From the NCBI GenBank assembly GCA_021780355.1, contig JAJXYX010000031.1:1-48890 (forward strand): a stretch of DNA of 48,890 bases, written 5' to 3'. Positions 1 to 48,890 of this stretch are shown here, in pieces. The translations under genes and the position numbers were made by a program. Position 1 is the stretch's first letter; each line of letters opens with the position of its first letter. This stretch comes from a bacterium (GTDB taxonomy: Bacteria > Chlamydiota > Chlamydiia > Chlamydiales > SM23-39). Below the pieces are notes generated by a model, which saw only the letters and a list, made by a program, of their open reading frames with translations, did no database searches and was not told the origin of the DNA.

Positions 1-115
1 CGCTAGGCGGGATTGAAAGCTACCAAAAATCGATTCTTACAAAGGGGGGTAGTATTAAATCAATACAATCCCCCTTTGTAAGAATCGATTTTTGGCGCTT
101 TGAACCCGCCTAGCG
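1..115. repeat. Long imperfect palindrome, copy 1
   Basis: Left arm 1-49 and right arm 70-115 can pair into a stem of about 46 bp around a loop of about 20 nt. The outer ends (CGCTAGGCGGG) and the inner part (CCAAAAATCG to the G run) pair almost perfectly; about ten bases between them (12-22 against 94-103) pair poorly. The right arm, read on the minus strand, contains the 22-nt core GGGTTCAAAGCGCCAAAAAT + CG, which recurs exactly in the left arm of the palindrome at 17050-17214. There is no ORF inside. It could be a mobile palindromic repeat, a boundary of the glycosyltransferase island, or a strong transcript-end hairpin. The window starts at the first base of the left arm, so a longer arm cannot be excluded. 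Confidence 0.85.
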
Positions 116-212
116 GCCAAATTTTGAATCACGTTGGGTATATATGACTATGACAAAACTTAATCTACAGACTGGAAAAAATAACTAGATTCATTATAAC
201 TGAGGTAAAAAT

Positions 213-1079
213 ATGGCAGGAACACTTACTGATCATATAAAAAAATTGAAAAAAAAAGATCTAACTCAAAAATTTCAAATACGAAACATCGACTTCATTT
301 ATTGTATTAATTTAGATAGAAGACCTGAACGTTTAAGACATTGCAATCAACAATTCTCTGTATATGACATTATCCCCCATCGAGTGCCTGGCATCAATGG
401 ATGGAGTTATACGCAAGATGTATTCAATGATATTGCCATGATTTTACTACCTTATATGGAATATGATAGACCTGTTCATTTTCGTTTTGTTCCAATGGGC
501 ATTCGGGGAGAATTTATTAAAGAGTCCAGTTATGGAAGACCCTGCGTGCATGAAGGCTCACCTGCAGGAGGATTAGGAGGCGCGATGACCCACCTCTCTA
601 TTCTAGAGGATGCTCGCCTTTCTAAATACAAAGTCATTTGGATTTTAGAAGATGATTTTACAATTAAACATAATCCCCATATTTTGGCAGATTTCATTGA
701 TCAACTAGATCAACTCGATCCAAACTGGGATGTTTTATATACCGATGATGATGCCTACTTTAGCAGCAATGATGTTTCAGCACACTACAATGGAGACAAA
801 TGGCTAAAACCAGGACTTCCCATGACAAAAAACGTAACTGAAAGAACGGCTTTAGGAGAAAACTTTTTCAAGATCGGAGGAAGAACTCAAGCCCACTCTG
901 TGATTTACAGTTATCGAGGGATTGAGAAAATTGCCAACTATTTGAAAAGAGAGAGGTTTTTCTTACCTTATGACACAGAAATTCCATGCGTTCCAGATAT
1001 TAGAATTTACAACTTAAAATACGATATTGTTCACGGAAGAGATCGCCACTTTTCAGATACCTCACACTACTGGATGTAA
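213..1079 (+). CDS. GT25-family glycosyltransferase (copy A)
   Basis: 288 aa, cytoplasmic, no signal peptide or membrane segment. The family fold is recognised from INLDRRPERL at residues 32-41, GGAMTHLSILEDA at about 122-134 and WILEDDF at 143-149, whose acidic EDD should bind the metal-nucleotide sugar; a further acidic DVLYTDDD lies at about 173-180. GT25 enzymes (LPS galactosyltransferases such as Lgt, collagen galactosyltransferases) transfer a hexose to glycans or proteins; donor and acceptor here are unknown. The start is ATG with a GAGG ribosome site 8 nt upstream. The next gene follows after 2 bp, so the two are co-transcribed. The N-terminal Lys-rich stretch is encoded over a run of nine A (249-257), a possible slippage site. 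Two paralogues lie at 7642-8514 and 14613-15467. Confidence 0.85.
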   Translation: MAGTLTDHIKKLKKKDLTQKFQIRNIDFIYCINLDRRPERLRHCNQQFSVYDIIPHRVPGINGWSYTQDVFNDIAMILLPYMEYDRPVHFRFVPMGIRGEFIKESSYGRPCVHEGSPAGGLGGAMTHLSILEDARLSKYKVIWILEDDFTIKHNPHILADFIDQLDQLDPNWDVLYTDDDAYFSSNDVSAHYNGDKWLKPGLPMTKNVTERTALGENFFKIGGRTQAHSVIYSYRGIEKIANYLKRERFFLPYDTEIPCVPDIRIYNLKYDIVHGRDRHFSDTSHYWM

Positions 1080-1081
1080 AC

Positions 1082-1993
1082 ATGACAACAAATTTCTCAG
1101 AAGATCTTGATAGTAAACCTCTAGTGACATGCCAATTTTATGGACAGCTAGGCAACCAGCTGTTCATTATAGCGACCACATTAGGATACGCTTGGGATTA
1201 TGACGCCGTCCCAATTTTCCCCGGGCTCATCACAGCTAAAAATCGAACCTGCTACAACAAAGATCGGTTGTTTTTTCGATTAAACGCAGCACAAAGCCCC
1301 AGACCTTTTTCCTATATTTACAGAACAGATCTTGAATCTGAATGGTTTAGCTCTAAAAAAATCCCCTTTAGACCAGATCAAATCCTTGATGGGTACTTTC
1401 AATCTTGGAGACATTTCCATCATCATAAAGAAAAAATCCTCAAGATTTTCGCTCCATCTGACTACACAGAAAATTATCTCAATGAAAAATATCAAACCTT
1501 ACTGCAAAATCCTAAAACAGTAGGAATTCATGTAAGAACCCAGGCTAAATTGCTCCACGATAATGGACACCATCCCTTTTGGGGGATGGGCTACTATAAA
1601 GAAGCGATGGATCAATTCCCTCAAGACACTACCTTCGTAGTTATTTCAGATCGAATTAACTGGTGCAAACACCAATTTTCAAAACTCAATCGACGTGTCG
1701 TCTTTGTTGAGGGGAACTATGGAATTGAAGATTTATTTCTTTTAACAAAACTTAAAGGCAATATTCTTTCTAATTCATCTTTTTCTTGGTGGGCAGCTTA
1801 TTTAAATATAAATGAAAATCCAATTTCTATTTTTCCTAAATATTGGAAAGATCCCAAACTTCATATTAACCCTCCAGAAGAAGATTTTTTCTTAAGTGAA
1901 TGGAAATTAATCGACTATTCAATTAAAGAAAATTATCCAGAGGACATGAATAATTACGACAAAGAATCTAAAAGCCTAGACAACAATAATTAA
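1082..1993 (+). CDS. GT11-family (alpha-1,2-fucosyltransferase-like) glycosyltransferase (copy A)
   Basis: 303 aa, the usual length for bacterial GT11. GQLGNQLF at residues 21-28 is the family's N-terminal signature, SDRINWCK lies at 189-196 and SNSSFSWWAAYL at 230-241 is the characteristic C-terminal motif. Known GT11 enzymes add L-fucose from GDP-fucose in alpha-1,2 linkage to galactose (FutC, WbsJ). Unusually, the donor-site motif that is normally HxRRxD reads HVRTQAK here (150-156): the second Arg and the Asp are missing, as in both other GT11 copies in the window. The donor may therefore not be GDP-fucose; GDP-heptose made by the genes at 4964-12912 is an alternative by inference. Two bp separate it from the GT25 gene upstream and three from the GT10 gene downstream. 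Confidence 0.85.
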   Translation: MTTNFSEDLDSKPLVTCQFYGQLGNQLFIIATTLGYAWDYDAVPIFPGLITAKNRTCYNKDRLFFRLNAAQSPRPFSYIYRTDLESEWFSSKKIPFRPDQILDGYFQSWRHFHHHKEKILKIFAPSDYTENYLNEKYQTLLQNPKTVGIHVRTQAKLLHDNGHHPFWGMGYYKEAMDQFPQDTTFVVISDRINWCKHQFSKLNRRVVFVEGNYGIEDLFLLTKLKGNILSNSSFSWWAAYLNINENPISIFPKYWKDPKLHINPPEEDFFLSEWKLIDYSIKENYPEDMNNYDKESKSLDNNN

Positions 1994-1996
1994 CCT

Positions 1997-2953
1997 ATGA
2001 AAAAAACAATTTATTTTATTTTACCTACTGGCTCTCCTCCTAAATTAGCTTATACCTCATACGGCCTAGAAGGATTTGTTGTTAAAGAAGTAGAACTTCG
2101 AGCCCGATCAGAGATACATCCTGAATTCCGCGTTAACTGCATAGCACCTGAAGAAACTCCTTATATGCAAGATGTTGCAGGGATTATTAGTATGGATGGA
2201 AGCGATATTGTCATCATCGAATCATCAAAATATCCTAGGGAAAGAAATTCTCTCTTGGTTCTAGAACCCCCTATCATCTGGCCTAGAGCCTATCATCCTT
2301 CTATTAAAGATACTTTTGATAAAATTTTTATTCCTACGGATGATTTTATAGATAATCGCCATTTTATAAAAATCCCATTTCCCGGATGGGCTCCTCTTAT
2401 CAAAGAGGTCCCTGATTTTGAAGAGAAGAAATTCTGCTGTCTCATTAACAGTAATAAAGGGTCCCCATATACAGGATATGAACTCTATTCCGAAAGGCGT
2501 AAAATTATCACGAATTTTATGAATTACACCCAAGAATTTGATTTATATGGAAATTGGCAAGGCATTGCTTGTTGGAAAGGCTGGGCTAACCACACCCCAG
2601 ACGTCATGAAAAATTACAAATTTTCGATCAGCTATGAAAATATGACGAATCAAAGAGGCTACATTTCAGAAAAAATTCACAATTCAATAAGCGCTCAATG
2701 CATTCCTATTTATCTAGGCGCTACAAATATTACAGATTATATTCCTAAAGAATGTTTTATTGATCGAAGGAATTTTTCTTCTGATAGAGAATTGTATGAT
2801 TTTTTAAGAAGCATAGATCGAAAAACTTTTGAAAACTATATTGAAGCTCAAAAGAAATACATCAATAGTCCTCAAGCTAAAATTTTTAAATCATATTATT
2901 CAGCAAGAATTGTAACAGAGAATTTCATCGATTCATTAAAAGAAAAAAACTAA
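1997..2953 (+). CDS. GT10-family (alpha-1,3-fucosyltransferase-like) glycosyltransferase
   Basis: 318 aa. The GT10 donor-binding region is clear at residues 206-257: YKFSISYEN, then GYISEKIHNS, then CIPIYLGATN and CFIDRRNF, matching the order of the FxxxFEN / YxTEK / PxxxG / FI signature of alpha-1,3/1,4-fucosyltransferases. FDLYGNW at 181-187 fits the strand just before that region. Family enzymes (Helicobacter FucT) add fucose from GDP-fucose to GlcNAc in Lewis-type structures. No signal peptide or C-terminal heptad repeats are seen. It lies in a four-gene run 213-3860 with short gaps. No GDP-mannose dehydratase or GDP-fucose synthase is visible in this window, so the donor must come from elsewhere or be another GDP-sugar. 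Confidence 0.85.
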   Translation: MKKTIYFILPTGSPPKLAYTSYGLEGFVVKEVELRARSEIHPEFRVNCIAPEETPYMQDVAGIISMDGSDIVIIESSKYPRERNSLLVLEPPIIWPRAYHPSIKDTFDKIFIPTDDFIDNRHFIKIPFPGWAPLIKEVPDFEEKKFCCLINSNKGSPYTGYELYSERRKIITNFMNYTQEFDLYGNWQGIACWKGWANHTPDVMKNYKFSISYENMTNQRGYISEKIHNSISAQCIPIYLGATNITDYIPKECFIDRRNFSSDRELYDFLRSIDRKTFENYIEAQKKYINSPQAKIFKSYYSARIVTENFIDSLKEKN

Positions 2954-2975
2954 AAAGTATATAAAACAGATTTTT

Positions 2976-3860
2976 ATGACAAAAACAGAAAACTCTTTTG
3001 TTTGTCCAATAATGAAAGGCCAATTAGGCAATCAATTATTCATCTGCTCAACCACATTAGCCTATGCATGGGATTATAATGCAGAAGCATTGTTTTACAA
3101 TCTAAATAGAAAAGAAAACAGAACATCATACAACAAAGACAGATTATTTTTCAGATTAAAAACCGTCCATCCAGACCGTCGTTTTAAACATATTTTTAAA
3201 GAGAAAGTTTGGTACAGTTCCGAAAGAATTCCCTTTTTAGAAGACATCGTTATAGAAGGATATTTCCAATCTTGGAAACATTTCCATCATCATCGAGAAA
3301 AAATATTAGAAACTTTTGAACCATCTCAATTTACTAAAAATTACATTCATAATACATACCAACATTTGCTCTATCGCTCAGATACTGTAGCCGTGCATGT
3401 GAGAACGGCAGATCATGTCGTACATGAAAGCAGCATCCCTTTTTTAGGAGAGGAGTATTTTATTAATGCTATGAATTTATTTCCAGATCACTACCATTTT
3501 GTTTTTTTCTCAGATAGAATTAATTGGTGTAAAAATCGATTTATGAAATTAAAGAAAAACATCACTTTTATCGAAGGAAATTATGCAATAGAAGACATGT
3601 TTTTAATGGCCAAATGCAAACATCAAATTATAGGCAATTCTACATTTGGATGGTGGGCGGCGTATCTCACTAAAGATTCAGAAAAAAAAGTCGTCGCTCC
3701 AGAACGCTGGATTGCCGAATTTGAACATCCTTGTCCAAAACAGGATCTTTATCTACAGGGATGGCTCACAGTACCTTTTACCAAACAGCCTTATCCTGAA
3801 GATATGTATTTCTATGATCAAGAAAGCTTATCCGATGACAACAATGTAGCGCGAACATAG
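2976..3860 (+). CDS. GT11-family glycosyltransferase (copy B)
   Basis: 294 aa, closely similar along its whole length to the product at 1082-1993. It shows GQLGNQLF at residues 15-22, HVRTADHV in place of the usual HxRRxD motif, SDRINWCKNRF, and GNSTFGWWAAYL near the C-terminus. Conserved pair-specific features (YFQSWKHFHHHREKI, YPEDMYFYD near the end) show it is a paralogue of copies A and C rather than an unrelated GT11. It is the last gene of the A+T-rich first run; after its stop comes a more G+C-rich stretch without a convincing gene. Its acceptor and exact donor are unknown. Confidence 0.85.
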   Translation: MTKTENSFVCPIMKGQLGNQLFICSTTLAYAWDYNAEALFYNLNRKENRTSYNKDRLFFRLKTVHPDRRFKHIFKEKVWYSSERIPFLEDIVIEGYFQSWKHFHHHREKILETFEPSQFTKNYIHNTYQHLLYRSDTVAVHVRTADHVVHESSIPFLGEEYFINAMNLFPDHYHFVFFSDRINWCKNRFMKLKKNITFIEGNYAIEDMFLMAKCKHQIIGNSTFGWWAAYLTKDSEKKVVAPERWIAEFEHPCPKQDLYLQGWLTVPFTKQPYPEDMYFYDQESLSDDNNVART

Positions 3861-4181
3861 TGCGCATATTCGTTCCACCTCAATGGCACTCTGGGGTGTT
3901 AACTTTTGGTCATGCGGCTCGTTTGTGCGCTCAGAAATTTCTTGTTGTAATTTGCCCTCATCTTCATTGGGTGATGGGGGGGCGTGAACATGCAGGAATA
4001 TTCATAGGAGAATCCGAGGGTTTTTTGTCGAAAGTTGACACCCCAATCGCACCCAAAAAGACTTCTAAAATTTAAGCTTAAAATAAAAACGCCATCAACT
4101 AAATCTTTTAATTCAATTTGAAAATACTTTTAAATTGAAATAACATAAACTACCAAATCGAGGGGTTTTTAAATTCGTTTG
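3861..4181. other. Gene-free stretch with a possible insertion-sequence remnant
   Basis: No convincing gene. GGGGTGTTAACTTT at 3893-3906 is matched on the minus strand by GGGGTGTCAACTTT at 4031-4044 (one mismatch), giving a 14-bp inverted repeat around about 124 bp of sequence richer in G+C than its neighbours. Paired repeats of this kind near GTCAACTTT remind me of the ends of IS21-type elements, but no transposase is present, so this is at best a remnant. A 71-aa open frame at 3860-4075 has no recognisable fold. The last ~100 bp is A+T-rich and lies between two gene ends (2976-3860 on + and 4182-4859 on -). Confidence 0.35.
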
Positions 4182-4859
4182 TTATCTCCCCAATAAATAA
4201 TTGATAGGATGATGATTATATTCAGAAGATCTCTTCATACTATCAATCAACTCTCGGTCTACGACTCGAGGGTCCACATACCAATCCTCAAATTCAAAGA
4301 CATTTCCGATCACAAGCTCGTAACCGTAAGAGGTTAGAATTTCTCTCGACTCTTGCTTCACTTCTTCAGCCTTTTCTATTCCATAAGATTTATTATAAAA
4401 ATCCGTCTCGTAAGTAATGACAGAAAATCTATAATCATCTAATGGCAGCTTTTTTAAACAATCTAAAGTTTGAGTAGCAGGATCTATATCCAAACTTAAA
4501 TAATCAATCTGTTTATCTAAATTTCTTTCAGAAAAAAGTTTTTTATAATCAATTATTAAAGCATCGGACAAAATAAAATAAGAAGATCTTTTATGCTCTT
4601 CAAATGATTCGGAAGAACTACTTTTTATATCTATAGAAATCCCATTCCAATCATAATATTTTTCTAAAAGATATGTATTGTTTTCACTCACTGCATCTTC
4701 AGCTCCTATTTCAAGAAAAAATCCATTTCTTTTACCGTTTAACATTGTCAATACAAACATATCCTGCAATGCTGCAGAATAATTTCTTGAAATACTCTCC
4801 GAAGATTTAAATTTCTTAACAAGATTTCCATAATATTGATTAAAATAATAACATCCCAT
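4182..4859 (-). CDS. FkbM-like SAM-dependent methyltransferase
   Basis: 225 aa. LQDMFVLTMLNGKRNGFFLE at residues 31-50 followed by IGA at 51-53, then NTYLLEKYYDWNGISIDI at 61-78, is the start of the FkbM-type Rossmann methyltransferase domain: the glycine motif, then an acidic strand end that binds the ribose of S-adenosylmethionine. YLSLDID at 120-126 is the likely motif IV. FkbM-family proteins O-methylate sugars or small molecules and are common in glycan clusters, so capping or decorating a sugar is the likely role (inference). The protein is short for the family but spans its core. It is transcribed against its neighbours, convergent with the GT run and divergent from hddA. Confidence 0.65.
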   Translation of the reverse strand: MGCYYFNQYYGNLVKKFKSSESISRNYSAALQDMFVLTMLNGKRNGFFLEIGAEDAVSENNTYLLEKYYDWNGISIDIKSSSSESFEEHKRSSYFILSDALIIDYKKLFSERNLDKQIDYLSLDIDPATQTLDCLKKLPLDDYRFSVITYETDFYNKSYGIEKAEEVKQESREILTSYGYELVIGNVFEFEDWYVDPRVVDRELIDSMKRSSEYNHHPINYLLGR

Positions 4860-4963
4860 TGCACACCATCAATTTAATTCAAAAAAATACAACAACAAAG
4901 TATATGAAAGTTTATATATATTAAAAACAAAAAACAACAACAAAAAAAACCAGGAGCTAAAGC

Positions 4964-5962
4964 ATGATTATTAGCCGAACCCCCTTTCGTTTGCCCTTGG
5001 GGGGAGGAGGAACCGATCTTCCCTCTTATTATCGAGAACATGGGGGATTTTTAGTTACAGCAGCTTTAGGACTGCACATGAATATTTGCATCAATGAACC
5101 TGTCATGCTCAATCAAATCAAACTTAATTACTCTCATACCGAATGCGTAAATCTAGAAGATCTCGATCAGATTCGACATGAAGTCGTCAGAGAAACGTTA
5201 AAATATTTGAAATGGAATAAACCTTTGGAAATTAGTTCTATGGCAGATATTGCCGGGGGAACAGGATTAGGATCATCCAGTTCTTATACAGTGGGTCTAT
5301 TGAATAGCTTGAACTCTCTTCTGCGTCGCCATATATCAGTTCAAGAGCTCGCTGAAGAGGCCTGCAAAGTAGAAATGGAGCTAATCGGTAAACCTGTTGG
5401 CAAGCAAGATCAATATGCAGCGGCTTTTGGTGGAATCATCGCTTTAGACATCGATCGAACAGGAAAAGTCATTGTTGAAAGGCTCGATTTAGAAAAGGAA
5501 TTTTTAGCTGAACTACAGCATAGACTCATGATTTTTTATACAAACATTCAAAGAGATGCCAATGAAATTTTAGGAGAGCAGCAGACCCAAATTTTGAAAA
5601 AAAACAACCAGCACTCCCTGGAAGCGATGCATAAAATCAAAAGCATTGGGTTTGAGGTCAAAGAAGCGCTGGAAAAAGGAAATATTGAAGCTTTAGGACA
5701 ATTGTTCCATGAGCACTGGCTAGAAAAGAAAAGAATCTCTTCAAAAATGTCTTCTTCCCGCATCGATGAATGGTATGAGTTAGCCATCCGTAGCGGAGCC
5801 ATTGGCGGGAAAGTCATGGGAGCTGGAGGCGGAGGATTTTTTGTGTTCTGCTGCAAACAAGGGAAAAGGCAAGCGCTTAGAGCCGCTCTAGAGGGAGCTG
5901 ACCTCAAATACGCACAGTGCACTTTCGATTTTGAGGGATCTAAGATTATAGGGAATTTTTAA
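4964..5962 (+). CDS. hddA: D-glycero-alpha-D-manno-heptose 7-phosphate kinase (GHMP kinase)
   Basis: 332 aa GHMP kinase. MIISRTPFRLPLGGGGTDLP at residues 1-20 is the HddA-type N-terminus. The ATP-binding loop GGTGLGSSSSYTVG is at about 98-111, and the C-terminal GGKVMGAGGGGFFVF motif is present near residues 278-292. HddA phosphorylates heptose 7-phosphate at C1 to give the alpha 1,7-bisphosphate, the committed step to GDP-heptose rather than ADP-heptose. ATG is preceded by CAGGAG with good spacing. The guanylyltransferase follows after 2 bp and the SDR overlaps that, so 4964-7592 is one operon. The partner genes gmhB and gmhA are at 11785-12912. Other GHMP sugar kinases (L-fucose kinase type) are less likely given this neighbourhood. 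Confidence 0.8.
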   Translation: MIISRTPFRLPLGGGGTDLPSYYREHGGFLVTAALGLHMNICINEPVMLNQIKLNYSHTECVNLEDLDQIRHEVVRETLKYLKWNKPLEISSMADIAGGTGLGSSSSYTVGLLNSLNSLLRRHISVQELAEEACKVEMELIGKPVGKQDQYAAAFGGIIALDIDRTGKVIVERLDLEKEFLAELQHRLMIFYTNIQRDANEILGEQQTQILKKNNQHSLEAMHKIKSIGFEVKEALEKGNIEALGQLFHEHWLEKKRISSKMSSSRIDEWYELAIRSGAIGGKVMGAGGGGFFVFCCKQGKRQALRAALEGADLKYAQCTFDFEGSKIIGNF

Positions 5963-5964
5963 AG

Positions 5965-6666
5965 ATGAAAGCTCTCGTTTTGGCCGCTGGCAAAAGTACG
6001 CGAATCTCTCCAATTTCTAAAGGAAAACCAAAGCCTCTCTTGGAAATTCATGGAGAATCGATCCTTAAAAGGAATTTAGCATGGCTCGCAAAGTATGGCA
6101 TAAAAGACATTTGGATTAATCTGCACTATCACCCCGAAGAGATCATAAACCACGTAGGCGATGGATCTGAATTCGGCGTGCAAGTTCAATATACCTTCGA
6201 GCCAAAGATTTTAGGTACAGCGGGAGCCGTTAAACATTTACAAAAAGAGTGGGCCGAAACATTTTTAGTGGTTTATGGAGATAATATTTTAAATTTTTCT
6301 CTCCATCAGTTTTGTTCATTTCATCAAAAAAATAAGTCTCCTATCTCAATCGCCCTATTCAATCGCACAGTACATCTACATACAGGAATTGCGGGAGGGC
6401 GAGTGATTTTAGAGGGATCTCTCGTACAAGGATTTATCGAAGGGGGAACAAAGTCTATTTCTGAATATGTTAATGCTGGCGTTTATTTATTAGAACCTAA
6501 AATTTTAAAAAATATTCCAGAAGAAACTTTCTATGACTTTGGAAACGATTTATTCCCTAAATGCATAAATAATGACATAAAAATCTCAGGGCATATAATT
6601 GATGGATATTGTTTAGGGATAGACACTCCTGAAAGTTATAAATCAGCGTTAAAACTAATAAAATGA
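5965..6666 (+). CDS. hddC: Sugar-phosphate nucleotidyltransferase, probable heptose 1-phosphate guanylyltransferase
   Basis: 233 aa, the compact length of HddC-type enzymes. LVLAAGKSTRISPISKGKPK at about residues 4-23 is the nucleotidyltransferase signature LAAGxGxR(12-14)KP, followed by PLLEIHG. LVVYGDN at about 100 gives the metal-binding Asp after a beta strand. The inferred reaction is D-glycero-alpha-D-manno-heptose 1-phosphate plus GTP to GDP-heptose. The call of GTP rather than another nucleotide rests on the hddA neighbour, not on a residue I can point to. The stop overlaps the start of the SDR gene by 4 bp (ATGA), which implies coupled translation. Confidence 0.75.
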   Translation: MKALVLAAGKSTRISPISKGKPKPLLEIHGESILKRNLAWLAKYGIKDIWINLHYHPEEIINHVGDGSEFGVQVQYTFEPKILGTAGAVKHLQKEWAETFLVVYGDNILNFSLHQFCSFHQKNKSPISIALFNRTVHLHTGIAGGRVILEGSLVQGFIEGGTKSISEYVNAGVYLLEPKILKNIPEETFYDFGNDLFPKCINNDIKISGHIIDGYCLGIDTPESYKSALKLIK

Positions 6667-7592
6667 AAAAAATCTTAATTACCGGAATTGCTGGATTTAT
6701 TGGATCCAATTTGGCTGATCGTCTGCTGCGCGAAGGTACCTATCAAGTCCTTGGCATTGATAATTTGTCCGCTGGCACGCGAGAGCAAGTCCCAGACGGC
6801 GTACAATTTCATGCAATCGACATTCGCTCTCAAGACATTTACCCTCTATTTCATGAAGTCGATACGGTGTTTCATCTGGCCGCCAAAAATTGCATTAACG
6901 ACTGTCAACAAGACCCTGTAGAAGCAGCTGGGATCAATGTTGTAGGAACGGTCAACGTCATGCAAGCGGCCAGAAAAGCCGGCGTGAGAAAAGTTGTCTA
7001 TGCAGAATCTTCTGCCTTATATGAAGGCAGCGAAAAAATGCCTACGCCGGAAACTGAAAATAAACCAGAGAGTTTTTATGCAGCAAGCAAGGCAGCTTCT
7101 CGCTTATTTGCTGAAAGTTATCAAAGATATTCTTCACTTCAGCTCACAGCACTAAGATATTTTTGTGTCTATGGACCCAGACAAGATTATCGAAGAACGA
7201 TTCCTCCTGTCATGAGCTCGTTTATTTTACATCTTTTACAAGGCAAACATCCTGTGATTTATGGCTCAGGAACGAAACGAAGAGATTTCATTTATGTCGA
7301 TGATGTGAACGATTTTCATGTACAAACGATTCTAGATCCTCGGACAAACGGCAAGGTATTTAATTTGGGCAGCGGCCTAAATTATTCAATTCAAGAGATT
7401 TTCGAAAAAATTAAAGGGCAACTTCATTCAAAAACGCTTCCTATCTATCAAGACGATTTGCCCGGAGAAGCAGAAGAAACGTTAGCTTGCATCAAAGAAG
7501 CAACCGCTTTGGGTTGGCAGCCCAAAACTTCTCTAGAGGAAGGATTAAGAAAATCAATTCAATTTATTCAAGAGCATGTATACCGTTCGTGA
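6663..7592 (+). CDS. Extended SDR, NAD-dependent sugar-nucleotide epimerase/dehydratase
   Basis: 309 aa. The N-terminal NAD-binding GIAGFIGS (G8, G11, G14), NVVGT at about 92-96 and the catalytic ESSALY...Y139-AAS-K143 triad place it in the UDP-glucose-4-epimerase/dTDP-glucose-dehydratase superfamily. RRDFIYVDDV is the usual sugar-nucleotide-side motif. By position it probably epimerises or dehydrates GDP-heptose, but the substrate is inferred. Its last codons and stop (EHVYRS) are encoded inside TATACCGTTCGTGACT (7579-7594), which is identical to the outer end of the palindrome at 17050-17214. The C-terminus may therefore have been rewritten by a repeat insertion. G+C is visibly higher than in the glycosyltransferase genes upstream. 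Confidence 0.8.
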   Translation: MKKILITGIAGFIGSNLADRLLREGTYQVLGIDNLSAGTREQVPDGVQFHAIDIRSQDIYPLFHEVDTVFHLAAKNCINDCQQDPVEAAGINVVGTVNVMQAARKAGVRKVVYAESSALYEGSEKMPTPETENKPESFYAASKAASRLFAESYQRYSSLQLTALRYFCVYGPRQDYRRTIPPVMSSFILHLLQGKHPVIYGSGTKRRDFIYVDDVNDFHVQTILDPRTNGKVFNLGSGLNYSIQEIFEKIKGQLHSKTLPIYQDDLPGEAEETLACIKEATALGWQPKTSLEEGLRKSIQFIQEHVYRS

Positions 7593-7594
7593 CT
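7579..7594 (+). repeat. Solo copy of the end sequence of the 17-kb palindrome
   Basis: TATACCGTTCGTGACT here is identical to the minus-strand reading of 17199-17214 and differs by one base from 17050-17065. It is the outermost 16 bp of the palindrome at 17050-17214. Here it stands alone, with no complementary arm close by, and covers the stop codon of the SDR gene. It could be a scar, a recombination site, or chance conservation of a terminal site recognised by a mobility enzyme. Confidence 0.6.
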
Positions 7595-7641
7595 TATCCC
7601 GCGATCAGCTTATCTATCTACAGGCTCTTCGATACGACTTT

Positions 7642-8514
7642 CTACCGTCTCTTATGATAGGTATCAGATCCTGAACGATCTCTTCCGTGAACAAGATCAT
7701 AGCGTAAATTATAAAGTTTAAGCCCTTCTATACAAGGAAGTTCTGTGTCAAATGGGAAAAATAAACAATTTCGTTTTACGAAATCTAAGATTTTTTTTAT
7801 GCCAGAGCGACGCACAAGATAAGAATGCGCTTGGGTCCTCCCCCCGATTTTCATAAAATCTCTTCCTACTGGTTTTCGCTCTATTTGAGCCATGGTAATA
7901 GGCATACCAGGCCTCAACCATTTTTCACTTCCCGAATTCGCTTGAACATTGAAAAGTGTGTAATAACAATCGTCGTCTGTATACAAAACATCCCAATCTT
8001 CCCCTTCTTGATCTAATTGCTCCATTAAATGGGTCAACTGATGAGGATCTCCTTTCACAGTAAAGTCATCTTCCAAAATCCAAACTGTTTGGTATCCAGA
8101 TAAATAAGCATCATTCAAAATAGAAAGATGTGTTAAACACCCTCCCATTCCTCCTCCCGGCGCTTCTTTATGTAAACATCTTTTTCCATAGAGACTTTCA
8201 TTAAAAGGAACGCCCTGAGATCCACCAAGAACAAAACTCACTTGAACATTTCGATCATATTCCATGAAGGGTTGAACTAACATGGCAATATCATGAAACG
8301 TCTCCTGAGATAACTTCCAGCCATCAATTCCAGGAACTCTATGAGGCTCGATACGATAAGGAGCTAATTGCTGCATACAGCGAAACAATCGATCAGGCCT
8401 TCTATCTAAATTAATTAGATAAATAAAATCCACTCCCTTAACCTGAAATTTTTTATCTTCTTCTTTATATTTAATTTCTTCAAAATGCCTGGAAATAGTA
8501 TCGTTATATTCCAT
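7642..8514 (-). CDS. GT25-family glycosyltransferase (copy B)
   Basis: 290 aa, a full-length paralogue of the product at 213-1079. It shows LINLDRRPDRLFRCMQQ at about residues 33-49, GGCLTHLSILNDA, WILEDDFTVKGDPHQLTHLM and DVLYTDDDCYY, and ends in LRYDLVHGRDRSGSDTYHKR like copy A. All expected acidic residues are present, so it should be active. Translation starts at ATG 8514 after an AGGAATTC stretch. It lies alone on the minus strand between the two halves of the heptose gene set, which suggests it was inserted there or that the cluster was split by rearrangement. Confidence 0.85.
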   Translation of the reverse strand: MEYNDTISRHFEEIKYKEEDKKFQVKGVDFIYLINLDRRPDRLFRCMQQLAPYRIEPHRVPGIDGWKLSQETFHDIAMLVQPFMEYDRNVQVSFVLGGSQGVPFNESLYGKRCLHKEAPGGGMGGCLTHLSILNDAYLSGYQTVWILEDDFTVKGDPHQLTHLMEQLDQEGEDWDVLYTDDDCYYTLFNVQANSGSEKWLRPGMPITMAQIERKPVGRDFMKIGGRTQAHSYLVRRSGIKKILDFVKRNCLFFPFDTELPCIEGLKLYNLRYDLVHGRDRSGSDTYHKRR

Positions 8515-8625
8515 AATGAATTCCTGAATAAAACTTACAGCTAGATATTTATTTAAAATTATTAATTTTAGTCTTATATATAAATCAAAACAATAAAATA
8601 TGCTATTTTATTAGGAGGCTTTATT

Positions 8626-9912
8626 GTGAAAGAAAAACCTCATGTTGCCATCGTAGGTCTTTGGCATTTAGGATGCGTCGCGGCGGCGGCATGGCTTAAA
8701 CTGGGATGCAGAGTCACAGGTCTCGATTTTGATGCAGACCTTATCCATTCCTTATCCCAAGGAAAAGCCCCCCTCTATGAACCGGATTTAGACGCTACAC
8801 TGCAAGCAGGGCTTGCAAAAAAACAGATCTCATTTTCTAGCGACCCCTCCGAGCTAGCTTGCGTGGAGTTTGTCTTTTTAACTTACGACACACCTGTCGA
8901 CGACTACGATCTGAGCAATTTACACATATTAGAAGAGGCTTTAGAAAAAATTTCGCCTCACCTGACTTCAAAAACGATCTTAATCGTTAGTTCTCAAGTA
9001 CCTGTGGGAACATGTAAAAGATGGCAAAAAAAATGGCCTTATCAAATCGTCTACTCTCCTGAAAATTTAAAACTTGGAGAAGCGATTGCTAACTATCTTC
9101 ACCCAGGACACATCGTTTTGGGCTGCGATGAGGCAAAGACGCTGCATAAAGTCAAAGAGCTCTTTTCTGCTATCCCAGCGACCTATGTTGCCATGGACGT
9201 GACGAGCGCCGAAATGACCAAACATGCAATCAATGCTTTTTTAGCTTCTTCGATTACATTTGCCAACCAGTTGGCAGATGCATGCGGCTTTTCCGGCGCG
9301 AATTTCAAACAAGTCACTCAGGCCATGAAGCACGATCCTCGAATCGGCATGAAAGCTTACATGAAAGCTGGCATTGGGTTTTCCGGAGGGACTTTGGGCA
9401 GAGACTTGCGCATTTTAAGCCAGTTAAATACCTCAAAAGGGGGGGGGACTTTTCCCTTTTTTCAGGAAGTTTGGCAGCACAATCGGCAGCGCCCTAAATT
9501 GCTCGTCTATAAACTAGGACGCGTTTTAGGACATTTTCAAAATAAAACCGTAAGCTTTTTAGGAATTACCTACAAACCGGGAACAAGCACTCTGAGAAGA
9601 AGCATTCCTTTAGAAATGGCGCAAGATTTTGTCCGTAAGGGCGCTACTGTAAAAGTTTATGACCCCAAAGCAAACTGGTCGGAAGTCGATCACTTAGAAG
9701 GAATCGTCAAAATACAAAATCCTTATGACCTTGGAAAAGATTCTGATTTTCTCTTGATTTTGACTGAATGGCCGGAATTTAAACACTTAGACTTTCAGCT
9801 CTTAGGCGAACACATGCGTCACAAGCGGCTCTTTGATCCCTACGGCTATTTTTTCGATCGGGGACCAGATCTGAAAACAGCGGGATTTCAGGTTTTCAAT
9901 CATTTGATTTAA
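8626..9912 (+). CDS. UDP-glucose/GDP-mannose dehydrogenase-like protein without the catalytic Cys
   Basis: 428 aa with the three-domain layout of nucleotide-sugar dehydrogenases: an N-terminal Rossmann domain (VAIVGLWHLG at residues 8-16, with Trp where the middle Gly usually is), YSPENLKLGEA in the substrate region, and a C-terminal domain with LGITYKPGTSTLRRS. The active-site loop that normally reads GFGGSCFPKD is GFSGGTLGRD here (about 250-259), so Thr replaces the nucleophilic Cys. A complete four-electron oxidation to a uronic acid is therefore unlikely; it may oxidise a substrate once or be structural. I recall relatives with the same WHLG and GGTL motifs, which would make this a subfamily and not decay, but this is unverified. 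GTG start with AGGAGG at 8613-8618. It heads the 8626-12912 operon. Confidence 0.75.
   Translation: MKEKPHVAIVGLWHLGCVAAAAWLKLGCRVTGLDFDADLIHSLSQGKAPLYEPDLDATLQAGLAKKQISFSSDPSELACVEFVFLTYDTPVDDYDLSNLHILEEALEKISPHLTSKTILIVSSQVPVGTCKRWQKKWPYQIVYSPENLKLGEAIANYLHPGHIVLGCDEAKTLHKVKELFSAIPATYVAMDVTSAEMTKHAINAFLASSITFANQLADACGFSGANFKQVTQAMKHDPRIGMKAYMKAGIGFSGGTLGRDLRILSQLNTSKGGGTFPFFQEVWQHNRQRPKLLVYKLGRVLGHFQNKTVSFLGITYKPGTSTLRRSIPLEMAQDFVRKGATVKVYDPKANWSEVDHLEGIVKIQNPYDLGKDSDFLLILTEWPEFKHLDFQLLGEHMRHKRLFDPYGYFFDRGPDLKTAGFQVFNHLI
9439..9447 (+). repeat. Run of nine G inside the dehydrogenase-like gene
   Basis: A (G)9 tract encodes Gly-Gly-Gly at about residues 272-274, just after the altered active-site loop. 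Tracts of this length in surface-sugar genes are classic slipped-strand sites. Gain or loss of one G would frameshift the protein and could affect translation of the downstream overlapping genes. The gene is in frame in this sequence. Confidence 0.7.
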
Positions 9913-9920
9913 AGGCTTTT

Positions 9921-10781
9921 ATGGAATTTCACTTAAGAAAAAAAAACATCCTTGTGACAGGCGGAAGCATGGGGCTGGGATTTGCGGCGGCAAAACAGTG
10001 TCTGGAGCGCGGAGCTCATGTGCTCATCTGCGCGCGTCACCAGTCGTCGATTGACGAGGCGGTCGAGTCGCTGCAACGAGAGGGATTTTCTCAAATCGCT
10101 GGCTGCGTCGCCGATGTGACGCAAGAATCGCAAGTGCAAGAGGCGCTTGACCTGCTGGAATCTCGATTCGGTCCTCTTCATGGCGTTATTCACTCTGCTG
10201 GAATCTATGGAGCGATTGGTTCCATTACCGAAGTCGATCCGGAAGAATGGCTGGAAGGCGTAAAAATCAATTTATTCGGTTCATTTCTCATTGCACGGCA
10301 TAGCTGTCTACGCTGGAAAAAGCAAAAAGGAGGTCGGCTGCTCCTTTTTTCCGGAGGCGGAGCCGCAACTCCTTTTCCTAACTATACTTCCTATGCCTGC
10401 GGCAAAGCGGCCGTCGTCCGTTTTACAGAAACCATCGCACAAGAAATGGCGCCCTACAATATAGAGATCAACTGCCTAGCGCCCGGTTTTGTCATCACGC
10501 GGCTTCATCAGCAAACTTTGCAAGCGCAAGAAAAAGCAGGTTCCGACTTCGTAGAAAAAACAAAAAAAGAACTAGGTTGCGGCGGCGTACCTATTGAGAT
10601 GGGCGCTTCGGCTGCAGCTTTTTTTGTTTCCGATGCAGCCAAGGGCATTACAGGAAAATTCATTTCAGCCCCCTACGACAGTTGGAAAGAGTTTCCTCAG
10701 CGAGTTAACGAACTTAAAGACAATGATTTATTTACACTGCGAAGAATCATACCTAAAGATCGAGGTCTTTCATGGCAATAA
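9921..10781 (+). CDS. Classical SDR oxidoreductase
   Basis: 286 aa. TGGSMGLG at residues 13-20 is the NAD(P)-binding TGxxxGxG, N117 lies in the KINLFGS helix, S144 sits in LLLFSGGG and Y158-ACG-K162 completes the catalytic tetrad. EINCLAPGFV is the usual strand after the active site. It should reduce a keto group or oxidise a hydroxyl on a sugar or sugar nucleotide. It starts 8 bp after the dehydrogenase-like gene and overlaps the Gfo/Idh gene by 10 bp, so these three oxidoreductases form one transcript with gmhB and gmhA. The exact substrate is unknown. Confidence 0.8.
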   Translation: MEFHLRKKNILVTGGSMGLGFAAAKQCLERGAHVLICARHQSSIDEAVESLQREGFSQIAGCVADVTQESQVQEALDLLESRFGPLHGVIHSAGIYGAIGSITEVDPEEWLEGVKINLFGSFLIARHSCLRWKKQKGGRLLLFSGGGAATPFPNYTSYACGKAAVVRFTETIAQEMAPYNIEINCLAPGFVITRLHQQTLQAQEKAGSDFVEKTKKELGCGGVPIEMGASAAAFFVSDAAKGITGKFISAPYDSWKEFPQRVNELKDNDLFTLRRIIPKDRGLSWQ

Positions 10782-11788
10782 ATGTCGCTATCATAGGATG
10801 CGGACTGATCGGCAAAAAAAGGGCTGCCGAGGTCGCCAAAGATCCGGATGCCAAATTAGTCTCAGTGACAGATATTCATAAAGAAAGCGCCGAGCGGCTT
10901 GCAGCTCAATATGGCTGCCTGGCTTTTTCTGATTGGAAGCAAGCTTTAGTCTCTCAAGAAATCGAGGCTGTGATCATTTCTACGCCCAATCACTTGTCTG
11001 CAGAAGTGGCAATCGAGGCCTTGAATATGGGCAAAGATCTTCTGATAGAAAAGCCGCTGGGGAAAAATATTGAAGAATCGCAGGCCATCTTGACAGCTGC
11101 GCAACAGATGCAACACCAATTTATCATAAAAACCGGATTCAACCACCGCTTTCATCCTGCCATTGCTAAAGCCAAACAGCTCGTCGATGAGCAGACCATT
11201 GGAACATTATTTTCCATTCGAGCTCGTTATGGACATGGCGGACGCCCTGGAATGGAAAAAGAGTGGAGGGCTTCTAAAGAGCTCTGCGGGGGAGGAGAGC
11301 TTTTGGATCAAGGCGTTCACATCATCGATCTCGTGCAATGGTTTGGAGGGGACTGGACCGAAGTCTATGGCGCTCTCGACACGACCTTTTGGCCAATGAG
11401 CGTCGAAGATAATGCCTATGTCATGGGGAAAACCGCGTTAGGCGTCCATGCGATGTTTCATGTGAGCTGGACGCAGTGGAAAAATCTTTTTTCTTTCGAA
11501 CTATTTGGATCAAAAGGATCCATCCTCATACAGGGTTTGGGGGGAAGTTATGGGCCTGAAACGCTCGAATTGGCAATTCGTAATCCAGAAGGGGGAAAAC
11601 CTGACGTCAGTACATTTACCTATCCGGATGAAGATGTCAGTTGGAAATTAGAATGGGAAGAATTTAAGGCGGCCATAGTACAAAGGAAAACTCCTTTAGG
11701 AAGCGGAGAAGATGGATGGAAGGCCAATCTTGTCGTATCGGCCATCGAACAGTCAAGCCAACAAAAAATGAGGGTATCTCTCGTATGA
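10772..11788 (+). CDS. Gfo/Idh/MocA-family oxidoreductase
   Basis: 338 aa. GCGLIGKKRA at residues 9-18 is the dinucleotide-binding motif and EKPLGKN at 93-99 is the family hallmark with the catalytic Lys. GGGELLDQGVHIIDL, with a His, is the second conserved region. Family members oxidise or reduce sugars or sugar nucleotides with NAD(P). The start overlaps the preceding SDR by 10 bp and the stop overlaps gmhB (ATGA). Together with the neighbouring dehydrogenase-like protein and two SDRs it suggests that the heptose, or another sugar, is modified through keto intermediates. Confidence 0.8.
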   Translation: MAINVAIIGCGLIGKKRAAEVAKDPDAKLVSVTDIHKESAERLAAQYGCLAFSDWKQALVSQEIEAVIISTPNHLSAEVAIEALNMGKDLLIEKPLGKNIEESQAILTAAQQMQHQFIIKTGFNHRFHPAIAKAKQLVDEQTIGTLFSIRARYGHGGRPGMEKEWRASKELCGGGELLDQGVHIIDLVQWFGGDWTEVYGALDTTFWPMSVEDNAYVMGKTALGVHAMFHVSWTQWKNLFSFELFGSKGSILIQGLGGSYGPETLELAIRNPEGGKPDVSTFTYPDEDVSWKLEWEEFKAAIVQRKTPLGSGEDGWKANLVVSAIEQSSQQKMRVSLV

Positions 11789-12306
11789 GTAAAGCACTTT
11801 TTTTAGACAGAGATGGCATTATCAATGAAGTCGTCATGAGAGACGGCCGTCCGAGCTCTCCTTATTATCTCGAAGAATTCGCTCTCATCCCGGAAGCGAT
11901 TAAGCTGGCTCATGTAGCTAAAAAGTTGGGATTTGCCCTGATTCTCGTCACGAACCAACCTGATGTGTCTAGAGGACTTTTGGCCCGCTCTGAACTGAAA
12001 AAAATGCACGAGGCTCTCAAAGTTCATATTCCTTTTGATCGGATAGAAGTCTGCACCAGCAGCAATGACGCCTATTTTCGGCGCAAACCGAACCCTGGCA
12101 TGTTGCTGCAAAGCGCAGAAGCTCTCAACATCAACCTTTCCCACTCCTTTTTTCTCGGCGATTCTCTCAAAGATCTTCAAGCCGGCAAAAGGGCAGGAGT
12201 GATTACCATCTTGCTCCAGACCGATTATAATCGATTCATTCATGGTCTAGGAGATATGAATTGCAACTCTTTTAAAGAAATTATCAACGTCATCAAAATG
12301 GCCTAA
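11785..12306 (+). CDS. gmhB: HAD-type heptose-1,7-bisphosphate phosphatase
   Basis: 173 aa from the ATG at 11785, which overlaps the previous stop as ATGA; longer reading is possible but ignores this coupling. LFLDRDG carries the nucleophile D8 and acid/base D10, ILVTNQPDVSRG is motif II, RRKPNPGML supplies the Lys and FLGDSLKDLQAG is the metal motif. GmhB removes the 7-phosphate from heptose 1,7-bisphosphate. The zinc-binding Cys loop usual before the RKP motif in Escherichia coli GmhB is reduced here to a single Cys (EVCTSSNDAYFRRKP), as in histidinol-phosphatase-like variants without zinc. The adjacent gmhA and distant hddA/hddC support the heptose role. Confidence 0.75.
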   Translation: MSKALFLDRDGIINEVVMRDGRPSSPYYLEEFALIPEAIKLAHVAKKLGFALILVTNQPDVSRGLLARSELKKMHEALKVHIPFDRIEVCTSSNDAYFRRKPNPGMLLQSAEALNINLSHSFFLGDSLKDLQAGKRAGVITILLQTDYNRFIHGLGDMNCNSFKEIINVIKMA

Positions 12307-12309
12307 ATC

Positions 12310-12912
12310 ATGTTTACAAAAACTTTTCTCGCCCAAACTTGTGAAATTATCAATCAACTCAACGTTTCTTCCATAGAAGCTGTCGTCAGCATTTTAAAGA
12401 GCATTCGGGAGCAAAAAGGCCGTCTTTTTTTCATTGGTTCGGGAGGAGGAGCGGGACACGCCTCTCATGCGACTTGCGATTTTCGAAAATTGGGGGGATT
12501 TCAAGCGTATTGTCCTTCCGACAACATTTCTGAACTCACCGCCCGAATCAACGATGATGGATGGGATTCTTCTTTAGCCAACTATTTAAAAGTCAGTCAA
12601 TTCAATGAAAAAGACGGTCTTTTTGTTTTTTCCGTAGGAGGAGGATCCGAAGAAAAACATATTTCAACGAACCTCGTCGAAGCCATTAAAACGGCGAAAG
12701 CGGTGAAGGCAAAAATCGTCGGCATTGTTGGAAAAGACGGCGGCTATACAGCAAAACAAGCAGACGCCAGCATCCTCATTCCCACCGTAGATGCCAAAGC
12801 CATCACCCCTCATACCGAAGGGATGCAAGCAGTGCTTTGGCATCTATTGATCTCCCATCCCGATCTGCAATGCAATCCAACAAAATGGGAATCGGTAAGT
12901 TCGCAAAAATGA
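12310..12912 (+). CDS. gmhA: SIS-domain sedoheptulose-7-phosphate isomerase
   Basis: 200 aa, as expected for GmhA/LpcA. FIGSGGGAGHASHATCDFRK at about residues 37-56 is the sugar-phosphate-binding turn, FSVGGGSEEKH is the second SIS motif, and TPHTEGMQAVLWHLL near the C-terminus corresponds to the catalytic Glu/His helix. It converts sedoheptulose 7-phosphate to D-glycero-D-manno-heptose 7-phosphate, the first step of the pathway completed by hddA, gmhB and hddC. It begins 3 bp after gmhB and is the last gene of the operon. Its end lies one base from the end of the convergent antitoxin-like gene. Confidence 0.8.
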   Translation: MFTKTFLAQTCEIINQLNVSSIEAVVSILKSIREQKGRLFFIGSGGGAGHASHATCDFRKLGGFQAYCPSDNISELTARINDDGWDSSLANYLKVSQFNEKDGLFVFSVGGGSEEKHISTNLVEAIKTAKAVKAKIVGIVGKDGGYTAKQADASILIPTVDAKAITPHTEGMQAVLWHLLISHPDLQCNPTKWESVSSQK

Positions 12913-12913
12913 T

Positions 12914-13381
12914 TTATAATGCGATTTTCAAATCATCTGTTGTGGCATCAATAACAATAGGATGAATTTTTCCTTTTTGATCTTTAGAAAGTTTTGTTAA
13001 GCTAAGTTCTCTATATAGAGCCCTAAACTCTTTATCTTTAGCTCGCAAATGATCCCATACATACAAGCGAATACAAATTTCTAAAGGTGGCGAAATGCGA
13101 TTCTTCTCGTTTTCCCATTTCAAGACGGCGACATGGCTCACTCCAAACGTTTTTCCAAAGGCTGCCATAGTCATGTGTAAATAAGAACGGATAAATTTCA
13201 GTTCATCTCCTGTCATAGCTACCGGTTTATGGATTAATGCCTCTAACGCAACGAGCATAAGCTTATCCATGTTAATATCAATGGCCCACTCACCAAATAC
13301 TTTTTTCATAGGAACATTAATCAGTTTAATTGGAAACCCGAGTCCATCAAAAATAAATGTTTCTTGTTTTCTATCTCTCAT
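12914..13381 (-). CDS. Helix-turn-helix antitoxin-like protein
   Basis: 155 aa. Residues about 55-100 form a Cro/C1-like helix-turn-helix: MTGDELKFIRSYLHMTMAAF, then GVSHVAVLKWEN, as in HigA/MqsA-type antitoxins that select an operator through the second helix. The N-terminal ~50 residues and the Lys-rich C-terminal tail are not recognised. ATG overlaps the stop of the upstream gene (ATGA at 13378-13381), so the pair is one translationally coupled unit. The order is toxin first, then antitoxin, as in higBA. It probably neutralises the partner protein and represses the pair; this is inference from layout. Confidence 0.6.
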   Translation of the reverse strand: MRDRKQETFIFDGLGFPIKLINVPMKKVFGEWAIDINMDKLMLVALEALIHKPVAMTGDELKFIRSYLHMTMAAFGKTFGVSHVAVLKWENEKNRISPPLEICIRLYVWDHLRAKDKEFRALYRELSLTKLSKDQKGKIHPIVIDATTDDLKIAL

Positions 13382-13665
13382 AATCTGATCACTGTAATAA
13401 TTACCATTTCTCTTTCAAAAGCAATAATAATTCTTAAATCTAGCCCATTAATGGTTTTGCCACGAATCGCGTGCTTCCAACATTGGTTTTTTACGTCGAA
13501 AGAATCTTTCGATTTTTCATGCCTTCCATGTTCTAAAACACGTAGAACATCTGGCAAATTCACTCCACGCTCTTCTTGCCGTTCTATCGCATGTTTTAAT
13601 AAAATATAAGTCCCTTTCCGAACATGTTCTTTAACTTTTTGCAGTATGTTCGCTTCAGCTTTCAT
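13378..13665 (-). CDS. DUF4258-like small protein, probable toxin of a type II pair
   Basis: 95 aa from the ATG at 13665; a TTG one codon earlier is less likely. LLKHAIERQEERGVNLPDVL, then HGRHEKSKD at about residues 23-53, and IIIAFEREMVIITVIRL at the end, follow the plan of DUF4258 proteins (HAxxRxxERG ... strand ... VItv), a fold related to RelE/BrnT-type toxins. The pair likely stabilises the plasmid or island. It could also be a non-toxic member of the family. Confidence 0.55.
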   Translation of the reverse strand: MKAEANILQKVKEHVRKGTYILLKHAIERQEERGVNLPDVLRVLEHGRHEKSKDSFDVKNQCWKHAIRGKTINGLDLRIIIAFEREMVIITVIRL

Positions 13666-13761
13666 CAATAACTTCGGTTCATGCTCCGTAACATTGTAAC
13701 ATAATTACAATTAAACATCCAATAAATCGAGCAACCAACTAACTATCAACTATCTACATAT

Positions 13762-14616
13762 TCAATCGTTGTTGTCGCAGGATTGGCTTTCTTTGTCGTA
13801 AAAGCACATGTCTGTTGGATAGGGCTGAAGGCTGACAGGGATTTGAATCCATTCGGGACAATAAAAATGTTCCGTCGGCCCTGCTCGGTAAACAAGCGCT
13901 GGAGCGACTACTTTTTTGTCTTCATGTTGGTTCAAATAGGCTGCCCACCAAGAAAAGGTCGAATTAGCAATGATGTTATGCTTCATCATTGACATCAAAG
14001 CAAAATCTTGCACTCCATCGTTACCTTCAATAAAGACAAAATCTCCCTCTAGCTGAGCAAAATGATGTTTACACCAGTTGATCCGATCAGAAAAAACAAC
14101 GAATTTAGCATGTTGAGGAAACTGTTTCATGCTATCTCTAACGTAATCGATCCCTAAGAAAGGAAGGACTTTATGATCTCTTAAACAGTAGGTGCGAACA
14201 TGAATCGCAACGCTGAATGGATGAGCTAGAAGATCTGCGTATTTTTTTGATAGATAGTCCAATGTATCAGAGTGAGGGGCGAAAGTGGCCAATAACTGAT
14301 CTCGATGATGATGAAAATGCCTCCAAGATTGATAGTAACCTTTTAAAAATAAGTTCTCTTCGCAATAGGGTATGCGATGAACTGGATACCAATAGGTATG
14401 GCAGAACTCTTTGACAAAAGGAGTGGGGGGAAGAGAAGTATTTAATCGAAAAAACAACCGATCTCTATTGTAAGACAGCCGATAATTCGGATCATGAAGG
14501 CCTGGAAACACAGCGATAGCTTGATGGTCCCAAGCATAACTTAAAGTAGCTGCAATCATAAACAGCTGATTGCCAAGCTGGCCGATAAAATCACAACTCA
14601 CATAACGATCTTTCAT
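13762..14616 (-). CDS. GT11-family glycosyltransferase (copy C)
   Basis: 284 aa. GQLGNQLFM at about residues 12-20, AIHVRTYCLRDH at the donor-site position (again HVRT and not HxRR), SDRINWCKHHFAQL and IANSTFSWWAAYL identify it as a paralogue of copies A and B. The C-terminal YPTDMCFYDKESQS mirrors the ending of the other copies. Its ATG overlaps the stop of the upstream GT25 gene by 4 bp, so this is the same GT25-GT11 gene pair as 213-1993, here on the minus strand. The two copies of the pair have diverged well at the DNA level. Confidence 0.85.
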   Translation of the reverse strand: MKDRYVSCDFIGQLGNQLFMIAATLSYAWDHQAIAVFPGLHDPNYRLSYNRDRLFFRLNTSLPPTPFVKEFCHTYWYPVHRIPYCEENLFLKGYYQSWRHFHHHRDQLLATFAPHSDTLDYLSKKYADLLAHPFSVAIHVRTYCLRDHKVLPFLGIDYVRDSMKQFPQHAKFVVFSDRINWCKHHFAQLEGDFVFIEGNDGVQDFALMSMMKHNIIANSTFSWWAAYLNQHEDKKVVAPALVYRAGPTEHFYCPEWIQIPVSLQPYPTDMCFYDKESQSCDNND

Positions 14617-15467
14617 AAACCTCTCTCTCTTGTATCAGACAATAAGGAACCACTGTGCCCTACGAGATCATGCTTAAGATTGTACATGCGCATATGGGGA
14701 ATGCTATAGAGTTCAATATCAATGGGATGAAAAAGACCGAACTGAGTAAAGTAGTCGATCGCTTTTTTGATTCCAGATCTGCGGTAAATCGTGGAATGCA
14801 GCTCGGCGCGTCCATTAATTTGGATAAAATCTTGCCCCACTTCAAAATTGTCAAAACTATGATAAAATAGAGGACGGTCTGGTCTAAAATGAAAATATTT
14901 TCCTTCTCTAGCAGGGAAAATATGATGGTTATCTGTATAAAGAATGTCCCAACCATCTTCTCCCACTTCTTGATCGAGCTTTTGGAGAAAATGCGTCAAA
15001 AAATGAGGATTGTGATTCACTTGGGCGTCGTCTTCTAAAATCCAAATCGTTTGATATCCCGAATCCAATCCATGCTGCAGACAAGACAAATGGCTCAAGG
15101 CGCATCCAATAGCGCCTGCTATTGTAAAAATATTCACGCAGGTTCGACCATAAGAGGATTCATTTAAAGGCTCTCCAGGATCTCCATGGCGCGATGGCCG
15201 AAAAAAAACCCGCCGGTCAAATAAAAAATCCATCGGGGGAAGAAATTTGAGCCCTATCTCATCAAACGCTTCTTGAGAAAGATCCCATCCATAAATAGCA
15301 GAAAATCTCTGGGGAGTAATCCCATAGGGAAGAAACTGTTTTAAACACCGCTCATATTTTTCTACGCGCTGATCCAAATTGATCACATAGATCGCATCGA
15401 TCCCAGCGATCTGATGACATCGTTCAACTTGAGAAATGGCTTTAAAATGTTTATGGATAAGAGACAC
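14613..15467 (-). CDS. GT25-family glycosyltransferase (copy C)
   Basis: Family motifs are present: YVINLDQRVEKYERCLKQF, GAIGCALSHLSCLQHGLDSG, WILEDDAQVNHNPHFL, DILYTDNHH and the C-terminal YNLKHDLVGHSG. It is the most divergent GT25 copy: INLDRRP has become INLDQRV, and the third acidic motif is TDN instead of TDDD. The start is uncertain. The frame opens with TTG at 15482, but GTG at 15467 gives an N-terminus like those of the other copies (284 aa); neither has a clear ribosome site. It is coupled to the GT11 copy C by a 4-bp overlap. Confidence 0.8.
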   Translation of the reverse strand: MSLIHKHFKAISQVERCHQIAGIDAIYVINLDQRVEKYERCLKQFLPYGITPQRFSAIYGWDLSQEAFDEIGLKFLPPMDFLFDRRVFFRPSRHGDPGEPLNESSYGRTCVNIFTIAGAIGCALSHLSCLQHGLDSGYQTIWILEDDAQVNHNPHFLTHFLQKLDQEVGEDGWDILYTDNHHIFPAREGKYFHFRPDRPLFYHSFDNFEVGQDFIQINGRAELHSTIYRRSGIKKAIDYFTQFGLFHPIDIELYSIPHMRMYNLKHDLVGHSGSLLSDTRERGL

Positions 15468-15482
15468 AAAAAAAACAATCAA

Positions 15483-15693
15483 TTCAATTGTAATTATTCA
15501 TCATATATAGCAAACGCTTTATTTAATATAATTTAAAAAACAACAAGCAAAACGATTTTTATATTTATCAGATTAAAGTCTATTTTTTCTCTGCAAGTAA
15601 ATACTCAACTCCTTAATATCCAATCGCATTCGAAAAACTTCACGTAGCTAATAAATTCTGTTTTTCTGTATACCATAGCAAAGGAGTTTTCGC
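15483..15693. promoter_or_regulatory. A+T-rich divergent intergenic region
   Basis: This 200-bp gap separates the minus-strand GT25-GT11 pair from the plus-strand CopG-like gene, so it should hold promoters for both. A ribosome site AAAGGAG lies at 15680-15686 before the ATG at 15694, and a TATACC at about 15670 could be a -10 element. No other structure was seen. Confidence 0.3.
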
Positions 15694-15957
15694 ATGAAAC
15701 ATTACGCCCGCTTAACGATTGATATGACGCCGGAAGAGCACACCTATTTGAAAATGGCGAGCGCTCAACTAGGAATTTCCATGAGAAAATTCATGCTGCT
15801 CTCTGCTTTTCAGATGATGAAAGTTTTGGAAGATGAATGGCTTTCCGCTCGAGCGGAAGAATCGATTGAACGCCTCTCTTCTCCAAAGAATTTACTTCAA
15901 CAGGCGGGAAGCGGAGAAGAGCCTCTCATTGCAGAGAGAGACATATCTTTAACATGA
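15694..15957 (+). CDS. Ribbon-helix-helix (CopG/DUF1778-like) small protein
   Basis: 87 aa. ARLTIDMTPEEHTYLKMASA, then QLGISMRKFML at about residues 5-35, has the strand-helix-helix pattern of CopG/ParD-type DNA-binding proteins; such proteins bind operators as dimers through the strand. The ATG is preceded by AAAGGAG. The C-terminal tail is acidic and without known motif, and its last 61 bp overlap the end of the convergent TPR-GT2 gene. No toxin gene is coupled to it. It resembles the two small proteins at 17302-17824, so the plasmid may carry a set of related regulators of copy control, partition or transcription. Confidence 0.6.
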   Translation: MKHYARLTIDMTPEEHTYLKMASAQLGISMRKFMLLSAFQMMKVLEDEWLSARAEESIERLSSPKNLLQQAGSGEEPLIAERDISLT

Positions 15958-17027
15958 GGCAAAATATCTTCTATCTGAGAGCGGACTTGCTGAGGAAGAC
16001 GGGAATTAGAACGAAGTTTGAGTAAAGCTCGATAGCTTTCTTGGTATCTTTTTGTTTGGTATGCGCATTTGACTAGCTGCAAAAGAATCTCATACTCGTA
16101 AACGTCATGTTCTAAATAAATTTGATCCGTTGCAGGCAAAGGGATCGCAGCTGCCTTCTGGACTAAGCCATAAGCTTTTTCAAACTCTTTTTGAGTGATG
16201 TAGTAATCCGCCAACCAATATAAAGGCTCTGCCCGCGTAGGACGGCTTTGGTAGGCTTTTTCATAGCTGGCCAAAAAAATCTCTTTTGGGTGTTTCAAAT
16301 GCCGTTGCAAATGAGCTATTTTCAACAACGAGTAAAAAACCTCTTCGTCGCGGCCTCCCATTTGAGCTCTTTTTTCAAACCAATAAAGGGCCTTTTCATG
16401 TTCTAATGCCGCATCGTAGGTCAAGGCTAAAAAAATCACATATCTAGCATTTTCCGGCTCGTTCACGAGCGCGCGCTCCAAAATTTCGGCATCTTTGAAA
16501 AATTTACGAGGGTCCAATGAACGATTCCCATCGGAAAAAGCAGAAATCTTGACATGAGAAAACATCCCATAAGAACGGGCATTATGAACAAGGCCCTCAT
16601 GCAACACCCCTTCCCAAGACATGGAAAGACTCGTCCGAATCAGCAGCACATATTGCGCAGCATATCGAAAATCTGAATGGACCATGACAAAATAACAATC
16701 TTTGGTCAAAGAAGGCCACTTCAGTTCTCCGGAAAACTCTAAAATTTGATCTGCATCGATAAACAAAAGGTAATCGGCTTTTTGCCTAGCCAGCTGCAAA
16801 GCTTCATTGCGGTTATGAGCAAAATCGACCCAAGGCCTCTCATAAAGCTCGCCAGGAATCTCTCGCAAATCGCGGCGAATCAAATCCTGCGTGCCGTCTG
16901 TAGACCCCGTATCTACAATGACCCAGCTGTCAATGAGAGGTTTGACGGAGGCCAAACATCTTTGAATGACCGGACTTTCATTTTTAACGATCATATTCAA
17001 ACAGACCGTCGGACGATGTTTTTTCAT
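15897..17027 (-). CDS. GT2-family glycosyltransferase with C-terminal TPR-like helices
   Basis: 376 aa from the ATG at 17027; a TTG six codons upstream is less likely. CLNMIVKNES at about residues 9-18, WVIVDTGSTDGTQDLI and LLFIDADQ (the DxD metal site) define the GT2 (GT-A fold) domain of about 230 residues. The remainder is helical with TPR-like spacing (ARYVIFLALTYDAALEHEKA, YWFEKRAQMG, AEPLYWLADYYI). Related bacterial proteins of this type are widespread, but their substrates are mostly unknown. Four paralogues form the operon at 35822-40066; this copy is closest to their B type (37/39-kb genes). It overlaps the CopG-like gene tail to tail. Confidence 0.8.
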   Translation of the reverse strand: MKKHRPTVCLNMIVKNESPVIQRCLASVKPLIDSWVIVDTGSTDGTQDLIRRDLREIPGELYERPWVDFAHNRNEALQLARQKADYLLFIDADQILEFSGELKWPSLTKDCYFVMVHSDFRYAAQYVLLIRTSLSMSWEGVLHEGLVHNARSYGMFSHVKISAFSDGNRSLDPRKFFKDAEILERALVNEPENARYVIFLALTYDAALEHEKALYWFEKRAQMGGRDEEVFYSLLKIAHLQRHLKHPKEIFLASYEKAYQSRPTRAEPLYWLADYYITQKEFEKAYGLVQKAAAIPLPATDQIYLEHDVYEYEILLQLVKCAYQTKRYQESYRALLKLRSNSRLPQQVRSQIEDILPHVKDMSLSAMRGSSPLPAC

Positions 17028-17049
17028 TTTCTTTCTCACAATCAAACTC

Positions 17050-17214
17050 TATACCGTTCGTAACTCAAGAATCGGCTATTGGATGGGTTCAAAGCGCCAA
17101 AAATCGTATGCGGCAAAGTGGGTTGTATTGCCTCATACTAGCCCACTTTGCCGCATGCGATTTTTGGCAGCGATCTCCCGTCCAATAGCCGATTCTTGAG
17201 TCACGAACGGTATA
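17050..17214. repeat. Long imperfect palindrome, copy 2
   Basis: Arms 17050-17122 and 17142-17214 (73 bp each) pair around a 19-nt loop. Mismatches are few outside one block of about eight bases (17089-17096 against 17168-17175). The outer 16 bp are TATACCGTTCGT(A/G)ACT. The left arm holds the core GGGTTCAAAGCGCCAAAAAT + CG at 17086-17107, identical to copy 1 at the window start. The sequence outside and inside that core differs between the two copies, yet in each copy it pairs with its own other arm. It lies directly upstream of the TPR-GT2 gene start, so its hairpin could affect that gene's transcript. Confidence 0.9.
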
Positions 17215-17301
17215 AGAGTAAAAAATAAAACGGCTTCGGAAAACAAGAGATGAGCGTAAACCCAAAAGATTTGCGCTCATCCTAGAAATTTATTAAAAAT
17301 A

Positions 17302-17478
17302 TTACGTAGATTTTTTCTTCTTCGTCTCTTTTTCACAGCTTGATGCATCAATTTTATCATGGATGCAATCGATGACAAATGCTCGAATCGAGAGCCCCTC
17401 TTTGGCAGCTCTCATTTTAATTTTTTTATGCTCTTTTGGAGCGATGTCGATCGACATTCTTGTTAATTTATCACTCAT
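17302..17478 (-). CDS. Small ribbon-helix-helix protein, second gene of a pair
   Basis: 58 aa, shorter than usual gene-calling limits. The sequence runs MSDKLTRMSIDIAPKEHKKI, then KMRAAKEGLSIRAFVIDCI and a Lys-rich tail. It shows the strand then two helices of CopG-type DNA-binding proteins. An AGGAG ribosome site lies 5 nt before the ATG, and it starts 16 bp after the stop of the gene at 17495-17824, so both are on one transcript. Likely role: transcriptional regulator or antitoxin; no toxin partner is visible. Confidence 0.6.
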   Translation of the reverse strand: MSDKLTRMSIDIAPKEHKKIKMRAAKEGLSIRAFVIDCIHDKIDASSCEKETKKKKST

Positions 17479-17494
17479 TTTATCTCCTATTATC

Positions 17495-17824
17495 TTATTC
17501 TAAAGATCCTTTTTTCTTTTTATTTATTGCGCTCTTTTTCTTTTTAGTACTCGTTACGGAAGCCTTGGTTACGCGATTCAGCTGTCGATACATAAAGTCA
17601 CCGATACTAACTACAACTAAATCTTTCATCGACATTCCCATTAACGAAGCCGCTGTTTTTAAACGTTTATGATCCGCAGCTAACAAATCAATACTAAGTC
17701 TTGCCATGTCTAAAGAATTATGATCGCCTTGATCATTAAATATTTTTTTCGAGCCGTTAGTTGCATTTAAAGGCCTTTTAATTGGCTCTATATATTTTGT
17801 CAAAATCTTATTTAGTTTTTCCAT
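17495..17824 (-). CDS. Ribbon-helix-helix protein with basic tail
   Basis: 109 aa. MARLSIDLLAADHKRLKTAA, then SLMGMSMKDLVVVSIGDFM at about residues 40-79, matches the same strand-helix-helix pattern as 15694-15957 and 17302-17478. A 40-residue N-terminal extension and a C-terminal tail very rich in Lys (KKKKSAINKKKK) flank it; the tail could bind DNA non-specifically. ATG follows AAGGG at 7 nt. It is transcribed together with the 58-aa gene downstream. It could be a ParD-like antitoxin, a copy-number regulator, or a partition centromere-binding protein. Confidence 0.6.
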   Translation of the reverse strand: MEKLNKILTKYIEPIKRPLNATNGSKKIFNDQGDHNSLDMARLSIDLLAADHKRLKTAASLMGMSMKDLVVVSIGDFMYRQLNRVTKASVTSTKKKKSAINKKKKGSLE

Positions 17825-18284
17825 ATCAAATCCCTTTTATACAAACAATATTTTATTTCAGGCCATTTTTTCCATTTCATCGAAAACGGCACAAAACCCG
17901 AAATGATTCATACCCAAAGGTTAAAATAATTTTTTGTTAAAAGCAAGAAATAATTGAAAAATTCTGAAAATATTTTTCTTGCAGGACTCAAAATGAAACA
18001 TGATTTAAAAGACGATAACATTTGAAATAAAGAAGCGCCTTTCAAGGCGCGCTTTATGAAAAAAGCGCCGAGGCTAAGTACCGTTACCGTTACCGTTGCA
18101 TCCAAAACCTCATAACCCATTCATTATCAACAAAAAGAATCTCCCATAGATAGGGATATACCCCCCAAGAGCTAGGGATATAAGTAACGAGAGGTAGGGA
18201 AAGCGCAAAGATCTAGTTTTATGCTCCAGATAGAAGTGGATTAACTCCATTACAAACAGCCGCAGTCAAAAAAACAAAGGGATT
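17825..18284. other. Gene-free stretch with direct repeats and a hairpin
   Basis: No convincing gene. It holds a perfect hairpin GCGCCTT-TC-AAGGCGC at 18035-18050, three copies of TACCGT in tandem at 18079-18096, and the direct repeat TAGGGATATA at 18151 and 18173 with a shorter TAGGGA at 18195, spaced exactly 22 bp. This spacing is that of plasmid iterons, and the stretch lies just downstream of the dnaB operon and upstream of the ribbon-helix-helix pair. It may be an operator set or a small second iteron cluster; three partial copies are weak evidence. Confidence 0.4.
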
Positions 18285-18328
18285 CTCAAGGGCGACAGCC
18301 CTTGAGCGCGGGTTTGGGCGGAGCCCAA
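18285..18328 (-). terminator. Double-hairpin terminator of the dnaB operon
   Basis: Read on the minus strand after the stop at 18332: hairpin TTGGGC-TCC-GCCCAA (18328-18314), a short ACCCGCG linker, hairpin CTCAAGGGC..GCCCTTGAG (18306-18285), then a T-rich run. The same two-hairpin plan with a different stem sequence occurs at 40071-40114 and 40407-40449. Confidence 0.7.
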
Positions 18329-18331
18329 GGA

Positions 18332-19879
18332 TCAGGCGCTGGAGAGAAGAGAGCGTCTTTTGCGTACTGACATTTGAGCTTGGAGTTGTCGGTCTTTGCG
18401 TAGGGCTCCTTGAGAGTGGAGAAATTTAAGCTCTTTGACGTAAGAATTTCCGAGAAGATAACGATGTTTATCGACTTGCACGAGAAAACGCGGTCCATCG
18501 TCTCCGTCTGCGAGCCACCGGTAGCGGGCTTGCTTAAAGACCGAGAGAGGAAGGCCGGACTGTTTGAAAAATTGATCCCATTTCTCTTCTGAAATCTCTA
18601 TCGCTTGCGTCGAGGCGAGTTCGATGGATTGATGAGTGAATTCTTCCATGATGAGCATTTGTAAAAGGGCCTGACCTGCATGATATTGGGGCGCTGAGAC
18701 GAAAGGGGGAAGAGTGGGAAGAGGAACGAGAAGGCGTCCGCGGCGGTCTGTTTGAAATGTATAATACGGCATGAGCTGAGCGCCTAGGATGATTTCCAAA
18801 CCTTCTTCTCGGCTTGTAGAGGGAGATTTGAATTCTTTGAGCTCGATAAGGTGGCTGGCATTTTGGTCATCAAAGTGAAAAGTCATGTGAGATTGAGCGT
18901 AGAGAAGAGACTTGATGATGGCAGGGGCTTGTTTGAATTTAAATCCGAGAATTTCAGCAATCTCTGTTTCTCCCCGTTCAAAACGGATAACGCGAGGATC
19001 CGCTTTTCCGGCAATCCAATTTTCATAGCCAGCTTGGCATTCATACCGAAGAAGCTTGTGGTGATAGATAGAACCCAAACTCTGAATGCCCTTAGAGAGC
19101 AGAGAGGCATATCTCGGCTCGAGGCAAGTCGCTTCGGCCACAATTTTCCCCTCGTAGAGGAGGGTGGTTTTCTCTTGATGGGTCATTTGATAGGCGCGGG
19201 AAGAGAAGAGACGGGTCAAAGGACGCTGTACGCTTAAAGTCAAAGCGGGAAGATGTTTTTGCGTCTTTTGAAACTGCGACTCAATCCGATCTTTCCATAA
19301 AATTTCCGCAAGCAGTTTAAGATAGCGGCAGTAGTAGGGGGGAATATCAAAATCCACCCAAAGCCGGAAAAGAGAAAGAGCTTGCCGATCTTCTTGATAA
19401 TGCTGACGCCAAGAAGAGGAGGCCGACATTAAAGCGCTGCTTAAAGATTTCCCATGAGGTCCTAACTTGGCAATATGAGAAGAAAAAAGAAAGTCAAGGG
19501 AGAGAACCCCTTCGGAAGAAAATAATTTTTCCTCGGTGAGAGAGTGAGGATCGAAAGGCAGAAATAGAGAGGCGAAAACTTGACACTCTTTGACGAGCGC
19601 TCGAGCCAAAAGATCTCGAGCTTTTTCCTCTAAGGCGAGCTCGTCGCCCCCAGCTTCTTGCAAAATCTCTCGAGCCGCTTGGTAGTGAAGGCGGGAGGGA
19701 TCTTCAGAAGAGAGAAATAAAATTGAATAGATGGCCGCTCGAAAAAACATGAGAGGATCGGAATTGATCTCGAGCGGCGTTTTCAAAAATTCTACGATAA
19801 ATTCTAAATAAGCAGACGATTCTTGCGGATTGCTTTCGCCCAACATTGTTGAAAAAGAGAGTTCTTGATCCATATTCAT
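18332..19879 (-). CDS. Unrecognised 515-aa protein coupled to dnaB
   Basis: The ATG at 19879 overlaps the dnaB stop (ATGA); an upstream opening to 19987 would read into dnaB and is rejected. The protein is helical and charged, with no signal peptide, no nucleotide-binding motif and no membrane segment. Its C-terminal ~100 residues (IELASTQAIEISEEKWDQFF, then SVFKQARYRWLADGDDG and a basic KRRS end) could be a DNA-binding or partner-binding part. It lies where pGP2 follows pGP1 on the classical chlamydial plasmid, but I see no clear sequence match to pGP2 and it is much longer. The coupling implies a role in helicase loading or replication initiation; this is inference. Confidence 0.7.
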   Translation of the reverse strand: MNMDQELSFSTMLGESNPQESSAYLEFIVEFLKTPLEINSDPLMFFRAAIYSILFLSSEDPSRLHYQAAREILQEAGGDELALEEKARDLLARALVKECQVFASLFLPFDPHSLTEEKLFSSEGVLSLDFLFSSHIAKLGPHGKSLSSALMSASSSWRQHYQEDRQALSLFRLWVDFDIPPYYCRYLKLLAEILWKDRIESQFQKTQKHLPALTLSVQRPLTRLFSSRAYQMTHQEKTTLLYEGKIVAEATCLEPRYASLLSKGIQSLGSIYHHKLLRYECQAGYENWIAGKADPRVIRFERGETEIAEILGFKFKQAPAIIKSLLYAQSHMTFHFDDQNASHLIELKEFKSPSTSREEGLEIILGAQLMPYYTFQTDRRGRLLVPLPTLPPFVSAPQYHAGQALLQMLIMEEFTHQSIELASTQAIEISEEKWDQFFKQSGLPLSVFKQARYRWLADGDDGPRFLVQVDKHRYLLGNSYVKELKFLHSQGALRKDRQLQAQMSVRKRRSLLSSA

Positions 19880-21309
19880 TTCAATAAGGGATGTGTCGTT
19901 TCTCGAGAAGAAGAGCGGGTAGGATAAAAAGCCTCCTTCACCGCTTTTTGATTTGTCTCTTTGGAAGCAGCGCCAAACTTTCCACATTTGCCATCAAACT
20001 GCAAAAGAAATGACGGCAAGCCCCCCCCATTTCGATTTTTAGCCACGATGATTTCTGCCATTCCAGGTTTATCTTGAGGGTTATAATAATCTCCCCTTTG
20101 CACGAAGAGCACAACATCGCTATCTTGCTCAATTTGTCCGCTATCTCTTAGATCGCTCATCATCGGCCTGTGCCCCTGCCGTTCTTCTACTTTTCTCGAA
20201 AGCTGAGAAATGCAAATAAAAGGAGTTTTGAGCTCCATCGCAAGCAGCTTCAAGCGCCGAGAAATTTCAGCGACTTCATATTGACGGCTTTCCGATCGGC
20301 CTCCCCCTTGCATCAGCTGGAGATAGTCGATGACATAAAGGGCGACATCTTCCTCCTCTTTAAGCCGACGCGCTTTCGTGACCATTTGTGTAATGGTTGA
20401 GCAATTTTGGTCGTGAACAAACAGTTTAGCGGAACGCAAAACCTCTTCTTCTTCTCTCAGTTTGCGAAAATCTACATCGGAAAGAGCGCCCCTTTTAATT
20501 TTTTCTCCAGCTATATTGGTTCTTAATGAAAGAAATCTTTCCACTAGCTGGTCTGCTCCCATTTCCAAAGAAAACATCGCGACCGGCTTTCTCTGTTCCA
20601 GACAAACATGATTGATGATATTGATCGCAAGAGCCGTTTTTCCCATGGCGGGCCTCGCCGCAATCACCACCAAATTCGTCTCTTCCAAAATCGTCGTTTC
20701 CCGATCCAATTCGACAAACCCAGTAGGAATCCCTGTCATAAAAGGTTTTCCAACTTGTTGATAATATTGCTGCCGCTCTTCAATCCGCTCAATCAAAGGA
20801 ATCGGGTCGATCCTCGATTTCGCCCCCGATAAAATTTCTCCAATCGAAGCCTTTTCACTCGAAGAATATCTTTTCCCTAATCCGGCTAGCTTTCGATGAT
20901 ATTTCTCCGCCAACTCATTCGGATCTGAAGGATCCGTCAAAAACTCTTTTCTCCCTTCTTCTAAAATGAGGTACGCCTGCCTGCTGTAGGTTTTGGCTTT
21001 TAAAATTTCTATGTATTCATGCACATGGGCAGACGTACCTGCGAATTGAGCTAAATCTGTGAGATAAGCGACTCCTCCCGCAGTTTGCAGTTGAGAGCTC
21101 ATCTTTAATTCTTGGGCCGTTAAATGGATATCCGCCGGCTTTCCCTTGCGGGCGAGACTTTTCAACGCTTGGAAAATAATTTGATGCTCAAGGAAATAAA
21201 AATCCTCGCTGTCCAAAGCTGAACTTGCCGTATTGAGCGCAAAGCGGCTGGACAACATACATCCAAGAACCATCATTTCAGAGTCTTTACAATGAGGAGT
21301 CGATATCAC
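19876..21309 (-). CDS. dnaB: Replicative DNA helicase, DnaB family (pGP1-D role)
   Basis: 477 aa. The N-terminal domain (about residues 5-100) has the DnaB primase-interaction pattern (EMMVLGCML, FYFLEHQIIFQALKSL). The RecA-like motor begins with GIPTGFVELD, then VVIAARPAMGKTALAIN (Walker A), MFSLEMGADQLVER (H1a), LYVIDYLQLMQGGG (Walker B) and FICISQLSRKVEERQGHRPM (motif H3), followed by LRDSGQIEQDSD and an RNGGG arginine-finger-like end. Such helicases unwind DNA at the replication fork; chlamydial plasmids encode one as pGP1. The start is chosen as GTG 21309, 5 nt after AGGTGG, in place of GTG 21318, which would lie on the ribosome site itself. It is coupled to the 515-aa gene. Confidence 0.9.
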   Translation of the reverse strand: MISTPHCKDSEMMVLGCMLSSRFALNTASSALDSEDFYFLEHQIIFQALKSLARKGKPADIHLTAQELKMSSQLQTAGGVAYLTDLAQFAGTSAHVHEYIEILKAKTYSRQAYLILEEGRKEFLTDPSDPNELAEKYHRKLAGLGKRYSSSEKASIGEILSGAKSRIDPIPLIERIEERQQYYQQVGKPFMTGIPTGFVELDRETTILEETNLVVIAARPAMGKTALAINIINHVCLEQRKPVAMFSLEMGADQLVERFLSLRTNIAGEKIKRGALSDVDFRKLREEEEVLRSAKLFVHDQNCSTITQMVTKARRLKEEEDVALYVIDYLQLMQGGGRSESRQYEVAEISRRLKLLAMELKTPFICISQLSRKVEERQGHRPMMSDLRDSGQIEQDSDVVLFVQRGDYYNPQDKPGMAEIIVAKNRNGGGLPSFLLQFDGKCGKFGAASKETNQKAVKEAFYPTRSSSRETTHPLLK

Positions 21310-21751
21310 AATTTCCACCTAAATTTTCGAGTATTTTTATCATCTTATTTCACACCGAGCTTGTTGGGCTGCAAGACCTTTCGGCTCGGTTTGCTTATTT
21401 CTGTGTATCACACCATTTTTGCAAAAATTCCTATATATATGCAAACAACTCATCAAGAAATATTTAAGCTGACGTAAAATTGCAAAGATTTTGCAAAGAA
21501 AAATTTCAACTTTTCTCGGGAAGATCGATAAAAAAATCCACATATTTATAGATAAAACTCATTTTATATAGATAAAAAACTAACAAATAGAGTGCTTGTT
21601 ATTTTTTAAACCCATGTATATATATAACTTTGTCAAACATACCTGCCATTCATCAATAAACAACATTTAAACACGTTTAAAAAAACAACAATCACAAAGA
21701 ATGATTATTTATTAAAAAGATGCTTTAGTTGTTTAATTTTAAGGTAAAAAA
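21310..21751. promoter_or_regulatory. A+T-rich divergent promoter region of dnaB and the first giant gene
   Basis: 442 bp without a gene, strongly A+T-rich in its second half. A candidate promoter for the giant gene is TTGTTA at 21596-21601, a 17-bp spacer, and TATATA at 21619-21624, giving an untranslated leader of about 120 nt that ends in AAGG before the ATG. Several ATATAT and TTTAAA tracts suggest easily melted DNA. No regulatory protein site can be named. Confidence 0.4.
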
Positions 21752-24700
21752 ATGAGCCACAAGATTCCTGTCACTCCTCTTCCTAGTTCCAGTTTAGCTT
21801 CCTTTTCAATCAATGCAGACGTGGGATCCATCACTGTCTCTGGCGCTTTTTCCCTTTTAGGAAATGGCATATGCAGCACATTTACAAGCGGCTCTGCTGT
21901 CTATGTTACGGGGACGGCTTCAAGTACAAATCTCACGATTGATGCCGACTTAGGCCAGGCGAGTCCTTTAGGCGGCATCTTAAATTTCATCGCACCTATG
22001 CAGCCCAATAGCTTTGTCTTTATCTCGGGAACAGGAAATACGATTACAGTGGCTACGACGGTTGTTCCTCCTTCGTTGGGAGGAACGGGTCTTACCTCGC
22101 TCACGCAAAATGCCATTCTTTATGGAGACGGGAGCAATCCTGTCGGTCTTATTCTTCCAGGAACTAACGGACAAGTGCTTTTAGGCTCCACTTTTGGCCC
22201 TCCTCGATTTGGAACAATTACTTCAACAGGAGGGACGCTAAGTTTTACATCAGGGCTGAACTCTTTGAATATAGAGGCCAATTTTTTTGGGAGCTCATTT
22301 TTTAATCCCTTGCAGCCAGGCTCCGGAGGGACTGGGCGGACAGTTTTGACCTCTCATGGGGTGATCATTGGCGAGGGTTCCAATGCTGTGGACGTGACAG
22401 CTCCTGGCACCAATGGCCAGGTCTTGATTGCAGCGACTGGAAAAGATCCTAAATTTTCGACCATCACTTCGACAGGAAATACAATCACATTTACCCCCGG
22501 CCCCAATACATTAGCGATGGACGTCAATTGGTCAAAGCTCCCTAACTCCCAGCCGATACCAGTTGCAGAAGGAGGCACGGGGAGAACGGTTCTCACCGGG
22601 TATGGCGTTCTCATTGGAGAAGGATCAAATCCTGTCAATGTCACAGCGCCTGGAACAAATGGCCAAGTTCTCATCGCCTCTTCTAATGCAGATCCAGCCT
22701 TTGCAACGATTACCTCTTTAAGCAATACAGTCACATTCACCTTTGGGCCGAACTCTTTAAATATCGATGTGAATTTCTCTAACGTCTCATTTGCCTCGCA
22801 TGTATTTCCTGTCAGCGGCGGAGGAACGGGTCTCACTGTGTTGACCGCTTATGGCGTATTGATTGGAGAAGGCTCGCAAAATGTGCAGGGGTTGGCTCCA
22901 GGAACCAACGGACAGGCTTTATTAGGATCTTCTATCGGCGATCCAGCTTTCGCCACAATCACCTCGACAGGCGGTACGCTGACCTTTTCTTTCGGGCCTC
23001 ATTCGCTCAACATCGATGTCAATCTCCAAAACAGTTTCTTTAGTCCGTTAAATCCAGGTTCCGGCGGTACAGGCCAGACTGTGCTTACAGCGTATGGCGT
23101 GCTGATCGGCGAAGGATCTCTCAAAATCAATGTAGTTCCTGCAGGAACCAACGGCCAGGCTCTTTTAGGTTCTTCGACCGGGGATCCTCTATTTGCTACG
23201 ATTACCTCGACAGGCAATACTTTGACCTTTTCTTTTGGGCCCAACGCCTTAAATATCGATATTAATTTCGGAAACACCCTCTTTAATCCTCTCCCTGTAT
23301 CTTCTGGAGGAACAGGGCAAACTGTTTTGACATCGTATGGCATCTTGATTGGCGAAGGGTCTGGCGCTATCCATGTGACGCCTCCTGGAACAGATGGACA
23401 AGTGCTCATCGCCGCCACAAATGCCGACCCCAAATTTGCAACGATCAGCTCGACGGGAAATACAGTGACCTTTGTTTACGGTCCCAATGGCCTGAACATG
23501 GATATTAATTTCAACACGGTGAGCTTTTTTCATATTTTCACAGTCGGAAGCGGAGGCACGGGGCGCACCTTGCTCACAACCTATGGCGTTTTAGTGGGAG
23601 AAGGGTCGAATGGAATCAATGCTATTGTCCCAGGAACAGATGGACAAGTGCTCATCGCCGCTACAAACGCCGATCCGAAATTTGCTACGATTACTTCATC
23701 TGGCCTAACGCTTACGTTTACCTATGGCCCCCATTTTTTAAGCATCGATGCTGTGAATACGACAGGCATTGCCTTCGTGGCCAATAGTGGAGTCGCCGTT
23801 CCCAGCAGCAACGTAGTCAACATTTTTGGCGACGATCCTTTAACGACAGTTGGCACAGTGTCCGTTTTCACGGTTGAAATCAATACAACGGGTTCTTTTT
23901 TCAATCCTTTGCAGCCAGGCTATGGTGGGCTTGGTCAAACTATTTTGACAACCTATGGCGTATTAATTGGCGAAGGGCCCTTAGGCGTCGATGTGACGGC
24001 GGCCGGAACAGATGGGCAAACTCTCATTGCAGCGACCGGCGCAGACCCTCAATTTGCTACGATCACCTCTCTTCAAAACACGCTGAGTTTTATAGCAGGA
24101 CATAATTCTTTAAACCTCGATGTCAATTTAGGCGGGATTCCGAACTTTAATCCTGTTCCCCCTTCGAATGGAGGCGTAGGACAAACCATCTTGACCGCTT
24201 ATGGGGTATTAATCGGCGAGGGATCTAACAGCGTTCATGTCACCGCCGCAGGCACTGACGGGCAGACCCTCATCGCAGCCACTGGCATGGATCCTCAATT
24301 TTCCACCATCACATCGATGAGCAATACGATCAATTTTACAGCGGGGCATCACTCTTTGAACCTCGATGTCAATTTATCGGCCGTGACTTTATTCAATCCA
24401 TTGCCTGTGCCAGATGGGGGTCTCGGCAATACCTTGCTCACCGTTTATGGAGTCCTCATCGGCGAAGGGTCTCTCGGGGTGCAAGCGGCTGCAGCAGGCA
24501 CCGATGGACAAGCTTTTTTAGCAGCAACTGGAGCCAATCCAGCCTTTTCAACGATCACCTCATTGGGAAATACGCTCACTTTTACCTTTGGGCACCACTC
24601 TTTAAACATAGACGCTAATTTAAGTTCTCTCAATTCTATCGTTTTACCTGTTAGCGGAGGAAGCACAGGCATATCTCTCCTCACAGCTTATGGCGTGCTC

Positions 24701-26227
24701 ATTGGAGAAGGCTCTCTCCCCATTGATGTATCAGCGGCGGGAACGGACGGCCAAGTGCTTCTTTCCGCGACAGGAGCAGATCCTGCTTTTGCTACGATTA
24801 CCTCCATGGGAGGAACGTTAAGTTTTACGTATGGACACAATTCGCTCAATTTAGAGATCAATTTCAATAGCAGCTTCTTTAATCCTCTCTCGCCAGCTAG
24901 CGGAGGCACAGGATTGACCGTGCTGACGACGTACGGCGTTCTCATTGGGGAGGGCTCTCTTGATGTCAATGTCACAGCGCCTGGAACAGACGGCCAGGCT
25001 TTGATTGCTGCGACAGGCGCAGATCCTAGTTTTGCTACGATTACATCAGCTTTAGGCACGCTGACTTTTAAAGTCGGGCATAATTCGCTGAATATCGAGA
25101 TCAATTTAAGCAGCCCTTTGATCAATCCATGGCCCGTTCCCACAGGCGGTACGGGAGAGGCCTTTTTAACAGCCCACGGTGTCATCATTGGAGAAGGAGC
25201 TCTTCCTGTCAACGTCACAGCAGCAGGAACAGATGGACAAGCGCTGATCGCTTCTTCAGCTGGAGATCCGAAGTTTTCTACGATCTCTTCTGTCGGCTCT
25301 ACGATTCTTTTCACTGCTGGCCACGATTCTTTGAACATGGATATTAATCCTTCAAGTCTACCCAATCCGCTTCTTGTCCCCAATGGGGGCACAGGATTTA
25401 CTTCTGTCACTCCATATGCTGTTTTATGCGCAGGGGCGAATCCTACGGATCCTCTTCTCAGCGTTGTCCCCATTGGGACAATCGGCCAGGTCCTCACAAG
25501 CAACGGCCCTAGCGCGTTGCCTAGTTTTCAAAATGCGGCTGTACCGATTGGATTTTCTCAAATCAACATCCAAACCTTCACATCAAACGGCACTTATACA
25601 CCGACGCCGGGCCTTCGTTATTGCACAGTTTATTGCGTTGGAGGAGGAGGAGGAGGAGGAAGCCTGCCACCAAACGCCAATAATGCGACCGCGGGAGGCG
25701 GCGGGGGCGGTGGTTATTCACAAGGCACATTCTCGGCAGCTACCATAGGAGCGAGCCAGCCCATTACAATTGGAGCTGGAGGCCCCGCTGGAACCCCCGT
25801 TGGAAGCGCGGGAGGAACGACCTATTTCGGCCCTTCTCTCTCGCCCCTCTTGCAGGCTACCGGCGGAGGAGGCGGAAATTATGTGAACTTTAGTTCTCCT
25901 AATCAAGGAATCGCCCTCGGCGGGGCTGCAGGAGTAGGCTCTTTGGGAACTCTCAACTCTCCAGGACAACCAGGATCTCTCGGTTGGGGACTCAATGATG
26001 CGGCAGAACAAGTTGCAAGTATAGGAGGAGCAGGGGGGAACTCCTTTTTCGCCTCAGGAGGAGGACAGGTGACAAGCAACCAGCAATCTACCTCCACCAG
26101 CCCCGGGTTGGATGGAACGGGACCTGGCGCCGGCGGTGGAGGAGCCTCTACAGTCTTCAACTCATCCACCACAACGCCTGGAGGAGACGGGGTCGCCGGA
26201 GCGGTTTATATTACAGAATATATTTAA
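21752..26227 (+). CDS. Giant 82-aa-repeat protein 1 with Gly-rich C-terminal domain
   Basis: 1491 aa. It opens MSHKIPVTPLP, without a Sec signal peptide. An N-terminal module (to about residue 110, ending GGILNF) and one degenerate repeat precede twelve 82-aa repeats of the form GGTGxTxLTxxGVLIGEGS, VxVTAxGTDGQxLIAATGAD, PxFATITS, LxFTxGxxSLNIDVN. Repeats 1-6 and 7-12 are separated by a spacer module (about residues 667-713) that resembles the N-terminal module. After the last degenerate repeat (LTSNGPSALPSFQ) comes a 200-aa Gly-rich domain beginning FTSNGTYTPTPGLRYCTVYC. The repeats look like beta-structure fibres and the Gly-rich end resembles phage tail-fibre tips. Type III or another export route is possible. 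RBS AAGG; first of three tandem paralogues. Confidence 0.85.
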   Translation: MSHKIPVTPLPSSSLASFSINADVGSITVSGAFSLLGNGICSTFTSGSAVYVTGTASSTNLTIDADLGQASPLGGILNFIAPMQPNSFVFISGTGNTITVATTVVPPSLGGTGLTSLTQNAILYGDGSNPVGLILPGTNGQVLLGSTFGPPRFGTITSTGGTLSFTSGLNSLNIEANFFGSSFFNPLQPGSGGTGRTVLTSHGVIIGEGSNAVDVTAPGTNGQVLIAATGKDPKFSTITSTGNTITFTPGPNTLAMDVNWSKLPNSQPIPVAEGGTGRTVLTGYGVLIGEGSNPVNVTAPGTNGQVLIASSNADPAFATITSLSNTVTFTFGPNSLNIDVNFSNVSFASHVFPVSGGGTGLTVLTAYGVLIGEGSQNVQGLAPGTNGQALLGSSIGDPAFATITSTGGTLTFSFGPHSLNIDVNLQNSFFSPLNPGSGGTGQTVLTAYGVLIGEGSLKINVVPAGTNGQALLGSSTGDPLFATITSTGNTLTFSFGPNALNIDINFGNTLFNPLPVSSGGTGQTVLTSYGILIGEGSGAIHVTPPGTDGQVLIAATNADPKFATISSTGNTVTFVYGPNGLNMDINFNTVSFFHIFTVGSGGTGRTLLTTYGVLVGEGSNGINAIVPGTDGQVLIAATNADPKFATITSSGLTLTFTYGPHFLSIDAVNTTGIAFVANSGVAVPSSNVVNIFGDDPLTTVGTVSVFTVEINTTGSFFNPLQPGYGGLGQTILTTYGVLIGEGPLGVDVTAAGTDGQTLIAATGADPQFATITSLQNTLSFIAGHNSLNLDVNLGGIPNFNPVPPSNGGVGQTILTAYGVLIGEGSNSVHVTAAGTDGQTLIAATGMDPQFSTITSMSNTINFTAGHHSLNLDVNLSAVTLFNPLPVPDGGLGNTLLTVYGVLIGEGSLGVQAAAAGTDGQAFLAATGANPAFSTITSLGNTLTFTFGHHSLNIDANLSSLNSIVLPVSGGSTGISLLTAYGVLIGEGSLPIDVSAAGTDGQVLLSATGADPAFATITSMGGTLSFTYGHNSLNLEINFNSSFFNPLSPASGGTGLTVLTTYGVLIGEGSLDVNVTAPGTDGQALIAATGADPSFATITSALGTLTFKVGHNSLNIEINLSSPLINPWPVPTGGTGEAFLTAHGVIIGEGALPVNVTAAGTDGQALIASSAGDPKFSTISSVGSTILFTAGHDSLNMDINPSSLPNPLLVPNGGTGFTSVTPYAVLCAGANPTDPLLSVVPIGTIGQVLTSNGPSALPSFQNAAVPIGFSQINIQTFTSNGTYTPTPGLRYCTVYCVGGGGGGGSLPPNANNATAGGGGGGGYSQGTFSAATIGASQPITIGAGGPAGTPVGSAGGTTYFGPSLSPLLQATGGGGGNYVNFSSPNQGIALGGAAGVGSLGTLNSPGQPGSLGWGLNDAAEQVASIGGAGGNSFFASGGGQVTSNQQSTSTSPGLDGTGPGAGGGGASTVFNSSTTTPGGDGVAGAVYITEYI

Positions 26228-26257
26228 GACAAAGTTTTGCAGATTAAGGACAATACC

Positions 26258-29200
26258 ATGAGCCATAAGATTCCAGTCACTTTCATCCCTTCTGAATCAG
26301 GAGCGGGATTTACGATCACGACAGATGCAGGATCCGTCTCGGTTTCCGGCTCTGTTTTTTTATTAGGAGCTGGAATATGCACAACCTCGGCCAGTGCGTC
26401 CAGCGTCTTTATCGCAGGAAGCGCCGGTGGCTCTTCTTCTCTTCTTTTTGTCTGCAACGCGGGAACCGCTTCTCCGACCAATACAATTTTACAAATCACA
26501 ACCCCTTCCACCTCGCAGCAATTTCTCAAAACGACAGCCACTGGCAATACAGTCTATTTTAACAGCGAGCTCGTTTCCGTCTCCGCTGGAGGAACGGGAC
26601 TCTCTTCATTAACACAAAACAACCTTCTCCTTGGCGAAGGAACAGCTCCCGTTGGGTTTCTCCCCTTTGGAACCGATGGGCAGACACTTCTTGCCGCAAC
26701 TGGCGGTGCGCCAGTTTTTGGAACGATTACGTCTTCCGGAAAATCAATTCTATTTACTCCTGGCCCCAATTCTTTAAATATCGAAATCAATCCAAACAGC
26801 AGCAGTTTTTTCAACATGCTGCCGGTGAACCAGGGAGGAACAGGACTCTCTTTGTTAACAGTCTACGGAGTGCTGATTGGGGAAGGCACCCTTCCCATCC
26901 ATGTTTCTCCTCCAGGAACAGATGGGCAGGCGTTCATAGCGTCCTCTCTCGGAGATCCCTTTTTCTCCACCATCGCCTCTCCTCTAGGGACGCTCACTTT
27001 TACTTTTAGTCCGAATGCTCTCAATATCGAGGTGAATTTCTTTTCTAATTCCTATTCTTTGCCGGTAGGAAGCGGCGGAACGGGGAACACTTTACTGACC
27101 GCCTTTGGCGTTCTGATTGGAGAAGGATCGCTGCCTCTGCACACCACTGCCGCTGGAACGGATGGACAGCTCTTGATCGCATCGACGGGAAACGATCCTC
27201 AATTTCATACCGTCACCTCGACAGGAGGAAGCATTGTATTTACAGCCGGTCCCAATACACTGAATATGGAGATCAGCGACGCTGGTCTTACCTTTTCACA
27301 GCCTCTCCCTGTGAGCCTCGGCAGTACTGGGCGCTCGTTTTTAACAGCCTATGGCGTGCTGATCGGTGAAGGCTCTCTCCCTGTGAATGTCACAGAAGCA
27401 GGAACGGATGGGCAGATCTTTTTAGCCTCCTCGATTGGAGACCCAGCCTTTGCCACCCTTTCGTCTACAGGAGGCACCGTCACATTTTCTCTCGGACCTA
27501 ATTCTCTCAATCTCGATGTCAATCTTTTCGGCTCGACTTTTTTCAATCCGATTCCAGTCAACAATGGTGGTTTAGGGCGCACGATTTTCACAACCTATGG
27601 CGTAGTGATCGGAGAAGGCTCGCTCCCTGTCGACGTCTCGCCTCCTGGAACGAACGGACAAGTTTTTTTAGCCGCCTCCCTTGCAGATCCGGCCTTTGCG
27701 ACCCTTTCGTCTACAGGAGGGACAATCACTTTCTCTTTTGGTCCGAATTCTCTCAATCTCGACGTCAACTTATTCGGCAGCACATTTTTTACCCTCATAC
27801 CGGTCAGCAATGGAGGTTTTGACCAGACCATTTTGACAACCTATGGGGTTGTGATTGGCGAGGGCTCTCTTCCTGTCAACGTCACAGCGCCTGGAACGAA
27901 TGGACAAACGCTCATCTCCGCTACATCTGCAGATCCCGCTTTTGCAACCATCACATCGACCGGAAACACGATTCTTTTTACAGCCGACTATAATAGTTTA
28001 AATGCCGACATCAACTGGTCTGGCATTCCTAATTTCAATCCTGTTCCCGTCGGCAGCGGCAGTACAGGACAAACTCTTTTAACATCTTTTGGCGTGCTGA
28101 TTGGAGAAGGTTCTTTAGGAGTCGATGTCACAGCTGCTGGCACAGATGGGCAAGTATTTGTTGGGGCGACGGGAGCAGATCCAGCTTTCACCACGCTCTC
28201 TTCTAATACAAATACGATTAATTTCACTGAAGGCCCTCGTGGGCTAAATATCGAAGCTGGAAATAGTACGGGCATTATCATTGACGCCAATACTGGAACT
28301 GCTTTTCCTGTTCTCGAGACGTTATCCATCCTAGGCGGCGATTCTGTTTTCACAGTAGGATCTAACTCTACCGTTACGATCCAGGTCAATTTGGCCAGCG
28401 GATCTTTTTTCAATCCACTGCCTCCTGGAACGGGCAGCACAGGCAGAACCGTTTTAACGACCCACGGCGTCCTCATCGGAGAGGGTTCTTTGCCGGTCAA
28501 TGTCACAGCGCCAGGAACCAACGGACAAACTCTCTTAGCTTCTTCCACAGGAGATCCTAAATTCTCGACGCTGACCTCATCCGGAGGCACGCTCACCTTT
28601 ACTTTCGGCCCCCATTCCTTAAACATCGAGGTCAACTGGCGCAGCGGCAGTTTTTTCATCGGCCTTCCAATCAGCAATGGAGGAACTGGAAGGACGGTCC
28701 TTACCACCTATGGCGTGCTCATTGGAGAAGGCTCTCTTCCCATCGACGTCTCGCCTGCCGGAACAAATGGACAAATCCTTCTCGCTTCGTCGACGGGGGA
28801 TCCTTTTTTTGCAACCATCACTTCTTCGGGCAATACCTTATCGTTCACATTCGGAGTCAACCAATTGAATATGAATGTCAATTGGTCCGCTCTTTTCAAT
28901 CCTTTGCCTGTCATCTATGGAGGAACTGGGCAAACGGCTTTGACGGCGCATGGCGTGCTGATCGGGGAGGGGACGGCAGGCATCCATGGCGCGAGCGCGG
29001 GGACCAATGGACAAGTTTTACTCGGCTCATCGACTGGAGATCCTTTCTTTGCCACCATCACTTCGACGGGGAACACCTTGACCTTTACCTTCGGGCCCAA
29101 TTCGCTCAATGTCGATTTGATTTGGACTAGCCTCACGCTCTTTAATCCTCTGCAGCCAGGTTCCGGCGGAACGGGGGTCACGGTACTCACCACTCATGGA

Positions 29201-30742
29201 GTTTTACTTGGCGAAGGCTCTCTTGCCGTTCACGTATCGGCTCCAGGAACGAACGGTCAGCTCTTCATTGCTTCAAGCACTGGAGATCCTAAATTTTCCA
29301 CGGTCACATCAACTGGCAATACGATGACGTTTACGTTCGGACCTAATTCGCTGAACATGGAGGTCATTTGGAAAGGGAAAACATTTTTTACTCCTATCCA
29401 AATCAACAATGGCGGAACGGGAAGAACTGTTTTAACTGCCCATGGCGTCCTTATCGGAGAAGGATCCCTTCCGGTGCATGTCGCTGCAGTGGGAACAAAT
29501 GGTCAGGCCTTACTTGCCTCTTCCATTGGGGATCCCAAATTTTCTACCATTACGTCTACAGGCAATACGATCACATTCACATTCGGACCCGATTCGTTAA
29601 ATATGGACATGGTGATCGCAGGAAAAACGTATTTCAATCCGCTTTTAGTGGTATCTGGAGGTACGGGACGTACAGTGTTGACCACTTACGGAGTGCTTTT
29701 AGGAGAGGGCTCTTCAAGAATCAACGTGACTGCTGCAGGAACTAACGGACAAGCGCTTCTCGGCTCTTCCACCGGAGACCCTGTATTTTGGACCATCACG
29801 TCAACTGGCAATACATTGACATTCACCTTTGGCCCCAACTCTTTAAATATTGATATCGCCCTCACCAGCAACACCCTTTATTTCCCATGGCCTGTGAGTT
29901 TAGGAGGAACGAGCAATACATCAGAAGCTCCTTATCTTGTGATCTGCGGCGGAACGACATCCACTAGCGCGCTCCAAACTGTGCCTGAAGCCGGTTCTCC
30001 TGGATTTATCCTCACAAGCAATGGACCTGGAACTTTACCCAGTTTTAAAGGAAACGGGATTACTCAACTCAATGTGGTCACTTTTTCTTCAAGCGGGACC
30101 TATATTCCTTCGACTGGCATGCAATATTGCACGGTCGAGTGCGTAGGCGGCGGCGGCGGCAGTGGAGGTATGGATGGAAACATTGCGAATGAAGCGAGCG
30201 GCGGCGGCGGCGGCGGCGGCTATGCCATTAAAACATTTTCCTATGTTTCGGTCTCTCCTCAACAATCAGTCACCGTCGGCAGCGGCGGCCTTGCTGGTTC
30301 TGCGACAGGCGGCGACGGAGGAGCTGGAGGGACAAGCTCTTTTGGATTTTTATTAGCAGCAACAGGAGGACTTGGCGGCGCCGGTGTTGTATCCAGCAGC
30401 TTGCACACGAATCCTAACCCTCCTGGAGGGACCGGAGGCCAAGGCATTTCAGGAGATTTAAACATCGCAGGACAAAATGGCATTAGCGGATGGTTTCAAT
30501 CAGCAATTATTGCCGAAGGATCCCCTATCTTTGGCGGAGGTGGAGGGTGTTCTCATTTTGGAGGAGGCGGAGCCGGCGGAGTCCTTTGTCCTTTTAACAA
30601 CCCGCCCTTAATCATATCTCCAGGGGGCAACGGAACCTTTGTGGGAGGAGGAGCCGGAGGACCTGCCGGGCAAGGACTCTCAACGGGAGTAAGCGGATCT
30701 TCTGGAGGAGCCGGCATCGTGATCATTACGGAATATCTCTAA
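26258..30742 (+). CDS. Giant 82-aa-repeat protein 2 with Gly-rich C-terminal domain
   Basis: 1494 aa from the ATG at 26258 (AAGGA 8 nt upstream); a TTG seven codons earlier is not needed. It has the same plan as its upstream neighbour: MSHKIPVTFIP start, N-terminal module, a degenerate repeat, six 82-aa repeats, a spacer module starting near residue 667 (GNSTGIIIDANTGTAFPVLE), six repeats, LTSNGPGTLPSFKG, and a Gly-rich tail (YCTVECVGGGGGSGG...). The tail holds a (GGC)7 run at 30200-30220. It starts 30 bp after gene 1 and so is co-transcribed. The conserved Cys near residue 44 (GAGICTTS) and the C-terminal YCTVEC motif are shared with gene 1. Function unknown; probably a surface or secreted fibre. 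Confidence 0.85.
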   Translation: MSHKIPVTFIPSESGAGFTITTDAGSVSVSGSVFLLGAGICTTSASASSVFIAGSAGGSSSLLFVCNAGTASPTNTILQITTPSTSQQFLKTTATGNTVYFNSELVSVSAGGTGLSSLTQNNLLLGEGTAPVGFLPFGTDGQTLLAATGGAPVFGTITSSGKSILFTPGPNSLNIEINPNSSSFFNMLPVNQGGTGLSLLTVYGVLIGEGTLPIHVSPPGTDGQAFIASSLGDPFFSTIASPLGTLTFTFSPNALNIEVNFFSNSYSLPVGSGGTGNTLLTAFGVLIGEGSLPLHTTAAGTDGQLLIASTGNDPQFHTVTSTGGSIVFTAGPNTLNMEISDAGLTFSQPLPVSLGSTGRSFLTAYGVLIGEGSLPVNVTEAGTDGQIFLASSIGDPAFATLSSTGGTVTFSLGPNSLNLDVNLFGSTFFNPIPVNNGGLGRTIFTTYGVVIGEGSLPVDVSPPGTNGQVFLAASLADPAFATLSSTGGTITFSFGPNSLNLDVNLFGSTFFTLIPVSNGGFDQTILTTYGVVIGEGSLPVNVTAPGTNGQTLISATSADPAFATITSTGNTILFTADYNSLNADINWSGIPNFNPVPVGSGSTGQTLLTSFGVLIGEGSLGVDVTAAGTDGQVFVGATGADPAFTTLSSNTNTINFTEGPRGLNIEAGNSTGIIIDANTGTAFPVLETLSILGGDSVFTVGSNSTVTIQVNLASGSFFNPLPPGTGSTGRTVLTTHGVLIGEGSLPVNVTAPGTNGQTLLASSTGDPKFSTLTSSGGTLTFTFGPHSLNIEVNWRSGSFFIGLPISNGGTGRTVLTTYGVLIGEGSLPIDVSPAGTNGQILLASSTGDPFFATITSSGNTLSFTFGVNQLNMNVNWSALFNPLPVIYGGTGQTALTAHGVLIGEGTAGIHGASAGTNGQVLLGSSTGDPFFATITSTGNTLTFTFGPNSLNVDLIWTSLTLFNPLQPGSGGTGVTVLTTHGVLLGEGSLAVHVSAPGTNGQLFIASSTGDPKFSTVTSTGNTMTFTFGPNSLNMEVIWKGKTFFTPIQINNGGTGRTVLTAHGVLIGEGSLPVHVAAVGTNGQALLASSIGDPKFSTITSTGNTITFTFGPDSLNMDMVIAGKTYFNPLLVVSGGTGRTVLTTYGVLLGEGSSRINVTAAGTNGQALLGSSTGDPVFWTITSTGNTLTFTFGPNSLNIDIALTSNTLYFPWPVSLGGTSNTSEAPYLVICGGTTSTSALQTVPEAGSPGFILTSNGPGTLPSFKGNGITQLNVVTFSSSGTYIPSTGMQYCTVECVGGGGGSGGMDGNIANEASGGGGGGGYAIKTFSYVSVSPQQSVTVGSGGLAGSATGGDGGAGGTSSFGFLLAATGGLGGAGVVSSSLHTNPNPPGGTGGQGISGDLNIAGQNGISGWFQSAIIAEGSPIFGGGGGCSHFGGGGAGGVLCPFNNPPLIISPGGNGTFVGGGAGGPAGQGLSTGVSGSSGGAGIVIITEYL

Positions 30743-30778
30743 TTTATAAAAAAATGGCAAAAAAATAAGGACGACATC

Positions 30779-33700
30779 ATGAGCCATAAAATTCCTACCA
30801 CTCTCATCTCTTCTGAAACTTCGAGTTCATTCGAGATCTTCACAGATAGCGGATCCATCACTGTTTCCGGAGCTTTTTTCTTATTGGGAGATGGAGTTGT
30901 CTGCACAACGTTTGCCACTGGCTCAACGATCTTTGTCACAGGGACTGCCGCCAACAATGCTCTTGTGATCCAAGCCGATTCAGGGCAGGCTTCCCCTCTC
31001 GGCGGCATCTTAAATTTTGTAACGCCTCTCTCTGCAACTAATTTAGTCTCCGTTGCAGGATTAGGCAATTCTCTTGCATTAAACGCCGCTCTTGTTGTAC
31101 CTCAGATGGGAGGAACAGGGAATACTTCGCTCACGCAAAATAGTTTGCTTTATGGACAAGGCCTCAGCGGCGTAGGCTTGATTATGGCTGGATCGAATGG
31201 TCAAGTTTTGCTCGGAGCCACGAATGGTGTTCCCTTTTTTGAGACCATCACATCGATCGGCGGCACTTTGACCTTTACCATGGGACAAAACTCGCTCAAT
31301 ATCGACATCAACTTATCTGCCATTACTCTTTTCAATCCTTTGCCTCCCTCGAATGGCGGACTCGGGCAAACCCTTTTGACGGCCCATGGAGTGTTGATTG
31401 GCGAAGGGTCTTTTGGCGTCAGCTCGACCAATGCCGGCACCAACGGTCAGGTTTTACTGGGAGCTACGGGCGGCGATCCTGAATTTGCCACCATTACCTC
31501 ACAAGGAAACACCTTGACATTCACCTTCGGAGTGAACTCCTTAAACGTAGATGTCAATGTGAATAACTTACTCCTCCATCCCATTCCACCGCCAGGCGGC
31601 GGCACGGGGCAAACGACGTTCACAGCGCACGGCGTTCTCCTGGGAGAAGGGGGATCTAGCATCCATGCGACCACTGCAGGAACAAACGGCCAAGTGCTCA
31701 TCGCAGCAACAGGGGCAGATCCTCAATTTGCTAATCTCACTTCAAGCGGAGGAACTCTTAGCTTTATTTTGGGACCTCATTCACTGGATATCGAGGTCAA
31801 TCTGGCAGGCATTACCTTTAATCTCACGACGCTTCCCATCGACCTTGGAGGAACAGGGCAAACCGTATTGACGGTCCACGGAGTGCTCATCGGAGAAGGC
31901 TCTTTAGGCGTTCATGTAACAGCAGCAGGAACAGATGGACAAGCCTTTTTAGGCTCGACAAACAAAGATCCTGCCTTTTCCACCATCACGTCGACAGGAA
32001 ACACGCTGACTTTTACCTTCGGGCACAACTCGCTCAATATCGACATCAATTTCAATAGCACCCTCTTTCATCCTATCTCTCCAGGAAGCGGAAGCACAGG
32101 CCAAACGCTCTTCACGGCCCATGGCGTCCTCATTGGCGAAGGATCGCTCGGCGTCGTAGCCATAGCTGCCGGAACAGACGGACAATTGCTACTAGCCTCA
32201 ACTCTAGGTAATCCAGCGTTTGCCACCATCACTTCTACAGGAGGGACGCTCACATTTAGGTTCGGCCATCATTCCCTTAATATGGATATCAATTTCGCAA
32301 GCAGTTTCTTCCATCCTTTTCCTCCAGGGACAGGCAGCACAGGACGCACAGTTCTCACTGCGCATGGAGTTATCATCGGTGAAGGATCTCTTCCAGTCGA
32401 TGTCACAGCCGCTGGAACAAACGGACAAATTTTACTCGCCTCCGCCACAGGAGATCCTTTGTTTTCGAGAATCACATCCACTGGCGGCACTCTCACATTT
32501 CAAGCGGGACCTAACTCTCTCAATATCGATGTCAACGTGGGACTGATCACCTTTTTTAATATCTTGCAAGTGAGCAATGGGGGAACAGGTTTAACTGTGC
32601 TTACATCCCATGGAATTTTGATTGGAGAAGGATCTTCCTCTATCCATGTGACGCCGGCGGGAACTAATGGACAGCTATTCCTTGGAGCGACAGGAGCGGA
32701 CCCTCAATTTGCCACAGTTACCTCCACAGGAAACACGCTGACTTTTACATTTGGCCCCAACTCACTGAATATCGATATCGTCCAAACTCATCCCCTCTTG
32801 ATTTTGGCCACCACGGGAACGGCTACTCCAGCCGGAGGGTTTTTAAATCTTTTGGGAAGCACGCCGATCACCACCATCGCGTCTGGATCGACGCTCAACA
32901 TCCAACTGGATACAAGTGGTACATTTTTCAATCCAGTACAAGTGAAAAATGGAGGGACAGGAGTTTCCATCTTAACAACCTACGGCGTACTTATCGGGGA
33001 AGGATCGAACAGCGTACACGTCACTTTGCCAGGAACAGACGGGCAACTCCTTCTGGGGACGACAGGAGCCGACCCTCAATTTGCCACCATCACCTCGATA
33101 GGCCAAACTCTAAGTTTCACTGTGGGACCCAACACCTTAGACATCAATATCAACCCCTCTCAAATGACCTATCCTACTCCTCTTCCTATTTTCGATGGGG
33201 GGCTAGGACGTACTGTCTTGACACTATATGGCGTTTTGCTTGGCGAAGGTTCTTTGCCCGTCCATGTAACGGCAGCAGGAACAAATGGCCAAGTCCTCAT
33301 CGCAGCTACGAACGCGGATCCTAAATTTGCTACCATTACCTCTTCAGGAAGAACGCTCACTTTTATCGCTGGCCCCAATACGCTCAATATCGAAATTAGT
33401 TTATCAATCACGCTGCCTGCTGTTTTCCCTGTATCGCAAGGGGGAACAGGAAGAACTGTTTTAACGACCTATGGCGTACTGATCGGCGAGGGCAGCGGTC
33501 TCGTCAATGTGACAGCGCCTGGAACGGATGGACAAGCTCTCATTGCCGCAACGGGGCTTGATCCCAAATTTGCAACCATCTCCTCGACGGGAGGCACATT
33601 CAGTTTCTCTTTCGGGCCCAATTCGCTAAACATGGAAATCAGTTTATCGGGCGCCACAGGATTCGGTCCCATTCCTGTCAGCAATGGAGGCACAGGGGTT

Positions 33701-35281
33701 TCAGTCCTCACCGCCTATGGCGTTCTTCTTGGAGAGGGCTCTAAGTCCGTTCATGTCACACCTGCAGGAACCAGCGGCCAAGCTCTCCTGGCTGCCACAG
33801 GATTAGATCCCCTATTTGCCACCATCTCGTCCACAGGGGGCACCCTTGCTTTCTTAGCTGGTCCGAATGCGCTCAATATCGACGCTAGTTTTTCCGGATC
33901 CTTTTTCAATGGGTTTCCGCCAGCGAATGGAGGAACCGGCCGAAGCCTTCTCACAGCCTATGGCGTGCTGATTGGAGAAGGGTCTCGCAGCATCAATGTG
34001 AGCGCAGCCGGAACCAACGGGCAAATTTTTCTAGGATTGACCAATGCAGATCCCGCATTCGCCACGATCTCATCTACGGGCAGAACGATGATGTTTACAC
34101 CAGGCCCGAATGCTCTGGCCATCGATGTAAATATTCTCAACGGAGGTTTTGTCTTCCCTGTAAGCAAAGGCGGAACAGGGCAGACGACCCTTACTGCTTA
34201 TGGCGTTCTCATCGGAGAAGGATCTTTGACCCTCCATACAACAGCGGCGGGAACGGATGGGCAAATCCTCATCAGCTCCTCAACGGGAGATCCAGCTTTC
34301 GCCACGATCTCTTCAACTGGAAATACCATCGCCTTTACAGCTGGCAACAATAGTTTAAATCTCGAAACGAACCTTTCTAATTATTTTTCCCCGTTGCAAG
34401 TCAGCCAAGGAGGAACAGGGGACACATCTTTCTCTCCAGCTTACGCTGTAATTTGCGGTGGAGCGACAAGCACATCAGCCTGGCAACCCGTCGCTTCAGC
34501 GGGCTCTGCAGGCCAAGTCCTCACCAGCAATGGACCTGGAGTCTTGCCTAGTTTTCAAAATCCAACGATTGTCACCTCTTTTACGCAAGTGAGCGTACAA
34601 AACTTTTTGACAAGCGGCATCTATAATCCCTCTCCCAATATGCGCTATGTCACCTTTGAGTGCATCGGAGGAGGAGGAGGAGGAGGAGGAGCTACCGCGA
34701 ATGCGGCCTTATTTGGCGTCGGAGGAGGAGGAGGCGGCGGCGGCTACTGCAAAGGAACATTCCCCTACACAGCGATCACAGGTCCCCAAATCATCAACAT
34801 TGGAGCTGGCGGTTTGGGAGGCACCAACCAAGGAACTCCCGGATCTTCAGGAAACAACACCAGCATAGGTGTTTTAATGACTGCGCAAGGTGGAAGCGGA
34901 GGTCAAAGCGCAAGTATCGTTTACCCTCGCAATGCAAATAATGCGGGCGTGACTACAGGGGGAGCGGGAGGCGTCGGATTTCCTGGCAGTTTTGTCAATC
35001 TCATCGCCACAGGACAGCCAGGATCAGCCGGTATTGGAAGTATCGACACTAACGAATATAATATGTCTATCAGCGGGGCGGGAGGAAGCTCTTATTTTCA
35101 AGCAGGCGCCTCATCTGTTGGCGCACTGTCAGGAAGCTCTACTCCAGGAAATAATGGAGTTGCGAGTGGTGCAGGAGGAGGCGGAGCTGCCAGCACAACG
35201 GACGGCACAATTGCCGCTACAGGAGCTGCCGGCGGCAACGGAGCTGCTGGAACTGTCATCATCACCGAATATCTTATTTAA
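30779..35281 (+). CDS. Giant 82-aa-repeat protein 3 with Gly-rich C-terminal domain
   Basis: 1500 aa; ATG with AAGGA 7 nt upstream, 36 bp after gene 2. MSHKIPTTLIS opens it. Six 82-aa repeats, a spacer module near residue 667 (THPLLILATTGTATPAGGFL), six more repeats, LTSNGPGVLPSFQ and a Gly-rich C-terminal domain of about 230 residues follow. That domain includes VTFECIGGGG and a (GGA)8 run at 34667-34690, where the usual Cys of YCTV is Val. The individual repeats differ enough in DNA that the frame is clearly under selection. A long hairpin follows at 35321-35357 as a likely operon end. Confidence 0.85.
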   Translation: MSHKIPTTLISSETSSSFEIFTDSGSITVSGAFFLLGDGVVCTTFATGSTIFVTGTAANNALVIQADSGQASPLGGILNFVTPLSATNLVSVAGLGNSLALNAALVVPQMGGTGNTSLTQNSLLYGQGLSGVGLIMAGSNGQVLLGATNGVPFFETITSIGGTLTFTMGQNSLNIDINLSAITLFNPLPPSNGGLGQTLLTAHGVLIGEGSFGVSSTNAGTNGQVLLGATGGDPEFATITSQGNTLTFTFGVNSLNVDVNVNNLLLHPIPPPGGGTGQTTFTAHGVLLGEGGSSIHATTAGTNGQVLIAATGADPQFANLTSSGGTLSFILGPHSLDIEVNLAGITFNLTTLPIDLGGTGQTVLTVHGVLIGEGSLGVHVTAAGTDGQAFLGSTNKDPAFSTITSTGNTLTFTFGHNSLNIDINFNSTLFHPISPGSGSTGQTLFTAHGVLIGEGSLGVVAIAAGTDGQLLLASTLGNPAFATITSTGGTLTFRFGHHSLNMDINFASSFFHPFPPGTGSTGRTVLTAHGVIIGEGSLPVDVTAAGTNGQILLASATGDPLFSRITSTGGTLTFQAGPNSLNIDVNVGLITFFNILQVSNGGTGLTVLTSHGILIGEGSSSIHVTPAGTNGQLFLGATGADPQFATVTSTGNTLTFTFGPNSLNIDIVQTHPLLILATTGTATPAGGFLNLLGSTPITTIASGSTLNIQLDTSGTFFNPVQVKNGGTGVSILTTYGVLIGEGSNSVHVTLPGTDGQLLLGTTGADPQFATITSIGQTLSFTVGPNTLDININPSQMTYPTPLPIFDGGLGRTVLTLYGVLLGEGSLPVHVTAAGTNGQVLIAATNADPKFATITSSGRTLTFIAGPNTLNIEISLSITLPAVFPVSQGGTGRTVLTTYGVLIGEGSGLVNVTAPGTDGQALIAATGLDPKFATISSTGGTFSFSFGPNSLNMEISLSGATGFGPIPVSNGGTGVSVLTAYGVLLGEGSKSVHVTPAGTSGQALLAATGLDPLFATISSTGGTLAFLAGPNALNIDASFSGSFFNGFPPANGGTGRSLLTAYGVLIGEGSRSINVSAAGTNGQIFLGLTNADPAFATISSTGRTMMFTPGPNALAIDVNILNGGFVFPVSKGGTGQTTLTAYGVLIGEGSLTLHTTAAGTDGQILISSSTGDPAFATISSTGNTIAFTAGNNSLNLETNLSNYFSPLQVSQGGTGDTSFSPAYAVICGGATSTSAWQPVASAGSAGQVLTSNGPGVLPSFQNPTIVTSFTQVSVQNFLTSGIYNPSPNMRYVTFECIGGGGGGGGATANAALFGVGGGGGGGGYCKGTFPYTAITGPQIINIGAGGLGGTNQGTPGSSGNNTSIGVLMTAQGGSGGQSASIVYPRNANNAGVTTGGAGGVGFPGSFVNLIATGQPGSAGIGSIDTNEYNMSISGAGGSSYFQAGASSVGALSGSSTPGNNGVASGAGGGGAASTTDGTIAATGAAGGNGAAGTVIITEYLI

Positions 35282-35320
35282 TTGCATGATGCCTACCAGA
35301 TCCGCCGCCACTTTCTCAAA

Positions 35321-35357
35321 AACCCTACTCGCGACCTTCCTAGTCGCTAGTAGGGTT
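35321..35357 (+). terminator. Hairpin after the third giant gene
   Basis: AACCCTACTCGCGAC at 35321-35335 pairs with GTCGCTAGTAGGGTT at 35343-35357 (one mismatch), loop of seven. There is no T run behind it, so it may act as an RNA-end stabiliser or a rho-dependent stop. The A+T-rich stretch after it repeats CTTAATG. Confidence 0.5.
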
Positions 35358-35411
35358 ATTAATGACTTAATGTCTTAATAACTTAATGAGCTCATTTTCA
35401 TAGAGAAAAAG

Positions 35412-35660
35412 CTAACAGAAACCCTTACTTTGACTAACAGAAACCCTTACTTTAACTAACAGAAACCCTTACTTCGCCTAACAAGAACCCTTACTTTGAC
35501 CTAACAAAAAACCTTACATACTCCCTAACACAAACTCTTACTTAGCCCTAACGAAAACCCTTACGCCCCCCTAACGCGAACCCTTACTTCGGCCTAACAA
35601 AAACCCTTACCAGCCCCCCTAACAACAACCCTTACGTTCCCCTAACGGAAATCCTTACTC
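35412..35660 (+). repeat. Eleven tandem iterons, probable plasmid replication origin
   Basis: Direct repeats of consensus CTAACNNNAACCCTTAC begin at 35412, 35434, 35456, 35478, 35501, 35525, 35548, 35571, 35594, 35619 and 35642. Spacing is 22 bp for the first four and 22-25 bp afterwards, that is, about two helical turns. The first three copies are nearly identical and the later ones keep CTAAC and CTTAC while the bases between vary. An A+T-rich stretch lies on each side. Iterons with this period bind plasmid initiator proteins, and the classical chlamydial plasmid has four 22-bp tandem repeats at its origin. The probable initiator (40465-41493) is 5 kb away. No cas genes or spacers of CRISPR length are present. 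Confidence 0.85.
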
Positions 35661-35702
35661 ATTTTTTGAATCTATTTTTATTCCACCAAAACAAAAGGGG
35701 GT

Positions 35703-35724
35703 CCAAGGGGACTTGTCCCCTTGG
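35703..35724. terminator. Perfect 10-bp-stem hairpin next to the iterons
   Basis: CCAAGGGGAC at 35703-35712 pairs with GTCCCCTTGG at 35715-35724. On the minus strand it is followed by ACCCCCTTTTGTTTT, and a second small hairpin TGGC-AGA-GCCA adjoins it, so it looks like a fourth, degenerate member of the double-hairpin family, facing the iterons. It might insulate the origin from transcription. Confidence 0.5.
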
Positions 35725-35821
35725 CTGGCAGAGCCATTAAAGTTGTATTAATTAGTCGGCTTAAAATGTAATTATATTGTATATACTATTGTCGTCTGAA
35801 AAACATTTTAATGGTGTCCTT

Positions 35822-36892
35822 GTGTCGATTTGTTTGAATATGATTGTGAAAGATGAGAGAGACGTCATCATTCGCTGCCTCACCTCTGCGCGGGCGATTG
35901 TAGATTACTGGGTCATTGTAGATACGGGATCTACTGATGGAACGCAAAAGCTTATTCAAGAATGCCTAAAGGATATTCCGGGCGAGCTCTATGAGAGGCC
36001 TTGGGTGCATTTTGAGCATAATCGCAATGAAGCTCTTGGGTTGGCCCGGGGGAAAGCTAATTATGTTTTGTTTATGGACGCCGACGAGACATTGGTCATA
36101 GCTTCTTGTTTTCATCCATCTCAGCTTGGCTTGGATGGCTACAAAGTGCGACTGATCGAGAGAAGTTTCACGGATGTTTATCGGATTTGTTTGATTAAAA
36201 ATGATCCTTGTTGGTTTTGGAAAGGCGTCATCCATGAAGCTTTGTATGCTTCTCGGCCTGTGTCGGTAGGCCTATTGGAATCTTTGGAGAAACAAGCTTC
36301 GTCAGAAGATGGAAAGCGGACGCAAGATCCTAAAAAATTTGAAAAAGATGCAGTCATTTTAGAAAAGGCGCTCGCCTTAGAACCTGAAAATAGCCGCTAT
36401 ACTTTTTATCTAGCTCAAAGCTATGGCAATGCAGGCCAATACCTCGATTCTTTGGCCTGGTATCAGAAACGAACGGAGATGGGAAACGACCCCGAAGAGG
36501 TGTTTTGGTCCTTTTATTGCATGGGCATGATCCATCAGCACATAAAATCCGATCCTTCTCGATGGATAGATAGCTATACGAAAGCGCATCAAGCCGACTC
36601 GAGCCGCGCAGAGCCTTTGTTTCAGCTGGCTCGTTTTTTTTACGACTCCGGCCAGCCTCTCATCAGCTACGCATGCGGCAAAATCGCTTCATCTCTCGCG
36701 AAACCTGAATGCGCTATGTATTGCCATGCTTGGGTTTATGATTATGCAGCTGATTTTGTCTTCGCCCAAGCGGCAGATGATCTTGGGTTAAAAAAAGAAG
36801 CTTTGCCCGTTTATCACAAATTGCTCTCCCGCCCTATTCCAGAGGACATGCGGCAATGGATTGAGACGGCGGCTGCTAGGATTTTTCTATGA
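35822..36892 (+). CDS. TPR-GT2 glycosyltransferase, type A (first of operon)
   Basis: 356 aa from GTG 35822 (MSICLNMIVKDERDVIIRCL). The frame also opens with TTG at 35777, but the GTG gives the N-terminus shared with the paralogues; no strong ribosome site is seen for either. The GT2 domain shows ICLNMIVKDER, WVIVDTGSTDGTQKLIQE and LFMDADETL with the DxD site. It is followed by RSFTDVYRICLIKNDPCWFW and KGVIHEAL, then TPR-like helices including EEVFWSFYCMGMIHQHIKSD. It is the first gene of a four-gene operon and overlaps the next by 4 bp. The acceptor is unknown; the neighbouring giant proteins are candidates. Confidence 0.8.
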   Translation: MSICLNMIVKDERDVIIRCLTSARAIVDYWVIVDTGSTDGTQKLIQECLKDIPGELYERPWVHFEHNRNEALGLARGKANYVLFMDADETLVIASCFHPSQLGLDGYKVRLIERSFTDVYRICLIKNDPCWFWKGVIHEALYASRPVSVGLLESLEKQASSEDGKRTQDPKKFEKDAVILEKALALEPENSRYTFYLAQSYGNAGQYLDSLAWYQKRTEMGNDPEEVFWSFYCMGMIHQHIKSDPSRWIDSYTKAHQADSSRAEPLFQLARFFYDSGQPLISYACGKIASSLAKPECAMYCHAWVYDYAADFVFAQAADDLGLKKEALPVYHKLLSRPIPEDMRQWIETAAARIFL

Positions 36893-37941
36893 AGATTTGC
36901 TTGAATATGATCGTAAGAAATGAAGCGCGTGTGATCAAGCGATGCTTGTCTTCTGTAAAACATCTGATCGATTACTGGGTGATCGTCGATACAGGGTCGA
37001 CAGATGGAACGCAAGAGCTCATTCGGCAAACGCTTTTGGACATTCCCGGAGAGCTTTTTGAAAGGCCTTGGGTGAATTTTGGCCATAACCGCAATGAGGC
37101 TCTTCAATTAGCCAAAGAGAAGGGGGATTACCTTTTATTTATCGATGCAGATGATTACTTGGTTTTTTCTGATGATTTTCAAATGCCCCGTTTCATCAAA
37201 GATATTTATGTCATCGTGCAGAGAGATGCAGCTACGCAGGTCGAAACGCAGTGTCTTCTTTTAGCCTCGAGCCGTTTATCTTGGCGCTGGGAGGGTGTTG
37301 CGCATGAAGCTCTCGTGTGTCCGGAAAAAACTTCGGGCGCTTTGCTGGGAGGTGTTGTCAATGTGTATGGACAAGATGGTCACCGCTCCCAAAATCCTGA
37401 AAAACATCAGCAAGTCATCGACCTTCTTTTAGAAGAGCAAAAACTTCATCCGACAGATACAAAGTCGATTTTTTATTTGGCTGAAACGTACCGAGGAGCC
37501 AAAAATTATCGTGAAGCTCTCGCTATGTACCGCAAAAGAGCTGCTATGGGAGGGTTTGCCGAGGAGATTTTTTGGTCTTTGTATTCCATTGCAAAACTCG
37601 AAGAAGAGTTGGGAGCCGACCTTTTTCTTTCTGAGTCGCTTTATCTTGAAGCCTACCGGGAGCGCCCTTCGAGAATGGAGCCGATTTATGACTTGGTTCT
37701 TCTATATAGAAAAAATAACGAGTTGATTAAAGCCTACGAGCTAGCTAAAACTCATGCGTCTACCCCCGCACCTCCAGATTTGATTTTTGTCTCCCGCTGG
37801 GTCTACGAGTGGGGGCTTTTATGGCAGTACGCACTTTGCTGTCAGCTCTTAGGCAAAAGCGAAGAGTGCGCAAAAGCTCTCGACTCTCTTGGACAAGTTC
37901 CTTCTCTTCCCTCCTCTTTAAGGCAATTCATGACAAAATAG
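36889..37941 (+). CDS. TPR-GT2 glycosyltransferase, type B
   Basis: 350 aa. MKICLNMIVRNEARVIKRCL, then WVIVDTGSTDGTQELI and LLFIDADDYL are the GT2 motifs, and SRLSWRWEGVAHEAL fits the acceptor side. The helical second half carries TPR-like units (TKSIFYLAETYRGAKNYREA, LAMYRKRAAMG). It ends YALCCQLLGKSEECAKALDS and a short tail. ATG overlaps the previous stop (ATGA) and the next gene starts 9 bp after its stop. In sequence it is closer to the genes at 39008 and 15897 than to its direct neighbours, which are type A. Confidence 0.8.
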   Translation: MKICLNMIVRNEARVIKRCLSSVKHLIDYWVIVDTGSTDGTQELIRQTLLDIPGELFERPWVNFGHNRNEALQLAKEKGDYLLFIDADDYLVFSDDFQMPRFIKDIYVIVQRDAATQVETQCLLLASSRLSWRWEGVAHEALVCPEKTSGALLGGVVNVYGQDGHRSQNPEKHQQVIDLLLEEQKLHPTDTKSIFYLAETYRGAKNYREALAMYRKRAAMGGFAEEIFWSLYSIAKLEEELGADLFLSESLYLEAYRERPSRMEPIYDLVLLYRKNNELIKAYELAKTHASTPAPPDLIFVSRWVYEWGLLWQYALCCQLLGKSEECAKALDSLGQVPSLPSSLRQFMTK

Positions 37942-37949
37942 GAAAAAAC

Positions 37950-39011
37950 ATGAAGACGATTTGTTTAAATATGATTGTGAAAGACGAGCGCGATGTCATC
38001 GAGCGCTGTTTGTCTTCCGTGAAAAAGATCATTGATTATTGGGTCATTGTCGATACGGGATCCTCTGATGAGACAAAAGAGCTCATTCGAAAAATTTTGG
38101 AAAACGTTCCTGGCGAGCTTCATGAGAGGGCTTGGGTCAATTTTTCTCATAACCGAAATGAGGCTTTGGATTTAGCAAGGGGAAAAACAGATTATATCTT
38201 GTTTATGGACGCCGATGAGACTCTTTCGATCGATGATACGTTTGATAAATCGGAGTTGGATCAAGATTTTTACCTATTTCGTTTGGTTGAGCGGAGTTTT
38301 ACCGATTTTTATCGGATCTCGTTGATTCGGGATTTCCCTTGTTGGTTTTGGCGCGGTCTATTCCATGAGGCGATCGATTCATCGGAGACGATGGCAGGGA
38401 AAAATTTGGAGAGCATTATCAAATATGGATGCACAAAGGATGGCAACCAGAGTAAAAACCCCAACAAATTTTTACAGGAAGCTCAATGGATCGAAGGGGC
38501 TTTGGCTAATGATCCAGAAAATAGCCGCTATGTTTTTTATTTAGCGCAAAGCTACGGCAATGCAAAACACTATGACAAATCTCTTGAGCTCTATGAGCGT
38601 CGCACTCGCATGAAGGGGGATGAGGAAGAGGTGTTTTGGTCCTTTTATTGCATGGGTATGATCCATCAGCACATCCAATCTGATCCTAAAGAGTGGATCG
38701 CCAGTTATACAAAAGCCTATCAATTAGATCCTACCCGAGCAGAGCCTCTTTTGCAGCTTGCTCGTTATTTTTACTCTATAGGCCAGCCTTTGATCGGCTA
38801 TGCGATTGCAAAATTGGGCATGCCGATTAAAAAACCGCAGTGCACAGGATATTTTCATGCTTGGGTGTATGATTATGCGCTAGAGTTGATTTTAGCTGAA
38901 TGCTCAGAAGCTTTAGGATTTTCTGTCGAGGCCTCTTTGCTTTATCAAAATCTTTTACAAAAAGACCTCCCTTTAGAAATCCGTCAATCGCTTCCAGGAG
39001 TCGCGTCATGA
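37950..39011 (+). CDS. TPR-GT2 glycosyltransferase, type A (second copy)
   Basis: 353 aa from the ATG at 37950, with AGGA six nt upstream; the longer frame from 37809 lies inside the previous gene and is rejected. TICLNMIVKDERDVIERCLS, then VDTGSSDETKEL and LFMDADETL are the GT2 core, where the usual DTGSTDGT is DTGSSDET. RSFTDFYRISLIRDFPCWFW and EEVFWSFYCMGMIHQHIQSD match the type A gene at 35822 closely, even in DNA (for example around 36497 and 38630), so one arose from the other by duplication. Its stop overlaps the last operon gene. Confidence 0.8.
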   Translation: MKTICLNMIVKDERDVIERCLSSVKKIIDYWVIVDTGSSDETKELIRKILENVPGELHERAWVNFSHNRNEALDLARGKTDYILFMDADETLSIDDTFDKSELDQDFYLFRLVERSFTDFYRISLIRDFPCWFWRGLFHEAIDSSETMAGKNLESIIKYGCTKDGNQSKNPNKFLQEAQWIEGALANDPENSRYVFYLAQSYGNAKHYDKSLELYERRTRMKGDEEEVFWSFYCMGMIHQHIQSDPKEWIASYTKAYQLDPTRAEPLLQLARYFYSIGQPLIGYAIAKLGMPIKKPQCTGYFHAWVYDYALELILAECSEALGFSVEASLLYQNLLQKDLPLEIRQSLPGVAS

Positions 39012-40066
39012 AAATTTGTCTCAATATGATTGTAAAAAATGAAGCTGAGGTGATTCAGCGCTGTCTTGCTTCTGTGATGAAGTTTATCGATTATTGGGTG
39101 ATTTGCGATACGGGATCGACAGATGGAACGCAGCAGCTGATCCTTGAACAGCTGCAGCATATTCCGGGAGAGCTTCATGAGCGTCCCTGGGTCAATTTTG
39201 CGCATAATCGCAATGAGGTGTTATCCCTTTCTAAAGACAAGGGGGATTACATCCTCCTCATGGACGCCGATGAATGGCTAGATTATCCCTCCTCGTTCTC
39301 CTTGCCCCGTCTGACAAAGGATGTCTATGGCATTATCTACCGTTCAGGCGGCATCGATTTTCAAAGGGGATTTCTTCTGAACAATCGTATTCCTTGGGTT
39401 TGGGTCGGCGCTATTCATGAAGAGCCTCAAGCTCCCATCAAAACATCGGCAGGTTTTATTCCCGGCATCGTCTCGATCTGCACGCAAGAGGGGCATCGTT
39501 CTCAAGATCCAGAAAAAATTCAAAAAGATCTTCGCACTCTTCAACAAGCTCTCGCCCAAGAACCCAATCATCCTCGGTATGTTTTTTATCTTGCCGAGGC
39601 GCATCTTCTCTTAGATCAAAAAGCTGAAGCCCTTCAGCGCTACGAACAAAGAGTCGCGCTCGGCTCCCCCGCTCAGGAAGTTTTTTGGTCTCTCTATCAA
39701 ATCGCCCAACTTCAGCAGCAACTAAACTACCCTTCGGACATCTTTTTGCGCAGCTATTGCACCGCTTTTCAATACCGACCTTCCCGCATCGAGCCCCTCT
39801 TTTTTCTCATCAACCACTATCTGGCCATCCAATGTCCCTACTTGGCCTATCTTATAGCCAAAGAAGCCGTTGCGATCCCTCTTCCCAGCGATGCGCATTA
39901 CGTTCAGCCATGGATGTACGAATGGGGCGTTCCTTTACAGTTCGTCAAAAGCGCCTATGCCATCGGCCGAACACATGAAGCTAAAAAAGCCTGCAAACGT
40001 CTTCTATCCACTCCCTCCCTTCCAGAACAATATCGCCCCGATATTTTAACCGTTTTTCACTCATGA
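39008..40066 (+). CDS. TPR-GT2 glycosyltransferase, type B (second copy)
   Basis: 352 aa from the ATG overlapping the previous stop (ATGA at 39008). MKICLNMIVKNEAEVIQRCL, WVICDTGSTDGTQQLI and LLMDADEWL are the GT2 motifs; NNRIPWVWVGAIHEEP follows. TPR-like helices fill the second half (PRYVFYLAEAHLLLDQKAEA, YEQRVALGSPAQEVFWSLYQ). It is the last gene of the operon, followed at once by a strong double-hairpin terminator at 40071-40114. It is paralogous to 36889-37941 and 15897-17027. Confidence 0.8.
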   Translation: MKICLNMIVKNEAEVIQRCLASVMKFIDYWVICDTGSTDGTQQLILEQLQHIPGELHERPWVNFAHNRNEVLSLSKDKGDYILLMDADEWLDYPSSFSLPRLTKDVYGIIYRSGGIDFQRGFLLNNRIPWVWVGAIHEEPQAPIKTSAGFIPGIVSICTQEGHRSQDPEKIQKDLRTLQQALAQEPNHPRYVFYLAEAHLLLDQKAEALQRYEQRVALGSPAQEVFWSLYQIAQLQQQLNYPSDIFLRSYCTAFQYRPSRIEPLFFLINHYLAIQCPYLAYLIAKEAVAIPLPSDAHYVQPWMYEWGVPLQFVKSAYAIGRTHEAKKACKRLLSTPSLPEQYRPDILTVFHS

Positions 40067-40070
40067 GAGG

Positions 40071-40114
40071 TTGGGGCTCCGCCCCAAACCCCGCTAAAGG
40101 ACTTCGTCCTTTAG
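40071..40114 (+). terminator. Double-hairpin terminator of the GT2 operon
   Basis: Hairpin TTGGGGC-TCC-GCCCCAA (40071-40087), ACCCCG linker, hairpin CTAAAGGAC-TTC-GTCCTTTAG (40094-40114), then AATCCTTTTTGCTTTTG. An almost identical copy lies inverted at 40401-40452, so together they flank the small gene at 40235-40381 as a 60-bp inverted repeat. Confidence 0.8.
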
Positions 40115-40234
40115 AATCCTTTTTGCTTTTGTATTAATATGAAGGAAGTGTGTTTTTTTTAACTTTATTTTGCAGAAGTGTTATAAAAAATTTTGTTTTT
40201 ATCAGAAATGAAACGGATGTTATTTAGGTGGTTT

Positions 40235-40381
40235 ATGAGATATGTAGTTGTTGAAAAGCAAACAAATAAGATAGTTAATGCTATTGAGTGGGATGGAATA
40301 TCTCCATGGGAGCCTCCTTCAGGAACTTATGCTGTTCCTAATAACACTCTTGATATTGGCTTTATCTACGTAGCAGATTAA
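40235..40381 (+). CDS. 48-aa phage-like small protein
   Basis: The start is ATG 40235, with AGGTGG four nt before it; a longer frame from 40193 opens with TTG. The sequence MRYVVVEKQTNKIVNAIEWD, then GISPWEPPSGTY, resembles small virion-associated proteins of phages that read NIIEWDG..PWTPPEGT, often next to tail-fibre genes. Such proteins have no assigned function that I know. It sits alone between two inverted double-hairpin elements, so it is transcribed from its own promoter or reads through from the GT2 operon. With the phage-like Gly-rich ends of the giant proteins it points to phage ancestry of part of this DNA. Confidence 0.5.
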   Translation: MRYVVVEKQTNKIVNAIEWDGISPWEPPSGTYAVPNNTLDIGFIYVAD

Positions 40382-40406
40382 TTATTTTACAAAAACAAAA
40401 AGGATT

Positions 40407-40449
40407 CTAAAGGACGAAGTCCTTTAGCGGGCTTGGGGCGGAGCCCCAA
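40407..40449 (-). terminator. Double-hairpin terminator of the replication operon
   Basis: Read on the minus strand after the stop at 40465: hairpin TTGGGGC-TCC-GCCCCAA (40449-40433), linker, hairpin CTAAAGGAC-TTC-GTCCTTTAG (40427-40407), then AATCCTTTTTGTTTTTG. It is an inverted near-copy of 40071-40114. Confidence 0.8.
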
Positions 40450-40464
40450 AAAAAAGCTGATGAG

Positions 40465-41493
40465 TTAAGCATAGCGGATGATTAAATTGCCGCCTTGTTT
40501 TTCGATGGGGGCGAGGATGATGCCTTGTTCTACGCAGCGCAAGAGTTTTTCTTGGAGTCGTTTTCGGGCCATGCTTTTATTTTTTTGCGCTGTTTTTTCG
40601 AGGCCTGCTACCCGGATGAGATAATCTTCATCGACGGAGATGGATTTATTGTTGTCGTTGTGCTGAGCCTTGCGGGCTTGGAGCCAGGCAGCGACGGAGA
40701 TGACCTCGGCGTGGAGTTTTAGGGTGGCGTTTTTAAACCGAGCTCCGACGAAGGCGAGCTTTTCATTTTGAAGAGCGGGGGCATTGAAGACGGAAAGGGT
40801 AATGGCCTGAGGGTATTCTTCTTTTTCTCCGATTTTGTTGTGAATCTCGATGAGGCGGATTTCGATCGACTCGATGGTTTGCTTCCCTTCTTTGGAGGTA
40901 TTTTTTTTCCGTGAATAGATCATTTTGGTGTTTTCTAGAGCGCGCAGATGTTCGTAAAACTCGATTTTTTCTTGGTTTTGGAACCGAGCTTCCCGATTGG
41001 GATAGCAAAGCCTCATGAGCTCTGTCATCTGACACGTGAAGGTAAATTGCCTTAATTCATTGGCCAATTTCCAAGCGGCCATGTGGATTTTATGAAGAAC
41101 CCCGCGAAGCCGGTCGGCGACAATGGCCGCGATCCTTTCGGCTTCTTCGTGAGATGAGGCTTGAAGACGGTGCTCGAGAGTGATCGTATGGCCTGAAGAA
41201 TCGGGAGTGGAAGATTTGATGATATAAGACGTCGTGCCTTCTTGCCAGATGAGCTCTGGATTGGAGAGGAGTTTGGGTAGATGGTAGAGCTTGTCGGAGA
41301 TCGTCCTGCTGATGCCGAATTCAATATTGGAATCAATCGTTTTGTAAAAATTGTCTTCGATTTTATTTTTATCGGTTAAAATGGTTTCAACGGCTTTTTT
41401 TACTTCATATTGAGAAGCTGTCATGAAATTCGTGACGGGTTCATCATCCTCGACGATCACGGGGGTGAGTTTGTATTCTTCATGATCGATCAT
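40465..41493 (-). CDS. Probable plasmid replication initiator (pGP2-like layout)
   Basis: 342 aa from ATG 41493, which has GGAGG five nt before it (the frame also opens with TTG at 41505). The sequence has an N-terminal helical part with MTASQYEVKKAVETI, a middle part (MTELMRLCYPNREARFQNQE, KIEFYEHLRALENTKMIYSR) that looks like a winged-helix unit, and a C-terminal one (AEVISVAAWLQARKAQ, then MARKRLQEKLLRCVEQGIIL). Two winged-helix-like domains are typical of iteron-binding initiators, and the layout resembles what I remember of chlamydial pGP2-D; no alignment was made. It overlaps the upstream ATPase gene by 14 bp. It could instead be a DNA-binding partner of that ATPase. Confidence 0.55.
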   Translation of the reverse strand: MIDHEEYKLTPVIVEDDEPVTNFMTASQYEVKKAVETILTDKNKIEDNFYKTIDSNIEFGISRTISDKLYHLPKLLSNPELIWQEGTTSYIIKSSTPDSSGHTITLEHRLQASSHEEAERIAAIVADRLRGVLHKIHMAAWKLANELRQFTFTCQMTELMRLCYPNREARFQNQEKIEFYEHLRALENTKMIYSRKKNTSKEGKQTIESIEIRLIEIHNKIGEKEEYPQAITLSVFNAPALQNEKLAFVGARFKNATLKLHAEVISVAAWLQARKAQHNDNNKSISVDEDYLIRVAGLEKTAQKNKSMARKRLQEKLLRCVEQGIILAPIEKQGGNLIIRYA

Positions 41494-42859
41494 GAGATCC
41501 TCCAATTTTTCCTAAGGGAACCATTCTATTAGACGTTTCTAGTTTGACTCGAAGAGAAGGTATTTCCGGAGCGGCTGAAAGACACCCAGACTCATCTTTT
41601 TTCAGGATGCGAGTGGGAAGGATCGCTGTAAAATTCGATTTTACGTGGCGGAAAATGACATCTTTGCTCGAATCCATCTCTTCTTGTTTGCTTTTTTCTA
41701 AATTGACTTGCCAGCGAACGCCATCTGTGATGGCCGATGAGCCCCGCGCTGCAGCTTGATCCGTGTTTAAACCGGAAACTCCCCCTTTATTCATGTGATG
41801 GCCGAAAATGATGGTGGGATTGCCTTTGAGCTCGAGCGAGAGTTTTTCTAAAAGAGCGATAAATTGCGTAGCGGCAGCGTTATCTGTTTCTGCGTCCATC
41901 CCGATAAAGCGGGAAATGGGATCTAAAATGATGCATGACCATCCTTCTTCAGGCTCCGATCGCTTGAGGCTTGCGAGCAAATTGTTGAAAAAAGGAGTCG
42001 GGAGTCCTTGGTGGATGAAAGCTGCATCAATCCCGGAAAAAGCCATGGGAGCGATTCGCTCCATCGCAGCTAAAAGAGGATCTTTATCGAAAAAGACAAA
42101 CTGATCGCTTTTCAATCGCTGAAGAAAATGTTTGGAGATTTTTCGCAAAAGACGATGAATATCGGAAAAATTGTTTTCTCCCAGTCCTAAAAACACATGC
42201 CCCGGTTTTTCGATCGGAAAGACATCAAGCCAAGGATGTCCGGTCGCTAAAGAGAGCGCCAGCTGGGCTAAAGCGTGCGTTTTCCCCACGCCGCCAGCTC
42301 CGACCAGCATCGCTAAAATCCCTTTGCGCAAAAAAGGTTTTTGGATCTTTCCCTCTTCGACATTGATGAGCCTTGGAATATCCGGCGCTTCTTCGAGCAG
42401 AAAATTGACGGGTAGATCTGAGATGAATTTGATGTGCAAGGGATCTGTGGAGACGCTGAGCGCTTTTTCAAATTGTTCAGCCTTTTTGATCTGTCCTTTG
42501 ATCTCTTCCGCCTCTTCAGACAATTGCTGAAGAAGCTGCTCTCTTGCAGTTTTGCCATCGGGCAAGGAAGGAGAAGTTTCTAGTTCTTTTTGTAATTGGT
42601 CGATCTCTCTTTCTAAAGAAATCAGCTTGTCTCGAAAAAACGAAGTTTTATGGGATTGCTGGAACGAGGCGAAGGTATGCCCCTCTGGAATAGGCTGTTT
42701 ATGATATTTAAGGCCGGCTTTTTGACAAAAAGAGGCCAATTCCGTTTCTTTTTCTTGCGCAATCGCGTATCCGATGCCTGTAAAAAAAGCCCCAAGTTCT
42801 TGGAATTTTTGTTTTAGGGGGCGTAAATTTCGATCAGCCAAGATCAGTAGATAATACAT
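41480..42859 (-). CDS. RepA-type hexameric helicase/AAA ATPase
   Basis: 459 aa from ATG 42859, with AGGAG seven nt upstream; the ATG at 42898 lacks such a site. MLVGAGGVGKTHALAQLALS at about residues 193-212 is Walker A, and HPWLDVFPIEKPGHVFLGLG is the next strand region of RSF1010 RepA-like enzymes. SCIILDPISRFIGMDAETDN carries the Walker B Asp and TIIFGHHMNKGG the sensor-type His motif. These proteins unwind plasmid DNA or are relatives such as primase-helicase and DNA-repair ATPases. The first 150 residues (coiled-coil KLISLEREIDQLQKELETS) are not recognised. It is coupled to the initiator-like gene. This makes two helicase-type genes, with dnaB, on one replicon. Confidence 0.8.
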   Translation of the reverse strand: MYYLLILADRNLRPLKQKFQELGAFFTGIGYAIAQEKETELASFCQKAGLKYHKQPIPEGHTFASFQQSHKTSFFRDKLISLEREIDQLQKELETSPSLPDGKTAREQLLQQLSEEAEEIKGQIKKAEQFEKALSVSTDPLHIKFISDLPVNFLLEEAPDIPRLINVEEGKIQKPFLRKGILAMLVGAGGVGKTHALAQLALSLATGHPWLDVFPIEKPGHVFLGLGENNFSDIHRLLRKISKHFLQRLKSDQFVFFDKDPLLAAMERIAPMAFSGIDAAFIHQGLPTPFFNNLLASLKRSEPEEGWSCIILDPISRFIGMDAETDNAAATQFIALLEKLSLELKGNPTIIFGHHMNKGGVSGLNTDQAAARGSSAITDGVRWQVNLEKSKQEEMDSSKDVIFRHVKSNFTAILPTRILKKDESGCLSAAPEIPSLRVKLETSNRMVPLGKIGGSHDRS

Positions 42860-43017
42860 AGACGATTCTCCTGCTTGGAGTGTAGTCGGATTGTACATTT
42901 CATGAAACGGTTATATTGCCTTTTAAAGATTTTTTTTATTTTTTATTTGCTGTTTTTGTGGAAAAGAGAGATATGTGGTTTGAAGTGTCATTTGTACAGA
43001 ACTGAGGGGTCGAGCCA

Positions 43018-44364
43018 GTGCGATCGCGTAAATCAACAAAAAAAAGAAGAAAGCCGCTCCACGAGGCTGCTCTGCCGTTTTGTCTTCTTTGGATGAGCTG
43101 CTCTTTTTTATACGCAGAGGAAAAAGAGGCTTTGGAATCGATGGCTCTTTTGACTGAAGAAGCTCCTTATTCTATTGAAAAGATGTTGGAGAAAGAGCCT
43201 GTCGTAGAAGCTGAACCTTTGACGGAAGAGTCTTTAGCAGAACTGCTTTCCATTTCGGAGCATACGCTGTTAAGCGGGGAAGAGATCGCTGCATCCACGA
43301 CGGCAGGATGGTTTCCTGACCGGATCAATTGGTCGACTAAAAAGAAAGTGCAGCCTCCGCCTATTCCTTTGGCTGCAAAGCCGACGCGCAGTTTGCGAGT
43401 GACTGTCGATGCGCTTTATTTCAAGCCGATTCAAGACAGCTTAAAATATGCCCAAACAAATTCGATGTCCTTTTCTCCTCCCGGCAATAATATTGGCCAG
43501 GAGTTTACCTATGAGCCGGGAGTCCGAGGCGCTTTAACGATTCCTTTTCGTTATGATGATTGGGATCTTTGCGCGGCTTATACCTATTTCCATCCGACGA
43601 TGCCGACCGTGCATAAAACGGATGAGAATCAATATTTATTCATGGTGCTGACCCAATCTTTTTTCCCTCAGGTCAATAACTTTTCCAATGTGCAGTGCGG
43701 AGAGGTCATAGGCAATTGGCGTTTAAAGATGGATACGCTGAATCTTGAACTCAAGCGGGTTTGTCTTGTCAGCCGCTCTTTTTTAATAAAGCCTATTATC
43801 GGCATTCAGCTGACTGAAATCAAACAGCGCACTGTTGTTCATTATGGCAATTTTTGGATTGTCAACGGGGGGATATTCCCGCAGGGCGATCCGATTCCTA
43901 TTTTGAATGCCCAAAAAATTATCAGCGCAAACGAAGTCTATGGCGTTGGACCTGAATTCGGCGCGGAAATGAGTTTTTTGATCCCCAAAAATTTCCGCCT
44001 CTTTTTAAAGAGTGTGTTTGCTTGCATGTTTGGCCGATTCAACACTACGATGAAATATACTGAAAATTTGGGAACGGTATCCGACGGTCAGATCCCTCAA
44101 ACTCTTATCACAACTCCTTATCCCTATGACCAGGTTCTTAAAGTGAATGTCGCAGGCTCTTTTACGATGGTGCAAATCCAGGGGGCTTTTGCCAAAGAAT
44201 TTAGATTAGGCAGAAAAGGATCCGCCGAAATTATGCTTGGTTGGGAAACCCAATTTTGGTGGAATTTAAGCCGAATGAATGGATTTAACCAGCCTAGCTT
44301 GACCTCTTTGGGCTCAGATATGAGTTTGCAGGGGCCTTTCGCTCGAGTAGAATTGAATTTTTAA
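43018..44364 (+). CDS. MOMP-like outer-membrane beta-barrel protein
   Basis: 448 aa from GTG 43018, chosen because it gives a full signal peptide: a basic start (RSRKSTKKRRK), a hydrophobic stretch (ALPFCLLWMSCSFLYA) and cleavage before EEKEA. A periplasmic Glu-rich stretch of about 90 residues precedes the barrel, which starts near LRVTVDALYFKPIQDSL. Alternating hydrophobic strands follow, and the chain ends in Phe after a final beta strand (GPFARVELNF), as needed for barrel insertion. It reads like the MOMP-like/Legionella OMP family of pore proteins found in chlamydia-like bacteria. The likely role is a general porin or adhesin; it is unusual to find one beside the plasmid partition genes. 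Confidence 0.75.
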   Translation: MRSRKSTKKRRKPLHEAALPFCLLWMSCSFLYAEEKEALESMALLTEEAPYSIEKMLEKEPVVEAEPLTEESLAELLSISEHTLLSGEEIAASTTAGWFPDRINWSTKKKVQPPPIPLAAKPTRSLRVTVDALYFKPIQDSLKYAQTNSMSFSPPGNNIGQEFTYEPGVRGALTIPFRYDDWDLCAAYTYFHPTMPTVHKTDENQYLFMVLTQSFFPQVNNFSNVQCGEVIGNWRLKMDTLNLELKRVCLVSRSFLIKPIIGIQLTEIKQRTVVHYGNFWIVNGGIFPQGDPIPILNAQKIISANEVYGVGPEFGAEMSFLIPKNFRLFLKSVFACMFGRFNTTMKYTENLGTVSDGQIPQTLITTPYPYDQVLKVNVAGSFTMVQIQGAFAKEFRLGRKGSAEIMLGWETQFWWNLSRMNGFNQPSLTSLGSDMSLQGPFARVELNF

Positions 44365-44369
44365 ATTGT

Positions 44370-44384
44370 GTGTAACCGTTACAC
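44370..44384. promoter_or_regulatory. Palindromic operator candidate upstream of parA
   Basis: GTGTAAC-C-GTTACAC is a perfect 15-bp palindrome 12 bp upstream of the parA -35 box. Sites of this kind autoregulate partition operons. No ParB gene is visible, so a small regulator such as the ribbon-helix-helix proteins could bind it. Confidence 0.45.
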
Positions 44385-44396
44385 TGAATTCACTTG

Positions 44397-44425
44397 TTGA
44401 CACATCTGTTGATTCGCAGTAGAAT
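44397..44425 (+). promoter_or_regulatory. Promoter of parA-pgp6
   Basis: TTGACA at 44397-44402, a 17-bp spacer and TAGAAT at 44420-44425 form a near-consensus sigma-66/sigma-70 promoter, with 27 nt to the ATG at 44453. Confidence 0.75.
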
Positions 44426-44452
44426 CGGGGATTAACCACAGAAAAGTGCATC

Positions 44453-45211
44453 ATGCGCACCTATGTTTTTTGTTCTTTTAAGGGAGGAACGGCAAAAACG
44501 TCCTCGTCTCTTCATATGGGCGCTTGCCTTGCAAAATACCATCAAAAACGGGTTCTCTTAATTGATTTTGATAGCCAGGCGAATTTATCTACAGGTCTAG
44601 GCATTGGTCCTGATAGTTTAGAAACCCTGGTTCCGGTGTTGAGAGGGCAGAAAAAAGCGGCCGAGGTCATTCAGCCCACCTGCATTCGGGGCCTTGACGT
44701 CATTGCGGCCAATACATTTTTAGATGGCATTGAATCAAGCTCTCCCTTGGTTGCCGACCTTTATGCTCATGAACGTCTTCGGAAAGCTTTGGTTGGGCTT
44801 CCTTACGATTTTTGTTTGATCGATACCCCACCCTCTTTGGGCTGGCTGACTCAGTCCGCCTTTTACGCGGCAGAGGGAAGCATCATATGCGCCGTCCCTG
44901 AGCCTTATTCGATTCTCGCCATGAACCGTCTCAAAGAGTACCATACAGCCATTCAAGAAAGGCATCCTTTAACCAATGCGGGTGTCATCATTACGTTTTG
45001 GGATGAAAGGGGCGCTGCCAATGGCGTCTTCATGCAGGCGATCCAACAATCTTTTCCTAACTTGCTCTATCAAGCTAAAATCAGAAGAGATATTGCCGTC
45101 AATCGGGCGATTCTGCAGGGCAAGCCTGTCATTGAAACGGAAGAAAAGTCGAGAGCTTCTCTTGATTATCAAGAGCTAACAAGAGAATTTTTGCAAAGGC
45201 TCTCTTTATGA
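44453..45211 (+). CDS. parA: ParA-family partition ATPase (pGP5-D-like)
   Basis: 252 aa. MRTYVFCSFKGGTAKTSSSL holds the deviant Walker A (KGGTAKTS), VLLIDFDSQANLSTGLG is A' and DFCLIDTPPSLGWLTQSAF is Walker B with the switch Asp. The IKRRDIAVNRA-type end (KIRRDIAVNRAILQGKPVIE) is the ParA C-terminal motif. The spacing and wording (CSFKGGT, DTPPSLG, AKIRRDI) match the chlamydial plasmid protein pGP5-D, which partitions the plasmid and represses some plasmid genes. ParA needs a DNA-bound partner; here the pGP6-like product, whose start overlaps the stop by 4 bp, is the natural candidate. Confidence 0.9.
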   Translation: MRTYVFCSFKGGTAKTSSSLHMGACLAKYHQKRVLLIDFDSQANLSTGLGIGPDSLETLVPVLRGQKKAAEVIQPTCIRGLDVIAANTFLDGIESSSPLVADLYAHERLRKALVGLPYDFCLIDTPPSLGWLTQSAFYAAEGSIICAVPEPYSILAMNRLKEYHTAIQERHPLTNAGVIITFWDERGAANGVFMQAIQQSFPNLLYQAKIRRDIAVNRAILQGKPVIETEEKSRASLDYQELTREFLQRLSL

Positions 45212-45960
45212 AAACGAAAGATTTAGCTGTCGCTTTTTTGCAAAAAAACCAAGCGCCCACTTCTTTGCCTCCGCCCACTTCTCCCGGGATCATTAATGCG
45301 TTTCATTCCCTTTTTTCTGTCCAAGAGCTGCATGCAGAAGAAGATCAGGCGATAGAAGCGATTTTACGAGCAGGCGTGGAGATCGACGTTCCTTTGGAAG
45401 GAATAGAAACTGACGCGCATGAGGTCAAGCGGTTAACAAAGGAACTGCGCGCCATTCGCAGACAAGAACTTGTTTTGATTGGCGAGCGAGTATCCGCTGC
45501 GCGCGAAGTGTTTAAAAAATATAAAGATCGATCTTTTCGAGATTGGATGCAGTTGACATTTGGATCTTTTAAAACGGGGTACAATTATCTCGCCTTTTAC
45601 GATCTTTATGTCTCTGTGCCGGAAGAAATTAAAATGCGTCTGAAAGACATGCCGGCCAAGGCGGTTTATGTCCTCGCTTCTCATAGAGCTCCTCTCGATA
45701 AGAAAATTGAAGTAGTCAAAAACCATTCTCGACAAACGGCCCAGACGCTAATCTCTGTGATTCGGGATACGTTGGGCTCTTCTCGCAAAATGACTCGCAA
45801 AATGTCGAATGATTTGATTCTCTCTTCTCTTGAAAAGGGTGCAGTTCTCCTTTCCCCTGAGAATTTACATGCGGAACATCGACGCAGATTGCTTTCTTTG
45901 ATTGATCATTTATCTGATTTAGTTGAATTATCTAAGAAGTTTTTGTCTTCCGAAGACTAA
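45208..45960 (+). CDS. pgp6: pGP6-D-like plasmid maintenance protein
   Basis: 250 aa, the length of pGP6-D on classical chlamydial plasmids, and in the same place directly after the ParA gene (ATGA overlap). TFGSFKTGYNYLAFYDLYVS at about residues 116-135 and KMRLKDMPAKAVYVLASHRA are the parts I recognise from pGP6. The N-terminus has a Pro-rich stretch and a coiled-coil-like KRLTKELRAIRRQELVLIGE. The family is helical and of unsettled mechanism; it is needed for plasmid maintenance and may act as the DNA-binding half of a partition pair. No cysteine or enzymatic motif is seen. A terminator-like hairpin follows at 46014-46045. Confidence 0.75.
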   Translation: MKTKDLAVAFLQKNQAPTSLPPPTSPGIINAFHSLFSVQELHAEEDQAIEAILRAGVEIDVPLEGIETDAHEVKRLTKELRAIRRQELVLIGERVSAAREVFKKYKDRSFRDWMQLTFGSFKTGYNYLAFYDLYVSVPEEIKMRLKDMPAKAVYVLASHRAPLDKKIEVVKNHSRQTAQTLISVIRDTLGSSRKMTRKMSNDLILSSLEKGAVLLSPENLHAEHRRRLLSLIDHLSDLVELSKKFLSSED

Positions 45961-46013
45961 TATCTAATCATTTCTTTGTCTTTTCTGTTTTGACTAATTA
46001 ATTTATTTTTTTT

Positions 46014-46045
46014 ATACACCAAAAAAGTTGATGTGTATTTTTTTT
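46014..46045 (+). terminator. Terminator after pgp6
   Basis: ATACAC at 46014 pairs with GTGTAT at 46033-46038 across a loop of about 13 nt, followed by eight Ts (46038-46045). The stem is short but the T run is typical of a Rho-independent terminator. The rest of the gap to 46240 is A+T-rich and should hold the promoter of the next gene. Confidence 0.55.
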
Positions 46046-46240
46046 GGCTTTGTTCGTTTTTTAAAGTTTTTTCCATAATTGCATGCGTTTTTATTTATTC
46101 TTTGGTTTCGATTGGTTTTTGGAAAATTCTTGCAAATTGACAATGTATTAATTCGATTACTTTTTTCGTAAAATATAAATAAAACTGTTTCTTAGTTTGT
46201 TTTATTCTTTTCTAAATTTTTTCATTTCAAGGGTAAAATA

Positions 46241-48890: not shown

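Follow-up and report, generated by a model that had tools for sequence, protein, structure and literature searches.

Architecture of the fibre genes and their replicon

The window, meaning the whole stretch of 48,890 nt analysed here, carries three adjacent genes (A, B and C; Table 1) whose products share one plan, in which an N-terminal domain is followed by a leading repeat, six repeats, a spacer, six further repeats, a collar and a glycine-rich end. The original prediction had described this common 6 + spacer + 6 plan and a spacer beginning about 2000 bp after the start of each gene; both were borne out, the former by a repeat HMM that finds 13 full repeats per gene (one leading and six, an insertion of about 42 aa, and six more), while the repeat unit, put at 82 aa, is so only roughly and ranges over 80-83 aa. 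Repeat starts lie within 3 residues of each other across about 1020 residues, and since each repeat scores 96-131 bits against one profile, the plan is not a product of chance. The LTSNGP collar and Gly-rich end are found in all three proteins, and the module type of the spacer recurs in the N-terminal domains and in two relatives, F and G. For gene B, TAAGGACAATACC with a Shine-Dalgarno-like AAGGA stands ahead of the ATG; a longer reading frame from TTG 26237 is also possible and is not needed. In a promoter and terminator scan, the number of sites was not above that in shuffled sequence.

Table 1. Features of the window (positions in nt; strand as read)
Feature	Position	Strand	Remarks
Glycosyltransferases GT25 (213-1079), GT11 (1082-1993) and two further transferase-like genes	213-3860	+
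HddA-like sugar kinase	4964-5962	+	best match, below equivalog cut-off
HddC-like/mannose-1-P guanylyltransferase-like nucleotidyltransferase	5965-6666	+	best match, below equivalog cut-off
Further glycosyltransferases	7642-8514 and 13762-17045	-
GmhB-like phosphatase	11716-12306	+	below cut-off
GmhA-like isomerase	12310-12912	+	below cut-off
Neighbour of DnaB	18332-19987	-	no Pfam match
DnaB-type helicase	19876-21318	-	plasmid gene
Gene A, phage-type fibre protein	21752-26227	+	1491 aa
N-terminal anchor module of A	21752-22060	+	MSHxIP...; equivalents B 26258-26569, C 30779-31090, D 46241-46540
Leading repeat of A	22064-22306	+
First six-repeat block of A	22307-23776	+	units 80-83 aa
Spacer module of A	23777-23905	+	~42 aa, DxGxAxPxxGxLNxxG type
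Second six-repeat block of A	23906-25366	+
Collar (LTSNGP) and glycine-rich tip of A	25367-26224	+	equivalents B 29885-30739, C 34391-35278
Gene B, phage-type fibre protein, plan as A	26258-30742	+	1494 aa; start ATG 26258
Gene C, phage-type fibre protein, plan as A	30779-35281	+	1500 aa
Four tandem GT2-type glycosyltransferases	35777-40066	+	directly downstream of C
AAA ATPase and partner	within 40465-45960	-	plasmid maintenance
MOMP-like porin	43018-44364	+
ParA	44453-45211	+
pGP6-type UPF0137 protein	45208-45960	+
Gene D, 5' part	46241-48890	+	N-terminus as A-C; runs past window end across 100-N gap

Judged by its DnaB, ParA, pGP6-type protein and MOMP-like porin, the replicon is chlamydial: the plasmid markers pGP1-type DnaB, ParA/pGP5 and pGP6 (UPF0137) are all present, the last being missing from all 14 control genomes. 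The HddA-, HddC-, GmhB- and GmhA-like genes together would make up a putative GDP-heptose-type pathway. Among the four GT2-type genes behind C, the one scanned matches Pfam GT2 with weak similarity to the peptide glycosyltransferase SunS, and the remaining three are like it by sequence. Moreover, the sugar cassette adjoins fibre genes in two genera, and the association with sugar and glycosyltransferase genes is repeated in a related genome.

The full contig (G000:C42; 90,402 bp) extends past the window and brings the fibre family to at least nine genes, the relatives D to I including five (E-I) that lie entirely outside the window. It is a draft with two scaffold N gaps, both inside repeats; its last 8 kb hold chromosome-like genes. 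Proteins encoded at 78.5-82.2 kb match a PHROG labelled virion structural, which would also fit a virus and counts against domestication. Repeat numbers among the relatives are 5, 9, at least 13, 29 and 29; three types of tip are in use across the family (the Gly-rich tip of A/B/C, that of D/E/H and that of F/G/I). Gene D bears the anchor common to A, B, C and D only, but a single repeat precedes its spacer, its repeats are nearly identical to each other and its tip is unlike that of A-C; anchors and tips have been exchanged as modules. Neither 234 Chlamydiota genomes nor viral contigs yielded a full relative of this anchor.

Repeat number and its history

The identical repeat counts of A, B and C had been taken as a sign of selection on total length, as for a fibre of fixed length, for example a 1:1:1 heterotrimer, in which repeat number is held constant. 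Such a reading can appeal to near-identical cumulative positions in genes at or near saturation of synonymous sites, and to the fact that equal length is seen twice, in A/B/C and again in F and G, which have 29 repeats each, the units of 75 and 82 aa following one another in like order (r=0.96). However, two tests named beforehand did not support it, and the case for it is weak. Repeats at the same position in A, B and C are 54.9% identical vs 56.6% when permuted (P=0.998; by gene pair, P=0.82, 0.28 and 0.89), so that the core repeats show no positional pairing, whereas the leading repeats of the three genes do group together in the tree (SH-aLRT 95), which indicates that positional homology was detectable. 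Nor is repeat number constant, given the range of 5-29 among relatives on the same contig and the departure of D, with the same N-terminus, from the 6 + spacer + 6 plan.

The repeats tend weakly to cluster within genes (12 changes on the tree vs 19.1 shuffled), and identities within and between genes are near equal (57.4% vs 56.7%), as expected from a homogeneous array that was triplicated and then diverged in a star-like manner. A weak register retained between the repeats of F and G (P=0.0004) also points to inheritance. Re-synchronisation of repeat positions was considered as proof of length selection and set aside, being non-significant and within random sign changes, as was a unit-length echo between the halves of B, where the short units come from gaps at different sites. 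Overall, given the lack of positional pairing, the weak clustering by gene, the 5-29 repeats among relatives, the plan of D and the order in F and G, the equal counts are best explained if whole genes were duplicated with arrays that later ceased changing, and a length held by selection appears improbable. The homogeneous array would have been duplicated as a whole gene, and divergence would then have halted unequal exchange.

Phage-type modules on a plasmid

By homology of shaft and tip, the A, B and C proteins are phage-type fibres, and the fibre nature originally suggested for them is supported by phrog, phage-contig and Foldseek matches. Their Gly-rich end corresponds to PF21722 (Gly_rich_2; E 7.5e-14, 6.7e-11 and 6.1e-10), phage tail fibre matches were obtained to phrog_863 (E 4.5e-31 to 1.1e-25) and phrog_6202, and the tip of A has phage matches in BFVD. 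With a tip model of moderate quality (pLDDT 57 overall), Foldseek aligned the collar and Gly-rich tip to the mycobacteriophage Bxb1 tail tip (9d93, E 2.6e-7) and the cyanophage Pam3 fibre (7ypx, E 1e-6). The shaft repeat is encoded by at least 104 IMG/VR contigs, with between 1 and 6 copies in each ORF of the contigs retrieved, and the D/E/H and F/G/I tips also occur in dozens of phage contigs, the best matches reaching E 5e-28 and 3e-20, respectively. Monomer prediction of three shaft repeats gave an unusable model (pLDDT 32), and profile searches with shaft and tip against PDB sequences returned nothing meaningful.

A domain from a phage fibre tip family closes every complete gene, and three tip types are in use, which argues against matrix or S-layer-like structural proteins, intra- or extracellular, that belong to the inclusion or the cell coat and bind no receptor. 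The proteins are indeed very long, repetitive, Ser/Thr-rich (22-25%) and poor in charged residues (5-6%), and nucleotide-sugar genes adjoin, all of which would suit such a coat, but we consider it improbable.

The repeat is present in 6 of 234 Chlamydiota genomes and absent from a same-genus genome. Searches with gene A as DNA and protein in phage and plasmid collections led to R. porcellionis only, whose closed 19.7-kb plasmid has several such fibres with no virion genes annotated. The A/B/C alignment as query gave no match among genome contigs, and a single repeat found Deltaproteobacteria, a Paraburkholderia, a Sulfotelmatobacter MAG and a contig of the G019 MAG. A plasmid contig of G019 carries Gly-rich fibres together with DnaB, GT2 and a MOMP-like gene.

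No terminase, portal or capsid was detected on the replicon, and since no virion genes stand beside the fibres, the bacterium seems to have adopted them for itself. Could they instead be virion fibres of a phage-plasmid or tailed phage, with capsid, portal and terminase too divergent or on another contig? The modules of shaft and tip all resemble those of phages. In one chlamydial MAG, contig G119:C388 is that of a tailed phage and encodes terminase (E 1.8e-46), RecT and a RecE-like exonuclease together with fibre genes of like kinds, and phage gene groups have been published for two chlamydial plasmids (PMC7846284). However, neither phage sheath nor HK97 capsid was found in the genome, whose sole terminase-profile match (phrog_2, 2.1e-6) is weak and unspecific, the profile also scoring in 11 of 14 control genomes. 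Moreover, closed Rhabdochlamydia plasmids bear such fibres without virion genes, and at least nine fibre genes, with shafts of 29 repeats, exceed the sampled phage loci with at most 6. A role in a virion seems unlikely, though it deserves to be kept in view.

Proposed function and known systems

We give an even chance to the proposal that A, B and C are domesticated phage-type fibres on a plasmid, probably glycosylated, which serve the bacterium as adhesins, either secreted or at its surface. The plasmid would encode a family of at least nine trimeric fibres, each with an N-terminal anchor, a beta-rich shaft of phage repeats of about 82 aa and a phage-type binding tip, which the bacterium would make without any virion. 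Their Ser/Thr/Asn-rich shafts would probably be glycosylated by the sugar and glycosyltransferase genes of the same replicon, and the fibres would be exported or released to contact a eukaryotic host or neighbouring microbes. No export signal, Sec-like N-terminus or fibre chaperone was identified; there is a type III secretion gene, and passage of a folded trimer through a type III channel is unlikely. The rarity of the family, the unmodelled shaft and the scaffold gaps likewise weigh against the adhesin proposal, as do the missing export signal and chaperone. A YadA-type trimeric autotransporter adhesin was rejected on the N-terminus and on a C-terminus that is Gly_rich_2 with no YadA anchor match, and a fibre of a contractile injection system (tailocin/T6SSiv) for want of a PF04984 sheath match in the genome, where a divergent sheath may have escaped the search.

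The cargo of chlamydial plasmids is mostly called hypothetical, and to our knowledge little is understood of host choice and attachment in environmental chlamydiae of protists and arthropods. More broadly, it is conceivable, at somewhat less than even chances, that in several lineages chlamydial plasmids carry an exchangeable set of phage-type receptor-binding fibres, domesticated and self-glycosylated. Anchors, tips and shafts of 5-29 repeats would be interchangeable, and the fibres would be displayed or secreted for host contact without a phage particle. If phage-type fibres do serve chlamydiae as adhesins, an obligate intracellular bacterium would have redirected phage receptor-binding modules to another partner, specificity for host contacts would travel with exchanged plasmids, and the shuffling of modules would be a natural route for its change.

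The original claim that no chlamydial system of this form is described stands in so far as no earlier account of fibres on chlamydial plasmids was found among the open-licence papers searched, but its parts are those of phage fibres. Terminase and tail tip protein L are among the genes of the phage group on plasmids of P. massiliensis and C. sequanensis, and no description of a fibre arsenal was found in that work (PMC7846284). The Pam3 fibre is a homotrimer whose C-terminal TNF-like and Gly-rich domains are proposed receptor binders (PMC9608196). Pam3 gp24 (7ypx, 7yfw) and the Bxb1 tail-tip fibre (9d93) resemble A/B/C in collar and Gly-rich tip, whereas gp24 has a short helical shaft, docks on the baseplate and needs the chaperone gp25, and A/B/C have a shaft of about 13 repeats, another N-terminus and no recognised chaperone. 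Phage fibre genes in IMG/VR (e.g. L048, L109, L113, L137) have the repeat profile and the D/E/H and F/G/I tips in common with this family, but only 1-6 repeats per ORF and no A-D anchor. Finally, although the fibre-like 'hypothetical proteins' encoded on plasmids of Rhabdochlamydia (NZ_CP075586.1 and, in the genome of the sister species, one of 38.9 kb) differ in being about 280 aa long with one repeat, and no sugar cassette is annotated on the plasmid, they join that single repeat to a D/E/H-type tip, K1-lyase_C tips also occurring, and they sit beside a porin, an AAA ATPase and ParA as here.

Repeat plan and repeat number of the three tandem genes

The original prediction that the fibre-like proteins A, B and C share one plan is borne out, as each holds 13 full repeats of 80-83 aa, arranged as a leading unit, a block of six, an insertion of about 42 aa and six more, and in all three a Gly-rich C-terminus closes the protein after a degenerate collar. 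Because similar AAGG-type sites lie upstream of the three starts and the genes are separated by gaps of 30 and 36 bp, A-C may be one transcription unit.

The accompanying proposal, that the length of these proteins is fixed by selection, has become doubtful, since the number of repeats varies freely among the relatives and the repeats cluster, weakly, by gene and not by position. If each position had been conserved across the genes, core repeats should pair best with their counterparts; same-position identity is 54.9% vs 56.6% in permuted arrangements (P=0.998), and positional pairing is likewise absent when A, B and C are compared gene pair by gene pair. The leading repeats of the three genes cluster together, and the method is therefore able to detect positional homology. 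Within-gene and between-gene identities are nearly equal, adjacent repeats are slightly more similar (61% identity), and synonymous sites are at or close to saturation. A comparison of A vs C gives a hint of register in unit length (P=0.03). Two further relatives on the same contig, F and G, are still in register by the lengths of their units (r=0.96) and, weakly, by sequence (P=0.0004). It is possible that selection on length holds the repeat number of A, B and C. The more economical reading of the sequences is that homogeneous arrays were copied along with the genes and that their divergence later brought unequal exchange to an end; copying of such arrays with whole genes would give equal repeat counts without selection on length. 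The repeats of the relatives D, H and I are near-identical (dS 0.08-0.5), and these arrays are accordingly judged to be young.

A family of phage-type fibres

The contig bearing the window is 90,402 bp long and the fibre family extends beyond the window, in a draft genome that has gaps within repeats (see table). Two of the three proteins encoded between F and G were scanned, and neither had a Pfam or PHROG match. Relatives of the proteins matching phrog_1645 are present in four other genomes (G023, G025, G112 and G115).

Further fibre genes and associated genes on contig G000:C42, the full contig of the window
Feature	Coordinates	Size	Description
Small protein, opposite strand	12914-13381 (window)		End of sugar cassette; helix-turn-helix-like look, no Pfam match
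GT2-type glycosyltransferase	15897-17045 (window)		Long C-terminal part
Four GT2-type glycosyltransferases	35777-40066 (window)		Tandem, overlapping frames; long C-terminal parts
D	46241 on		Broken by 100 N; N-terminus as in A-C
E	50521-52264		Also gapped
F	52423-59955	2510 aa	29 repeats, spacer after repeat 11
Three tandem proteins between F and G	59979-65904 (outside window)	about 645-701 aa	Ser/Thr-rich
G	66006-73559	2517 aa	29 repeats, spacer after repeat 11
H	73716-75383		5 repeats
I	75796-78549		9 full repeats
Three tandem proteins	78559-82154	384-402 aa	phrog_1645 'virion structural protein', E 1e-42 to 5e-34

The ends of all three proteins A, B and C match phage fibre families, and a structural model of the tip, of moderate quality, finds the fibre tips of Bxb1 and Pam3 in the PDB, and phage Gly-rich or tail-fibre proteins, plus some giant-virus proteins, in BFVD. 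At least 104 IMG/VR contigs encode the shaft repeat, and each ORF with the repeat in the contigs that were fetched holds 1-6 copies. The other two tip types of the family (D/E/H and F/G/I) are each shared by several to many such phage contigs of this set. Among 234 Chlamydiota genomes and in viral contigs, no full-length relative was found for the anchor, the N-terminal module of A-D. Since D joins the anchor of A-C to the tip type seen in E and H, modules have evidently been exchanged between fibre genes. In another chlamydial family, a 2055-aa open frame (G089:C122 1485-1664, L193) weakly resembles the N-terminal domain of the fibres (E 7e-5).

Genomic setting and possible use of the fibres

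The replicon carries genes for a DnaB helicase, ParA, a pGP6-type UPF0137 protein, an AAA ATPase and a MOMP-like porin; because the last 8 kb of the contig looks chromosomal, it is possibly an integrated plasmid. A sheath and an HK97 capsid were searched for in the genome and neither was found. A rival reading, which we consider rather unlikely, takes the proteins for virion fibres of a phage or phage-plasmid that went uncaptured. The best supported reading, to which we give about an even chance, is that the A-C family consists of phage-type fibres that the bacterium has domesticated for its own use. The genome also has a gene for a type III secretion export gate. We infer that the fibres would be exported, trimerise, be glycosylated and bind.

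Adjoining the fibres are HddA-, GmhA-, GmhB- and nucleotidyltransferase-like genes, all with matches below equivalog cut-offs, which plausibly make up a GDP-heptose pathway. Beside the fibres there are also GT25, GT11 and five GT2-type transferases, the last with weak similarity to SunS peptide glycosyltransferases.

Relatives on chlamydial plasmids and on a phage contig

In G019, a genome of another genus in the same family, repeat fibres and Gly-rich fibres likewise share their contigs with genes for sugars and glycosyltransferases, and one of these contigs further has DnaB and a MOMP-like gene. A 6.9-kb repeat contig of this genome is identical in sequence to JAKBAE010000115.1 from the MAG 'bacterium isolate ZJ1.bin9'. 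On a chlamydial plasmid contig of G019 (G019:C70, L042 15402-19448) lies a fibre protein of 1349 aa that has a Gly-rich end and contains many repeats of the NTAVGxxAL type, with a match to phrog_23837 (E 1e-162).

Short relatives of the fibres are present on closed Rhabdochlamydia plasmids, for which a published note mentions MOMP-like proteins and not fibres (PMC9723776), and two other chlamydial plasmids carry a known phage gene group (PMC7846284). A MAG contig from the chlamydial order (G119:C388, L083) represents a tailed phage with similar fibres, a terminase, RecT and a RecE-like exonuclease, and may be a phage of chlamydiae. This phage and the R. porcellionis plasmid have the phrog_24355 tip in common, which thus provides a link from phage to plasmid.
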